NCBI GenBank assembly: GCA_016201275.1
Contig: JACQDB010000014.1
Span: 1-42,118, forward strand
DNA: 42,118 nucleotides
Reading direction: 5' to 3'
From: Acidobacteriota bacterium
GTDB taxonomy: Bacteria > Acidobacteriota > Blastocatellia > UBA7656
The number at the start of each line of letters is the position of its first letter. Positions within the stretch are counted from its first letter, which is position 1. Shown piece after piece: positions 1 to 42,118 of the stretch. The position numbers were made by a program, and so were the translations under genes. The notes beneath the pieces are model-generated. The model did not search any database and was not told where the DNA came from. It saw nothing but the letters and a program-made list of their open reading frames with translations.

Positions 1-37
1 ATAGTCAAAGAGCGAAGTGAAAAAGCAGTTAAAATCA

Positions 38-66
38 ACTGGCAGTTTTCAATCAAAACAGCCAGA
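38..66. repeat. Partial copy of a dispersed repeat end
   Basis: The core resembles the repeat end at about 7949-7972 on the same strand, and the reverse complements of the copies at 20091-20115 and 41908-41935; all share a core reading roughly ctggcaattttcaatca. It lies just beyond the stop codon of the truncated gene at 126-647. No other repeat parts are visible in the first 125 bases, so the rest may lie outside the window or be lost. Confidence 0.45.
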
Positions 67-125
67 ACTAAACTAAATAGGCATTATACAAAGGTAAATT
101 CTGAAAATATGAAATACCTAGAAAT

Positions 126-647
126 TTAGGTTCCGGTGTAATCATTATAGAAAACATAGACCCTTGACCCCTCTTCATTGAAGATGGCATTGGGATGCGC
201 GTTTGGAAGCGCCGAGTACGTAAGCACCCGAATTCTGGCAAAGTGACCGCTCTCATCCGCTTTCACTATGACGACTCGTTGAGTGCCGTTGACCTCATAA
301 GCGGAGAGAACCACGATGCCATTTTTCTTGCTGACCTGCGCGGTGATGCCTAGAGATTGGCCGTCCACACTGGTGCCAAAATCAGGAAACAGGTCGAACT
401 CGTCAGTTACTTTGCCATCGGCCAGCGAAACACAGAGTAAGCGTGCTGACGCTTCTTCATTCCGTCCCATGGCAAATGCCAGTCGCCCATCATAGGCAAG
501 CGCCAATCCGTTGGCATCAACAATCAAACCACCGATGGTAAAGGGCAACAGAATTTCCCGCCGCTCTGCAAATGTAGTGGGGGTCAAGATCAGCGCCATC
601 AAGGCGAGAAGGCAGAGTTGAGAGATTACTTTTTTCCTTGCGTTCAT
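126..647 (-). CDS. Truncated paralogue of the 518-aa secreted protein next door
   Basis: This 173-residue protein begins with a clear signal peptide (basic MNARKK, hydrophobic core, cleavage likely after TFA near residue 27). The mature part then follows the same plan as the N-terminal third of the neighbouring 1061-2617 product: a short REI start, a hydrophobic strand, an SLADGKVTDE / SVAEGKVIDE motif, a QxSGHF-type segment, and FNEEGSRVYVF against FNADASRIYYM. It stops about 340 residues earlier than its paralogue, inside a beta-propeller-like repeat, so it is probably a truncated copy. The start is supported by AGGTGA seven bases upstream. It is the last gene in the direction of transcription before the window edge, and a repeat fragment lies just past its stop. 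Function unknown; secretion is inferred from the signal peptide. Confidence 0.7.
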   Translation of the reverse strand: MNARKKVISQLCLLALMALILTPTTFAERREILLPFTIGGLIVDANGLALAYDGRLAFAMGRNEEASARLLCVSLADGKVTDEFDLFPDFGTSVDGQSLGITAQVSKKNGIVVLSAYEVNGTQRVVIVKADESGHFARIRVLTYSALPNAHPNAIFNEEGSRVYVFYNDYTGT

Positions 648-1060
648 AAATCACCTGTAAAAAAAATCGTTGCGCTGGAAGTTGTCCGGCTTGATAAACA
701 ACGTGAGACAACTTCCTGGTAGCAGTCATGAGGCGACCGCGAAACCGTATGAAATGGGCATCCGGGCAGTGCCGGAAATCCTTGATGATGCGCTATCGTT
801 CTGTGTCAATGACGAGGCGACAGATCCTTCGCCTGCACGCGGAAGCCGCCACAACTGCGGTGACGGTCTGCCAAATGGAGCTAACGAAATTCAGGCTCCT
901 GCTATACAGCGAACCCAAACGCCAGGCCACGCTTCCGGTTCAGAAAATTTTTGTTTTTTTTGAAGCGTGCCTATTGGCGTAGATGCGAAAACTCGTTGGC
1001 CCCGGCAAGGGATGATATACCTTGCCGAGGCGCGTTAGCGAAACTCGTTGGTGTTTTCAA
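648..1060. other. Intergenic gap between the two paralogues
   Basis: No gene is convincing here. Two overlapping plus-strand reading frames exist, but neither has a ribosome site or a recognisable fold. The only clear structure is a hairpin at about 1002-1026 (cggcaagg / ccttgccg, 8-bp perfect stem). It follows the stop of the 518-aa gene and may act as its terminator, although there is no U tract. A short direct repeat, aactcgttgg, lies on both sides of the hairpin. Confidence 0.5.
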
Positions 1061-2617
1061 CTAGGGTTTGATGACGAAGGGTTTGGAGATCAAGCCATCG
1101 CGGTTGGTCACCTCGATGCGGAGTTCCTGTGTGGGCGGCAAATCTTTTCTGCCCAGAGGGAGTACGATTTCGCGCCCCGGATTGATTGGATTGCGTTCGC
1201 CATTGATTACTTCAACGCCATTGATTTTGACCTTCACGCCTGCAAGATAGTTCGCGCCTCTGATCGTGAGATTTTTCTTTTTGAGTTTGACACTGCTGAT
1301 TATCGGCGCGGTAGTGATTTCAGCAAGGTAGAGTTTGTTATCTCCCTTCACATAGGCCAGCAGACCGCGCGATTCCAGCAGGTAGATTTGATACATACGG
1401 GTGTCGAACTTCTCGTCGTTAACGATTTCGCCGGTTTGAGTGTCGAAGGAAAAGACGTGACCATTGCCCGATGACACCAGCCCCAAGGCTCCTGAGGCGG
1501 AAACCTGAGTGTTGTTGACCGGGTAGGTGCGATTCGCCAACGTCTCGCTGTCGCTGTGTTCGGGGAGTTCTACTGTGCTGACGCGCTTGATGGTGCCTTC
1601 GGCATCCAGCGTGAGAATATCCGACAAGCGGCTTCCTGATAGAATCAGCTTGAGCGATTCATCGAATTCTTTCACTTTAATTGGCAGCGGTGCCAGCAAC
1701 TTGTCCGTTGCTCGGTGAAACGCCATATTCTGACCAATTGCTGCAAACTGTCCGCTAAACAAAAACTCCTGGGCGATTCGTTTATCAAAGTCATACGTCA
1801 CATATATGCTTTTTGTATTGGGCGGATTCTCACGGGTAAAGCCGCCATAAGCTATCAGAAAGCGCCCGTTCTGACTGATGGATTGACCGCCGCCACCGCG
1901 TGCGCCTAACGCCGAATCAATTTGATAGTCCATCTCAAGCCGGTCGTTGGTTGACGTAAAGACATAAGCAATAGTGCCGGAGAGCGCGACCGCTTGATGG
2001 CGGACATCATTAAAGAAAACCGCCATACCGTAATCGTCCGCCGGTAAGGGCATAGTGGAAAGCGTATCTCCCGTTGAGGAATCCAGCAGAGCAAGGTTTT
2101 GCTGTCCCTCGGTGTCAATGAACATATAGTAGATTCTCGAAGCGTCGGCATTAAACGCTGCGGCGCTGTCTATCAATTCAAAAAATGGAGCGCGAGGAAA
2201 AGATTTCGCCCACAGTTTCTGTAGATGACCGCTTTGGTCATAAGAGAACAGCATGATTTTTTGCGCCTTGGTCGAATCCTGCCCCCATACGGCAAGTGTA
2301 TGTTTTTGACTATGGAGGCGCGGGGCGATTAACAGCCCAAAGCTATCGGTGGCTGGTGCAAACTCGGAAGCGAAATCCGCTTCGTCAATCACCTTTCCCT
2401 CGGCCACAGAAAATGAATAGAGCTTGATGGCGGTCGGCTCTTTGCCAAAAACGATAGCAAAGCCTAACTGGTTATCTTCGGTGAAGATGATTTGTGTGAA
2501 AAGACTACTCACTTCGCCGTTGAGCGGAAAAGTGATTTCGCGATGTTGAGCGAAACTGGCAGAAGCGCACACCATGAACAACAGTGCTGCATAAAGAAAC
2601 CGTTTTGACTGAAACAT
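1061..2617 (-). CDS. Secreted beta-propeller-like protein with C-terminal IPT/TIG-like domain
   Basis: The product is 518 residues. I set the start at MFQSKRF, because AAGGAG lies seven bases upstream and the signal peptide then begins cleanly (cleavage near ASFA, residue 23). The longer frame adds 13 residues without a ribosome site. The mature protein has repeated blocks of hydrophobic beta strands with short acidic turns, of the kind seen in beta-propeller proteins that read out log-like values (SVAEGKVIDE, LDSSTGDTLS, FDTQTGEIVNDE, LDAEGTIKRV). The last 80 residues (from about PIISSVKLKKK) resemble an IPT/TIG immunoglobulin-like fold, with GANYLAGVKVKINGVEV followed by an EVTNRDG strand. 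The subtilisin at 5638-7371 ends in a similar domain. Function unknown; likely periplasmic or surface exposed. No catalytic motif is visible. Confidence 0.75.
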   Translation of the reverse strand: MFQSKRFLYAALLFMVCASASFAQHREITFPLNGEVSSLFTQIIFTEDNQLGFAIVFGKEPTAIKLYSFSVAEGKVIDEADFASEFAPATDSFGLLIAPRLHSQKHTLAVWGQDSTKAQKIMLFSYDQSGHLQKLWAKSFPRAPFFELIDSAAAFNADASRIYYMFIDTEGQQNLALLDSSTGDTLSTMPLPADDYGMAVFFNDVRHQAVALSGTIAYVFTSTNDRLEMDYQIDSALGARGGGGQSISQNGRFLIAYGGFTRENPPNTKSIYVTYDFDKRIAQEFLFSGQFAAIGQNMAFHRATDKLLAPLPIKVKEFDESLKLILSGSRLSDILTLDAEGTIKRVSTVELPEHSDSETLANRTYPVNNTQVSASGALGLVSSGNGHVFSFDTQTGEIVNDEKFDTRMYQIYLLESRGLLAYVKGDNKLYLAEITTAPIISSVKLKKKNLTIRGANYLAGVKVKINGVEVINGERNPINPGREIVLPLGRKDLPPTQELRIEVTNRDGLISKPFVIKP

Positions 2618-2723
2618 AAAAAAACTCCTTGGACAAATTTTGCCGCATTCCCCCAACTACCAATCTTGTTGCGAGACGCAGGTTCAAAGAATTGGTCAGT
2701 CGAGCGACTTGCCCCCCGGCCTT

Positions 2724-2840
2724 TAAGGATTGTGGATGAAACAAAGTGCAACCTTGTACGGGCGACCACCGCAGGGTCGCCCATACAAGGCATTGGAAAA
2801 TCTCTCAAGTTTTGCAGGTTATGTAATCCACCATCCTAAC
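2724..2840 (+). repeat. ~115-bp inverted-repeat element, copy A
   Basis: One of three copies in the window (others 37156-37270 and 38302-38419). The centre is a long hairpin built from cttgtacgggcgacc and gtcgcccatacaagg. The right end reads atccaccatcctaac and the left end ttaaggattgtggat, which are imperfect inverted repeats of each other. It has no coding capacity and lies just upstream of the 518-aa gene, so it looks like a MITE. Confidence 0.75.
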
Positions 2841-3330
2841 TATCACTCGGAAGTCTCACGGGATTTGCTCATTCAAAATATTGAGGTGTGATTCGCGCCA
2901 CACACGAGATCGTTTGAATGGTTTGCACGGGACAAGGATGCACACGCATGACTGGCGTACTTTCCTTGATTAGCATTTTCTGAAAGCTGTCGTTACGGGA
3001 CAGGAGAATAATAAAATCGAAGCGGCGAAGTCAACGAAATTTTTTGCGTCTCCAAAAAATTTTCACTCCTTTGCTGCTGCCAGATGAAAGGCGATTCGCT
3101 ATAAAATCCGTTTGCACAATACAGGCAATCACCGACCCGACAACCCCGTTTGGCAAAGCGTAAGGCAGGGAATATCCAGCAAGAAAACTGAACCGCAAGC
3201 ACAACAAAGCGCCCGTCTTGAAAAAGACCGGCGCTCTGTGAGTGTTTACCAGATTGAACGCGCAATAGATGTTTGCTAACGCGCCGACTGCATCAAGACA
3301 GCCTTTCTTCAGGCATTGATGAATACAGGT
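2841..3330. other. Non-coding gap with one hairpin
   Basis: No supportable gene. A hairpin at 3208-3235 (agcgcccgtctt / aagaccggcgct, loop gaaa, one internal mismatch pair) is the only clear structure. A 90-codon minus-strand frame through this region (2993-3265) has no ribosome site and no recognisable features. Confidence 0.4.
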
Positions 3331-3467
3331 TCAGGCGAGTATGGCCACCATGTCGCGTTGCGGTTCGCCGCCGGTAACGCGGCCTTCGCTTTGGGAAACG
3401 TACATATCAATTTCGCTGCGGGCACCGAATTTGCCTTCCAGATAAATCCCCGGCTCTATCGAAAAAC
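3331..3467 (-). pseudogene. Duplicated 3'-end fragment of the M24 aminopeptidase gene
   Basis: This stretch matches 4169-4305 almost base for base over roughly 130 bp (about nine in ten identical by eye). On the minus strand it reads in frame as FSIEPGIYLEG, then FGARSEIDMYV, then PQRDMVAILA and a stop. The intact gene reads FGVRSEIDMYV and PQRELVAILA. It therefore holds only the last ~45 codons, including two metal-ligand glutamates, with no upstream part. Homology breaks off near 3467, about 70 bases before the antitoxin start. The changes are mostly conservative or silent, so the copy came either from a once functional paralogue or from an old duplication. Confidence 0.85.
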
Positions 3468-3539
3468 CGACAGGCAAAACGATGATATTCCATTTGTGCT
3501 ATACTGCCAGCGATTATTATTGAGTCAGGAGATTATCCT

Positions 3540-3713
3540 ATGGCGGCAAAAATGAAGGTAACCAAAGCGTCAACCAATGGTGCGAGCCGAGCAGAAAAGA
3601 CACCCAGGCGAACCGGGAAAGGTTCAGGAAAAGCTAAGGAAATGACTGCCCGTGAAGCGACTCTGCGAGCTTGGCAGAAAACCTATGAGAATCGTGAAAA
3701 GCGACTGGGGTAA
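3540..3713 (+). CDS. Small basic putative antitoxin (57 aa)
   Basis: ATG at 3540 follows GGAGA with good spacing, and the frame closes with TAA at 3711-3713, six bases before the PIN toxin start. The product (starting MAAKMKVTKAS, ending YENREKRLG) is very basic in its first 35 residues and ends in a likely amphipathic helix around REATLRAWQKTYENREKRL. Its position directly before a PIN-domain gene suggests the antitoxin of a type II pair, with a basic DNA-binding-like part and a helical toxin-neutralising tail. I do not recognise a named antitoxin family. It is too short to be noticed by length-filtered gene finding. A TATACT hexamer at 3500-3505 could be the -10 box of the pair, but I see no good -35. 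Confidence 0.7.
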   Translation: MAAKMKVTKASTNGASRAEKTPRRTGKGSGKAKEMTAREATLRAWQKTYENREKRLG

Positions 3714-3719
3714 TTTCGG

Positions 3720-4157
3720 ATGGCGATTATCACTTTCGATACGTCCATCTTTATTGCCTACAAACCGACAGTCCTTCCTATTGGTTTTCGTATGTCTGCC
3801 GTGGTGTTGCAGGAGCTGACGACGGGAGCGGCTGATAAATCGGAGGTTCAGCGTTGGCATACGACGTGGAAGCTACACGAAAAAGAAAAAACCTTACTGG
3901 TGCCAAGCGGAGAAGATTGGTGGCTTGCTGGTAAGGTTCTCAATTCCTTGCTTCGCGGTTTGAAATCAAAAGCCGCTGGTAAAACGCCGAAACTCCCAGC
4001 CGATGAAAAGCAGCGGATCATCAGAGATGTATTGATTGCCCGCACCGCCAAAGGCGCTGGCGCGTTGCTGATCACCAATAACATCTCTGACTTCAAAATG
4101 ATTCAACAATTCTGCAATGTCCGTTTCAAAAGCGGCAAAGCATATTTCGGCTATTGA
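3720..4157 (+). CDS. PIN-domain toxin (VapC-like)
   Basis: The 145-residue protein has the size and acidic residues of a PIN-domain ribonuclease. Asp7 lies in the opening strand (FDTSIFIAY), Glu32 after the second helix (LQELTTG), Asp103 in RDVLIA, and Asp124 in LLITNNISDF. These match the usual metal-binding quartet of VapC toxins, which cleave tRNA or rRNA. The gene starts six bases after the antitoxin stop, consistent with a two-gene operon. It converges with the M24 aminopeptidase gene, leaving only 11 bases between the stops. Flanking duplicated aminopeptidase sequence suggests the pair arrived as a unit. The exact RNA target cannot be told. Confidence 0.85.
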   Translation: MAIITFDTSIFIAYKPTVLPIGFRMSAVVLQELTTGAADKSEVQRWHTTWKLHEKEKTLLVPSGEDWWLAGKVLNSLLRGLKSKAAGKTPKLPADEKQRIIRDVLIARTAKGAGALLITNNISDFKMIQQFCNVRFKSGKAYFGY

Positions 4158-4168
4158 CGCCTGATTCA

Positions 4169-5365
4169 TTACGCCAGAATCGCCACCAGTTCGCGTTGCG
4201 GTTCGCCGCCGGTAACCCGGCCTTCGGTTTCGGAAACGTACATATCAATTTCGCTGCGGACGCCGAATTTGCCTTCCAGATAAATCCCCGGCTCTATTGA
4301 AAAACAGGTGCGCGGAATCAGCACGCGGTCATCTTTGGTTTCCAGATTATCTATGTTTGCGCCGTTGCCGTGAACTTCCGTGTGAATGTTGTGGCCGGTG
4401 CGATGAATAAAATAATCGCCGTAGCCCGCTTCGACAATCACGGCGCGACAGGCATCGTCCACTTCCCAGCCGTGAATCGTGCGGCCTTCTGCGAAAGCCT
4501 GTTTGACGAAATCAATCGCTGCATCACGGGCATCGCGTACAGTGGTGAAAACTTTGTTGACCTCTTCGGGAATCGTGTCGCCTACGAAAGCTGTCCACGT
4601 AATGTCTGCATAAACCGAGCCGGGTTTATCGAGTTTCGCCCACAAATCAATCAATACGAAATCGTCCGCTTTGATGGGCGCGTGGTGGTCTTTGGTAGGG
4701 CCGTAATGGGGCTGGGCGCTGTGGGCGTTGACGGCGACAATCGGCGGGTCTGCGGTTATCATGCCGCGTGAGGCGAAACGCTCCAGAATGAATTGCTGTA
4801 TATCGTATTCGGTGGTCGGTGCGCTGGCTTTGATGCGGCGACCGATCTCCGCAAAAGCTTCTGCAACGCTGGCGTACAAGCCGCGTCCGGCCTCTTCGTG
4901 CATCGCCAGTTGTTCATCGTTCCAGGCGGCTTCAAACTTCTGCACCAGATTGGCCGAAGTCACCGGCTCGACGCCGAACGAGCGAATTAACTCAATGGTT
5001 CCGGCATCCACTCTCGACAGATAGGGAATCGCCGCTTCGGGTGAATACTGCATGGCAACACGAGGCGCGCCGTTGGCATTGAGCGCAAGCAGTGCGGTCT
5101 TCAAATGCGAGTGCAGTTGTTGCCAAGGCAGATAAATCTGTTTGCTGCCGGGCAGATGATCCAACACATCGCGTTCAATGGAATGGACGATGCGCGTCGG
5201 TTCGCCAGCGGCTGGCACTAGATAAAACCAGCGGCGTGTAGCCATGTGACCTTCCGCAGGCATTCCTAAAATGTTTGCCGCAATCGGGTCGCTGTTGCGG
5301 AAACTGTAAAACAACCAACCGTCGAGTCCGGCTTCCTGTAGAGCTTGCTGAATTTCTTCGATCAA
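4169..5365 (-). CDS. M24 family metallopeptidase (Xaa-Pro aminopeptidase type)
   Basis: The protein (398 residues) has the creatinase/aminopeptidase layout: an N-terminal domain of about 155 residues and a C-terminal pita-bread domain. The five metal ligands are visible: Asp240 (LIDLWAK), Asp254 (YADITW), His325 (RTGHNIH), Glu358 (FSIEPG) and Glu372 (RSEIDMY). The expected reaction is removal of an N-terminal residue before proline, in the cytoplasm; there is no signal peptide. I choose the TTG at 5363-5365 as start because GGGAGG precedes it by seven bases; the longer frame places this ribosome site inside the gene. The 3' end is duplicated at 3331-3467. Substrate choice (Xaa-Pro versus other dipeptides) is not settled by sequence. 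Confidence 0.88.
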   Translation of the reverse strand: MIEEIQQALQEAGLDGWLFYSFRNSDPIAANILGMPAEGHMATRRWFYLVPAAGEPTRIVHSIERDVLDHLPGSKQIYLPWQQLHSHLKTALLALNANGAPRVAMQYSPEAAIPYLSRVDAGTIELIRSFGVEPVTSANLVQKFEAAWNDEQLAMHEEAGRGLYASVAEAFAEIGRRIKASAPTTEYDIQQFILERFASRGMITADPPIVAVNAHSAQPHYGPTKDHHAPIKADDFVLIDLWAKLDKPGSVYADITWTAFVGDTIPEEVNKVFTTVRDARDAAIDFVKQAFAEGRTIHGWEVDDACRAVIVEAGYGDYFIHRTGHNIHTEVHGNGANIDNLETKDDRVLIPRTCFSIEPGIYLEGKFGVRSEIDMYVSETEGRVTGGEPQRELVAILA

Positions 5366-5405
5366 AAGTTTGCCTCCCAAATAAGCTGTAGCATTGCAGA
5401 AAAAT

Positions 5406-5535
5406 ATTTTTCACCACGAAGAACACGAAGATTTCAAAGCAAGATTCATGAGATGTCAAACTCTCTGATTTTCGTGATCGCCGCTTTCATATTGATGTCT
5501 TCTCTTGGTGCTCTTTGTCTTCTTCGTGGTGAAAA
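5406..5535. repeat. 130-bp terminal-inverted-repeat element
   Basis: The ends are tttttcaccacgaagaacac and, inverted, ttttcaccacgaagaagac, about 24 bp with few mismatches. The interior has no gene. The ccacgaagaacacgaag type of end is seen as dispersed repeats in many bacterial genomes, which supports a mobile or amplified origin. It sits directly upstream of the aminopeptidase start, so it may influence that gene's transcription. Confidence 0.6.
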
Positions 5536-5585
5536 TCTTTTCTTGCTGTCTATCGTAATTCGATTGAGTAAGAGGTTTCGCCTAC

Positions 5586-5632
5586 AACCTTCCGATTGCC
5601 TTTTCCAGGCCGCAACCAGAAGGTTGTATGCG
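5586..5632 (-). terminator. Possible terminator hairpin after the subtilisin gene
   Basis: Inverted repeat of acaacctt and aaggttgt separated by about 28 bases, placed just past the stop of the subtilisin gene. No strong U tract follows, so this is a weak call. Confidence 0.3.
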
Positions 5633-5637
5633 GAACT

Positions 5638-7371
5638 TCATTGTTTGGTCACCGACAGCGCGTTGGAGCGCTCGCCGGTATTGCGATTGATAACCGTGAC
5701 ACGGACTGCTGTGCCGACCGGGAATAAAGCCTTGATGTCGGCTTTGGGCAACTTGGCGAAAACGTGAGTGAACGAGCCATTGCCCAAGGCATAGGCCGAA
5801 TCGTAGCGGGCGCTGGCGACGGTCGTGCCGTTGACTTCCACATCCATAGCGCCTTGGACGAATCCCAACCCATCTATGTCTATGAATTTTTTGGTGACCA
5901 CGACTTTGGTGATGCCCAAAGCGGGAAGCGCAGCAGTGCGATTGGCCAGAGCGTTATAGGCATTGGCGCGACCGGCGCTGGTGACTTTCGAGGCCAGAGG
6001 CAAAATCGGTTCCGCCGTGGCAATGATGCGCTGTTTGATTTGCGCGGCGGTCAAAGACGGTTCACGCGCCGCCAGCAAGGCGGCGATGCCTGTGACGTAA
6101 GGCGCGGCAAAAGAGGTGCCTTCATCCATCGTGTAAAACCCGGTGGAGCCTGCGAAGGTGCGCGGCGCGGTGCTTAACACCTGAACGCCGGGCGCGGCAA
6201 CGCCTACCGAAGTGCGCCCGAAATTTGACCACTCCGGGACGCCATCGTTGCGATCAATCGCTGCCACCGATAAGACGTTGGTCAATTCGCCGCCCCACGC
6301 CGCAGGATATTCCGGCGCAACATCTAGATCATCGCCGAGGCTGCGGCTGGCTCCACAGATGCCATTGCCCGCCGAACAGACGAAGAGAATTTCCCGATTT
6401 CCGGCTGCCGTGATGGCGTCTTTCAACGACTGCGAAAAACTGTTCGAGCATTCAATGGCCGACGGTCCCCAACTGGCATTGATGACGCGCACGTTGACGC
6501 CTTTGCGTTTTTGCGCCACGGCATAGTTGATCGCTTTGATGGCTCCCGAAGTGGTGCCACTGCCGCCGGAGATAAATTTCAACGGCATCAATTTTACGTG
6601 CCAGGCGACGCCGGTTATGCCTATGCCGTTATTGCCAACCGCGCCGACGATGCCGCTCACAAAAGTGCCGTGATAATCGTTGCCATTGAGGTCAAAAACT
6701 GCATTGGTATCGTCTTTGAAATTCCAGCCGTTGACATCATCTATCAGGCCGTTGTTGTCATCGTCCAAGCCGTTGCCAGCGATTTCATTGGGATTGGTCC
6801 AGATGTTGGCGGTCAAGTCCTGATGCCCAATATCCACGCCGGTGTCGGTGATGGCGACCACCACATCATCGCTGCCGGTGGTTAAATCCCAGGCGCGAGT
6901 TGCGGCAATGTCAGCGCCGACTTTGCCGCCTGCGCCGTTATTGTACAACGACCACATATCGGCGAAGCGTTCGTCATTCGGCACGGTTTCGGCAGGTTCA
7001 AGCAAACGATCCGGCTCGGCGTACTCGACTCGCGGGTCTTGCAAGGCCGCATCAATCGCGGTTTCGACCGAGGTGTAGTCGTCGAGTTCGATGACATAGA
7101 GGGGCTGCTGCAAGTCATCGGCAAGCGCTTCGGCACGGCGACCGCCGCGTGGTACGAGTTCTCTGGCGAGTTGATTTTGCGGCTCGTTGGGCAGCCCGAC
7201 GTTATCGCGCTCCGGCTGAAATTTAGCTTTTAATTTGACGAGGATTTGATTGCGAACATAAGCGGGATTGCCGCCGGTTTGGCGCTTGCTGGCAACGGCT
7301 TGCGAGCGCGGCAGCACCAGCAAGGCGCAACTCGCCAGCGCGAGAAACAGGGAAAGATGCTTCTTGAACAT
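5638..7371 (-). CDS. Secreted S8 subtilisin-family serine protease
   Basis: The 577-residue preproprotein starts with a signal peptide (cleavage near residue 27) and a propeptide-like region (YVRNQILVKLK, then YVIELDD...VEYAEPDRLL), as in fervidolysin-type subtilases. The catalytic domain spans about 135-470: Asp176 (ITDTGVDIGH), His234 (NDYHGTFVSG), oxyanion Asn336 (CSAGNG) and Ser420 (EGTSFAAPYV). All are intact. A calcium-binding-like Asp/Asn-rich loop (GLDDDNNGLIDDVNGW) follows the Asp site. The last ~95 residues look like an IPT/TIG-like beta domain similar to the end of the 1061-2617 product. Expected role: extracellular or periplasmic protein degradation. GAGG lies upstream of the ATG. 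It is transcribed alone. Confidence 0.93.
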   Translation of the reverse strand: MFKKHLSLFLALASCALLVLPRSQAVASKRQTGGNPAYVRNQILVKLKAKFQPERDNVGLPNEPQNQLARELVPRGGRRAEALADDLQQPLYVIELDDYTSVETAIDAALQDPRVEYAEPDRLLEPAETVPNDERFADMWSLYNNGAGGKVGADIAATRAWDLTTGSDDVVVAITDTGVDIGHQDLTANIWTNPNEIAGNGLDDDNNGLIDDVNGWNFKDDTNAVFDLNGNDYHGTFVSGIVGAVGNNGIGITGVAWHVKLMPLKFISGGSGTTSGAIKAINYAVAQKRKGVNVRVINASWGPSAIECSNSFSQSLKDAITAAGNREILFVCSAGNGICGASRSLGDDLDVAPEYPAAWGGELTNVLSVAAIDRNDGVPEWSNFGRTSVGVAAPGVQVLSTAPRTFAGSTGFYTMDEGTSFAAPYVTGIAALLAAREPSLTAAQIKQRIIATAEPILPLASKVTSAGRANAYNALANRTAALPALGITKVVVTKKFIDIDGLGFVQGAMDVEVNGTTVASARYDSAYALGNGSFTHVFAKLPKADIKALFPVGTAVRVTVINRNTGERSNALSVTKQ

Positions 7372-7514
7372 TACGACCTCTTCAATAATGACAACGATTT
7401 CATGTTGGGAGATTGATTAACAGAGCGTAGCAGAAACCGCCGAGGGCTTACAACTCCCGACAGTTCGTCCGTAATTTTACAACTGTTGCCAGTCCGTCCA
7501 GATGCTTTTGTAAC

Positions 7515-7616
7515 TAGAGCGTGTCGCATAAATGGATTTTCTGTCCATATATTGGGTGCGATGGTTTAACCATCTACAATATCTGGGCGGTTTCTGGAAT
7601 TCCGCGACACGCTCTA
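7515..7616 (+). repeat. 102-bp MITE-like element, copy 1
   Basis: Ends are a perfect 13-bp inverted repeat: tagagcgtgtcgc at 7515-7527 and gcgacacgctcta at 7604-7616. The inside shares clear similarity with 34966-35067 (for example gatggtttaac, and ttctggaatt against tgctggaatt), and both copies are exactly 102 bp. There is no coding capacity, so mobilisation would need a transposase supplied elsewhere. Confidence 0.8.
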
Positions 7617-7700
7617 ACGACCCAGCCTGCTTTGCCCCGCAAGGGGTGTAGGAAATTAGCCCGTGCGGTAGGCACTGGAATCAAGTTGGGCAACTGCGGC

Positions 7701-7760
7701 GCGCCCTGAAAGGGTGCAGGAGATACAACGCCGCAAACTTCCTGCACCCTTTCAGGGCGC
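7701..7760. repeat. Perfect 20-bp inverted repeat
   Basis: The arm gcgccctgaaagggtgcagg at 7701-7720 is matched perfectly, inverted, at 7741-7760, with a 20-base loop. Each arm also contains a smaller palindrome (ccctgaaaggg). The right arm begins the block that recurs inverted at the end of the window, whose last 20 bases are the same sequence as this right arm. Confidence 0.8.
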
Positions 7761-7815
7761 GACCATCAAGCCGCCTGCGCCTTCCCGTGGCTTCACCACG
7801 GGCTAATTTCCTGTG

Positions 7816-7936
7816 CGCCTCTGGCGCAACAACGAATTCCCTTGGCTTTCCCACAGGCTACTCTCCGCTACGCCTCTGGCGCAAAGACTAATTCCCTTGG
7901 CTTTCCCACAGGCTACTCTCCGCTGCGCCTCTGGCG
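7816..7936 (+). repeat. Tandem repeat, 55-bp period
   Basis: The unit beginning cgcctctggcgca starts at 7816, 7871 and 7926, giving two full 55-bp units and the start of a third. Units also share aattcccttggctttcccac and aggctactctccgct. Differences between units are only a few bases, so the expansion is recent. Confidence 0.8.
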
Positions 7937-8018
7937 CAAAAACTAAGCGACTGGCAATTTTCAATCAGACTGGGTAGATACATGATTTTTCTGTAATCCC
8001 TGAGTCAGCAGAGAAGGC

Positions 8019-8204
8019 TTGGAGTACCGCCTTCGGGCCAATGGCGTTAAGTTGTACCGCAGACGGTCTAGTCTGCGGCGGACTTGGTGGCAGAAGCGCA
8101 CGAAATCCAAGTCTTAGCTTGCCGCTGTCAGCCGCAGACTAGACCGTCTGCGGTACATCTATGCCGCTTAACTTCATGCCACTGGCCTGTAGGCGGTACT
8201 CCAA
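8019..8204. repeat. 186-bp element with long inverted ends and nested palindromes
   Basis: The termini ttggagtaccgcc (8019-8031) and ggcggtactccaa (8192-8204) are perfectly inverted, and similarity extends inward about 40 bp with small gaps. Inside, a 25-bp palindromic block at 8054-8078 (arms ccgcagac / gtctgcgg) is repeated as its exact reverse complement at 8132-8156. It lies 13 bases past the rseP stop, so it could fold in that transcript's 3' end. Confidence 0.8.
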
Positions 8205-8217
8205 ACCTCACGGCCTG

Positions 8218-9618
8218 TTATTTATCGGCAGGCTGCGGCTGTTGTTCGACCTGCGGCGTGGGCGCTTTTTTGCCGGGAATCATTTTCGATATGTCATTGA
8301 AAATAACGAAGCCCATCAACAGCATCAGCATTACCATGCCGACCTGCATCATCTTTTCTTTGACGCGCAAGGTTAAAGGCAGACCGAAGATGCCTAACAA
8401 AGATTCCAGTATCAGCATGAAAATCATGCCGCCATCGAGAACCGGTATCGGCAATAAATTAAAGATGCCCAAATTGAGCGACAACACTGCCATCAATTGC
8501 AGCACCGTGGTGGTGCCTTCCTGCGCCGCTTGTCCCGAAAGTTTCACGATGCCGACCGGCCCGGTCAAGGTGTCACGCGCCGAACGGTTGCCGGAGAAAA
8601 TTTGTCCGATGGCGGTTTTGGTCAATTTGATGATGCGCCAGTTGGCATCAACCGAGTTCTTGAGCGCATCCAGCGGTCCCAAGCGAGAGACCACCATATC
8701 CACTCCGCTCATGGTTTGCGTAAAGCCCAGACGATACGCGCCGTTATTCATTCGCGGCATCGCTTTGATGTCCATAGCCACGCCATCGCGTTTGATGTTC
8801 AAGGTCACCGGCTGATCTTTGCTGCCTTGAATGGTCTTGATAATTTCATCTGTGCCGTAGCGGTTTTGCTCGATGGCTTTGCCGTTGATGCCAACGATTC
8901 TATCGTCGGGCTTGAGACCGGCTTCGGCGGCAGGCTCGCCTTCGGCAACGCTGGCAACCAGTATCATGGTGTCAACCGGTTTGAATCCGGCATAGCCTAA
9001 CTTTTCGTCTTCCATCAAGCGCGTAGTGATCGGCACATTCACCTGTTTCACTTCGCTGCCGTGTTTGATGGTAACCGGAACGGTTTGTTCGGGGCGCACG
9101 AAAACATAATCTTCGACATCGCGCCACGAAGGATTTTCCAGATCGCCGATTTTGACGATCAAATCGTCGGGCTTGATGCCAGCCTTGGCGGCTGGCGAAT
9201 TCGGCTCGACCGCTTTGACCAGCGCCGGTTGATAGAGGTAAGCAGGAATTTCATGATGAACCATAGCCACCGCCGCCGGAATTGCCAGCGCTGTCAAAAT
9301 GTTCATCACCGGCCCGGCTACGGCGACACAGAAGCGTTGCCACTTGGGCTTCGACATGAATTCATCGGGCGCGCCGGTGATTGCTTCGTCAAGATTTTCG
9401 CCAGCCATTTTCACATAGCCGCCCAGCGGAATCAGGCTCAAACGATAATCCGTGTCGCCGCGTTTGAAACCGAATAGGCGTTTGCCGAAACCGACGCTGA
9501 ATACGTCAACCCGAATGCCAAAAAATTTTGCTACGATAAAGTGACCGAATTCATGAATCACCACCATTGACCCAAGAACCAGCACAAAGACGATGCCTGT
9601 TTGTAAATAACCGCCCAA
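8218..9618 (-). CDS. rseP: RIP metalloprotease, site-2 protease RseP
   Basis: The 466-residue membrane protein has the S2P zinc motif HEFGH at residues 22-26 in the first membrane helix, the conserved loop YRLSLIPLGGYVKM, two PDZ domains (about residues 125-200 and 205-285) and the second metal motif LLPIPVLDGG near residue 395 in a late membrane helix. This is the family that cuts transmembrane anti-sigma factors or signal peptides inside the inner membrane. The start is TTG, with AAGGAG seven to eight bases upstream; the nearby ATG is in another frame. The C-terminus is rich in Pro and Gln. It is not next to the usual dxr/cdsA/bamA neighbours here, so substrate is unknown. Confidence 0.93.
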   Translation of the reverse strand: MGGYLQTGIVFVLVLGSMVVIHEFGHFIVAKFFGIRVDVFSVGFGKRLFGFKRGDTDYRLSLIPLGGYVKMAGENLDEAITGAPDEFMSKPKWQRFCVAVAGPVMNILTALAIPAAVAMVHHEIPAYLYQPALVKAVEPNSPAAKAGIKPDDLIVKIGDLENPSWRDVEDYVFVRPEQTVPVTIKHGSEVKQVNVPITTRLMEDEKLGYAGFKPVDTMILVASVAEGEPAAEAGLKPDDRIVGINGKAIEQNRYGTDEIIKTIQGSKDQPVTLNIKRDGVAMDIKAMPRMNNGAYRLGFTQTMSGVDMVVSRLGPLDALKNSVDANWRIIKLTKTAIGQIFSGNRSARDTLTGPVGIVKLSGQAAQEGTTTVLQLMAVLSLNLGIFNLLPIPVLDGGMIFMLILESLLGIFGLPLTLRVKEKMMQVGMVMLMLLMGFVIFNDISKMIPGKKAPTPQVEQQPQPADK

Positions 9619-9785
9619 AATAATTCTCCTTCATTGATGCAGAAACCACAGCGTTCAACGGCTTCACTCGTTTTGCGCCGTACTCATAAAAACCATATTC
9701 AGTTTATCGCAGTGGATAAGCAGTGTCTATAGGGGAGCAAAGAACGGCACGCTGCCGCCGCATTGAGTAGCGGTGGGGAGCCGCA

Positions 9786-12194
9786 TCAACTGTTGCCTGA
9801 TGCCGGGCGCTCATCCGTAGCGTCCAACAACTCGCGCAGCTTGCGCGTCAATTCGGTCATGGTGTAGGGCTTGGCAATAAAGTGCGCGCTGGCGTCAAAC
9901 ACGCCGTGGCGTATGATCTCGTCATCCGTATAGCCGGAAGTGAAGAGAATCTTGGTCTCCGGGCGCATCAGCGCAAGCCGGGTTGCCAGATGCTGCCCAC
10001 CCATCTCCGGCATGACCACATCAGTGAACAACAGATGCACAGGGCCGTCGTGGTGTTCCAACAAGCGCAACGCGGCGCTGCCGTTGCTGGCGGTCAGCAC
10101 GGTGTAGCCAGCCTCCCCCAAAACATTTTGCGCCAACTGGCGGAGCGCCGCTTCGTCCTCGGCGACGAGAATGGTTTCCGTGCCGGGCAGGATCGTCAAG
10201 TTCAATGCGAAGTGATCGGGACGCGTCACTGCGCCGACTCGGGGCAGATAAATTTTGAAGATAGTTCCTTTGCCGGGTTCGCTGTCCACCCATATATGCC
10301 CCTCACTTTGTTTGACAATACCATAGACAGTGGACAAGCCCAGCCCTGTGCCTTTTCCGACTTCCTTGGTGGTAAAGAACGGCTCGAAGATTTGCTGGGT
10401 GGTGGCCTCGTCCATGCCGATGCCGGTATCGCTGACCATCAGCACCAGGTAAGAGCCTGGCGTTATGTCGTGTTGGGGGTGGGCATCGTGGGCGGTAATC
10501 TCGATTTCCTGCGTCGCCAGGGTCAGCGTGCCACCGCTAGGCATGGCGTCGCGGGCATTGAGTGCCAAATTCAAAATCACTTGTTCCAGTTGTCCGGCAT
10601 CCGCCTGAATATTGCCCAAGCCTTGCGCTGGCAAGAAAACCAGTTTGATGTCTTCGCCGAGCAGGCGTTGCAGCATACTTTGCAGGTTGGCGACCACAGT
10701 ATTGAGTTTCAAGATTTTCGGCTGCAAAAGTTGCTTACGGCTGAAGGCAAGCAGTTGCCAGGTCAAGGCGGCGGCGCGGTCTCCGGCTTCCCGAATTTGT
10801 TGGAAATTGTGGAACAATGGATCGTCTTCGCGCAGTTCCCGCAAGCCCAGATCGCACATTCCGATAATGACGGTGAGCATATTATTGAAGTCGTGCGCGA
10901 TGCCGCCAGCGAGTTGTCCGATGCTGGCCATCTTCTGGGCTTGCAGATACTGCGCCTGCATCTGTGTGCGTTCGGTGATGTCAACGTGCGAGCCGTGCAT
11001 ACGCAGCGGCGCGCCATCCTCGCCGAGCAACTTCGAGCCGCGTGCCAGGATGTGGCGATAGGTGCCGTCTTGGTGGCGAAAGCGAAATTCCACTTCGTAG
11101 GTGGCTGCGTTGCTGTCCAGATACGTCTGCACCACCTGTAATGTAGTTTCGAGATCGTCTGGATGCACACGGCTCTGCCACTCGTTGAAGTCGTCGGTAA
11201 TCTCGTCGTCGCTGTAGCCGATTTGACGCTTCCACTCCGGCGAGTAATAGACCTTGTTGGTGCGTATATCCCAATCCCATAAGCCGACTTGTCCGGCGCT
11301 GACAGCGCGCTGTAGCTGCTCCTGGGTCTGACGCAACTCGGCTTCTGCGCGTATGCGCTCGCTCAATTCGCTCTGCAATTGTTCGTAGAGGTGATTGAGG
11401 CGATGGTGAGCAATGGCGTGGTCTATGCAGTAAATCAGTTGGTCGAGATAGCCTTCGCGCTTGGCGATATAATCCGCCGCTCCTAAGCGCAGAGTGGCGA
11501 TGGCGGCGGCATCGTCGCCCTTGCTTGTGACCATGATGAAAGGCGGCAACCGCAGGTGCAGGCGCTTGGCTTCGCGCACGAAATCCAAGCCGCTCTGGTC
11601 GGGCATTCGCAAGTCAATCAAGGCCAAGTCGTAGTCGTGTGGTTGTGCCAAACGCGCCAACGCTGCACTGCAAGTATGGACGACCTCCACGGCGAAATGC
11701 GGCGCGGCTGCCGCGAAGTGCCGCAAGGTTAATTCGATGTCCATCGGCAGATGCTCGACATACAGAATGCGCCGTGGCAAGGTGCGGGGAAACCGCCCCC
11801 TACGGTGTTTTTGATGCTGCTCTTGTAGCACATCGCGCAGCAGGTCAGGAAGAGTGGCCAGATAATCGCTTTGCTTCGGCACATAATTGATCGCTCCCAG
11901 CCGCAGCGCTTTTACCACCAACTCTTCATCGCCGACGCCGGTCACCAACACCACAGGTATCTGTAAGCTGGAGTGCACCAGCGACTTCAACACCTCCAAC
12001 CCTTCCATGTCGGGCAGGTGATGGTCAAGCAGCAACAGGTCAAACGGCTGTTGGCGCAATCGGACCAGACACTGCTCTCCGGTGGCGACAATTTCGATGG
12101 CAAAGTCCGGCGCGACTTCGGCGAAATGGGCGCAGGTCAACTCGGCATCTTGCGGGTTGTCTTCGGCGTAAAGAACTTTGATGTTGGGATTCAT
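9786..12194 (-). CDS. Hybrid histidine kinase: REC-REC-PAS-HisKA-HATPase-REC
   Basis: The 802-residue cytoplasmic protein has an unusual order. Two receivers come first: residues 1-125 with acceptor Asp57, and 142-265 with Asp194. A short coiled coil (265-300) leads to a PAS domain (295-410, ending HVDITER), the HisKA box with His434 (GGIAHDFNN), the HATPase (N box LNARDAMPSGG; G boxes DTGIGM and GTGLGLS), and a third receiver ending near residue 795. In receiver 2 the usual acidic pair reads Glu147-His148 (YVEHLP) instead of Glu-Asp, which may weaken metal binding. I start at MNPNIKV because GGGAGG is placed six to seven bases upstream; this overlaps none of the preceding gene. Its first receiver is nearly identical to that of the 13542-14573 product. 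It is the last gene of the locus and may receive or collect phosphate from the receiver proteins upstream. Confidence 0.9.
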   Translation of the reverse strand: MNPNIKVLYAEDNPQDAELTCAHFAEVAPDFAIEIVATGEQCLVRLRQQPFDLLLLDHHLPDMEGLEVLKSLVHSSLQIPVVLVTGVGDEELVVKALRLGAINYVPKQSDYLATLPDLLRDVLQEQHQKHRRGRFPRTLPRRILYVEHLPMDIELTLRHFAAAAPHFAVEVVHTCSAALARLAQPHDYDLALIDLRMPDQSGLDFVREAKRLHLRLPPFIMVTSKGDDAAAIATLRLGAADYIAKREGYLDQLIYCIDHAIAHHRLNHLYEQLQSELSERIRAEAELRQTQEQLQRAVSAGQVGLWDWDIRTNKVYYSPEWKRQIGYSDDEITDDFNEWQSRVHPDDLETTLQVVQTYLDSNAATYEVEFRFRHQDGTYRHILARGSKLLGEDGAPLRMHGSHVDITERTQMQAQYLQAQKMASIGQLAGGIAHDFNNMLTVIIGMCDLGLRELREDDPLFHNFQQIREAGDRAAALTWQLLAFSRKQLLQPKILKLNTVVANLQSMLQRLLGEDIKLVFLPAQGLGNIQADAGQLEQVILNLALNARDAMPSGGTLTLATQEIEITAHDAHPQHDITPGSYLVLMVSDTGIGMDEATTQQIFEPFFTTKEVGKGTGLGLSTVYGIVKQSEGHIWVDSEPGKGTIFKIYLPRVGAVTRPDHFALNLTILPGTETILVAEDEAALRQLAQNVLGEAGYTVLTASNGSAALRLLEHHDGPVHLLFTDVVMPEMGGQHLATRLALMRPETKILFTSGYTDDEIIRHGVFDASAHFIAKPYTMTELTRKLRELLDATDERPASGNS

Positions 12195-12204
12195 GGTGGC
12201 CTCC

Positions 12205-13116
12205 CTATGAATTGGAGAACGGCGTTTCATTGGTTAGCAACCAGTACACCTTGATCTGTTTGACCACCTCGGAGAACGCGGCGAAATCCACGGGCTTAAC
12301 GATATAGGAATTGACGCCAAATTCATAGGCACGCGAGATGTCGGAGTTCTCGTCTGAAGTGGTGATGGCAACAAAAGGAATCTGTCGCCAGACCGCATAC
12401 TGTCGGGCATGATGCAACACTTCAACGCCATCCACCTTGGGCAGGCGCAAATCCAGTAGCACCAGCAAAGGCAGGTTGGCGTCGTCAGGCGTTTGGTGCG
12501 CTTCGATAAACTCCATCGCCTCTTCGCCATCGCGGCAGATATGAACCGGATTGGAGATGCTGTGTTCTTCAAAAGCTTGCAGCATGAAATCAATATCCAT
12601 AGGGTTGTCTTCGATCACCAGAATGGGACGCGGTGAGGGGCGGCGACGCAGCGTTTCAAGCTCACTTACTTTCTGGTCGAGTTTTTCAGTAAGCAAATGA
12701 GCATGAGCGCGGTCGAACTCTTGCCCGAACTCAGCCGCCGCAGAGGGCGCTTCATCCAATGCCGCTCTTACCGCTTGCAAAATATTTTCCGGCTCCGCTG
12801 GTTTGGGAAGAACATATTTGACGCCGCAACTCTGCGCCAAAGACCGCGCTTCGTGTTGGTCATAGTTGGCCGTCCAAAAAATCACCGGCAGGTCGGCCAG
12901 CGCTGGAATGCCGCGCAGTTGGCGCACCAACTCGAAGCCGTCCATCTTCGGCAACAGGAGGTCGGAAAAAATCAGGTCGGGGCGTGCGGCCTTGGCTTTA
13001 CTCAGCGCCTCAAGGCCGTCTTTGCTCTCAATCACGCAGTGGTTTGCCGAAGTCAGCACGGCTGCTAGGGCCAAGCGGCTGCCGGTGTCGTCTTCTACAA
13101 TCAAAATAGTTGCCAT
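12205..13116 (-). CDS. Double receiver-domain response regulator (REC-REC), module copy 1
   Basis: This 303-residue protein has two receivers and nothing else. REC1 (1-120) has the Asp pair in IVEDD, acceptor in IFSDLLLPKMDG and Lys in VLPKPAEP. REC2 (about 165-295) is of the Rcp1 type found next to phytochromes and other kinases: IEDNPMDIDFML, acceptor in LLDLRLPKVDG, Lys in SYIVKPVDF. There is no DNA-binding or enzymatic output, so it likely relays phosphate or acts by binding partners. The start is the ATG of MATIL, with GAGGA seven bases upstream. It ends 10 bases before the hybrid kinase start, so the two are cotranscribed. It is a paralogue of the 14570-15493 product, with nearly identical DNA over part of REC2. 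Confidence 0.88.
   Translation of the reverse strand: MATILIVEDDTGSRLALAAVLTSANHCVIESKDGLEALSKAKAARPDLIFSDLLLPKMDGFELVRQLRGIPALADLPVIFWTANYDQHEARSLAQSCGVKYVLPKPAEPENILQAVRAALDEAPSAAAEFGQEFDRAHAHLLTEKLDQKVSELETLRRRPSPRPILVIEDNPMDIDFMLQAFEEHSISNPVHICRDGEEAMEFIEAHQTPDDANLPLLVLLDLRLPKVDGVEVLHHARQYAVWRQIPFVAITTSDENSDISRAYEFGVNSYIVKPVDFAAFSEVVKQIKVYWLLTNETPFSNS
12421..12636 (-). repeat. Near-identical tract within REC2, partner of 14799-15012
   Basis: By eye this ~215-bp tract differs from 14799-15012 at fewer than about ten positions. The flanking parts of the same genes differ much more. This points to recent gene conversion or strong constraint rather than uniform divergence. Confidence 0.7.
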
Positions 13117-13541
13117 AGTCAATTCCTCGCGGCTCGTGGATCATCGAGTCAATAACCGGCAAAGGGATTTTGCCAAATCAGACCTCAAGACCTTGGCACA
13201 TTCGAGATTGCAAGAATGACGATTACCAGGGCTTCTTCACAAGGTAGCGTGTCGCAATTTTCAAACACGCTGGCTTGCTACAAAAGCGCAGGCTTGAGCG
13301 GCAATCCGTTACGCCGTCTTCGCGTCGTGGACGCCCTGCCAGTTGCAGGCGTTCAGCCCTTTGGCGAGCCATCGCGATGAAGAAAAGTGTTTGTCCATAC
13401 GGGGCACGCATCTTCGGATGGCCGCCAGCGTCAAGTGCATATTCAAGTGCGCCAAGCTTTTGAAAGGCTCTGGCCGCGTGCCGCCCATCACCACCGCCAA
13501 CGGGATGGGTCTGCAGTCCAAAAGGCGTGCGGGTCTGCGGC
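13117..13541. other. Gap between the two receiver modules
   Basis: This 425-base gap separates the two duplicated modules. A minus-strand frame covers 13223-13579 (118 codons, overlapping the end of the upstream gene) but has no clear ribosome site and no recognisable domain. A palindrome at about 13245-13270 (agcgtgt / acacgct) resembles the tip of the 102-bp elements. The promoter of module copy 1 may lie here. Confidence 0.45.
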
Positions 13542-14573
13542 TCAGGAATTCCATAATTTGCCATAGAGTCTTTCTCCACAGTCCGGGCAAATGCTATGCG
13601 TCAAACTGCTGTGGGTTTCGCGTGCCAGATAATTCTCGATAGGCATCCAGTTGTTCGGCTTCTTGGGGTCTGCGCCGGGTTCGCGAATCTTTTTGCAAGA
13701 GGCGCAAATTGACAAGAAGGCTTCCAGGTCTAGGACTCGCTGGCTTAACATCGCCCGTTCCTCTGTCAGGAAGCGACGCAGTTGGAAGCGCACGATGGCA
13801 GGCTCAAGGATGGACGCCAGATGCAGCAGGTAAGCATCGTGCTTGGGAAGGTATTCCTCGACGCCAAGCCGGAGCGCAGCAAGCGCCGACTCTTCGTTGC
13901 CAATACTGGTGACCGCGATAACCGGAAACTCCAGCCCTTCCTTGCGAAGCTGGCGGAGAAAGTCCAGCCCGTTGAGGCCAGCGAAAAAGAGGTCGAGAAG
14001 GATGATGTCGAAGTCGGAGCGCTGGCGTAAAATTACCAGCGCCTCTTCACAGTTTCGCACAAGCTGAAACTTCATACGTGGCGCGGCTTCGCGGCAATAA
14101 GTCACCGTCAAGTCTGCGTCCATTGCATTGTCCTCGATGTACAGCACCTGGCGCGTACTGGATTTGGAGCGCAAACCCATTTGCTGGCGCTGGCGTTCTT
14201 CGGCAACGAGGCGGCGCAACAGCGGCGGCAATTCGTCCAAATACCCGTTATGTTTTGGTACGTAGTCCACAGCGCCCAGCCGCAGCGCTTTGACCACCAG
14301 TTCTTGACTGCCGACGCCGGTCACCAACACCACAGGGATTTCGGCGTCCTCGTGAATCAAGGTCTGAAATAATTCCAGTCCATCTATGTCGGGCAAGTGA
14401 TGGTCAAGCAACAACAGGTCAAACGGCTGTTGGCGCAATCTGACTAGACACTGCTCTCCGGTGGCGGCAATTTCGATGGCAAAGTCCGGCGCGACTTCGG
14501 CGAAATGGGCGCAGGTCAACTCGGCGTCTTGCGGGTTGTCTTCGGCGTAAAGAACCTTGATGCTGGGATTCAT
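13542..14573 (-). CDS. Double receiver protein with C-terminal Cys/His motif
   Basis: The 343-residue protein has REC1 (1-125, acceptor Asp57 in LLLLDHHLPDIDG), REC2 (about 142-265, IEDNAMDADL and acceptor in IILLDLFFAGLNG), a helix, and a tail with Cys290-x2-Cys293, Trp309, His326 and Cys329-x2-Cys332 (CASCKKIR ... THSICPDC). This tail is a recurrent motif at the ends of sensor and receiver proteins; the spacing suggests a small zinc- or redox-sensitive site, which is inference. It starts by an ATGA overlap with the preceding double receiver gene, so translation is coupled. The first receiver is about 94% identical at DNA level to the start of the hybrid kinase gene over nearly 195 bases. 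Confidence 0.88.
   Translation of the reverse strand: MNPSIKVLYAEDNPQDAELTCAHFAEVAPDFAIEIAATGEQCLVRLRQQPFDLLLLDHHLPDIDGLELFQTLIHEDAEIPVVLVTGVGSQELVVKALRLGAVDYVPKHNGYLDELPPLLRRLVAEERQRQQMGLRSKSSTRQVLYIEDNAMDADLTVTYCREAAPRMKFQLVRNCEEALVILRQRSDFDIILLDLFFAGLNGLDFLRQLRKEGLEFPVIAVTSIGNEESALAALRLGVEEYLPKHDAYLLHLASILEPAIVRFQLRRFLTEERAMLSQRVLDLEAFLSICASCKKIREPGADPKKPNNWMPIENYLARETHSSLTHSICPDCGERLYGKLWNS
14381..14573 (-). repeat. Near-identical tract within REC1, partner of 12001-12194
   Basis: The first ~65 codons of this gene and of the hybrid kinase (12001-12194) differ at only about eleven of 194 bases by eye, mostly silently. Downstream, the same domain diverges quickly. It is the second patch of unusually high identity between the two modules. 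Confidence 0.7.
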
Positions 14574-15493
14574 AATGGCCTCCGGGATTCCGAGAACTGC
14601 GTCTCATTGGTTAGCAACCAGTACACCTTGATGTGCTTGATGACTTCAGAGAAGGAGAGAAAATTTACCGGCTTGATGATGTAAGAATTGGCACCCAGTT
14701 CGTAAGCGCGCGAGATGTCGGAGTTTTCCCCTGAAGTGGTCACCACGATAAACGGCACTTGCTTCCAAGCCGCATACTGTCGGGCATGGCGCAACACTTC
14801 GATGCCGTCCACTTTGGGCAGGCGCAAATCCAGTAGCACCAGCAAAGGCAGGTTGGCATCGTCAGGCGTTTGGTGCGCTTCGATAAACTCCATCGCCTCT
14901 TCGCCATCGCGGCAGATATGAACCGGATTGGAGATGCTGTGTTCTTCAAAAGCTTGCAGCATGAAGTCTATATCCATAGGGTTGTCTTCGATCACCAGAA
15001 TGGGACGCGGCGCGGGCGTTACCGGCGGCGCAAGCGGGGACGCCTTGCGGCTGGCAAGTTTGTCGGTGAGCAAGCGCGTATGCGCGTAGCCGAAATCCAA
15101 CGGGCTTTCAGGTTCCGCAGGCGGCAATTCATTCAGCGCGACGTTTATCGTATGCAGTATGTCCTCCGGCTCCGCTGGTTTGGCGAGAAGATACTTGACG
15201 CCGCACGCCTGTGCCAGCGCATGGGCTTCCGGCTCGTCATAGGTAGCCGTCCAAAAAATCACTGGCAGGTTGGCAAATGCCGAAACGCCGCGCATACGGC
15301 GCACCATCTCGAAGCCGTCCATTCGCGGCATCAGGATGTCGGCAAAAACCAAGTCGGGGCGCTCCGCCATAAGTTGCCCCAAAGCTTCAATGCCGTCTTT
15401 GGCCTCTATGACGCGGTGATTGGCGTAGGTCAGCAGCATCGCCAACATCTGGCGGCTGCTCGAGTCGTCTTCCACAATCAGAATCGTAGCCAT
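14570..15493 (-). CDS. Double receiver-domain response regulator (REC-REC), module copy 2
   Basis: The 307-residue protein is colinear with the 12205-13116 product. REC1 has IVEDDSSSRQ, acceptor in VFADILMPRMDG and Lys in LLAKPAEP. A Pro/Ala-rich linker leads to a Rcp1-type REC2 (IEDNPMDIDFML, LLDLRLPKVDG, SYIIKPVNF). There is no output domain. The start is the ATG of MATIL, with GAGG upstream; an upstream GTG would place the ribosome site inside the gene. It overlaps the next gene by ATGA. It lies 246 bases downstream of the stressosome kinase gene, a space filled by two inverted-repeat elements, so it may have its own promoter. Confidence 0.88.
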   Translation of the reverse strand: MATILIVEDDSSSRQMLAMLLTYANHRVIEAKDGIEALGQLMAERPDLVFADILMPRMDGFEMVRRMRGVSAFANLPVIFWTATYDEPEAHALAQACGVKYLLAKPAEPEDILHTINVALNELPPAEPESPLDFGYAHTRLLTDKLASRKASPLAPPVTPAPRPILVIEDNPMDIDFMLQAFEEHSISNPVHICRDGEEAMEFIEAHQTPDDANLPLLVLLDLRLPKVDGIEVLRHARQYAAWKQVPFIVVTTSGENSDISRAYELGANSYIIKPVNFLSFSEVIKHIKVYWLLTNETQFSESRRPL

Positions 15494-15517
15494 ATTTTTC
15501 CTCACAACGCGGATTTT

Positions 15518-15646
15518 TTAGAGCGATTTTCATATGTGTGTACGGAACACCTTATCGTTGAGCAGCGGTCTTCGACCGCGCGAAGGTCTTCGACCGCCGC
15601 TCAACGGGTTTGAGGTTTCTGTAATCTCAAACCAAAACCGCTCTAA
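15518..15646. repeat. 129-bp inverted-repeat element with TAGAGCG ends
   Basis: Ends ttagagcgatttt and aaaaccgctctaa are inverted with one mismatch. The tip tagagcg is the same as that of the 102-bp elements, so a shared transposase is possible. Inside are a palindrome family member (gagcagcggtcttcgaccgc ... gaccgccgctc) and a hairpin gtttgag / ctcaaac. Confidence 0.65.
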
Positions 15647-15745
15647 GTAGGTAGGCAAAAGTTTTTTGAAAAATAATCACAGAAAACCCTTATTTTTCAG
15701 GTTTTTTAATAAATCTTTTTCAAAAGATATACGCAAGCCTACTTA
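15644..15745. repeat. 102-bp AT-rich inverted-repeat element
   Basis: Ends taagtaggtaggc and gcaagcctactta are inverted, and the similarity runs on to tttttgaaaa on both sides (about 28 bp with several mismatches). It abuts the previous element and contains the stop codon of the stressosome kinase gene (15739-15741) in its right arm. The AT-rich hairpin may double as a terminator for the operon. Confidence 0.6.
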
Positions 15746-17094
15746 GGAGCGCCTAACTTGGGTAGTTCGACAAAAAAGGTCGAGCCTTGATTGCGTGCCG
15801 ATTGCGCCCAAATGCGCCCGTCTTGTTTGTCGAGAACTTTTTTGACGATGGCCAGTCCCGCCCCTGTGCCTTCAAATTCATCCACTCGCACCAGCCGGTT
15901 AAATAGTCCAAAGATGCGGTCGTGATATTTCATGTCAAAACCTATGCCGTTGTCTTGAATTGAAAAGCGCCAGACCGTCTCCAGTTCTTCGACCCGAATG
16001 CCGAGGCGCGGCGGGTTGGCGTTGCGACTGTATTTCAAGGCATTGTCAATCAGGTTGGTCAGCACTTGCACCAGACCGCGTTCCCACAGCCACGCCGTTG
16101 CCGCAGGAATTTCGTCCGTCACTTCAACGCTTTGTTCGGCGATGATCAGGCTGCGATCTTGCAGGATGGTGTCTATCAGGTCGCGCAGGTTGACGGTGGT
16201 GGGCGATGGCGTTTCGGCATCCAGCCGCGAAAAGTGCAGCAGGTCTTCGATCAAGTGATCGAGGTTGCGCGTCGCTGTCAGAATTTGCGTCAAGCAGAAC
16301 TGGGCGCGGTCGCTTAAACCGCCGCGATGCTTGCGGTCTAGTTCCTGCGCGTATCCGGCAATGCCGCGCAAAGGGGCTTTCAAATCGTGCGACACGGTGT
16401 AGGCAAAGCCTTTGAGTTCTTCGTTGCGGGTTCGCAACAGAGCTTCGGTCTTTTCTATCGCTACAGCCTTTTGCTCCAACTCGCTGTAGAGAGCGATCAT
16501 CCCGTCATTGGTTCTCATCAACTCGCTATTGACGCCGGTCAATTCCTCTTCACGCTGGCGCAATTGCTCCAGCGCGGCAAGCAATTCCTGATTCTGAGTG
16601 CGAATCTCTTCGAGCGGAGAAGCGCTGAAGGCGTTGGCCAAATCTTCCGTGATGCGCCGCAAGGTCGCCGCCGTGACCAGCGGCGCGGTCGGCGGCAAGG
16701 GCTTGCCAAAGGTCACCTTGGTGCCTTGGTCGGCAGTGCTGGCGATGTGAAAATCATCCAGCAGCCGTCGTGTGCCGATGATGCCCAGCCCTAGCCCTGT
16801 GGGCGAGACATAATGCCCTTCCAAAAGCGCTTCAAGATTGGCAATGCCCGGGCCTTGGTCACTTACCGTGATGCCAAAGCGTTGCGGACGTTTTTGGTCT
16901 TCGATGAAGAATTCCACAGTGCCGCCGCCGCCGTACTGATAAGCGTTGCGGGCAATCTCCGACAGCGCCGTGCCTAAGCGCGTCTGATCGTGATGCTCAA
17001 ACCCTAGAAGTTTGGCAATGCGGCGAGCGCGTTGACGGGCATACACCACATCCTGTTCATAGCGGAGTTCGAGACGGGCGATGGCCAGGCTCAT
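15739..17094 (-). CDS. Histidine kinase with N-terminal RsbT-like ATPase domain
   Basis: The 451-residue protein joins two ATPase modules. Residues 1-130 are RsbT-like (SEIARNAYQYGGGG, DQGPGI, PTGLGLGIIG). A coiled coil (160-225) follows, then a HisKA domain with His236 (FAYTVSHDLKAPLRG) and a C-terminal HATPase (N box LIDNALKYS, DNGIGF, GTGAGLAIVKK). It has no membrane segment or sensor domain; the RsbT-like module may link it to the stressosome core. It overlaps the phosphatase gene by ATGA. In known stressosome loci (for example Vibrio) a kinase often follows rsbX, passing stress signals to a response regulator, so this kinase is the likely bridge to the receiver proteins downstream. Confidence 0.88.
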   Translation of the reverse strand: MSLAIARLELRYEQDVVYARQRARRIAKLLGFEHHDQTRLGTALSEIARNAYQYGGGGTVEFFIEDQKRPQRFGITVSDQGPGIANLEALLEGHYVSPTGLGLGIIGTRRLLDDFHIASTADQGTKVTFGKPLPPTAPLVTAATLRRITEDLANAFSASPLEEIRTQNQELLAALEQLRQREEELTGVNSELMRTNDGMIALYSELEQKAVAIEKTEALLRTRNEELKGFAYTVSHDLKAPLRGIAGYAQELDRKHRGGLSDRAQFCLTQILTATRNLDHLIEDLLHFSRLDAETPSPTTVNLRDLIDTILQDRSLIIAEQSVEVTDEIPAATAWLWERGLVQVLTNLIDNALKYSRNANPPRLGIRVEELETVWRFSIQDNGIGFDMKYHDRIFGLFNRLVRVDEFEGTGAGLAIVKKVLDKQDGRIWAQSARNQGSTFFVELPKLGAPK

Positions 17095-18110
17095 GGCTGC
17101 CTCCTTGCTTGCCGTATGACGATCACCGCGTTGTCATCGCGGGTACGGTGAAAATCGCGGAACAAGACTCCGGCAAGCAGCGCTGAATGTCGCCCCTGCA
17201 ATCCCGGATAATCATCCAGATTCCAGTGCGCTGTCAGGCCATCCGTATGCAGCACGAGCAAGCCGTCATCGGGCATGGCATAGGTGAATTCCTGAAACTT
17301 GCGCGCTTCCATGCCGACCGTGCCGTTGTGTGAAACCATACTGCGTAGGGCAGCGCTGGTAAGGATGCGCCCGGCGATGTTGCCAACGCCGATATAGCGC
17401 ACCAGGTGCTGGCTCCATATCACCTCAGCGATAGCCACCACGGCTCCGCGTGTGCTGCGTAAGGCGGCGTGCATACGTTCCATAATCTCGGTAGGCGTGA
17501 GGTGAGAAAACTTATCGAAGATATGCACGGCTTCGGCGGAAGCTTCGGCGGCAAACAGTCCATGTCCCAAGCCGTCGGCCAGCATAACGAGGGTGCGACC
17601 GGGCGTTTGATGAAGCGCCCAAGCATCGCCGCAACTCTCTTCGCCGCTCACCGGCAGACAGATCACACCGATTTCCGGCCAGAGTTGGAGCGGCATCTCT
17701 GGCAGCCTTGGCGACCAGATGTGGCTCAAGATAGCCGTCCCTTGTCCGGCTTGCGAATAAATATCGAAGACCGTGGAGAGCCTTTGCACAGACCCCAAAC
17801 CCGTGCCTGCACTACCGACGGTGGAATGACCATCGCGCAGGCTCTCGCCGAGGTTGGCAATCCCCGCCCCTTGGTCGAGCGACAGAATTTCGAGGCCGGA
17901 GTGATCGCCTTCGTGCAGGGCGCGCAAAATCAGTTCGCCTCTCGCGGCGTGTTTCAAAAGATTGGTCGCCAGTTCGGTCACCACGATGGCGACATTGCCG
18001 TTGCGCTCTTCATCGAAATTCAGGCTGCGCCCCAAAGCTTCAGCGCGCCGTCGAGCTTCGCCGACCTGACTGCTTTCTTCGACGCGCTGGCGATAGGAAA
18101 TCGCCGTCAT
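17091..18110 (-). CDS. RsbT-like ATPase fused to SpoIIE/RsbX-type PP2C phosphatase
   Basis: The 339-residue protein has an N-terminal HATPase (about 10-130: VTELATNLLKHA, DQGAGI, GTGLGSVQRL) and a C-terminal PP2C/SpoIIE domain (about 145-335: GDAWALH, MLADGLGHG, LHTDGL, RDDNAVIVI) with the metal-binding aspartates in place. RsbX removes phosphate from RsbR and RsbS and so resets the stressosome. The added ATPase domain is found in many non-Bacillus stressosome loci. The start is the ATG overlapping the rsbT stop (ATGA), with GAGGTGG six bases upstream. Confidence 0.88.
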   Translation of the reverse strand: MTAISYRQRVEESSQVGEARRRAEALGRSLNFDEERNGNVAIVVTELATNLLKHAARGELILRALHEGDHSGLEILSLDQGAGIANLGESLRDGHSTVGSAGTGLGSVQRLSTVFDIYSQAGQGTAILSHIWSPRLPEMPLQLWPEIGVICLPVSGEESCGDAWALHQTPGRTLVMLADGLGHGLFAAEASAEAVHIFDKFSHLTPTEIMERMHAALRSTRGAVVAIAEVIWSQHLVRYIGVGNIAGRILTSAALRSMVSHNGTVGMEARKFQEFTYAMPDDGLLVLHTDGLTAHWNLDDYPGLQGRHSALLAGVLFRDFHRTRDDNAVIVIRQARRQP

Positions 18111-18514
18111 ATCGTCCACCTCACTATGGTTACGCGAGTGCCTTCGCCAACCGCTGACCAGATTGCGAATTCGTTGACCAGACGCTTGGAACCGCTCAAG
18201 CCCAGCCCCAATCCGCCGCCCGTGGTATAGCCATCGGTCAAGGCCAATTCAAGGTCGGCGATTCCCGGTCCCTGATCTTCAAACACCAGCCGTAAACCAC
18301 GGCGACCGTCATCCGCCAACGCCTCCATGCACACGCTGCCGCCGCCGCCGTATGCCAGCGCGTTACGCGCCAGTTCGCTGGCGGCGGTCACCATCTTGGT
18401 CTGATCTACCAAGCCAAATTTCATCTCCACCATCCACACCCGCACCATCTGCCGCATACGGATTACGTCATCAGAGGTTTGCAGTTGAAAGGTTTCACTC
18501 CGGGTTGGGTTCAT
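18107..18514 (-). CDS. rsbT: Switch kinase RsbT
   Basis: The 135-residue protein is a single HATPase domain: N box ASELARNALAYGGGG, G1 box DQGPGI, G2 box GGLGLGLSG. It is of the RsbT type, which phosphorylates RsbS and RsbR on Ser/Thr and leaves the stressosome when it has done so. The gene overlaps the end of rsbS by 20 bases. Two ATGs are possible, at 18523 and 18514; the second has GAGG at better spacing, so I use it. It overlaps the next gene by ATGA. Confidence 0.9.
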   Translation of the reverse strand: MNPTRSETFQLQTSDDVIRMRQMVRVWMVEMKFGLVDQTKMVTAASELARNALAYGGGGSVCMEALADDGRRGLRLVFEDQGPGIADLELALTDGYTTGGGLGLGLSGSKRLVNEFAIWSAVGEGTRVTIVRWTI

Positions 18515-18890
18515 TGCCGTCATCCTCTGCCAAACCGTTCAGTTGAGCAATCAGCAACGCCATGCCTTTGTCCACATTGAGGGCGGTGCGGACATTGTGC
18601 AGAGACATCCCCAACTCGACTATGGTAATGGCCACCGCCGGTTGCATCCCTACGACGACGCTTTCAGCCCCCAGCGTGCGCGTCATTGCGGCAATATTGG
18701 CCAACATACGACCGATGAAGGAATCAACGATTTCCAATGAAGAGATGTCAATCAATACGCCTTTGGCGCGATCCTTCACCACTCGACTGGTCAGGTCATC
18801 TTGTAAGGTCATGGCCAGCCGGTCGTGCATATCCACTTGAATGGTGACCAGCAGAAAGTGACCCATTTTGAGAATCGGAATTTTATCCAT
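18495..18890 (-). CDS. rsbS: Stressosome STAS-domain protein RsbS
   Basis: The 131-residue protein is a single STAS domain. The target of RsbT is visible as Ser57 in SLEIVDSFIGR, matching Ser59 of Bacillus RsbS; the helix that follows (MLANIAAMTRTLGAESVVVGMQPAVA) is typical. RsbS builds the core of the stressosome with RsbR and holds RsbT. AAGGAG lies seven bases before the ATG. It is 22 bases after rsbR and overlaps rsbT. Confidence 0.92.
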   Translation of the reverse strand: MDKIPILKMGHFLLVTIQVDMHDRLAMTLQDDLTSRVVKDRAKGVLIDISSLEIVDSFIGRMLANIAAMTRTLGAESVVVGMQPAVAITIVELGMSLHNVRTALNVDKGMALLIAQLNGLAEDDGNEPNPE

Positions 18891-18912
18891 GACAAGGCTC
18901 CTTTTCTCCTGG

Positions 18913-19776
18913 CTATGTGGTCTTGCGGGTGAAGGTAATCGCCATCAATTTGAAGGCATAGGACAGCGCATCGGCCAGCGAAGCTTTGGTCACCACATCG
19001 CCCATCGCCACCCCTAGATGCACCATAGTCTGGGCAATCTGTGGGCGTATGCCGCTGATGATGACCTGCGCGCCCATCAAGCGAGCGGCGGTGACGGTTT
19101 TGAGCAGGTGTTGCGCCACCAGTGTATCCACCGCCGGTACGCCGGTGATGTCTATAATGGCAATTTCGCTTGCCGTGTCCACGATGCCTTGCAGCAGGTT
19201 TTCCATGACGATTTGAGTGCGAGCGCTGTCGAGCGTGCCGATCAACGGCAGCGCCAGAATGCCCTCCCAGAGCTTGACCACCGGCGTGGACAGTTCCAGT
19301 AGTTCCAGTTGCTGGCGTTTGATTACCTCATTGCGACTGCGGACAAAGCTCTCGATGGTGAACAAGCCCAGCTTGTCAAGCAGAGTGGTGGCGCTCCATA
19401 CCTCTGCCAGCAGGGCGTTAGCGTCTTTGCCGGTCGCCGTGTTCAGGCGCGTGAAGAGCGGTTGTTTGAGAGAAAAGATAAAGGTAGCGGTCTCGGACGG
19501 CGAGAAGTTTTGCAGCGCACGGGAACGCGACAACGCGCTCAGAAAATCGCGCACCGGCGTCCACTCCGCCGTGGCAAGGTCTTGCGGGTTGCCACGCTCA
19601 AGCGCTTGCGTAAGCAGTTTCAAAAATTCCAGCGACTCGCGGCGCAGGTCGGCTTCCGACAACAGGTCGCGGCGTAAGGTGATGGCGCTCAGTTGTTCTT
19701 TGACCCAATCTTCAAGAATGTCTTTTTCATACGCGGTCAATATTTCGGAAATTTTGGAAATGGGAATTGCAGTCAT
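18913..19776 (-). CDS. rsbR: Stressosome sensor RsbR
   Basis: The 287-residue protein has a helical N-terminal domain (1-150, RsbRD type rather than an obvious globin), a linker helix, and a C-terminal STAS domain (165-285). The two threonines phosphorylated in Bacillus RsbR are conserved: Thr218 (DITGVPAVDTLV) and Thr250 (ISGIRPQIAQT). It is the first gene of the operon. I choose the ATG of MTAIPIS because AAGGAGGAA is correctly placed; the longer frame has no ribosome site. The signal sensed by the N-terminal domain is unknown. Confidence 0.92.
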   Translation of the reverse strand: MTAIPISKISEILTAYEKDILEDWVKEQLSAITLRRDLLSEADLRRESLEFLKLLTQALERGNPQDLATAEWTPVRDFLSALSRSRALQNFSPSETATFIFSLKQPLFTRLNTATGKDANALLAEVWSATTLLDKLGLFTIESFVRSRNEVIKRQQLELLELSTPVVKLWEGILALPLIGTLDSARTQIVMENLLQGIVDTASEIAIIDITGVPAVDTLVAQHLLKTVTAARLMGAQVIISGIRPQIAQTMVHLGVAMGDVVTKASLADALSYAFKLMAITFTRKTT

Positions 19777-20230
19777 CGGGATTCCTCCTTGGGGGGATAA
19801 CGGATGGTGATTCATAATCATGAAAAATGCTTGCTCGTAGTTGCCAGTGAAACCCTCGTTGTCAACTGCAGAGGCGTTGAGTGCAAGGTCATTCTGGCTT
19901 GCCTATGGTTGTTACGGATTCCTATCACGGAAGGAAGTTGGCATAGCTGGAAAAGGCGATTCCTATTCCGCAATACCCGAATTGTGCATGGCAGGAGTTT
20001 GGTGTAAGGTCATCTCCCTTTTGTGACCTCCTCACTATAGCGCAGGGCTGATAAATAAACTAGCAAGTGCAAAAATAAAGTTACTACCCAGCCGGTTTGA
20101 AAATTGCCGGTTGCTTTGTTATTGCGCTGTCGGCGCACCGGGGCCAAGCCAGCGGTCAGAGACCGCTGGTCAACGGGAATCATGGGATTTTATTTTTTCT
20201 CTTCCCTTAGCCAGCGGTCTCTGACCGCTG
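19777..20230. other. Upstream region of the stressosome operon
   Basis: No gene. A perfect TTGACA on the minus strand (tgtcaa at 19860-19865) is a possible -35 box, but the -10 at 17 bases (aactac) is poor. The part beyond 20084 is repeat sequence belonging to the dispersed family and the agcggtc palindromes. Confidence 0.35.
20084..20230. repeat. Dispersed-repeat end plus two opposed agcggtc palindromes
   Basis: The first 40 bases match the repeat end also found near 7945 and 41908 (ttgaaaattgccggttgctt). Next are two 19-bp perfect palindromes, cagcggtc-aga-gaccgctg at about 20150-20168 and cagcggtc-tct-gaccgctg at 20212-20230, in opposite orientation. The second touches the stop codon of the M1 aminopeptidase gene and may form its 3' hairpin. 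Confidence 0.75.
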
Positions 20231-22729
20231 CTAATCCTTGGTCGGATTCTTTAACTGATTAATCGTGTTGGTTAAAAACTGCACCGCAAAAGGCGGCAAG
20301 CCCGGTGCTTTCAAAGCCTCTTCGAGAAGTGGAATCGCACGCGCATCGCCGAGGCTGGCAATCGCTTGCAGGGCGCTGAATTTCAAGGGCAACGCCGCGC
20401 CTTCTTCCTTGAACAGCGCCAGCAAGGTATCCATAGCGCGTGGGTTGCCTTTGCCAATGGCGGCCAACAAAGTTACGGCGTTGAGGCGCACCTCCAAGGG
20501 ATAATCCGGCGCAGCATATTGCACAGCCACATCCAGCGCTCGCGGGTCTTGCAATGCCGCCAAGCCGCCCAACGCTCCGGCGCGAATCGTGTCTTGATAC
20601 GAATCCAACTGCAGCGCCGTCCGCAATACCTCGTAAGCTTGCGGCGCTGCGCTTTGCCCTAACGCTCGTGCGGCATCCGCGATGGCGAAATAGCTTGGCT
20701 CGTGGTGCATGATGTTGATGAAGGTAGCGGCCAGACTCGCGTCTTTGAAATTGCTCAAGCCATTAATCGCGGCACGCCGAATCGGTGCGTCTTTGTCCTT
20801 CAAGATGGCAAGCAGCGCCGTTTTCGTCGCGGCGGTCGGCACTTCCGCCAGCGCTCTGGTGGCTTCCAAACGCACGCCACGAAAACGGTCTGTGGTCGCC
20901 GCTTGCGCCAACGCTTTGATGACTGCATCGCTTTTGTGCGTCTTCAAGGCGATAGCCGCCAACACTCGCCCCATCGCATCCGTATCGCCTAGCAGTTGCG
21001 CGATCAATTCGTCATCGCTGCGTGCGAACGTCATTTGCTTAATTAAGTAATTGCCTTTGTCGAAATTGATGAACAAGGGCTTGGCGTCAACCGCAAAGAC
21101 AAACTCCTGCTCGCCTTTGTTCAACCATACGCGATGAGTTTTTTCACCCGCCGCCGTGGTGATGGCGACATCTACGGGCATGGTGAAAACGGCTGGCGTG
21201 GCGAACCACTTGCGCTGCTCGTCGGGCTTCTGCGTCTGCTTGACCGTGAGCGTCACGGTCTTGGCGCTGTCGTCATAGCGATAGGCAACGGCCAATTCAG
21301 GATGTCCCATTTGGTACAGCCACTGGTCAAAAAACCATTGCAAATTCTGGCCGCTGGCTTCTTCAATCGCCACCACCAGTTGCTGGGTTTCGACGTTCTG
21401 CCATTGATATTTTTTGAGGTAATGACGCAGGGCTTTCCAGAACATCTCTTCGCCTAAAACGAAGCGCAGCATATTGACCACCGCCGCGCCGCGTGGATAT
21501 ACATAAGCGTCAAAGAGGGCGTCGGGGTCTTGATACAAGCGCGTGACCATAGGGCGTCGGAGGCCGCTGTTCCAGGCGCGAAAATATTCCTCTTGATTGT
21601 TGTGCATTTCGTATAGATAAGCATCGCGGCCTTTGTCGTGTTCGGTCCACATCGCTTCCATAAAGGTGGCAAACGATTCATTGAGCCACAACTCGCTCCA
21701 GTCTCTGCAAGTCAACAGATTGCCGAACCAACTGTGCGCCAGTTCATGAGCGACCAGTCCATCGGAAGACAAATCCAGGTGGGCGCGTTGGTCATGCACG
21801 GCGGTGTCGCTCATGGTTGTCGCCGTGATGTTTTCCATAGCGCCCGGAAAATTATGCGCCATGACCTGGGCGTATTTCGGATACGGAAAATCGTAGTCGA
21901 GGCGTTGGGAAAAATAGGCCACCATCTGCGCCAATTTGCCGAGCGCTACGCGGGCGTTGTGAACCTGATTTTTATAGACAAAAGAACTGACAGGGGTGTG
22001 TTTGAAATGGTCTTTTACTTCCGCATATTCGCCGACGATGATCGAAATCAAATAGCTCGAAAACGGTTGCTGCATCAGCCAGTGAAAAGTTTTGGTGTGC
22101 TGCGCCGGAGCGGCGGTGACGCGAATCAATCTGCCGTTGGAGATCACTTGATACTTGTCGTCAACGGTGGCAATCAATTCGCTGGTGGCTTTATCGTTGG
22201 GCGCGTCATAGCAGGGAAACCAGTAATGATTGGTCTGCGCTTCGCCCTGCGACCAGATTTGCGAGGGGCGATTTTTTTCTGTCGCAGTGGGCGTGATAAA
22301 GGCGATGGCTTGCGGGTTCACCGGGCTGGCGACGTACTGGACGGTAAGAGAAAGAGGCGTATTAGCCGCATATTTTTTATCCAGCGTGACGATCAGTTTT
22401 TGATTATTGACGTAGCGAAATTTCAATGGTGTGCCTGGGGCGAGATGGACGGCTTTGATCTCCATCTGTCCGGCATCGAGTTCGACTTCGCTGAACTGAT
22501 CGGCAAAGGGCTTGAGCGTGATGGTGGTTTCGCCGCTCACCGATTTTGCCTGCCAGTCAAAAGTGACGTTGATTTTGTAATGCAGCACGTCATAGTTGTG
22601 GCTGCGCGGCCATTGCACGGGCGGCGCGGCGAGTTCTGGTGCGGGCGATTGCGCGAAGTTGGACAAGGCGTTGCCAAGCAGCAGGAACAGCGCGATCAGC
22701 GGACCGAGTTTAGAAAATTTGCGGGACAT
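20231..22729 (-). CDS. Exported M1 family aminopeptidase with C-terminal HEAT repeats
   Basis: The 832-residue protein starts with a signal peptide (cleavage near residue 26). It has the beta-sheet N-terminal domain of M1 peptidases, the substrate motif GAMEN at 296-300 and the zinc site HELAH at 328-332 with the third ligand Glu351 (WLNESFATF). The last ~230 residues are HEAT/PBS-lyase-type helical repeats (KTALLAILKDKDAPIRRAAI, then LDVAVQYAAPDYPLEVRLNAV). Expected role: removal of N-terminal residues from peptides in the periplasm. The start at MSRKF follows AAGAGG; the longer frame has no site. The stop is followed by a palindrome. Confidence 0.92.
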   Translation of the reverse strand: MSRKFSKLGPLIALFLLLGNALSNFAQSPAPELAAPPVQWPRSHNYDVLHYKINVTFDWQAKSVSGETTITLKPFADQFSEVELDAGQMEIKAVHLAPGTPLKFRYVNNQKLIVTLDKKYAANTPLSLTVQYVASPVNPQAIAFITPTATEKNRPSQIWSQGEAQTNHYWFPCYDAPNDKATSELIATVDDKYQVISNGRLIRVTAAPAQHTKTFHWLMQQPFSSYLISIIVGEYAEVKDHFKHTPVSSFVYKNQVHNARVALGKLAQMVAYFSQRLDYDFPYPKYAQVMAHNFPGAMENITATTMSDTAVHDQRAHLDLSSDGLVAHELAHSWFGNLLTCRDWSELWLNESFATFMEAMWTEHDKGRDAYLYEMHNNQEEYFRAWNSGLRRPMVTRLYQDPDALFDAYVYPRGAAVVNMLRFVLGEEMFWKALRHYLKKYQWQNVETQQLVVAIEEASGQNLQWFFDQWLYQMGHPELAVAYRYDDSAKTVTLTVKQTQKPDEQRKWFATPAVFTMPVDVAITTAAGEKTHRVWLNKGEQEFVFAVDAKPLFINFDKGNYLIKQMTFARSDDELIAQLLGDTDAMGRVLAAIALKTHKSDAVIKALAQAATTDRFRGVRLEATRALAEVPTAATKTALLAILKDKDAPIRRAAINGLSNFKDASLAATFINIMHHEPSYFAIADAARALGQSAAPQAYEVLRTALQLDSYQDTIRAGALGGLAALQDPRALDVAVQYAAPDYPLEVRLNAVTLLAAIGKGNPRAMDTLLALFKEEGAALPLKFSALQAIASLGDARAIPLLEEALKAPGLPPFAVQFLTNTINQLKNPTKD

Positions 22730-22756
22730 AAAACCTCTTGAACGCCTTGAAAGCTG

Positions 22757-22797
22757 CGAAGAACACGAACCCATCACGGATGGGTTCGTGTTCTTCG
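22757..22797. terminator. 17-bp perfect hairpin between DUF2911 and M1 genes
   Basis: Arms cgaagaacacgaaccca (22757-22773) and tgggttcgtgttcttcg (22781-22797) pair perfectly around a 7-base loop. It follows the DUF2911 gene stop by about 40 bases on the minus strand. No U tract follows, so it may be an attenuating or stabilising hairpin or a repeat rather than a classical terminator. Confidence 0.55.
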
Positions 22798-22835
22798 GGA
22801 TACGGTTTTGCGCTGGGCTGCGGCAGGGTTATGGG

Positions 22836-23384
22836 TTAGTTCTTTTTCTCGGCAGGATGATCGTGTTCTGCAAGATAAGGAACTTTGACTTCGGCAGAGG
22901 AGCGGAATTTGCCGCCGCGTCCTTCGATGGCGAAGGTGTCCGCTGTGTCGGTCGGTTTGAAATCAAAGGTCAGATAATTGACCAATGGGCCATCGCCAGC
23001 GGTCTGCAACGGTAGTTTGGTGTCTTTGCCGCCGCTGCTCAAAACGATAGCGAAATTGTCATTGGCATCGAAATCCAATCCGAAGGTGTAGCTGCCTTTC
23101 GGCACTTTCACACCGGCGATGACGACATCGAATTCGGCTTCGAGTTTGCCAATGTTTTTCCATAAAGAGCCAACCACGCGCTGACGCATCTGGTCGTTCT
23201 TTTTGAGCGCCATATAAGCCGGTTCGTTCCAGTGCATGGCTTTATAGGTGAGCGTCAATTTGCCTGCTCCTTCAATCATCATCGAATGCGAAAATTCTTT
23301 AGCCACGGTGCGCGGGTCGTGCGCTGCTGCCAGCGGCGCGGCCAGCAGCAGCAACGCCACAATTGCAATGATCTGTTTCTTCAT
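22836..23384 (-). CDS. Secreted DUF2911-family protein
   Basis: The 182-residue protein begins with a signal peptide (cleavage near residue 21). The mature part is a compact beta domain typical of DUF2911: WNEPAYMALKKND, GVKVPKGSYTFGLDFDAND, and a His-containing C-terminus (LAEHDHPAEKKN). Family members are small periplasmic or outer-surface proteins of unknown role, common in Acidobacteriota and Bacteroidota. I set the start at MKKQIIA because GAGGAG lies seven to eight bases upstream. It lies upstream of, and in line with, the M1 peptidase gene. Confidence 0.78.
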   Translation of the reverse strand: MKKQIIAIVALLLLAAPLAAAHDPRTVAKEFSHSMMIEGAGKLTLTYKAMHWNEPAYMALKKNDQMRQRVVGSLWKNIGKLEAEFDVVIAGVKVPKGSYTFGLDFDANDNFAIVLSSGGKDTKLPLQTAGDGPLVNYLTFDFKPTDTADTFAIEGRGGKFRSSAEVKVPYLAEHDHPAEKKN

Positions 23385-23564
23385 AACGATTCTCCTCAAG
23401 TGTAATTTTCAGAAAGGCGATGCAAAAGTATAGACGCTTGTCGAATTGCTTACAACGCCGGGAAGGGGGGACGAGTTGAGCGTTGACGAGGCCAGCAGCT
23501 AGGGGATTGGGCCGCAACGCACGGCACGCAAGCCCTCTCGCTGTTGCCCTCCGAGGGCGGCAAC

Positions 23565-23816
23565 TCAAACTGGATTGGCGCGCAATTGTTCGGCGCTGGT
23601 GGCCATGCGTTTGATCTTTTTTAATTCCATGCCTTTGATGCCGAAGAAGGTCGCCATTTGAATAATCTGGCGACCGTCCACGAAATCCTGCGGATTGGCG
23701 CAGAATTTTTCGACACCAGGATCGAACTCGTGACAGCCCATGCGTTGCGGAATTGGAAATCCATAACCGCATTTGCCATCGCTTTGCAATTGTAAGCAAA
23801 ACTCACAGATGATCAT
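23565..23816 (-). CDS. Small Cys-rich protein, unknown
   Basis: The 83-residue protein has a possible metal site at the N-terminus: Cys4-x2-Cys7, Cys16, Cys28-His29 and Cys39 (IICEFCLQL, GKCGYGF, MGCHEF, KFCAN). The remainder is basic (MELKKIKRMA). The start overlaps the stop of the 80-aa gene (ATGA), so the two are translated together. I do not recognise the family; a zinc-binding or iron-sulphur role is possible but unproven. Confidence 0.65.
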   Translation of the reverse strand: MIICEFCLQLQSDGKCGYGFPIPQRMGCHEFDPGVEKFCANPQDFVDGRQIIQMATFFGIKGMELKKIKRMATSAEQLRANPV

Positions 23817-24055
23817 TTGGTCGCCTCTTCTTCGGTGATCGCCAAATCGTTTCCGGCATACAGCCACTGTTCAGGCAGCGGTTGCGGGCCGGGTCGTATG
23901 CCAGCGATGTCGGGGTCTTCATCCCCGAAAACCCGCACCGTATTGGCCTTCAATTCTTTGGTCTCCAGACGCCGGGCTTCTTTCCCCTGCTGCTTTTGAA
24001 CACGGGCTTTCTCTTTTTCACGTTTCTTAAAAGTCGGTCTTGATTTTTTCGCCAT
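23813..24055 (-). CDS. Small charged protein, unknown
   Basis: The 80-residue protein begins with a strongly basic helix (MAKKSRPTFKKREKEKARVQ), as seen in RNA- or ribosome-associated small proteins, and ends in an acidic, Pro-rich part (FGDEDPDIAGIRPGPQPLPEQW). AAGGAG lies ten bases before the ATG. It sits between the RRM gene and the Cys-rich gene in the same direction, suggesting an RNA-linked operon, but function is not known. Confidence 0.65.
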   Translation of the reverse strand: MAKKSRPTFKKREKEKARVQKQQGKEARRLETKELKANTVRVFGDEDPDIAGIRPGPQPLPEQWLYAGNDLAITEEEATK

Positions 24056-24121
24056 CGTTTTGCACTCCTTTATGATTACCGGTATTTGCTTGCATGAATC
24101 ACGCGAATCGGCACGCCGATT

Positions 24122-24673
24122 TTATTCGTCGTCTTCGGGCAGGGTTTCCCGACTGGCGAAGTTCTCGCCTTCCAAATCACTATCGTAAGCGTCGTCATCG
24201 TGGCCGCCAAAAAATCGCGACCGCTCGACTTCGCGCATCGGCCCTTTGGGGCCGCGCTCGGATTTCTGCTCGTTTTTGCCGCGTCGTCGGGGCGGCGCAT
24301 CCGCGCCGAAATTGCGCGTCGGTTTGCCGCCCGTGGGCGGCGGCGCTTCGCCCATCGGCGGCCTGATGGCAGAGGGCGAATTGTAGAGCGGCGGGCGGGA
24401 CGGCGCGCCTGTGCGCGGACGTTCGTCGCGGGCGCGCGCTTCATTGACGGTCAGCGGTCGGCCTTTGAACAGATGTTGGTTGAAGCGACGTATGGCTTCT
24501 TCGGCTTCAGCGCGCTCGTTGTACTCGATGAACGCAAAACCGCGCAGCTTGCCGCTCTCTCTATCGGTCGGCAGATAGACCTTGACCAGCGTGCCAACCG
24601 TCGAGAACAACTCGCGCAATTCGGCTTCGCTGGCATTATACGGAAGGTTTCCCACGAACAAACTAACGGCCAT
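24122..24673 (-). CDS. RRM-domain RNA-binding protein with acidic/basic tail
   Basis: The 183-residue protein has one RNA recognition motif (residues 1-80): RNP2 LFVGNL at 5-10 and RNP1 KLRGFAFIEY at 42-51, with the aromatic residues for stacking on RNA. The tail is low complexity: Pro/Arg/Gly-rich (PPMGEAPPPTGG), then KNEQKSERGPKG and an acidic end (GHDDDAYDSDLEGE). Bacterial RRM proteins of this kind are cold- or stress-related RNA chaperones in cyanobacteria and others. The start at MAVSLF follows GAGAGGA. It is the first of three same-strand genes. Confidence 0.85.
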   Translation of the reverse strand: MAVSLFVGNLPYNASEAELRELFSTVGTLVKVYLPTDRESGKLRGFAFIEYNERAEAEEAIRRFNQHLFKGRPLTVNEARARDERPRTGAPSRPPLYNSPSAIRPPMGEAPPPTGGKPTRNFGADAPPRRRGKNEQKSERGPKGPMREVERSRFFGGHDDDAYDSDLEGENFASRETLPEDDE

Positions 24674-24906
24674 ATATCCTCTCGAAAGCAAACTAAATTT
24701 ACTTATGGTTTTCCTGGAAATGGTTACAAGGAACTTCTGAGGGAGAAGAACCCAAAACCCGGATTCTTCAGGCGGATGAAAGAGGCTCCTAAACGAATAT
24801 CCAAAGTAAACACCAGCGAAAAAGCTGATACAATAAGCAAGCCCTAATCTTACAGGGTCGCTTCATCAGGTACAAGCTTGATGCGAAATTAATGAGGAGT
24901 GAAAGG

Positions 24907-25749
24907 ATGACCGAAAAGAGGAAAACCGCCCCCATTATAGATGCTTGGGCGCAGCCTGCAACGCCGGAAGGCTTTGCTAAAATGCCCGAAATCATTAGGC
25001 TTTTTCAACAATCCGGCGCGGCGCACCTCCTCGATAAAGGACTTTCGACGGCGCAGATTGTCGCCGCAATGGACCACGCTGGGGTCGCCAGATTAATGCT
25101 TGCGGCCTGGCATCGTCCGCAGCAATGGGTCTATCACAACGACCAGATTGCCGCCATGATTCAGGCTTATCCCGACCGCTTTGTTGGCGTCGCCTCGGTC
25201 AATTTGGAAAAGCCCGTCGAAGCGGTGCGCGAGTTGGCACGCGCCGTCAACGAACTGGGCTTCAAGGCGCTGCGCGTAGTGCCTTGGTTGTGGCAGCGCC
25301 CGCCCAATGACAAGCTCTATTTTCCGCTCTATGTGAAGTGCATCGAACTCGACATACCGTTTTGCACGCAGGTGGGACACACCGGCCCTTTGCTGCCTTC
25401 GGAGACCGGACGCCCGGTTCCTTACCTCGATGAAGTCGCGTTGACCTTTCCTGAATTGAAAATCGTCGGCGGTCATATCGGCTATCCGTGGACCGATGAA
25501 ATGATCGGCCTGGCGTGGAAACACGAAAATGTTTTTATAGATACCTCGGCTTATCTGCCGCGTTATTACCCGCCGCAACTGCTTCACTACCTGAAGACCT
25601 ATGGCAAAGAGAAAGTTTTATTCGGCACCAATTTTCCGCAACTGACATTTGAAAAATGCGTCGCGCAGGTTGAGGAACTAGGCTTGCCGGAGGAGGTGCG
25701 GGAAAATTTTCTCTTCAAAAATGCGCGCCGGGTTTTTCACTTGACCTGA
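24907..25749 (+). CDS. Amidohydrolase-2 family protein with altered metal site
   Basis: The 280-residue protein is a TIM-barrel of the ACMSD-like amidohydrolase family. The conserved strands are visible (PDRFVGVASVNLEKPVEAV, LKIVGGHIGYPW, KVLFGTNFPQLTFE). The usual N-terminal metal motif DxHxH is replaced by IDAWAQP, and the late catalytic Asp (GTDFP or GSDYP in relatives) is Asn in GTNFP. So the classical metal site is largely missing, and activity may be altered or lost. The start with AGGAG seven bases upstream is at 24907; an ATG at 24892 would include the ribosome site. It lies upstream of another amidohydrolase gene in the same direction. Confidence 0.82.
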   Translation: MTEKRKTAPIIDAWAQPATPEGFAKMPEIIRLFQQSGAAHLLDKGLSTAQIVAAMDHAGVARLMLAAWHRPQQWVYHNDQIAAMIQAYPDRFVGVASVNLEKPVEAVRELARAVNELGFKALRVVPWLWQRPPNDKLYFPLYVKCIELDIPFCTQVGHTGPLLPSETGRPVPYLDEVALTFPELKIVGGHIGYPWTDEMIGLAWKHENVFIDTSAYLPRYYPPQLLHYLKTYGKEKVLFGTNFPQLTFEKCVAQVEELGLPEEVRENFLFKNARRVFHLT

Positions 25750-25823
25750 GCGCGAAATCTTATGATTGACCTGCTGCGCCGAACTCCTTATGATAAACCG
25801 CGCTGGAAAAGGGTGCTTGATTT

Positions 25824-27206
25824 ATGAGCCAGTCAATCTTCATCAAAGGCGGAACGGTGGTCAGCGTAGATGCCAACGATAGCATACGTGACGCCGATGT
25901 TTTCATTCGTAACGGTCGCATTGAACAAATTCGCGACCGGCAACCAGCAACCGAGGCGAGCTTGTCGTCGGCTCACTCGCTTGACGAACAGCAACTCCAA
26001 CAGGCGCATCCCGATATGGAAATCATAGAGGCCGGGGGCTGCGCCGTGTTGCCGGGTTTCGTGCAGACGCACATTCATTTGTGTCAAACGATTATGCGCG
26101 GCGCTGCCGATGATTTGCGCTTGATTGACTGGCTCAAGAAACGGGTTTGGCCAATGGAAGCGGCGCACAACGCGGCGTCGCTGTATGCTTCGGCGCGCTT
26201 GGGGCTGGCTGAAATGTTGCTGGGCGGCACCACCACGGCTTTGACTATGGAGACCGTCCAGTTTACCGAAGAGGTGTTTCGCGCCGTTGACGAAGTGGGC
26301 TTTCGCGCCACCGTAGGCAAATGCATGATGGACAAAGGCGCAGAAGTGCCGCGTGCGTTGGCCGAAAAAACGCGCGCCTCGGTACACGAATCGTTGCGTC
26401 TGTTGGAAGCGTGGCACGGGCGCGGAGAGGGGCGCATACGCTATGCTTTCGCGCCGCGCTTTGCCGTTAGCTGCACCCGCGACTTGCTTGAAGAGGTGGC
26501 GGGGCTGGCGCAGGAACGCGGCGTCTGCATACACACGCACGCCTCGGAAAGTCAGGAAGAGATTGCCATCGTGCGCGCCGAGACCGGACGCGAAAATATC
26601 AGCTACCTGGAATCACTTGGGCTGCTCGGTGGGCGCACGGTGCTGGCGCATTGCGTATGGGCAACCGAAGCCGAGATAGAGGTATTGGCGGCGACCAAAA
26701 CCGGCGTGGCGCATTGCCCGTCGTCAAATCTCAAACTCGCCAGCGGCATCGCGCCGGTGACTGAAATGATGGCAGCGGGGGTGAAACTGTCGTTAGGCGC
26801 AGACGGCGCGCCCTGTAACAATCGTCTGGATATGTTGACCGAAATGCGTAGCGCCGCGTTGCTGCAAAAAGTCAGATGCGGCCCCGAAGCCTTACCGGCG
26901 CGGGCGGCGCTACGACTGGCGACCATTGATGGCGCACGCGCTTTGGGTTTGGACAAAGAGATTGGCAGTATCGAAGAGGGCAAGCGCGCCGATGTCATCA
27001 TCATGAACCTAGATAAACTGCATCTGACGCCGCAACCGGATATGGTCTCCACGATTGTTTATTCTGCCGAGCGCACCGATGTCGAAACGGTGATTGTGGA
27101 TGGCAGCTTGCTGATGCAGAAGCGCCAACTGCTGACTCTGGATGAAGACGAAGTGAAAGCCGAGGCGCGACAACAGAGCCGCGAGTTGGTCTTGCGTTGC
27201 GAGTGA
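25824..27206 (+). CDS. Metal-dependent amidohydrolase / deaminase (TrzN-, MtaD-like)
   Basis: The 460-residue protein has all the marks of the cytosine-deaminase-like amidohydrolases that act on adenosine, S-adenosylhomocysteine, methylthioadenosine or triazines: His83 and His85 in QTHIHLCQT, the HTHASES strand (third ligand), LAHCVW (fourth His), and Asp in SLGADGAPCNN. A stretch after residue 40 (about 25 residues, LSSAHSLDEQQLQQAH) looks like an inserted loop in the small beta domain. The likely reaction is hydrolytic deamination of a purine nucleoside or related ring; the substrate is not set by these motifs. A strong terminator follows. It is 74 bases downstream of the other amidohydrolase gene. 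Confidence 0.88.
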   Translation: MSQSIFIKGGTVVSVDANDSIRDADVFIRNGRIEQIRDRQPATEASLSSAHSLDEQQLQQAHPDMEIIEAGGCAVLPGFVQTHIHLCQTIMRGAADDLRLIDWLKKRVWPMEAAHNAASLYASARLGLAEMLLGGTTTALTMETVQFTEEVFRAVDEVGFRATVGKCMMDKGAEVPRALAEKTRASVHESLRLLEAWHGRGEGRIRYAFAPRFAVSCTRDLLEEVAGLAQERGVCIHTHASESQEEIAIVRAETGRENISYLESLGLLGGRTVLAHCVWATEAEIEVLAATKTGVAHCPSSNLKLASGIAPVTEMMAAGVKLSLGADGAPCNNRLDMLTEMRSAALLQKVRCGPEALPARAALRLATIDGARALGLDKEIGSIEEGKRADVIIMNLDKLHLTPQPDMVSTIVYSAERTDVETVIVDGSLLMQKRQLLTLDEDEVKAEARQQSRELVLRCE

Positions 27207-27227
27207 GACAGGGAGAAAAACTTTCGC

Positions 27228-27280
27228 AAATCGCCAAGCGGATTTCTCAACCCTTGAGAAATCCGCTTGGCGATTTTTCT
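27228..27280 (+). terminator. Strong intrinsic terminator
   Basis: A 23-bp perfect stem (aaatcgccaagcggatttct and its complement) with a 3-base loop ends in a run of T (gattttt). It lies 21 bases past the stop of the amidohydrolase gene. Confidence 0.9.
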
Positions 27281-27410
27281 GGCCGCTAAACATTGCTTGG
27301 CGTAGCCGCCGAACTGGGAGCGTGGACAGGGTGTCGGCGCTCCCGATTTGAAATTGGTCTCTTCTTCGGTTTTGCAATTCGCGATAGGGATCGCGCCAGC
27401 CGTAGTCCCT

Positions 27411-27842
27411 TTAACTGGTGGCGCAGATCATTTGATCGTTGGCGACGCTGAGTGTAGCGTTGTCCCAGTTATCCGTGAGTTTCTGTAACTCGTCGGCAAT
27501 TTGCGCGTTGCTGTGACAATTGATCAATAACCATTTCATCTTTATGAGAAGTTCGCTGATCAAGTAAGCGTCTTGCGTAGCAAAAATAATTTTCTTGTTG
27601 ACTTCCAGCTTCATGGCCGGAACGTCTATGGTAGAAAACCCTATGGGAAATTCGGCGCGACGGGCGTCGCGATCCCAAGGTGGCGACAATACATTGATGC
27701 GCCATTTTTTGGAATCTTCACCGCGCACAATACCGGAAGCGTGATAGACATCGGTGATTTTTCCTTTAATCCACATACAGTCTGTACAGTAAGTGTGTTG
27801 AACAATAGTTAGTACGTATTCCGGACTGGGTGAATTCGTCAT
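27411..27842 (-). CDS. Unknown 143-aa protein
   Basis: The 143-residue protein has no signal peptide. It has a Cys pair (TYCTDCMW, residues 19 and 22), a central beta-rich block (WRINVLSPPWDRDARRAEFPIGFSTIDVPAMKLEV) and a helical C-terminus (LISELLIKMKWLLINCHSNAQIADELQKL). I do not recognise the family. The ribosome site (AAGAGA) is weak. The frame is kept open for 143 codons with normal composition, which supports a real gene. It is not linked in sense to its neighbours. Confidence 0.6.
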   Translation of the reverse strand: MTNSPSPEYVLTIVQHTYCTDCMWIKGKITDVYHASGIVRGEDSKKWRINVLSPPWDRDARRAEFPIGFSTIDVPAMKLEVNKKIIFATQDAYLISELLIKMKWLLINCHSNAQIADELQKLTDNWDNATLSVANDQMICATS

Positions 27843-28147
27843 ATTAATCTCTTGTCGGTATGAAAGATTAGGTTTTTTTGCATATATATATCAGGGGCAT
27901 CACCAGGTAAGCCCTTTATAAATTAGCTGCTACGCCGTGTCAACTCTTTTCTGCGAATTATTATTTTCCGGCAAAACCATGCTCTTGCCGGATTGCCGCA
28001 CTTGAAGCGAAGCTGGCGAGATGGGTACATCCAGCGACAGGATGGCGCGAGGTTCAGCGTACCAATTTCAGCTTGCTGGTGTGATAAGCCAGCAAGTTGA
28101 AACTGATAGGCTGAACTTCATAGCTGTACTTCCTCTGCGTGTCTTCA
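27843..28147. other. Gap with long imperfect palindrome
   Basis: No gene. A hairpin at about 28065-28104 (tttcagcttgctgg / ccagcaagttgaaa) is extended outward by ggttcagc / gctgaact, giving about 67 bases of imperfect palindrome at 28051-28117. It lies past the stop of the phosphatase-superfamily gene on the minus strand and may be its terminator, although there is no U tract. Confidence 0.5.
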
Positions 28148-29626
28148 TCAGGGGCGAGCGGCCTTTTTGGGGTTGGGCTTGGGGATTTTGGGAAGGCTGC
28201 CGGGTTTGATTAATTCGCGGATGATAGCGCCTTCAGCATGGTCAAACCACAAGCCCAGCACTGCCGCTGCGGTGGGCGCGATGTCTATCATTTTGGCCAG
28301 CCTCAACTTCGCGCCGACTTGGGCGCTTGCACCATAAATCATCAAGGCGGAGCGCATCTCGGCGCGGCTCGGCAAATAGCCATGCGTGCCGCGATAATCG
28401 GAGTCAGTGGCGCGGACCTCTGCGCCGGTCAAGGCTTCATCGAAAGCGTATCCGGTTGCTGCTTCCAGCATCAAGGCGGCTTCGGGAATCGCGCCTAAAC
28501 GCTGGAGTTCGGCAGGCAGCACGACGCGATTCAAAGGGCTGTTGCTGCGCTTGGCAAGCGCTGAAAAAATCTTGATGACGCGCTCGGTGGTCGCTTTATC
28601 ATTGGCATCTTTCAGCACGATGGCGCACGAACCGCCCGCCGGCCAAGCCGCCGCTTGCCAAGCGCTCACCTTGCCGTTGGCATCCAGGGTAATCAATTTT
28701 TCTTTGGCGAGCGTGACATTGGGCGCGTATTTTTTGTCCACCGGAGCAAAGCCATGATCGGATACCAGCATGAAAGTGGTCTTCTCAAAAATGCCCGCCT
28801 GTCGCGTCGCGGCAATGAGACGACCGAGGTAAGCGTCTTGGCGTTCGACTACCGCCAGAGCTTGCGCGGTGCGCGGCCCGTAGGTGTGCTGCGCGGAATC
28901 CAAATCCACCAGGTGAATCAGCAGCAGGCGCGGCTGGTACTCCTTGATGATAAATTCGCTGATGGCCGTGCGTCTGCCATCGGTGGTGGTGTCGGTGGTC
29001 GGGTTCGCCGCCAGCGCTTTTTGCAAGAGTCCCGGCGTGGCATATTGCATGGTGCGTTTGCCGGTCGGGGGTTTTTCCGCCGGGTCGAAAATTTCCGGCA
29101 CGTTGTAATCGAGTTCAGCTTTCACCGTCACCGGCCAGCCGACGCCTGCGGTTTTAAGTCCGGCCTTCTTTGCCAGTCCATACAGCGTTGGCGTTTTGAT
29201 CGCCTCGGCGAACCAATACCACTCGCCGGTTTGCGGCGCATTCGGCGCTTCAAAGATACGGTTTTGCACAATGCCATGCGTGGCTGGACGCACGCCCGTA
29301 ATCAGCGTGGTGTGCGCCGGATAAGTGATGGATGGATAGATGCCTTCGACGCCTTCGGCATACGCGCCGCCCAGTTTCATCGCCGTCAGGTTCGGTACTT
29401 TCAAACCAAGCGCGGCAGGCGCGGTGTAGTATTCGGGCAGCAAACCGTCAATCGAAATCATGATGAGGTACGCGTCAGTTGCTTTGGCGTTGCTCGCGGT
29501 TGGCGCGGTCGCTTGGCTCTGCGCTCGCAAGCCGGGGCTGAACATCAGCAGAGCGATTAGGAGAGCCGACAAAATTCCTGTCGGCGGAAATTTTTTCTTC
29601 GCATTGGCAAGATTGTTTGGCATCAT
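28148..29626 (-). CDS. Exported alkaline-phosphatase-superfamily phosphodiesterase (ectonucleotide pyrophosphatase type)
   Basis: The 492-residue protein begins with a signal peptide (hydrophobic ILSALLIALLMFSPG, cleavage near LRAQ). It has the family's motifs: first metal site in MISIDGLLPEYY, the nucleophile Thr in PSITYPAHTTLITG, HLVDLDSAQHTYGP for the second site, SDHGF, and a late His in GTHGY. It most likely cleaves nucleotide or phosphodiester substrates in the periplasm. The C-terminus ends in a Lys/Pro-rich tail. I start at MMPNNLA (29626), because the longer frame runs through sequence with no ribosome site. It is divergent from pilB. Confidence 0.87.
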   Translation of the reverse strand: MMPNNLANAKKKFPPTGILSALLIALLMFSPGLRAQSQATAPTASNAKATDAYLIMISIDGLLPEYYTAPAALGLKVPNLTAMKLGGAYAEGVEGIYPSITYPAHTTLITGVRPATHGIVQNRIFEAPNAPQTGEWYWFAEAIKTPTLYGLAKKAGLKTAGVGWPVTVKAELDYNVPEIFDPAEKPPTGKRTMQYATPGLLQKALAANPTTDTTTDGRRTAISEFIIKEYQPRLLLIHLVDLDSAQHTYGPRTAQALAVVERQDAYLGRLIAATRQAGIFEKTTFMLVSDHGFAPVDKKYAPNVTLAKEKLITLDANGKVSAWQAAAWPAGGSCAIVLKDANDKATTERVIKIFSALAKRSNSPLNRVVLPAELQRLGAIPEAALMLEAATGYAFDEALTGAEVRATDSDYRGTHGYLPSRAEMRSALMIYGASAQVGAKLRLAKMIDIAPTAAAVLGLWFDHAEGAIIRELIKPGSLPKIPKPNPKKAARP

Positions 29627-30099
29627 GGCTGATTCTTTCCTTTCGCTTGACCCTTGAAACGGTGATTTGGAGCGGCAAAAACGATATGTTTGCACCTCTG
29701 CAATAATTGGGGAGGCGGCCAACTGCGAGCCGATTTTTACGTCCGCAGGCTCCCAATTCTTTATTATTGACATGGCCAATAGCTGATGTTACAAGATAAC
29801 TGAGTTTGGTTCATCCCGTTTTTGGCCTAGCAAGAAAGAAGACTCAATAATAAGAGACTGAACTCCACAGCAAGTTGTTTGTTCTGCCCCTGTAGCGAAA
29901 ACCGAACTGTCGTCTTCTGCCAAACCCCCAATTTGGACATACCCCGTATTTAACGTATAACTATCCGCTTTGCGGCTTTATATCAAGCGAGATCATGCGC
30001 TGACCGACTCTGCGCCCAAGTGGGCTTGGTGTGCGAGTGCGATCAGGTTGTGGAAGTAAAGAATTGATTGCATCATCAAACGGGCAGGGACTTCTGAAT
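29627..30099. other. Divergent intergenic region before pilB
   Basis: No gene seen. It holds the promoters of two divergent genes, the exported phosphodiesterase and pilB. I see no confident boxes or strong palindromes. Confidence 0.4.
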
Positions 30100-31845
30100 A
30101 TGTCAGCAAAACTAGGCGAAACACTTCTTCGTGAAAATTTAATCACCCCTCAGCAACTCAAGGAGGCGCTTGATTATCAACGTGTACATGGCGGCAGGTT
30201 AGCCTCAACTCTGGTGCGTCTGGGAATGCTGTCGGATGAAGAGGTGACCGCTGTGTTAAGCCGTCAATACGGCGTCTCTTCGGTCAATCTGGATTTATTT
30301 GAAGTTGACCCGTCCGCCGTTTCTCTGGTTCCGCAAGAGACCGCCGAACGCTATTCGGTATTGCCGCTGTCGCGAGTCGGTTCGACTTTGACGCTGGCGA
30401 TGGTTGATCCGACCAATGTCTTTGCCATTGACGACATCAAGTTTATGACCGGGCTTTCGATTGAGCCGGTGGTGGTTTCGGAAACCACTTTGCACAGCGC
30501 CATTGCCAAATATTACGGCACCACGCGGGAACTCGAACTGGCGCGAGTAATGGAAGACTTGGTTGCCGAATCTACCACGCCGACCACCGATTATGGCGAA
30601 GAGTATGACAGCCTCGAAGTCGAAGAAGCCAACGATGAAATTGATCTGGAAAATCTGGAGCGGATGTCGGAAGACGCGCCGGTGGTCAAACTGGTCAACG
30701 TCATACTGGTGGACGCGCTGCGACGCGGCGCTTCCGATATTCACATCGAGCCGTATGAAAAAGAGTTTCGCGTGCGCTTCCGCATGGACGGCATCCTCTA
30801 CAACATCATGAATCCGCCAATGAAGATGCGCGACGCTTTGACTTCGCGCATGAAAATCATGGCGCGACTCGACATCGCCGAAAAGCGTTTGCCGCAGGAT
30901 GGGCGCATCAAAATCCGCGTCAAACTCGAAGGCCGTTCCCGCGAACTCGATTTCCGCGTCTCGACGCTGCCGACCATCTTCGGCGAAAAGATGGTGCTGC
31001 GTCTGTTGGACAAAGAGAATTTGCGCCTAGACATGACGCAACTGGGATTTGAGCAGGAAAGTCTCGAAAAATTCAAACGCAATATTGCCAAACCCTACGG
31101 CATGGTTTTGGTGACCGGGCCTACGGGGTCGGGCAAAACCTCTACGCTCTATTCGGCGCTGCAAAGTTTGAACACGCCGGAGACCAACATCATGACCGCC
31201 GAAGACCCTGTGGAATTCAATCTCACTGGCATCAATCAGGTGCAGATGAAAGAGTCCATCGGGTTGAACTTCGCGGCAGCCCTGCGCTCCTTTCTACGCC
31301 AGGACCCGAACATCATTCTGGTCGGTGAAATTCGTGACTTTGAAACTGCCGAAATCGGCGTCAAAGCGGCGCTCACCGGCCACCTCGTTTTATCTACGCT
31401 GCACACCAACGACGCGCCTTCGACGGTCAGTCGTTTGATGAACATGGGCATAGAGCCGTTTCTGGTAGCGACCTCGGTCAACCTGATTCAGGCACAGCGA
31501 TTGGTGCGCCGCATCTGCAAAGAATGCAAAGTCGAAGTGCAGACACCAGCGGAAGCTTTGATTGACGTGGGCTTTCCGGCCAGCGACATCAAGACGGTGC
31601 GAACCTTTAAGGGCGCGGGTTGTTCAACCTGCAACGGCACCGGCTACAAGGGGCGCGTCGGCTTGTATGAAGTGATGGAGATTACCGAAGAGTTGCGCGA
31701 ATTAATTTTGGTCGGCGCATCGGGTTTGGAATTGCGACGCAAAGCCATAGATGAAGGAATGCTAACCCTGCGTATGAGCGGGCTGGAAAAAATTCGTCTG
31801 GGCATGACGACCGTTGAAGAAGTCGTGAGAGAAACGGTGAAATAG
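30100..31845 (+). CDS. pilB: Type IV pilus assembly ATPase PilB (GspE/PulE family)
   Basis: The 581-residue protein has an N-terminal GspE/MshEN-like domain (MSAKLGETLLRENLITPQQL, then a second repeat-like part with VVSETTLHSAIAKYYG), then the ATPase core: Walker A GPTGSGKTSTLYSAL, Asp box MTAEDPVEF, Walker B ILVGEIRDFETAE, His box ALTGHLVLSTLHTND, and the zinc-binding tetracysteine CKEC ... CSTCNGTGYKGR. This is the extension motor of type IV pili or of a related secretion system. The start is the ATG at 30100, with AGGGA nine bases upstream; the longer frame adds 23 residues without homology. pilT and pilC follow in the same direction. Confidence 0.94.
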   Translation: MSAKLGETLLRENLITPQQLKEALDYQRVHGGRLASTLVRLGMLSDEEVTAVLSRQYGVSSVNLDLFEVDPSAVSLVPQETAERYSVLPLSRVGSTLTLAMVDPTNVFAIDDIKFMTGLSIEPVVVSETTLHSAIAKYYGTTRELELARVMEDLVAESTTPTTDYGEEYDSLEVEEANDEIDLENLERMSEDAPVVKLVNVILVDALRRGASDIHIEPYEKEFRVRFRMDGILYNIMNPPMKMRDALTSRMKIMARLDIAEKRLPQDGRIKIRVKLEGRSRELDFRVSTLPTIFGEKMVLRLLDKENLRLDMTQLGFEQESLEKFKRNIAKPYGMVLVTGPTGSGKTSTLYSALQSLNTPETNIMTAEDPVEFNLTGINQVQMKESIGLNFAAALRSFLRQDPNIILVGEIRDFETAEIGVKAALTGHLVLSTLHTNDAPSTVSRLMNMGIEPFLVATSVNLIQAQRLVRRICKECKVEVQTPAEALIDVGFPASDIKTVRTFKGAGCSTCNGTGYKGRVGLYEVMEITEELRELILVGASGLELRRKAIDEGMLTLRMSGLEKIRLGMTTVEEVVRETVK

Positions 31846-31975
31846 TTATTGGTTACTGGTTATTGGTTACTGGTTATTAGTTATTGGTTATTAGTTACTG
31901 GTCACGGGTTGATGAACTCATCACTAACCAATAACCAATAACCAATAACCAATAACCAGTAACCAATAACCAAGA
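31846..31975. repeat. Palindromic heptamer array between pilB and pilT
   Basis: The left half (about 31846-31908) is a run of heptamers ttattgg / ttactgg / ttattag. The right half (about 31924-31973) is a run of the complementary heptamer ccaataa. The two halves can fold into one long hairpin around the centre cacgggttgatgaactcatc. It lies inside the pil operon, one base after the pilB stop and 12 bases before the pilT start. Arrays of this type are seen in several bacterial genomes. Confidence 0.85.
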
Positions 31976-31986
31976 GCAGAGGAATT

Positions 31987-33189
31987 ATGGCAGAAATCGT
32001 ATTGAGTGACTTGCTGCGAAAGATGATTGAGTTGAACGGCTCGGATTTGCATATCACCACGCAATCGCCGCCGATGGTGCGCGTGCATGGGGTTTTGCGT
32101 CCGCTCGAATTTCCCGAACTGACGCCTGCCGAAACCAAGCAGATTTCCTATTCGGTGTTGACCGACGCGCAGAAACATCGCTTTGAAGAAAATCTCGAAC
32201 TCGACTTTTCCTTCGGTATCAAAGGGCTGTCGCGCTTTCGCGCCAATCTGTTCAATCAACGCGGCGCGGTCGCGGCGGTGTTTCGTTCGATTCCTTACGA
32301 GATTCGCTCGTTTGAAGACTTGGGACTGCCTACGGTGATTGAGAAACTCTGCGAAAAACCCCGAGGCTTGATCCTGGTCACTGGGCCTACCGGATCGGGA
32401 AAATCTACGACGCTGGCGGCGATGTTCGATAAGATCAATCGCACCCGCCACGAGCATATGATTACCGTCGAAGACCCTATCGAATATCTCCACAGTCACA
32501 AAAGCTGTATCGTCAATCAGCGCGAAGTCAATTCCGACACCCACTCGTTTGCCAACGCCTTGCGCGCCGCGCTGCGCCAAGACCCTGATGTGGTGCTGAT
32601 CGGTGAAATGCGCGATCTGGAGACCACCGAGACGGCCTTGAGAATTGCCGAAACCGGTCACTTGACCTTTGCGACTCTGCATACCAATTCGGCGTCGTCT
32701 TCGATCAACCGTATCATAGACATTTTTCCGGCGCATCAGCAGTCGCAGATTCGCACCCAGCTTTCGATGGTTTTGGAAGGCATTGTCACGCAATCTCTGC
32801 TGCCGAAAGCCAATGGTCAAGGGCGTGCGCTGGCTATGGAAATTCTCGTTCCCAATGCCGCTATCCGTAACCTGATTCGCGAAGACAAAATTCACCAAGT
32901 CTATTCCATGATGCAGACCGGTCAGGAAAAATACGGCATGACAACTTTCAATCAATCGCTGGTCACGCTCTATTTCAAAAAGCAGATTACTTTGGAGATG
33001 GCTATGGCGCGGTCGTCGAATCAGGACGAATTGCAGGATTTAATCAATCGCGGAATGGCCGCCATGCAGGGACAACAACCACCTCAGGGTGGTGGCGGCG
33101 GCAGACCCATGCCGAACCGTCCTCCCGCGCCGCAACAGCAGCAACCCGGAGGCCGACCGATGAACCCGCTCGGACGAGTTGGGAAATAG
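31987..33189 (+). CDS. pilT: Type IV pilus retraction ATPase PilT
   Basis: The 400-residue protein has the short N-terminal PAS-like domain (LNGSDLHITTQSPPMVRV) and the ATPase: Walker A GPTGSGKSTTLAAMF, Asp box ITVEDPIEYLH, Walker B VVLIGEMRDLETTE, His box ETGHLTFATLHTNSA, and the PilT motif AIRNLIREDK. The last ~40 residues are Gln/Gly/Pro-rich low complexity (QQPPQGGGGGRPMPNRPP), longer than usual for the family. AGAGGA lies four bases before the ATG. Retraction of the pilus powers twitching and DNA uptake. It lies between pilB and pilC. Confidence 0.94.
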   Translation: MAEIVLSDLLRKMIELNGSDLHITTQSPPMVRVHGVLRPLEFPELTPAETKQISYSVLTDAQKHRFEENLELDFSFGIKGLSRFRANLFNQRGAVAAVFRSIPYEIRSFEDLGLPTVIEKLCEKPRGLILVTGPTGSGKSTTLAAMFDKINRTRHEHMITVEDPIEYLHSHKSCIVNQREVNSDTHSFANALRAALRQDPDVVLIGEMRDLETTETALRIAETGHLTFATLHTNSASSSINRIIDIFPAHQQSQIRTQLSMVLEGIVTQSLLPKANGQGRALAMEILVPNAAIRNLIREDKIHQVYSMMQTGQEKYGMTTFNQSLVTLYFKKQITLEMAMARSSNQDELQDLINRGMAAMQGQQPPQGGGGGRPMPNRPPAPQQQQPGGRPMNPLGRVGK

Positions 33190-33203
33190 GTTTGCTGTCT
33201 TGC

Positions 33204-33315
33204 GTCTTTTCGTCCGGTGTCCGGTGTCTGTCATTCGATAGCTAACCTTGAAAACCAGGATGACCGATTGCCGATGAGGGCTTGAAAGAATGACGCCGGA
33301 CACCGGACAAAAGAC
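33204..33315. repeat. 112-bp inverted-repeat element between pilT and pilC
   Basis: Ends gtcttttcgtccggtgtccg and, inverted, gtcttttgtccggtgtccgg are alike over about 28 bp with one indel. The interior has no gene. It lies between pilT and pilC in the operon. Confidence 0.7.
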
Positions 33316-33370
33316 TTTCTGATGTATTGCCCCTACGCACGAACCACCCCCAGTTTAGTAAAGGTGAAAA

Positions 33371-34597
33371 ATGCCTACATATGTTTTTAAGGGGCGCAAC
33401 CGATTAAACGAAATCGTCGTCGGTGAGCGCGTAGCGACAGATCGTGGGGCGCTTGAAGCCATGCTCAGGCGCGAACAAGTGATTTTAACCAGCGCCCGCG
33501 AAAAAGGCCGCGACATCTCGTTGCCCAAGATTGGCCGCGAAAAGGTCAAGAGCAAAGACCTGGCGTTGTTCACGCGCCAGTTTTCCGTCATGCTCGATGC
33601 CGGGTTGCCGCTCGTGCAATGCCTGGAAATTTTAGGCCAGCAACAGGACAACAAGTTTTTCCAGAAGGTGATTTTTCAAACTCGTGGCGATGTCGAAGCC
33701 GGTTTGACGCTCGCCGATTCAATGGCCAAACATCCACGCGCCTTCGACCACCTTTATTGCAACATGGTGGCGGCGGGTGAAACCGGCGGTATTCTTGACA
33801 TCATCCTGCAACGCCTCTCGACTTTTCTGGAAAAGATGGTCAAGTTGAAGAGCGATGTCAAAAGCGCATTGATCTATCCGATAGCTGTCATCTTCATCGC
33901 CATACTGGTGATCTCGGTGATTATGATCGTGGTAATTCCGGCCTTCAAAAATATCTTTGAAGGCTTGTTAGGGCCGGGCGAAAAACTGCCGTGGTTGACC
34001 GAAATGGTGGTGACCTTTTCCAGTTTCCTGGCCGGTTACTGGTGGTTGATGGCGATTATGATTGGCGGCGCGGTGTTCGGCTTGAAAGCCTATTATCAAA
34101 CCGAACAAGGCCATTACCTGCTCGATAAAATGATTTTGAAAGCGCCGATACTCGGCGTCATCATGAAGAAGATTGCGATTGCGCGTTTCAGCCGCACGCT
34201 TTCGACGTTGATGAGTTCCGGCGTGCCGATTCTGGAATCGCTGGACATCACAGCGCGCACCTCCGGCAACATGGTGGTATCGGAAGGCATACTGAAAGTG
34301 CGCGCCGGTATTGAACAAGGGCAAACCTTCGTCGAGCCTCTGAAGGCGACACAGATTTTTCCGGCGATGGTCAGCCAGATGATCGGCGTCGGCGAACAGA
34401 CCGGCGCGATGGACGCCATGTTGAGTAAGATCGCTGACTTCTATGAACAGGAAGTGGATTCGGCCATCGCCAATCTGTTGAGCATGATGGAACCGGCGAT
34501 GATTCTGTTTTTGGGCGTCACCATCGGTACGATTGTTATTGCTATGTATATGCCGTTGTTCACCCTCATCGGCAAACTGGCAGGCGGCGGCAAATAA
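33371..34597 (+). CDS. pilC: Type IV pilus inner-membrane platform protein PilC
   Basis: The 408-residue protein has the two GspF domains (about 65-185 and 270-395) with the family's membrane segments (ALIYPIAVIFIAILVISVIM; then the helix after GYWWLMAIMIGG; and ILFLGVTIGTIVIAMYMPLF at the end). Motifs RQFSVMLDAGLPLVQCLEIL and FSRTLSTLMSSGVPILESL mark the two repeats, each followed by a GE(Q)TGG/A motif (GETGGILD, GEQTGAMD). It anchors the pilus and couples to PilB and PilT. A ribosome site AAAGGTGA is present. A terminator follows about 115 bases after the stop. Confidence 0.94.
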   Translation: MPTYVFKGRNRLNEIVVGERVATDRGALEAMLRREQVILTSAREKGRDISLPKIGREKVKSKDLALFTRQFSVMLDAGLPLVQCLEILGQQQDNKFFQKVIFQTRGDVEAGLTLADSMAKHPRAFDHLYCNMVAAGETGGILDIILQRLSTFLEKMVKLKSDVKSALIYPIAVIFIAILVISVIMIVVIPAFKNIFEGLLGPGEKLPWLTEMVVTFSSFLAGYWWLMAIMIGGAVFGLKAYYQTEQGHYLLDKMILKAPILGVIMKKIAIARFSRTLSTLMSSGVPILESLDITARTSGNMVVSEGILKVRAGIEQGQTFVEPLKATQIFPAMVSQMIGVGEQTGAMDAMLSKIADFYEQEVDSAIANLLSMMEPAMILFLGVTIGTIVIAMYMPLFTLIGKLAGGGK

Positions 34598-34602
34598 GGC
34601 AA

Positions 34603-34690
34603 ACGGCCAAAGTAAAAAGGCAGCCGGCCAAATCGTCGCTGCCGGAATCTTCTGCGTTGGGCTTTGGCCTAACCGTTCGTGGTTTTGCTC
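34603..34690. other. Short inverted repeats after pilC
   Basis: Imperfect inverted arms acggccaaag and ctttggcctaaccgt, with ggcagcc / gctgcc inside. It may form a transcript hairpin ahead of the stronger terminator at 34714. Confidence 0.4.
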
Positions 34691-34713
34691 ACTTGTGCTT
34701 TTTCACCTGTAGT

Positions 34714-34760
34714 AACCGCCAAGCGCTCCGGGAAATTTCCCCGGAGCGCTTGGCGGTTTT
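34714..34760 (+). terminator. Intrinsic terminator of the pil operon
   Basis: An 18-19 bp stem (aaccgccaagcgctccggg and its complement) with a short aaattt loop, followed by TTTT (cggttttgctcc). It is about 115 bases past the pilC stop. The stem is symmetric enough to act on both strands. Confidence 0.88.
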
Positions 34761-34782
34761 GCTCCTCGTAGTGATCAAAAAG

Positions 34783-35146
34783 TGGTAGTGCGAAATAAGT
34801 ATAGCGGCTTGCAGAGGTGTGCGATGGGTTGAGCGGCGGTCACAGACCACCTCTCGACAAGGTGTTATGGTCGTGGGCAAATGCAATTCGCTATAAGGCG
34901 CGACCGCCAACCAACTGCTCCGGTTTCGCTGTGTAGGAGCTAGAGAAATTTTCGTACTCCATATCTAGAGCGTGTTGCATAAATAGATGTCTTGTCCAGA
35001 TATTGTGTGTGATGGTTTAACGACCTACAAGATACGGGTGGTTGCTGGAATTGTGCGACCCGCTCTAGCTATAGACAAGACGCTCCTACAGCGCTACTCA
35101 TCGGTTCAATCGCTCTCACTTCAGCCTTACTTTTTTCGCACTACCC
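34783..35146. repeat. 364-bp inverted-repeat element containing a nested 102-bp element
   Basis: Outer ends tggtagtgcgaaataagta (34783 on) and, inverted, gggtagtgcgaaaaaagtaag (to 35146) match at about 17 of 21 positions. The 102-bp MITE copy 2 (34966-35067) lies inside, so the arrangement is consistent with one element inserted into another. No gene is encoded. The outer tip also resembles the right end of the repeat at 37156-37270 (cgcactacccc). Confidence 0.55.
34966..35067 (+). repeat. 102-bp MITE-like element, copy 2
   Basis: Ends tagagcgtgttgc and gcgacccgctcta correspond to the perfect ends of the copy at 7515-7616, with one change on each side. Both copies are exactly 102 bp and share internal blocks (tgatggtttaac). 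Confidence 0.8.
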
Positions 35147-35305
35147 AAAACGTAAGCTTCGACTGGCGACCTACTTCGCAGTCGTCGTTCTGTAGCCGCG
35201 ACCCTGTGCCTTGCTGCACCCAAGGGGCGCTGCTGCGGAGCGAATCAAAGGTTCAAGCGTTAATTTGTCAGCCATACGTTTTTAGCAACGCCAGCGCCGC
35301 GTCCC

Positions 35306-35866
35306 CTACCAGGTAAAAATAAATTCACAGCAGGTCGCGCCTTTGGCAGCGCATTTCTCGTGCTGTACCTTGATGGCCGTAGCCCCGGCCAATTCCAAAG
35401 TCTTGCTCCAGAACCCGCCGAGGCTTTCGCAGATGGAACGCGCCGGACGCGCCCCCGCGCCATAATCGTAGCGCACCAGACAGCTGATTTCACTCAAGGA
35501 TTCGATCTCCAAAAGCAGCGAATCCTTGAAAAAGAAATCCTTGATCCAGGTAATCTTTTCCACCTGTTTGGCCGGCGTTTTGGCCAGCAGCGAACGATAT
35601 GCTCCGGTAAAAACGTATTCGGCCATGGCGCGACCGATTTCAATCGAAAGATTTTTATCGGGCGAAGTCACAAGCTGTCGGGTCAGTTTCCGCAAGGCAT
35701 TCAAAGTCTCGTAGGGATACCAACTCGAAGCCAGAAACGGTGTGGCAACCAGCGCCTGATCTTCGGCTGACAGGGACGGCAAAGCCTCGGCCAGGGCGGG
35801 CGCGCCATAGTGGGCTTTCAAGTAGTTTACCCAGGCGGTCAGTAGTGTTCCTTTTATTTCTGCCAT
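35306..35866 (-). CDS. V4R-like / DUF2378-like protein
   Basis: The 186-residue protein has a helical N-terminal half (GTLLTAWVNYLKAHYG, ETLNALRKLTRQLV, AMAEYVFTGAYRSLL) and a C-terminal part typical of V4R/heme-NO-binding-like domains: GFWSKTLELAGATAIKVQHEKCAAKG then TCCEFIFTW. Related proteins are small-molecule sensors or partners of signalling proteins. There is no signal peptide. The start is the ATG at 35866 with AAGGAG five bases upstream; the longer frame adds 84 residues with no family match. Function is not known. Confidence 0.72.
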   Translation of the reverse strand: MAEIKGTLLTAWVNYLKAHYGAPALAEALPSLSAEDQALVATPFLASSWYPYETLNALRKLTRQLVTSPDKNLSIEIGRAMAEYVFTGAYRSLLAKTPAKQVEKITWIKDFFFKDSLLLEIESLSEISCLVRYDYGAGARPARSICESLGGFWSKTLELAGATAIKVQHEKCAAKGATCCEFIFTW

Positions 35867-36271
35867 TACTTCTCCTTGTTGCGAGGTGCGAATGGATAGA
35901 GGCCGCGCCGAACCCTTCGTGGTTTGGGGTTCGGCTGCATGGCGCTCAATTTTTCTCTTCGCAGCCGTTGGCGGTGTTGCCATCACTTGCGTATGCGCGC
36001 TCATCGGCACAGAGCGTGAAGGGTGGAAAATGAGATGTCGAATGAAGCGCAATAAAGAGGACGCGCAAATGATTTCCTGCCTTGTTTGATTGTCATTGGC
36101 GACTATACCGCATAGCAAAAAAGCCCGTCAATACTATTGTTTTGCGAAGTTTTCCGCTGCTGATCTGGCTTTGCTCAATTCAGCGGACGCGCAACTGCCG
36201 GTTTCGGAAAAGGTTTCTTGCGCGCCGCCAGCTTCACCCTTGCACCGATGCCCGTCGCCGGTGCGCGGCGG
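35867..36271. other. Gap with no supported gene
   Basis: Several short reading frames cross this region on both strands but none has a ribosome site or a recognisable domain. I see no strong palindrome. The promoter of the V4R-like gene should lie in its first part. Confidence 0.4.
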
Positions 36272-37042
36272 TTATGCGGTCAGCCACTGGTGCAGCAATT
36301 GACGCAATCGCACGCGCTCGCCCAATAGACAGGCGTGACCTGCGCCGCGAATGATTTTCACTGTAGCGTTGGGCATACGCGAAGCCATGAATTGCGCTTC
36401 GCGTACCGAGCGAACCAGCAGGTCGCGGGTGCTGGCGATCAATAACGTCGGCGCAGTAATCTCCGCCAGTCGGTCTTCAAGATTAACTTCGGCAATGAGG
36501 CGCAAACGGCGTGCATAACTCTTCATCTCGACGGTGCGTAGCACTTGCAAGATGCGCCGCCGGTCGTCGCCGGTCACGCCGTCCACATACAACCCTAGAG
36601 AAGCCATTGCCAGACGAAACGGCAACACCATCGGAAATGGCACCAGCGCGGCAAGGGTTGCGGCAAGGTTGATGCGTATGCGCCGCCGATAATAGGGAAA
36701 TGAATTGACGAGCACCAGACGTCCGACCAGCGCCGGATAATGCAGCGCGAAGGTCAAGGCGATGCTGCCGCCGAAAGATTCGCCAACGATCAACGCTGGG
36801 GCGGCGTCGAGGTCTTGGATGATAGCGGCAAGGTCGCTGGTCAGGTCTGCGTAAGTTGCCATCGGGTCGTCGCGCAGGCGAAAGGTGACGACGCGAAATT
36901 GTTCCATCAGCGTGGGAATCTGTTGGTAAAATAATTCGCCGGTGCCATCCATACCGGCAACATAAACCAATAACGGCAAGGCGGAATTGGCATTGTGAAG
37001 TTGGTATGCCGGACAAGGTCGGCTCAGGTTCGCATTGTTCAT
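36272..37042 (-). CDS. Alpha/beta hydrolase
   Basis: The 256-residue protein has the alpha/beta-hydrolase order: strand LPLLVYVAGMDGTGE with the oxyanion loop, nucleophile elbow Ser in GESFGGSIAL, an acid in TLLIASTRDLLV and the His in IRGAGHACLL. The hydrophobic cap lies in the middle (RINLAATLAALVPFPMVLPF). A thioesterase or lipase-like role is possible; the substrate is unknown. There is no signal peptide. I start at MNNANLS; the longer frame runs back into the ~115-bp repeat. No good ribosome site is seen before this ATG, so the start is uncertain. Confidence 0.78.
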   Translation of the reverse strand: MNNANLSRPCPAYQLHNANSALPLLVYVAGMDGTGELFYQQIPTLMEQFRVVTFRLRDDPMATYADLTSDLAAIIQDLDAAPALIVGESFGGSIALTFALHYPALVGRLVLVNSFPYYRRRIRINLAATLAALVPFPMVLPFRLAMASLGLYVDGVTGDDRRRILQVLRTVEMKSYARRLRLIAEVNLEDRLAEITAPTLLIASTRDLLVRSVREAQFMASRMPNATVKIIRGAGHACLLGERVRLRQLLHQWLTA

Positions 37043-37155
37043 CACTGTTTGCTTCAAGTGCGCCAAGTTAAAATGGTCGGCGCGATTAGTATCCAGGGAA
37101 AAAGTTTTCGCTAGGTCAAGCACATACAACACGCTCGACGCAGGTCTTTGCCTTT

Positions 37156-37270
37156 TTAGGATGGTGGGTGAAATAACCTGCAAGACTTGAGTGATTTTCC
37201 TATGCCCTGTACGGGCGACCATCGCAGGGTCGCTCGTACAGGGTTGCACCTTATTTCATTCGCACTACCC
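37156..37270 (-). repeat. ~115-bp inverted-repeat element, copy B
   Basis: Runs in the opposite sense to copies A and C. The centre is the hairpin ccctgtacgggcgacc ... gtcgctcgtacaggg, and the ends are ttaggatggtgggtgaaata and its inverted relative ttatttcattcgcactaccc. It lies upstream of the alpha/beta hydrolase gene and may include its promoter. Confidence 0.78.
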
Positions 37271-37355
37271 CTTCGCAATTCTTACCTTTGCCTGTTGCCT
37301 TTTGCCTGGCTGCTGAGGCTTCGGGGTTGACGGTACAAGGTCTGCGGCGTGCCGT

Positions 37356-38153
37356 CTAGCAGCGGTCTATTTCTTCCAGTATGCGTTTGGCGTTGTCGCT
37401 TGGTTGACCGTCGGTGATGGCGCGACCGATGACTACATAATCAGCGCCATCGCGCAGCGCTTCTACAGGTGTGGCGATGCGCTTTTGGTCGCCGCTGGCC
37501 GCCCATACGGGTCTGATGCCCGGCGTTAAGATGATGAAATTTGTCGCCGCCACGCGCTCGCGTATCAAACGTATCTCTCGCGGCGAAGCGACCACGCCAT
37601 CCAATCCCGCCTCGCGTGCCAGCGTCGCCAGTCGCACGACCACTTCATCGGCGGTGCCGGCAATGCCGACTTCGGCAAGGCTGGTATCATTCATACTGGT
37701 CAACACCGTGACGCCTAAAATTGCAGGCCGGATTGCGGGGAGCGGTGGCTGACCGCTGACCGCTTGATCTGACGAATGGATGTTGAGCGCTTGCGCCGTT
37801 GGCGGCAAAAGCGCTGCTTCAGATTGAAGGGCCTGCGAAGCGGCGTGCATCATCTCTGCACCGCCCAGTGCGTGGACGTTGAACATTGCCACGCCGAGTT
37901 GGGCTGCCGCTTGCGACGCTCCGGCGACGGTATTGGGGATGTCGTGATATTTCAAATCGAGGAAGACGTGTTCACCGGCGGCGATGATGTCGCGCACCAG
38001 TTGTGGACCGGCGGCAGTGAACAGTTGTTTGCCGATCTTAAACATTCCGACCAGGCCGCTCAGGGTTTCTACCAGTTGCAAAGCGCGATCCCGATTTGCC
38101 ACATCGAGCGCGACGACGATTTTTTCTTTGGCGGTTTTGGGTATCTGCATCAT
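37356..38153 (-). CDS. pyrF: Orotidine 5'-phosphate decarboxylase
   Basis: The 265-residue protein catalyses the last step of UMP synthesis. The catalytic Asp-Lys-x2-Asp set is seen as Asp66, Lys68 and Asp71 in FLDLKYHDIPNT; the N-terminal strand IVVALD, the GVTVLTSM strand and the phosphate-binding TPGIRP ... YVVIGRAIT are present. Between ASQAL (about 110) and ILGVTVLTS (about 146) there is an extra ~30 residues (SEAALLPPTAQALNIHSS, then AVSGQPPLPAIRP) not seen in typical PyrF, part of it coding from an agcggt palindrome. I use the ATG at 38153 (MMQIPK); no good ribosome site is seen, and an upstream TTG could add 30 residues. Confidence 0.9.
   Translation of the reverse strand: MMQIPKTAKEKIVVALDVANRDRALQLVETLSGLVGMFKIGKQLFTAAGPQLVRDIIAAGEHVFLDLKYHDIPNTVAGASQAAAQLGVAMFNVHALGGAEMMHAASQALQSEAALLPPTAQALNIHSSDQAVSGQPPLPAIRPAILGVTVLTSMNDTSLAEVGIAGTADEVVVRLATLAREAGLDGVVASPREIRLIRERVAATNFIILTPGIRPVWAASGDQKRIATPVEALRDGADYVVIGRAITDGQPSDNAKRILEEIDRC
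37741..37764. repeat. agcggt palindrome inside pyrF
   Basis: agcggt-ggctg-accgct, followed by a second gaccgct, resembles the intergenic palindromes at 20150-20230. It lies in frame within the extra segment of PyrF. Confidence 0.55.
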
Positions 38154-38301
38154 GAAATGTGTGAAGCTGTCCGTTAAATTTGCTGCTGCCTTTGGCCAAC
38201 TAACGCGAGAGAAATTTTGTCGCGCCGCTTTGACTATAGACAACCGCAGACCTGAAGTTCAAGCCTGCGAGTTTTGTAGCAGATTGGGGAATACGAAAAA
38301 C

Positions 38302-38419
38302 GTAAGGCTTGTGGCTTAAATAAAGTGCAACCCTGTACGGGCGATCCCCGCAAGGTCGCCCGTACAGGGCAGTTGAAAATCACTCAAATCTTGCAGGGTA
38401 TTTCATTCACCATCCTAAC
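38302..38419 (+). repeat. ~115-bp inverted-repeat element, copy C
   Basis: Same orientation as copy A: aaagtgcaaccctgtacggg, the central hairpin to cgcccgtacaggg, then ttgaaaatcactcaa and the end ttcattcaccatcctaac. Compared with copies A and B, few bases differ in the central hairpin. It lies between pyrF and the bactofilin gene. Confidence 0.78.
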
Positions 38420-38547
38420 GGGCAAGGCGAATGCGGCACACCGTATTGAATGATGCAGTGTGCTGCATCAGGATGTTGCGCTGCCGGATGGTTGCGTCGC
38501 TACGCTGTTGCGAAAGGGCGCGACGCCTGCACGGTCGCGGTAATCTT

Positions 38548-38988
38548 TCAGGCTTCTTTGACTTTGCGTTTGTCGCCCTCTTTGTCAGGAAGTCGGGAAT
38601 CAAGGCGCGGCACTTCTGCCTCTTTGCCCATTTTGATTGCGCCGTTGAACAGCGAGCCTTCTTCGACAACCAAAGCGGGAGTGATGACATCGCCCTGCAA
38701 ACGGCCTGTGCGATGAATCTCGACCCGCGCCCGAGCTTTCAAATCGCCGACGATGGAGCCGTGTAACAGACAGGAACCGACATCAATCTGGCCTTCGATT
38801 TTGCCGGATTCGCCAATAATCAAAGTGCCTTTTTCGCTGTAGAGCTTGCCGTTGACTTTGCCATCCACCTGCAATTTATCTACGAAAATCACGTCGCCAA
38901 CGACCTCTACGCCTTTGCCGATCCAGCCGAAATCCGAACCGCCACCATTTTCTGTTTTGACCAGTTTCATCTTATCTGAACCCCACAT
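38548..38988 (-). CDS. Bactofilin-family cytoskeletal protein
   Basis: The 146-residue protein has the bactofilin (DUF583) core: repeated short beta-strand turns of a right-handed beta-helix (GWIGKGVEVVGDVIFVD, KVNGKLYSEKGTLIIGESGKIEG, LLHGSIVGDLKARARVEIHRTGRLQGDV). The start and end are short, charged tails. Bactofilins form filaments in the cytoplasm that shape the cell or place other proteins. I use the ATG of MWGSDKM; a second ATG (MKLVK) lies 18 bases further on. Neither has a clear ribosome site. The longer frame adds 62 residues with no family match. Confidence 0.85.
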   Translation of the reverse strand: MWGSDKMKLVKTENGGGSDFGWIGKGVEVVGDVIFVDKLQVDGKVNGKLYSEKGTLIIGESGKIEGQIDVGSCLLHGSIVGDLKARARVEIHRTGRLQGDVITPALVVEEGSLFNGAIKMGKEAEVPRLDSRLPDKEGDKRKVKEA

Positions 38989-39174
38989 AATAAACTGACT
39001 TTCCCAACCCGGCGACACCTGCACCTGAGCAGACTTGCGCCGCGTTGAAGTAGATTTTTGAATTGTCCCACGTTGATTTGCACAAACGAAGCAGTCAGCG
39101 TTATACGCTGGCCGATGCGCGAAAGTCAAGACTTCTGTGCTTGCCAAGCAGGCCGACCAGCGTGAAACCGCCAA

Positions 39175-39513
39175 CGTCTGCGACCCAACGAACCCAGATG
39201 CACGGCCTCTTGATTCTTTCGCCGGAGGTTTTCAAAGCGGCAAGGACAACGACTTTGCACGGGTGATGAATTTTTCTGCTGGCAGGAAAAAGCCCTTGAA
39301 ATAAGGGTTTTTCGCCAGTTTCAAAGCCACGGGTTCGGCTTCAATGCGACTGCGCTGCCAATATTCTTGACGCGAGTTCTACTCTTATAGTAAACCCGTA
39401 GGCGTTTGGTTCGCGTGAACGACAGCCGAAGTTCAAGGCAAGAGCAGGGCGGCGCGGCGCTTGTGGACGGCAAGCTCAGGCAGGGAAATCGAAAGCCCTA
39501 TGGGAGTTGAAAG
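39175..39513. other. Gap before the IMPase-like gene
   Basis: Besides the possible remnant above, a plus-strand TTGACG at 39367-39372 with TAGTAA fifteen bases on is a weak promoter candidate for the following gene. No other feature is clear. Confidence 0.35.
39232..39376 (-). pseudogene. Possible C-terminal gene remnant
   Basis: On the minus strand a 47-codon frame without a start codon reads like real protein (QEYWQRSRIEAEPVALKLA, then YFKGFFLPAEKFITRAKSL) and stops at 39232. An upstream stop codon (TAG) cuts it off from any longer gene. A short hairpin with a T run at 39287-39311 lies inside it. It could be the tail of a lost gene or a small gene starting at GTG. I do not recognise the family. 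Confidence 0.3.
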
Positions 39514-40566
39514 TTGGAAACATCATCAAGGTTTGAAGTCGAACAATTGCTGTTGCCGTTGCGCCGTTTGCACGAGCGTGTGCGTGATGCCGTCGTGGTT
39601 GCTTGCGAGCAGTCGGCTGTGGAAGACTTGGCGCGAGTTGCTGACGAAGACGGCGAAGGCGATACGATTTACGCCGTTGATCGCGTCAGTGAAGCCTTGC
39701 TGGTGGAAATTTTCGCAAGCGAAATCGCTACGCTTGCGCCGCTGGTGTTGATTGGCGAAGGACTCGCCGAAGGGCAGATCGTTTTGCCAAGCGGCACGCC
39801 GGAAGCCGCAGCGGTGTGGCGCATCATCGTTGACCCTATAGATGGCACACGCGGTTTGATGTACCAGAAACGCAGCGCCTGGGTGTTGACTGGAGTAGCA
39901 CCCAATCGCGGCAGCGCTACCAATTTGCAGGACATCACGCTTGCCTTGCAGACCGAAATTCCGTTGGTCAAACAACACCTCAGCGATAGCTTGTGGGCGA
40001 TGCGCGGCGTGGGCGCAAGTGGCGAACGCTTCAACCGTTTGACCGGCGAGCGCCTGCCGTTGCGTTTGCGGCCTTCTCAAGCCTTGAGCATCCGGCACGG
40101 GTTCGCGGGGTTGGCGCGTTTCTTTCCGGGGGTGCGCGAAGAACTGGCGGCGATTGATGAAGAGGTAGTGCGCGGTGCGCTCGGCGAGGTCGTACACGGC
40201 AAAGCGCATTGCTTTGAAGACCAATATGTATCGAGCGGCGGACAGCTTTACGAATTGATGGCCGGGCATGATCGCTTCATCGCCGATTTGCGTCCGCTGA
40301 TGGAACCGTTGTTGCAGCAGCGCGGTTTGTCGTTGGGAATTTGTTGTCATCCTTACGACCTCTGCACTGAATTAATCGCCCGTGAATTGGGCGTCATCGT
40401 CACGGATGCGTTTGGCAACGCGGTCACGGCCTTGCTCAATCTTGAAGCCGATGTGCATTGGGCAGGCTATGCGAATCGGCACATACGCAAAGAGATCGAA
40501 CCGCTGTTGCAACAGGCGCTGAAACGTCGCGGCTTAGTTGCAGCGCCCAATCAAACGGCGAGCTAA
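39514..40566 (+). CDS. Inositol-monophosphatase-like protein
   Basis: The 350-residue protein has the signature of the IMPase/FBPase superfamily: first metal-ligand region GE at 81-82 (LIGEGLAEG) and Asp107-Pro-Ile-Asp110-Gly-Thr112 ([13 protein letters not shown]), followed by a conserved block SAWVLTGVA. The C-terminal metal-binding Asp that normally sits in a WDxAA motif is not evident; the end instead reads [17 protein letters not shown], where an Asp lies in a similar place (YDLCTELIA). It would dephosphorylate a sugar or inositol phosphate, but the substrate is unclear. The start is TTG with GGGAG upstream; this is less certain. Confidence 0.78.
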
Positions 40567-40728
40567 TCCCTTGCTCAAACTTCAGGGGAAGCATTTTCTG
40601 AAGCGCTATCAACGCCGCTGCGTTCAATCAGGTATGTCGGTCATTGGTGGCATTGCTACGTGAAGCGTGCGAGCCAATTTCTTCTGGCCTTTCTGATGCG
40701 TATCGGCTTATTTTTTTTGAGGACAACG

Positions 40729-41799
40729 ATGGCAATACACGCACAATTACCAATTCAAAAAGCGGCGTTCGGCAACACCGCAGACGGTCAGGCGGTTGAC
40801 CTTTACACCTTGACCAACGCGACGGGCATCGAAGCGAAAATCACCAACTATGGCGGCATCGTGGTGGCTCTGAAGGTTCCTGACCGGCAAGGCAAACTCG
40901 AAGATGTCGTGTTGGGTTATGACAACCTCGCAGGCTATTTGACCCGCACGCCGTATTTTGGCGCGCTCATCGGGCGCTACGGCAATCGCATCGCCAAAGG
41001 CCGCTTTACTTTGAACGGCCACGACTACAAGTTGGCGCACAACGATGGCGAAAATCATTTGCACGGCGGTCGCAAGGGCTTCGATAAAGTGGTGTGGCAA
41101 GCCGTCGAGAGCCAAGGCGAAAACGGCGCAGCACTGAAACTCTCTTATCTCAGCCAAGACGGCGAAGAAGGTTATCCCGGCAATCTCGCGGTCACGGTGA
41201 TTTATACCTTGACCCATGAGAATGAATTGAAGATTGATTATGCTGCGACCACCGATCAAGCGACGGTGATCAACCTGACGAATCATTCTTATTTCAATCT
41301 CGCCGGTCGCGGCAGCATACTCAATCACGAGTTGAGGCTCAACGCCGAGCGCTTCACCCCTGTGACTGTAGGCTTGATTCCAACCGGCGAAGTACGCAGC
41401 GTCAAGCGCACGCCTATGGATTTCACTCAACCGACACCCATAGGCGCACGCCTCGACGAATCTTACGAGCAATTAATTTTGGCCAGAGGCTATGACCACA
41501 ACTGGGTCTTGAATCTTTCTTCGGCAAGGCTCAGGTTTGCCGCCAGCGTTGCGGAGCCGACCAGCGGGCGCGTGCTGGAGGTGTTCACCGAAGAGCCAGG
41601 CGTACAATTTTACACGGGGAATTTTCTTGATGGCAGCATCACCGGCAAAGGCGGCGAAGTCTATCAACAGCGTTACGGCTTTTGTTTGGAGACGCAACAT
41701 TTTCCTGATTCGCCTAATCATCCCGAATTTCCGACGACGGTGCTGAACCCAGGGCAGCGTTATGCGACGACAACCGTGTATAAGTTTTCAACTCGGTGA
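40729..41799 (+). CDS. galM: Aldose 1-epimerase (galactose mutarotase)
   Basis: The 356-residue protein has the galactose mutarotase signatures: FGALIGRYGNRIAKGRF, NHLHGGRKGFDKVVW (first His), NLTNHSYFNLAG (second His), and the catalytic Glu in VFTEEPGVQFYTGNF near the end. It interconverts alpha and beta anomers of aldoses. The start at MAIHAQL follows GAGGA; an upstream in-frame GTG at 40660 could add 23 residues with a signal-like stretch (FLLAFLMRIGLFFL), so export cannot be excluded. It lies about 160 bases downstream of the phosphatase-like gene in the same direction. Confidence 0.9.
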   Translation: MAIHAQLPIQKAAFGNTADGQAVDLYTLTNATGIEAKITNYGGIVVALKVPDRQGKLEDVVLGYDNLAGYLTRTPYFGALIGRYGNRIAKGRFTLNGHDYKLAHNDGENHLHGGRKGFDKVVWQAVESQGENGAALKLSYLSQDGEEGYPGNLAVTVIYTLTHENELKIDYAATTDQATVINLTNHSYFNLAGRGSILNHELRLNAERFTPVTVGLIPTGEVRSVKRTPMDFTQPTPIGARLDESYEQLILARGYDHNWVLNLSSARLRFAASVAEPTSGRVLEVFTEEPGVQFYTGNFLDGSITGKGGEVYQQRYGFCLETQHFPDSPNHPEFPTTVLNPGQRYATTTVYKFSTR

Positions 41800-41904
41800 A
41801 CGACAACCTGCGAAGAGCGATTGCGTATCAAGGGCGGCGCTGAAGAATATCGCAGGCGAGCAAGGCCGAGATACGCGAGCGGTATATTTTTTGTGACTAC
41901 ATAG

Positions 41905-42118
41905 CCTGGTTGAAAATTGCCGGTCGCTTCGTTTTTGCGCCAAAGGCGCACAGGAGGTTAGCCAGTGGTAGCGCCATGGGAATTCGTTTTTGCGCCAGAG
42001 GCGCACAGGAGATTAGCCCGTGGTGAAGCCACGGGAAGGCGCAGGCGGCTTGGCGGTCGCGCTCTGAAAGAGCGCCGGAGGCTTGCAGCAATCCATCTCC
42101 TGCACCCTTTCAGGGCGC
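41905..42118 (-). repeat. Large dispersed repeat block, opposite orientation to 7741-7976
   Basis: This block is nearly the reverse complement of 7741-7840 plus the repeat end at 7945-7976. It has the sequence ttgaaaattgccggtcgctt, then tttgcgcc-aaaggcgca, gggaattcg, the hairpin gcccgtggtgaagccacgggaa, ggcgcaggcggcttggcggtcgcgc and at the window end ctgcaccctttcagggcgc. Tandem variation (gccaaaggcgcacagg and gccagaggcgcacagg) is again visible. It has no coding capacity and is cut by the window edge. Confidence 0.8.

Follow-up and report, generated by a model that had tools for sequence, protein, structure and literature searches.

As described in the cited passages of PMC9237108, RsbRSTX modules of Vibrio and other Gram-negative bacteria have an R-S-T-phosphatase gene order, lack a sigma-B cascade, and encode HisKA/REC proteins immediately downstream, all of which they have in common with the locus examined here; that work has already described "phosphorelays" in which HisKA and REC proteins follow RSTX modules. 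In the same passages, interaction between RsbT and the kinase is not demonstrated, and transient phosphorylation is suggested (PMC9237108). Output without sigma-B is likewise described, in the cited part of PMC4976288, for the stressosome of Moorella thermoacetica, which acts on a diguanylate cyclase. As to how stressosomes outside the Bacillales hand over to two-component systems, the chimeric kinase HK1 detailed below offers a definite and testable answer, i.e., entry via its RsbT-like domain.

The window is a 42,118-nt stretch (contig JACQDB010000014.1, positions 1 to 42,118) from an Acidobacteriota bacterium. Its nine stressosome and relay genes all lie on the minus strand (9786-19821), in the following order:

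18913..19821, minus strand: RsbR, RsbRD_N sensor-type N-domain plus STAS, with S199 and T233
18495..18890, minus strand: RsbS, single STAS, with S57 aligned with Listeria RsbS S56
18107..18523, minus strand: RsbT, GHKL-type kinase
17091..18119, minus strand: TX, RsbT-like ATPase domain fused to a PP2C (SpoIIE) phosphatase
15739..17094, minus strand: HK1, stressosome-kinase RsbT-like domain and linker (residues 1 to ~220), then relay-clade HisKA and HATPase core (~226-451)
14570..15505, minus strand: RR1, REC-REC, the second REC of the relay's single-receiver type
13542..14573, minus strand: RR2, REC-REC with a Cys4 tail (CxxC...CxxC)
12205..13122, minus strand: RR3, REC-REC, duplicate of RR1 (70.7% protein identity)
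9786..12230, minus strand: HHK, REC-REC-PAS-HisKA-HATPase-REC hybrid kinase, with E-H replacing the paired acids in REC2

Position 19776, at which the locus had previously been taken to begin, corresponds to an ATG in frame with rsbR, 15 codons into an open reading frame that starts at 19821. Gene positions and Pfam domains bear out the proposed succession of RsbR, RsbS, and RsbT, an ATPase-PP2C fusion, and a kinase with an RsbT-like N-terminus (RsbRD_N and STAS; STAS; HATPase; HATPase_c_2 and SpoIIE/PP2C; HATPase_c_2, HisKA, and HATPase, respectively). The four further genes in the same direction do encode nine receivers (Response_reg twice each in RR1, RR2, and RR3, three times in HHK) and a single hybrid kinase, HHK, with PAS_3, HisKA, and HATPase. 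As had been claimed, none of the nine proteins has a Pfam match at E <= 0.001 to a sigma factor, anti-sigma factor, GGDEF, HD, or DNA-binding family, nor does Pfam find among them the RsbU-RsbV-RsbW-SigB set of the Bacillales sigma-B operon. From this content and the comparisons below, we consider it probable that a stressosome composed of RsbR, RsbS, RsbT, and TX (as feedback phosphatase) is wired to a receiver relay via HK1.

The core contains RsbR (N-domain and STAS), RsbS, and RsbT in the order R-S-T; the PP2C phosphatase domain expected nearby is that of TX, there fused to an RsbT-like domain, and TX is likely a feedback phosphatase of the RsbX type. Alignments place RsbR T233 opposite T209, which is a phospho-site in Listeria together with RsbS S56 (cited part of PMC9237128); the same RsbR position is also numbered T205. 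The S57-type Ser occurs in 92 of 96 RsbS sequences and the T233-type Thr in 97 of 99 RsbR sequences, window included. At the T171/T175 position of RsbR, Ser is found in 98 of 99 sequences; the window residue is S199, which aligns with Listeria T175. No globin family indicative of a globin-coupled sensor is listed by Pfam on RsbR, its N-domain being RsbRD_N (E = 1e-29). The genome has one RsbT; of the three matches obtained, one is RsbT itself and the others are the homologous domains within TX and HK1. By regular expressions too crude to be weighed for or against any reading, the N-box is present in all 106 RsbT, 74 of 104 TX, and 60 of 77 kinase RsbT-like domains.

Judged from its sequence, HK1 is a chimera of a stressosome-kinase N-terminus and a relay-kinase core, with the joint near residues 201-226. 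Its RsbT-like domain is 56-57% identical to those of typical stressosome kinases, whereas its kinase core reaches only 28-29% identity with typical stressosome kinases and 28-30% with the best-scoring others of this type, versus 67-69% with PAS-sensor kinases of two genomes. In a tree of 121 of 214 kinase cores, that of HK1 lies inside a clade of six (support 100) with L091, L112, L120, L152, and L153, the last two being PAS kinases. In a tree of 117 of 289 RsbT-like domains, a single clade of 39 (support 95), distinct from RsbT and TX, unites those of the stressosome kinases with those of the two T-GGDEF proteins.

These data bear on the possibility that RsbT itself is the messenger, i.e., that upon its release it would bind HK1 or phosphorylate it, the RsbT-like domain of HK1 serving only for dimerisation or docking; binding or phosphorylation by released RsbT is suggested for the Vibrio kinase VvD1 in the cited passages of PMC9237108. 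In 17 of the 97 operons having a TX, the next gene encodes a kinase without a detected RsbT-like domain, which indicates that there is probably another route from stressosome to kinase. However, the next gene has kept an RsbT-like domain in 74 of these 97 operons, and the domain forms a clade of its own, persists alongside differing kinase cores, and is also found fused to GGDEF, making RsbT an unlikely messenger at this locus. Stressosome control of HK1 via its RsbT-like domain, with subsequent phosphorylation of the receivers by HK1, is the most likely arrangement predicted from these proteins.

The stressosome core of the window forms one clade with those of L091, L112, and L120 (support 96 in one tree and 100/93 in another, the latter built from 53 of 74 rows after removal of long-branch rows and near-duplicates), all of which carry this relay. 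With hosts comprising Methylobacter psychrophilus (L112), two Anaerolineae (Chloroflexota) MAGs (L091, L120), and the window organism, these four, the only relay-carrying stressosome loci in the sample, span three phyla. The same relay is headed by PAS kinases in L152 and L153, on contigs (7.1 and 10.9 kb) without a stressosome gene. A relative of RsbT (42% identity) is encoded on a different contig of the genome that contains L153 (G227). The best matches to RR1-REC2 (60-70% identity), HHK-REC1 (56-70%), and HHK-REC2 (46-72%) are found in these same loci. The proposal that stressosome and receivers belong together is thus upheld: their adjacency is not due to chance, since the relay-bearing stressosomes constitute one clade and the kinase core accompanies the same receivers in loci without an adjacent stressosome. 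Which way the relay was captured is uncertain, as the REC-REC tree does not separate stressosome and PAS-kinase copies. We rejected the notion that one gene of the usual stressosome relay (T-kinase-REC-REC plus REC-PAS-HK-REC) has simply been split here, because the kinase core, REC2 of RR1 and RR3, and REC1-2 of HHK match the other relay. A plasmid search returned only partial matches to RR1 (at most 43% identity) and no match to the HHK REC-REC portion at E <= 1e-25.

At its end, the relay has GAF-HD-GYP in L091 and L120, PAS-GGDEF-EAL in L112, and a hybrid kinase in the window, where Pfam finds no GGDEF, EAL, or HD-GYP in that place. The c-di-GMP-enzyme ends of these closest relatives were absent from the sequence-only reading.

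Junction lengths, which depend on the start codons picked by the ORF tool, are uneven. The ATGA overlaps claimed for the stressosome genes hold at TX/HK1 (4 nt) but not at RsbR/RsbS (a 22-nt gap), RsbS/RsbT (29-nt overlap), or RsbT/TX (13-nt overlap); RR1/RR2 is the only other of the eight junctions with a 4-nt overlap, and RR3/HHK overlap by 26 nt. The operon could be interrupted at two gaps, one of 233 nt (HK1/RR1), which contains palindromes, and one of 419 nt (RR2/RR3):

20151..20229, no strand: two palindromes AGCGGTCNNNGACCGCT of a REP-like family with 71 members in the genome, upstream of rsbR
15565..15597, no strand: related palindromes, one exact core and one with two mismatches, in the HK1-RR1 gap

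Such a split would suit two transcription units that merely share a neighbourhood, the stressosome acting on HK1 alone and RR1 through HHK serving other kinases; the genome does have further kinase-receiver clusters (L151, L154). Promoter and terminator scans were uninformative, with 4 promoter-like sites versus 5.3 expected and 10 terminator-like sites versus 14.9 expected. Against such independence, the same kinase core and the same receivers also occur together in L091, L112, L120, L152, and L153, where the input is of two kinds and the kinase, receiver, and REC-REC genes are spaced at -140 to +35 nt, making HK1 the expected donor; we therefore regard two separate units as very improbable, and favor a single pathway from stressosome through HK1 to the receivers.

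Sequence comparison indicates that the count of nine receivers is partly the product of a tandem duplication with gene-conversion-like tracts:

14272..15494, minus strand: copy A, RR1 and the N-terminus of RR2
11893..13117, minus strand: copy B, RR3 and the N-terminus of HHK, 79.5% DNA identity to copy A
14814..15010, minus strand: first near-identical tract, resembling gene conversion, over the N-terminal half of REC2 in RR1, acceptor Asp included
14412..14567, minus strand: second near-identical tract, resembling gene conversion, over the N-terminal half of REC1 in RR2, stopping shortly ahead of the acceptor Asp

Eight of the nine receivers have a complete acid pair/D/T/K set. In HHK REC2 the second acid is absent (E-H), as is typical of the relay clade, with E-H, A-H, or E-P in seven of seven related REC-REC-X proteins; RR2 REC2 has the canonical E-D. 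We take the relay's single-receiver type, represented by the second REC of RR1, to be Rcp1-type. For REC1 of RR1 and RR3, the nearest relatives outside the operon are in the same genome (44-53% identity), which the shared relay leaves unexplained. The duplicated receivers might tune the timing and threshold of the response as phosphate sinks or buffers, leaving HHK as the sole true output; in keeping with this, RR1 and RR3 have no Pfam domain other than their RECs, and homogenised tracts span the N-terminal half of two receivers, whereas the remaining sequence diverges. The Cys4 tail of RR2 (below every Pfam cut-off; best Zn_ribbon_HMPTM, 20.4 bits versus 27) and its second REC, which does not resemble the HHK one, suggest separate roles, and we consider a sink function doubtful. 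As for HHK, its best NCBIfam model is a CckA model, but at 445.8 bits versus a cut-off of 1000 we rejected its identification as CckA. Neither this duplication nor the chimerism of HK1 had been remarked upon in the sequence-only reading.

That reading had also called receivers without an output domain unusual, which we reject: of 65 Pfam-scanned signalling proteins whose genes follow TX in related operons, every one has a receiver and 62 have no c-di-GMP enzyme, such that this layout is the rule among sampled relatives. The 65, one of which (L098) is the T-kinase itself, come from 74 listed proteins of L041-L140 (window and plasmid loci excluded), chosen only if profiles or motifs found a domain; the nine left out were truncated or lay further downstream (L080; L091 third gene; L096, L098, L116, and L124 second genes; L103 second and third genes; L129). 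As 80 loci are the best 80 of 347 relatives and 20 further stretches were chosen among the matches listed, the sample is not random; no pair of TX proteins in it exceeds 97% identity. Domain calls are from home-made profiles, Pfam-checked for the nine window proteins, the 65 downstream proteins, and c-di-GMP-enzyme relatives only. What is new here is the origin of the relay, shared with PAS-sensor kinases, rather than the presence of receivers without an output enzyme.

We infer each phosphotransfer and release step of the following model; the domains, conserved phospho-sites, chimera joint, clades, and duplication on which it is built are evident from sequence. Under stress, RsbT would phosphorylate RsbS (S57) and RsbR (T233/S199), and RsbT-like domains would thereby lose their binding sites on the stressosome. 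By virtue of such a domain, HK1 would be released or switched directly. Its HisKA would then autophosphorylate and pass phosphate to the RECs of the single-receiver type (REC2 of RR1 and RR3), as well as to REC1 of HHK and REC1 of RR2. HHK would be the main local end point, its PAS-HisKA-HATPase-REC part standing where sister operons have GGDEF-EAL or HD-GYP, and may signal to an HPt or regulator encoded elsewhere. More tentatively, with a chance somewhat short of even, the RsbT-like kinase domain may be a portable stressosome adaptor, i.e., a third paralogue of RsbT that RsbS captures and releases, this step constituting the stressosome's output; the adaptor would be kept and the rear part exchanged, RsbT would mainly be an internal kinase, and the duplicated receivers would fan the signal out to several partners. 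If so, the parts exchanged behind the adaptor would include hybrid kinases and GGDEF enzymes, and in the window the kinase core of an entire relay shared with PAS sensors.

Relative to known systems, the window differs from the group in Fig. 3 of PMC9237108, as given there, in that its RsbR has RsbRD_N and theirs globin, and from the RsbRSTX modules in the cited passages of that study by an RsbT-like domain on both phosphatase and kinase and by its nine receivers. The output in M. thermoacetica is a c-di-GMP enzyme (cited part of PMC4976288), compared to a receiver relay in the window. L112, L091, and L120 resemble the window in their sister stressosome core, HK1 type, and REC-REC unit with altered REC2 (L091 and L112 also share its single REC), but terminate in c-di-GMP enzymes, where the window has a hybrid kinase and a duplicated receiver block. 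Conversely, G278/L152 and G227/L153, of the same phylum, share the kinase core, single REC, and REC-REC-PAS-HisKA-HATPase-REC protein but have GAF/PAS kinase input; with their closely similar cores, these PAS kinases are native swap partners for domain exchange. One relay is thus common to different sensor types and follows stressosomes in three phyla, where the enzyme at its output end varies.

The nine minus-strand genes described in the sequence-only reading were recovered with Pfam, and the tally from RR1 to HHK (2+2+2+3) confirmed its count of nine receiver (REC) domains.

Genes of the block and their domains
9786-19821, minus strand: nine-gene block, with Pfam domains as follows
Minus strand: RsbR, RsbRD_N+STAS (Pfam)
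Minus strand: RsbS, STAS (Pfam)
Minus strand: RsbT, HATPase (Pfam)
Minus strand: TX (RsbT-like ATPase and PP2C fusion), HATPase_c_2+SpoIIE/PP2C (Pfam)
Minus strand: HK1 (kinase with RsbT-like N-terminus), HATPase_c_2+HisKA+HATPase (Pfam)
Minus strand: RR1, REC-REC (Pfam)
Minus strand: RR2, REC-REC with a Cys-rich tail
Minus strand: RR3, REC-REC (Pfam)
Minus strand: HHK (hybrid kinase), REC-REC-PAS-HisKA-HATPase-REC (Pfam)

The stressosome part is sound. RsbR (best E 3.3e-34) and RsbS (best E 1.8e-29) match solved stressosome chains, and Listeria RsbS S56 and RsbR T209 (site numbers as in PMC9237128) align with window RsbS S57 and RsbR T233. With the window counted, 92 of the 96 RsbS sequences in the set have Ser and 97 of the 99 RsbR sequences have Thr at these sites; S199, the other RsbR site, corresponds to Ser in 98/99. 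It is the single stressosome of a 6.84-Mb genome (162 contigs), which alone among 58 searched relatives gave an RsbT match at E ≤ 1e-25; at E ≤ 1e-20, matches occur in 36/396 genomes of the phylum, this one included. That phylum is probably Acidobacteriota, since its genomes are placed next to named Acidobacteriota in the RsbT+TX tree. The next gene downstream of HHK, 167 nt away and in the same orientation, encodes an RseP-like M50 protease in which PDZ matched twice (8218-9618); the region upstream of rsbR encodes an M1 aminopeptidase whose C-terminus carries a HEAT-repeat array (20231-22777). A REP-like palindrome, AGCGGTCNNNGACCGCT, occurs at 20151-20229 and 15565-15597; it has 71 exact genome copies versus 0 for the reversed control, several of them paired ~60 nt apart.

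HK1 is a chimera of a stressosome-kinase RsbT-like part and a relay-kinase core. The core is 64-71% identical to those of three other stressosome loci, L112 (Methylobacter psychrophilus) and L091 and L120 (Anaerolineae MAGs), 67-69% identical to the PAS kinases of L152 and L153 (relay loci of the same phylum), and 28-30% identical to the best-scoring other stressosome kinases; in a tree of 121 kinase cores, the window and these five loci form one clade (SH-aLRT 100). The RsbT-like domains point the other way: those of the kinases and of two GGDEF fusions, 39 in all, form one clade (support 95), separate from RsbT (support 86) and TX (support 100). In 25-residue steps against stressosome kinases L062, L063, L066, L074 and L102, identity through residue 225 is mostly 40-60% (range 16-72%); it is 16-32% over residues 226-375 and 24-56% in the final stretch, which is conserved in general. 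With L152 and L153 as references, identity is 4-36% up to residue 225, 100% and 96% over residues 226-250, and 48-88% beyond 250, to residue 450. The joint falls at the linker-HisKA border, the spot expected for sensor exchange. In the titles and abstract openings of open-licence literature, we found no description of an RsbT-like domain on stressosome kinases, of its exchange between kinase cores, or of this relay.

The receivers follow the kinase core. Each was compared with 430 receivers from stressosome loci and from receiver clusters without an adjoining stressosome. RR1-REC2 and RR3-REC2 are 60-71% identical to single receivers of L112, L091, L152 and L153 (next match, 52%), and HHK-REC1 and HHK-REC2 are 56-70% and 46-72% identical, respectively, to the REC-REC units of L091, L112, L120, L152 and L153; judged by such likeness, the window relay is distinct from the usual stressosome relay. 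The terminal part following the REC-REC unit is PAS-GGDEF-EAL in L112, GAF-HD-GYP in L091 and L120, and, like that of the window, PAS-HisKA-HATPase-REC in L152 and L153. The latter two are entire short contigs (7.1 kb, genome G278; 10.9 kb, genome G227) ordered as GAF/PAS kinase, single REC and REC-REC-PAS-HK-REC; no stressosome genes were seen on either, and a different contig of G227 encodes an RsbT relative at 42% identity. The order kinase, single REC, REC-led PAS/kinase/GGDEF protein recurs in 11/20 neighbourhoods of RR1-REC2 relatives; in three more (L192, L195, L198) the order fits, with the single receiver missing from the ORF table. The window's own genome also contains a cluster of this kind (L154).

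Eight of the nine window receivers retain the full residue set (acid pair, acceptor Asp, Thr/Ser, Lys); in HHK-REC2, E-H stands in place of the acid pair. Because the second acid is also absent from REC2 in all seven related REC-REC-X proteins (E-H in five, A-H in L120, E-P in L215), this conserved altered receiver is an old relay feature, not decay. Those relatives are from L091, L112, L120, L152, L153, L215 and L216; HHK and six of them keep Asp, Thr/Ser and Lys in REC2, and L215 has Glu at the Asp position and Ala at the Thr/Ser position. Identification of HHK as CckA was rejected: CckA models gave the best scores for its C-terminal part, but these were far under their cut-off. RR2 is more than a shortened HHK, since its REC2 is canonical and 35-43% identical to its eight nearest relatives. 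Its Cys4 tail, for which no Pfam family scored above cut-off, recurs in three other proteins of those fetched, one of them, after a receiver, in the own-genome cluster C81. That cluster (L151:1884-11682) encodes a ten-PAS kinase, a REC-REC protein, a Cys4-tailed REC protein and a hybrid kinase; outside the operon, its receivers are those most closely related to REC1 of RR1 and RR3.

The number of receivers, nine, partly reflects duplication: tandem copies at 14272-15494 (RR1 and the RR2 start) and 11893-13117 (RR3 and the HHK start) share 79.5% DNA identity, and the REC-REC units of RR2 and HHK are sisters in the REC-REC tree (85/97). Identity between the copies is uneven. Shared fourfold sites of RR1/RR3 are identical at 33/33 over residues 153-242, 22/43 over residues 3-152 and 10/21 beyond 242; those of RR2/HHK, at 30/32 in residues 1-90 and 18/40 thereafter. 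As silent sites cease to differ, the two tracts would most simply have been homogenised by gene conversion, rather than by protein-level selection alone. Both lie on the N-terminal half of a receiver; the first takes in the acceptor Asp, and the exact run of the second stops three codons short. In CheY-like domains, this half contains kinase-facing helix 1, which may bear on the meaning of the tracts.

In the proposed path, RsbT would phosphorylate RsbS/RsbR; the RsbT-like domain of HK1 would be the point of its release or switching; phosphate would go from HK1 to the single-type receivers and to REC1 of both HHK and RR2; HHK would pass the signal onwards; and TX would reset the system. Phosphotransfer from HK1 to the receivers is highly probable, because core and receivers remain together under two unlike inputs; the stressosome likely acts on HK1 via the RsbT-like domain, since this domain is retained where the kinase core differs.

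In the RsbT+TX tree, the window falls in one clade with L091, L120 and L112 (74 rows, support 96; 53 rows, 100/93). Among the 109 loci, no other stressosome was seen with this relay, and the four are spread over Chloroflexota, Pseudomonadota and the window's phylum. The REC-REC unit of HHK is rare: 5/392 genomes of the window's phylum match at E ≤ 1e-40, and in evenly drawn samples at E ≤ 1e-55 the sole matches are the starting genomes themselves (1/231 in the L091 phylum, the L120 genome not being among the matches; 1/121 in the L112 order). This patchy presence and the single core clade point to the stressosome and relay having moved as a unit. L152 is placed inside the stressosome group in the REC-REC tree; we therefore claim no precedence of stressosome or PAS kinase.

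For other operons, we compared 108 other RsbT-relative loci (80 named, the best 80 of 347 relatives; 8 plasmid regions; 20 unnamed stretches), annotating neighbourhoods by profiles built from the window. RsbT relatives with 41% identity lie on haloarchaeal plasmids NZ_CP058531.1 and NZ_CP087725.1. TX occurs in 97/109 loci, window counted. In 74/97, the gene after TX encodes an RsbT-like domain (58 kinases with and 11 without a fused REC, 2 GGDEF fusions, 3 others); in 17 it is a kinase with that domain undetected, and the remaining 6 are a TX-kinase fusion (1) or unresolved (5). The GGDEF fusions (376 aa; L043:11366-12496, domains per Pfam, and L045:6907-8037), from stressosome operons of two same-phylum genomes, would link the stressosome to c-di-GMP by a short route. 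Further downstream, Pfam was run on 65 proteins with a profile-detected domain from 63 loci (one being actually a T-kinase): all 65 have a receiver, three a c-di-GMP enzyme (GGDEF-EAL or HD), and none of the 22 families listed is DNA-binding. A separate output gene may exist further on, the scan having covered proteins with a profile-detected domain. The earlier view that an output-free receiver array is unusual thus does not hold: among downstream proteins with a profile-detected domain, receivers without an output domain are typical of such operons.
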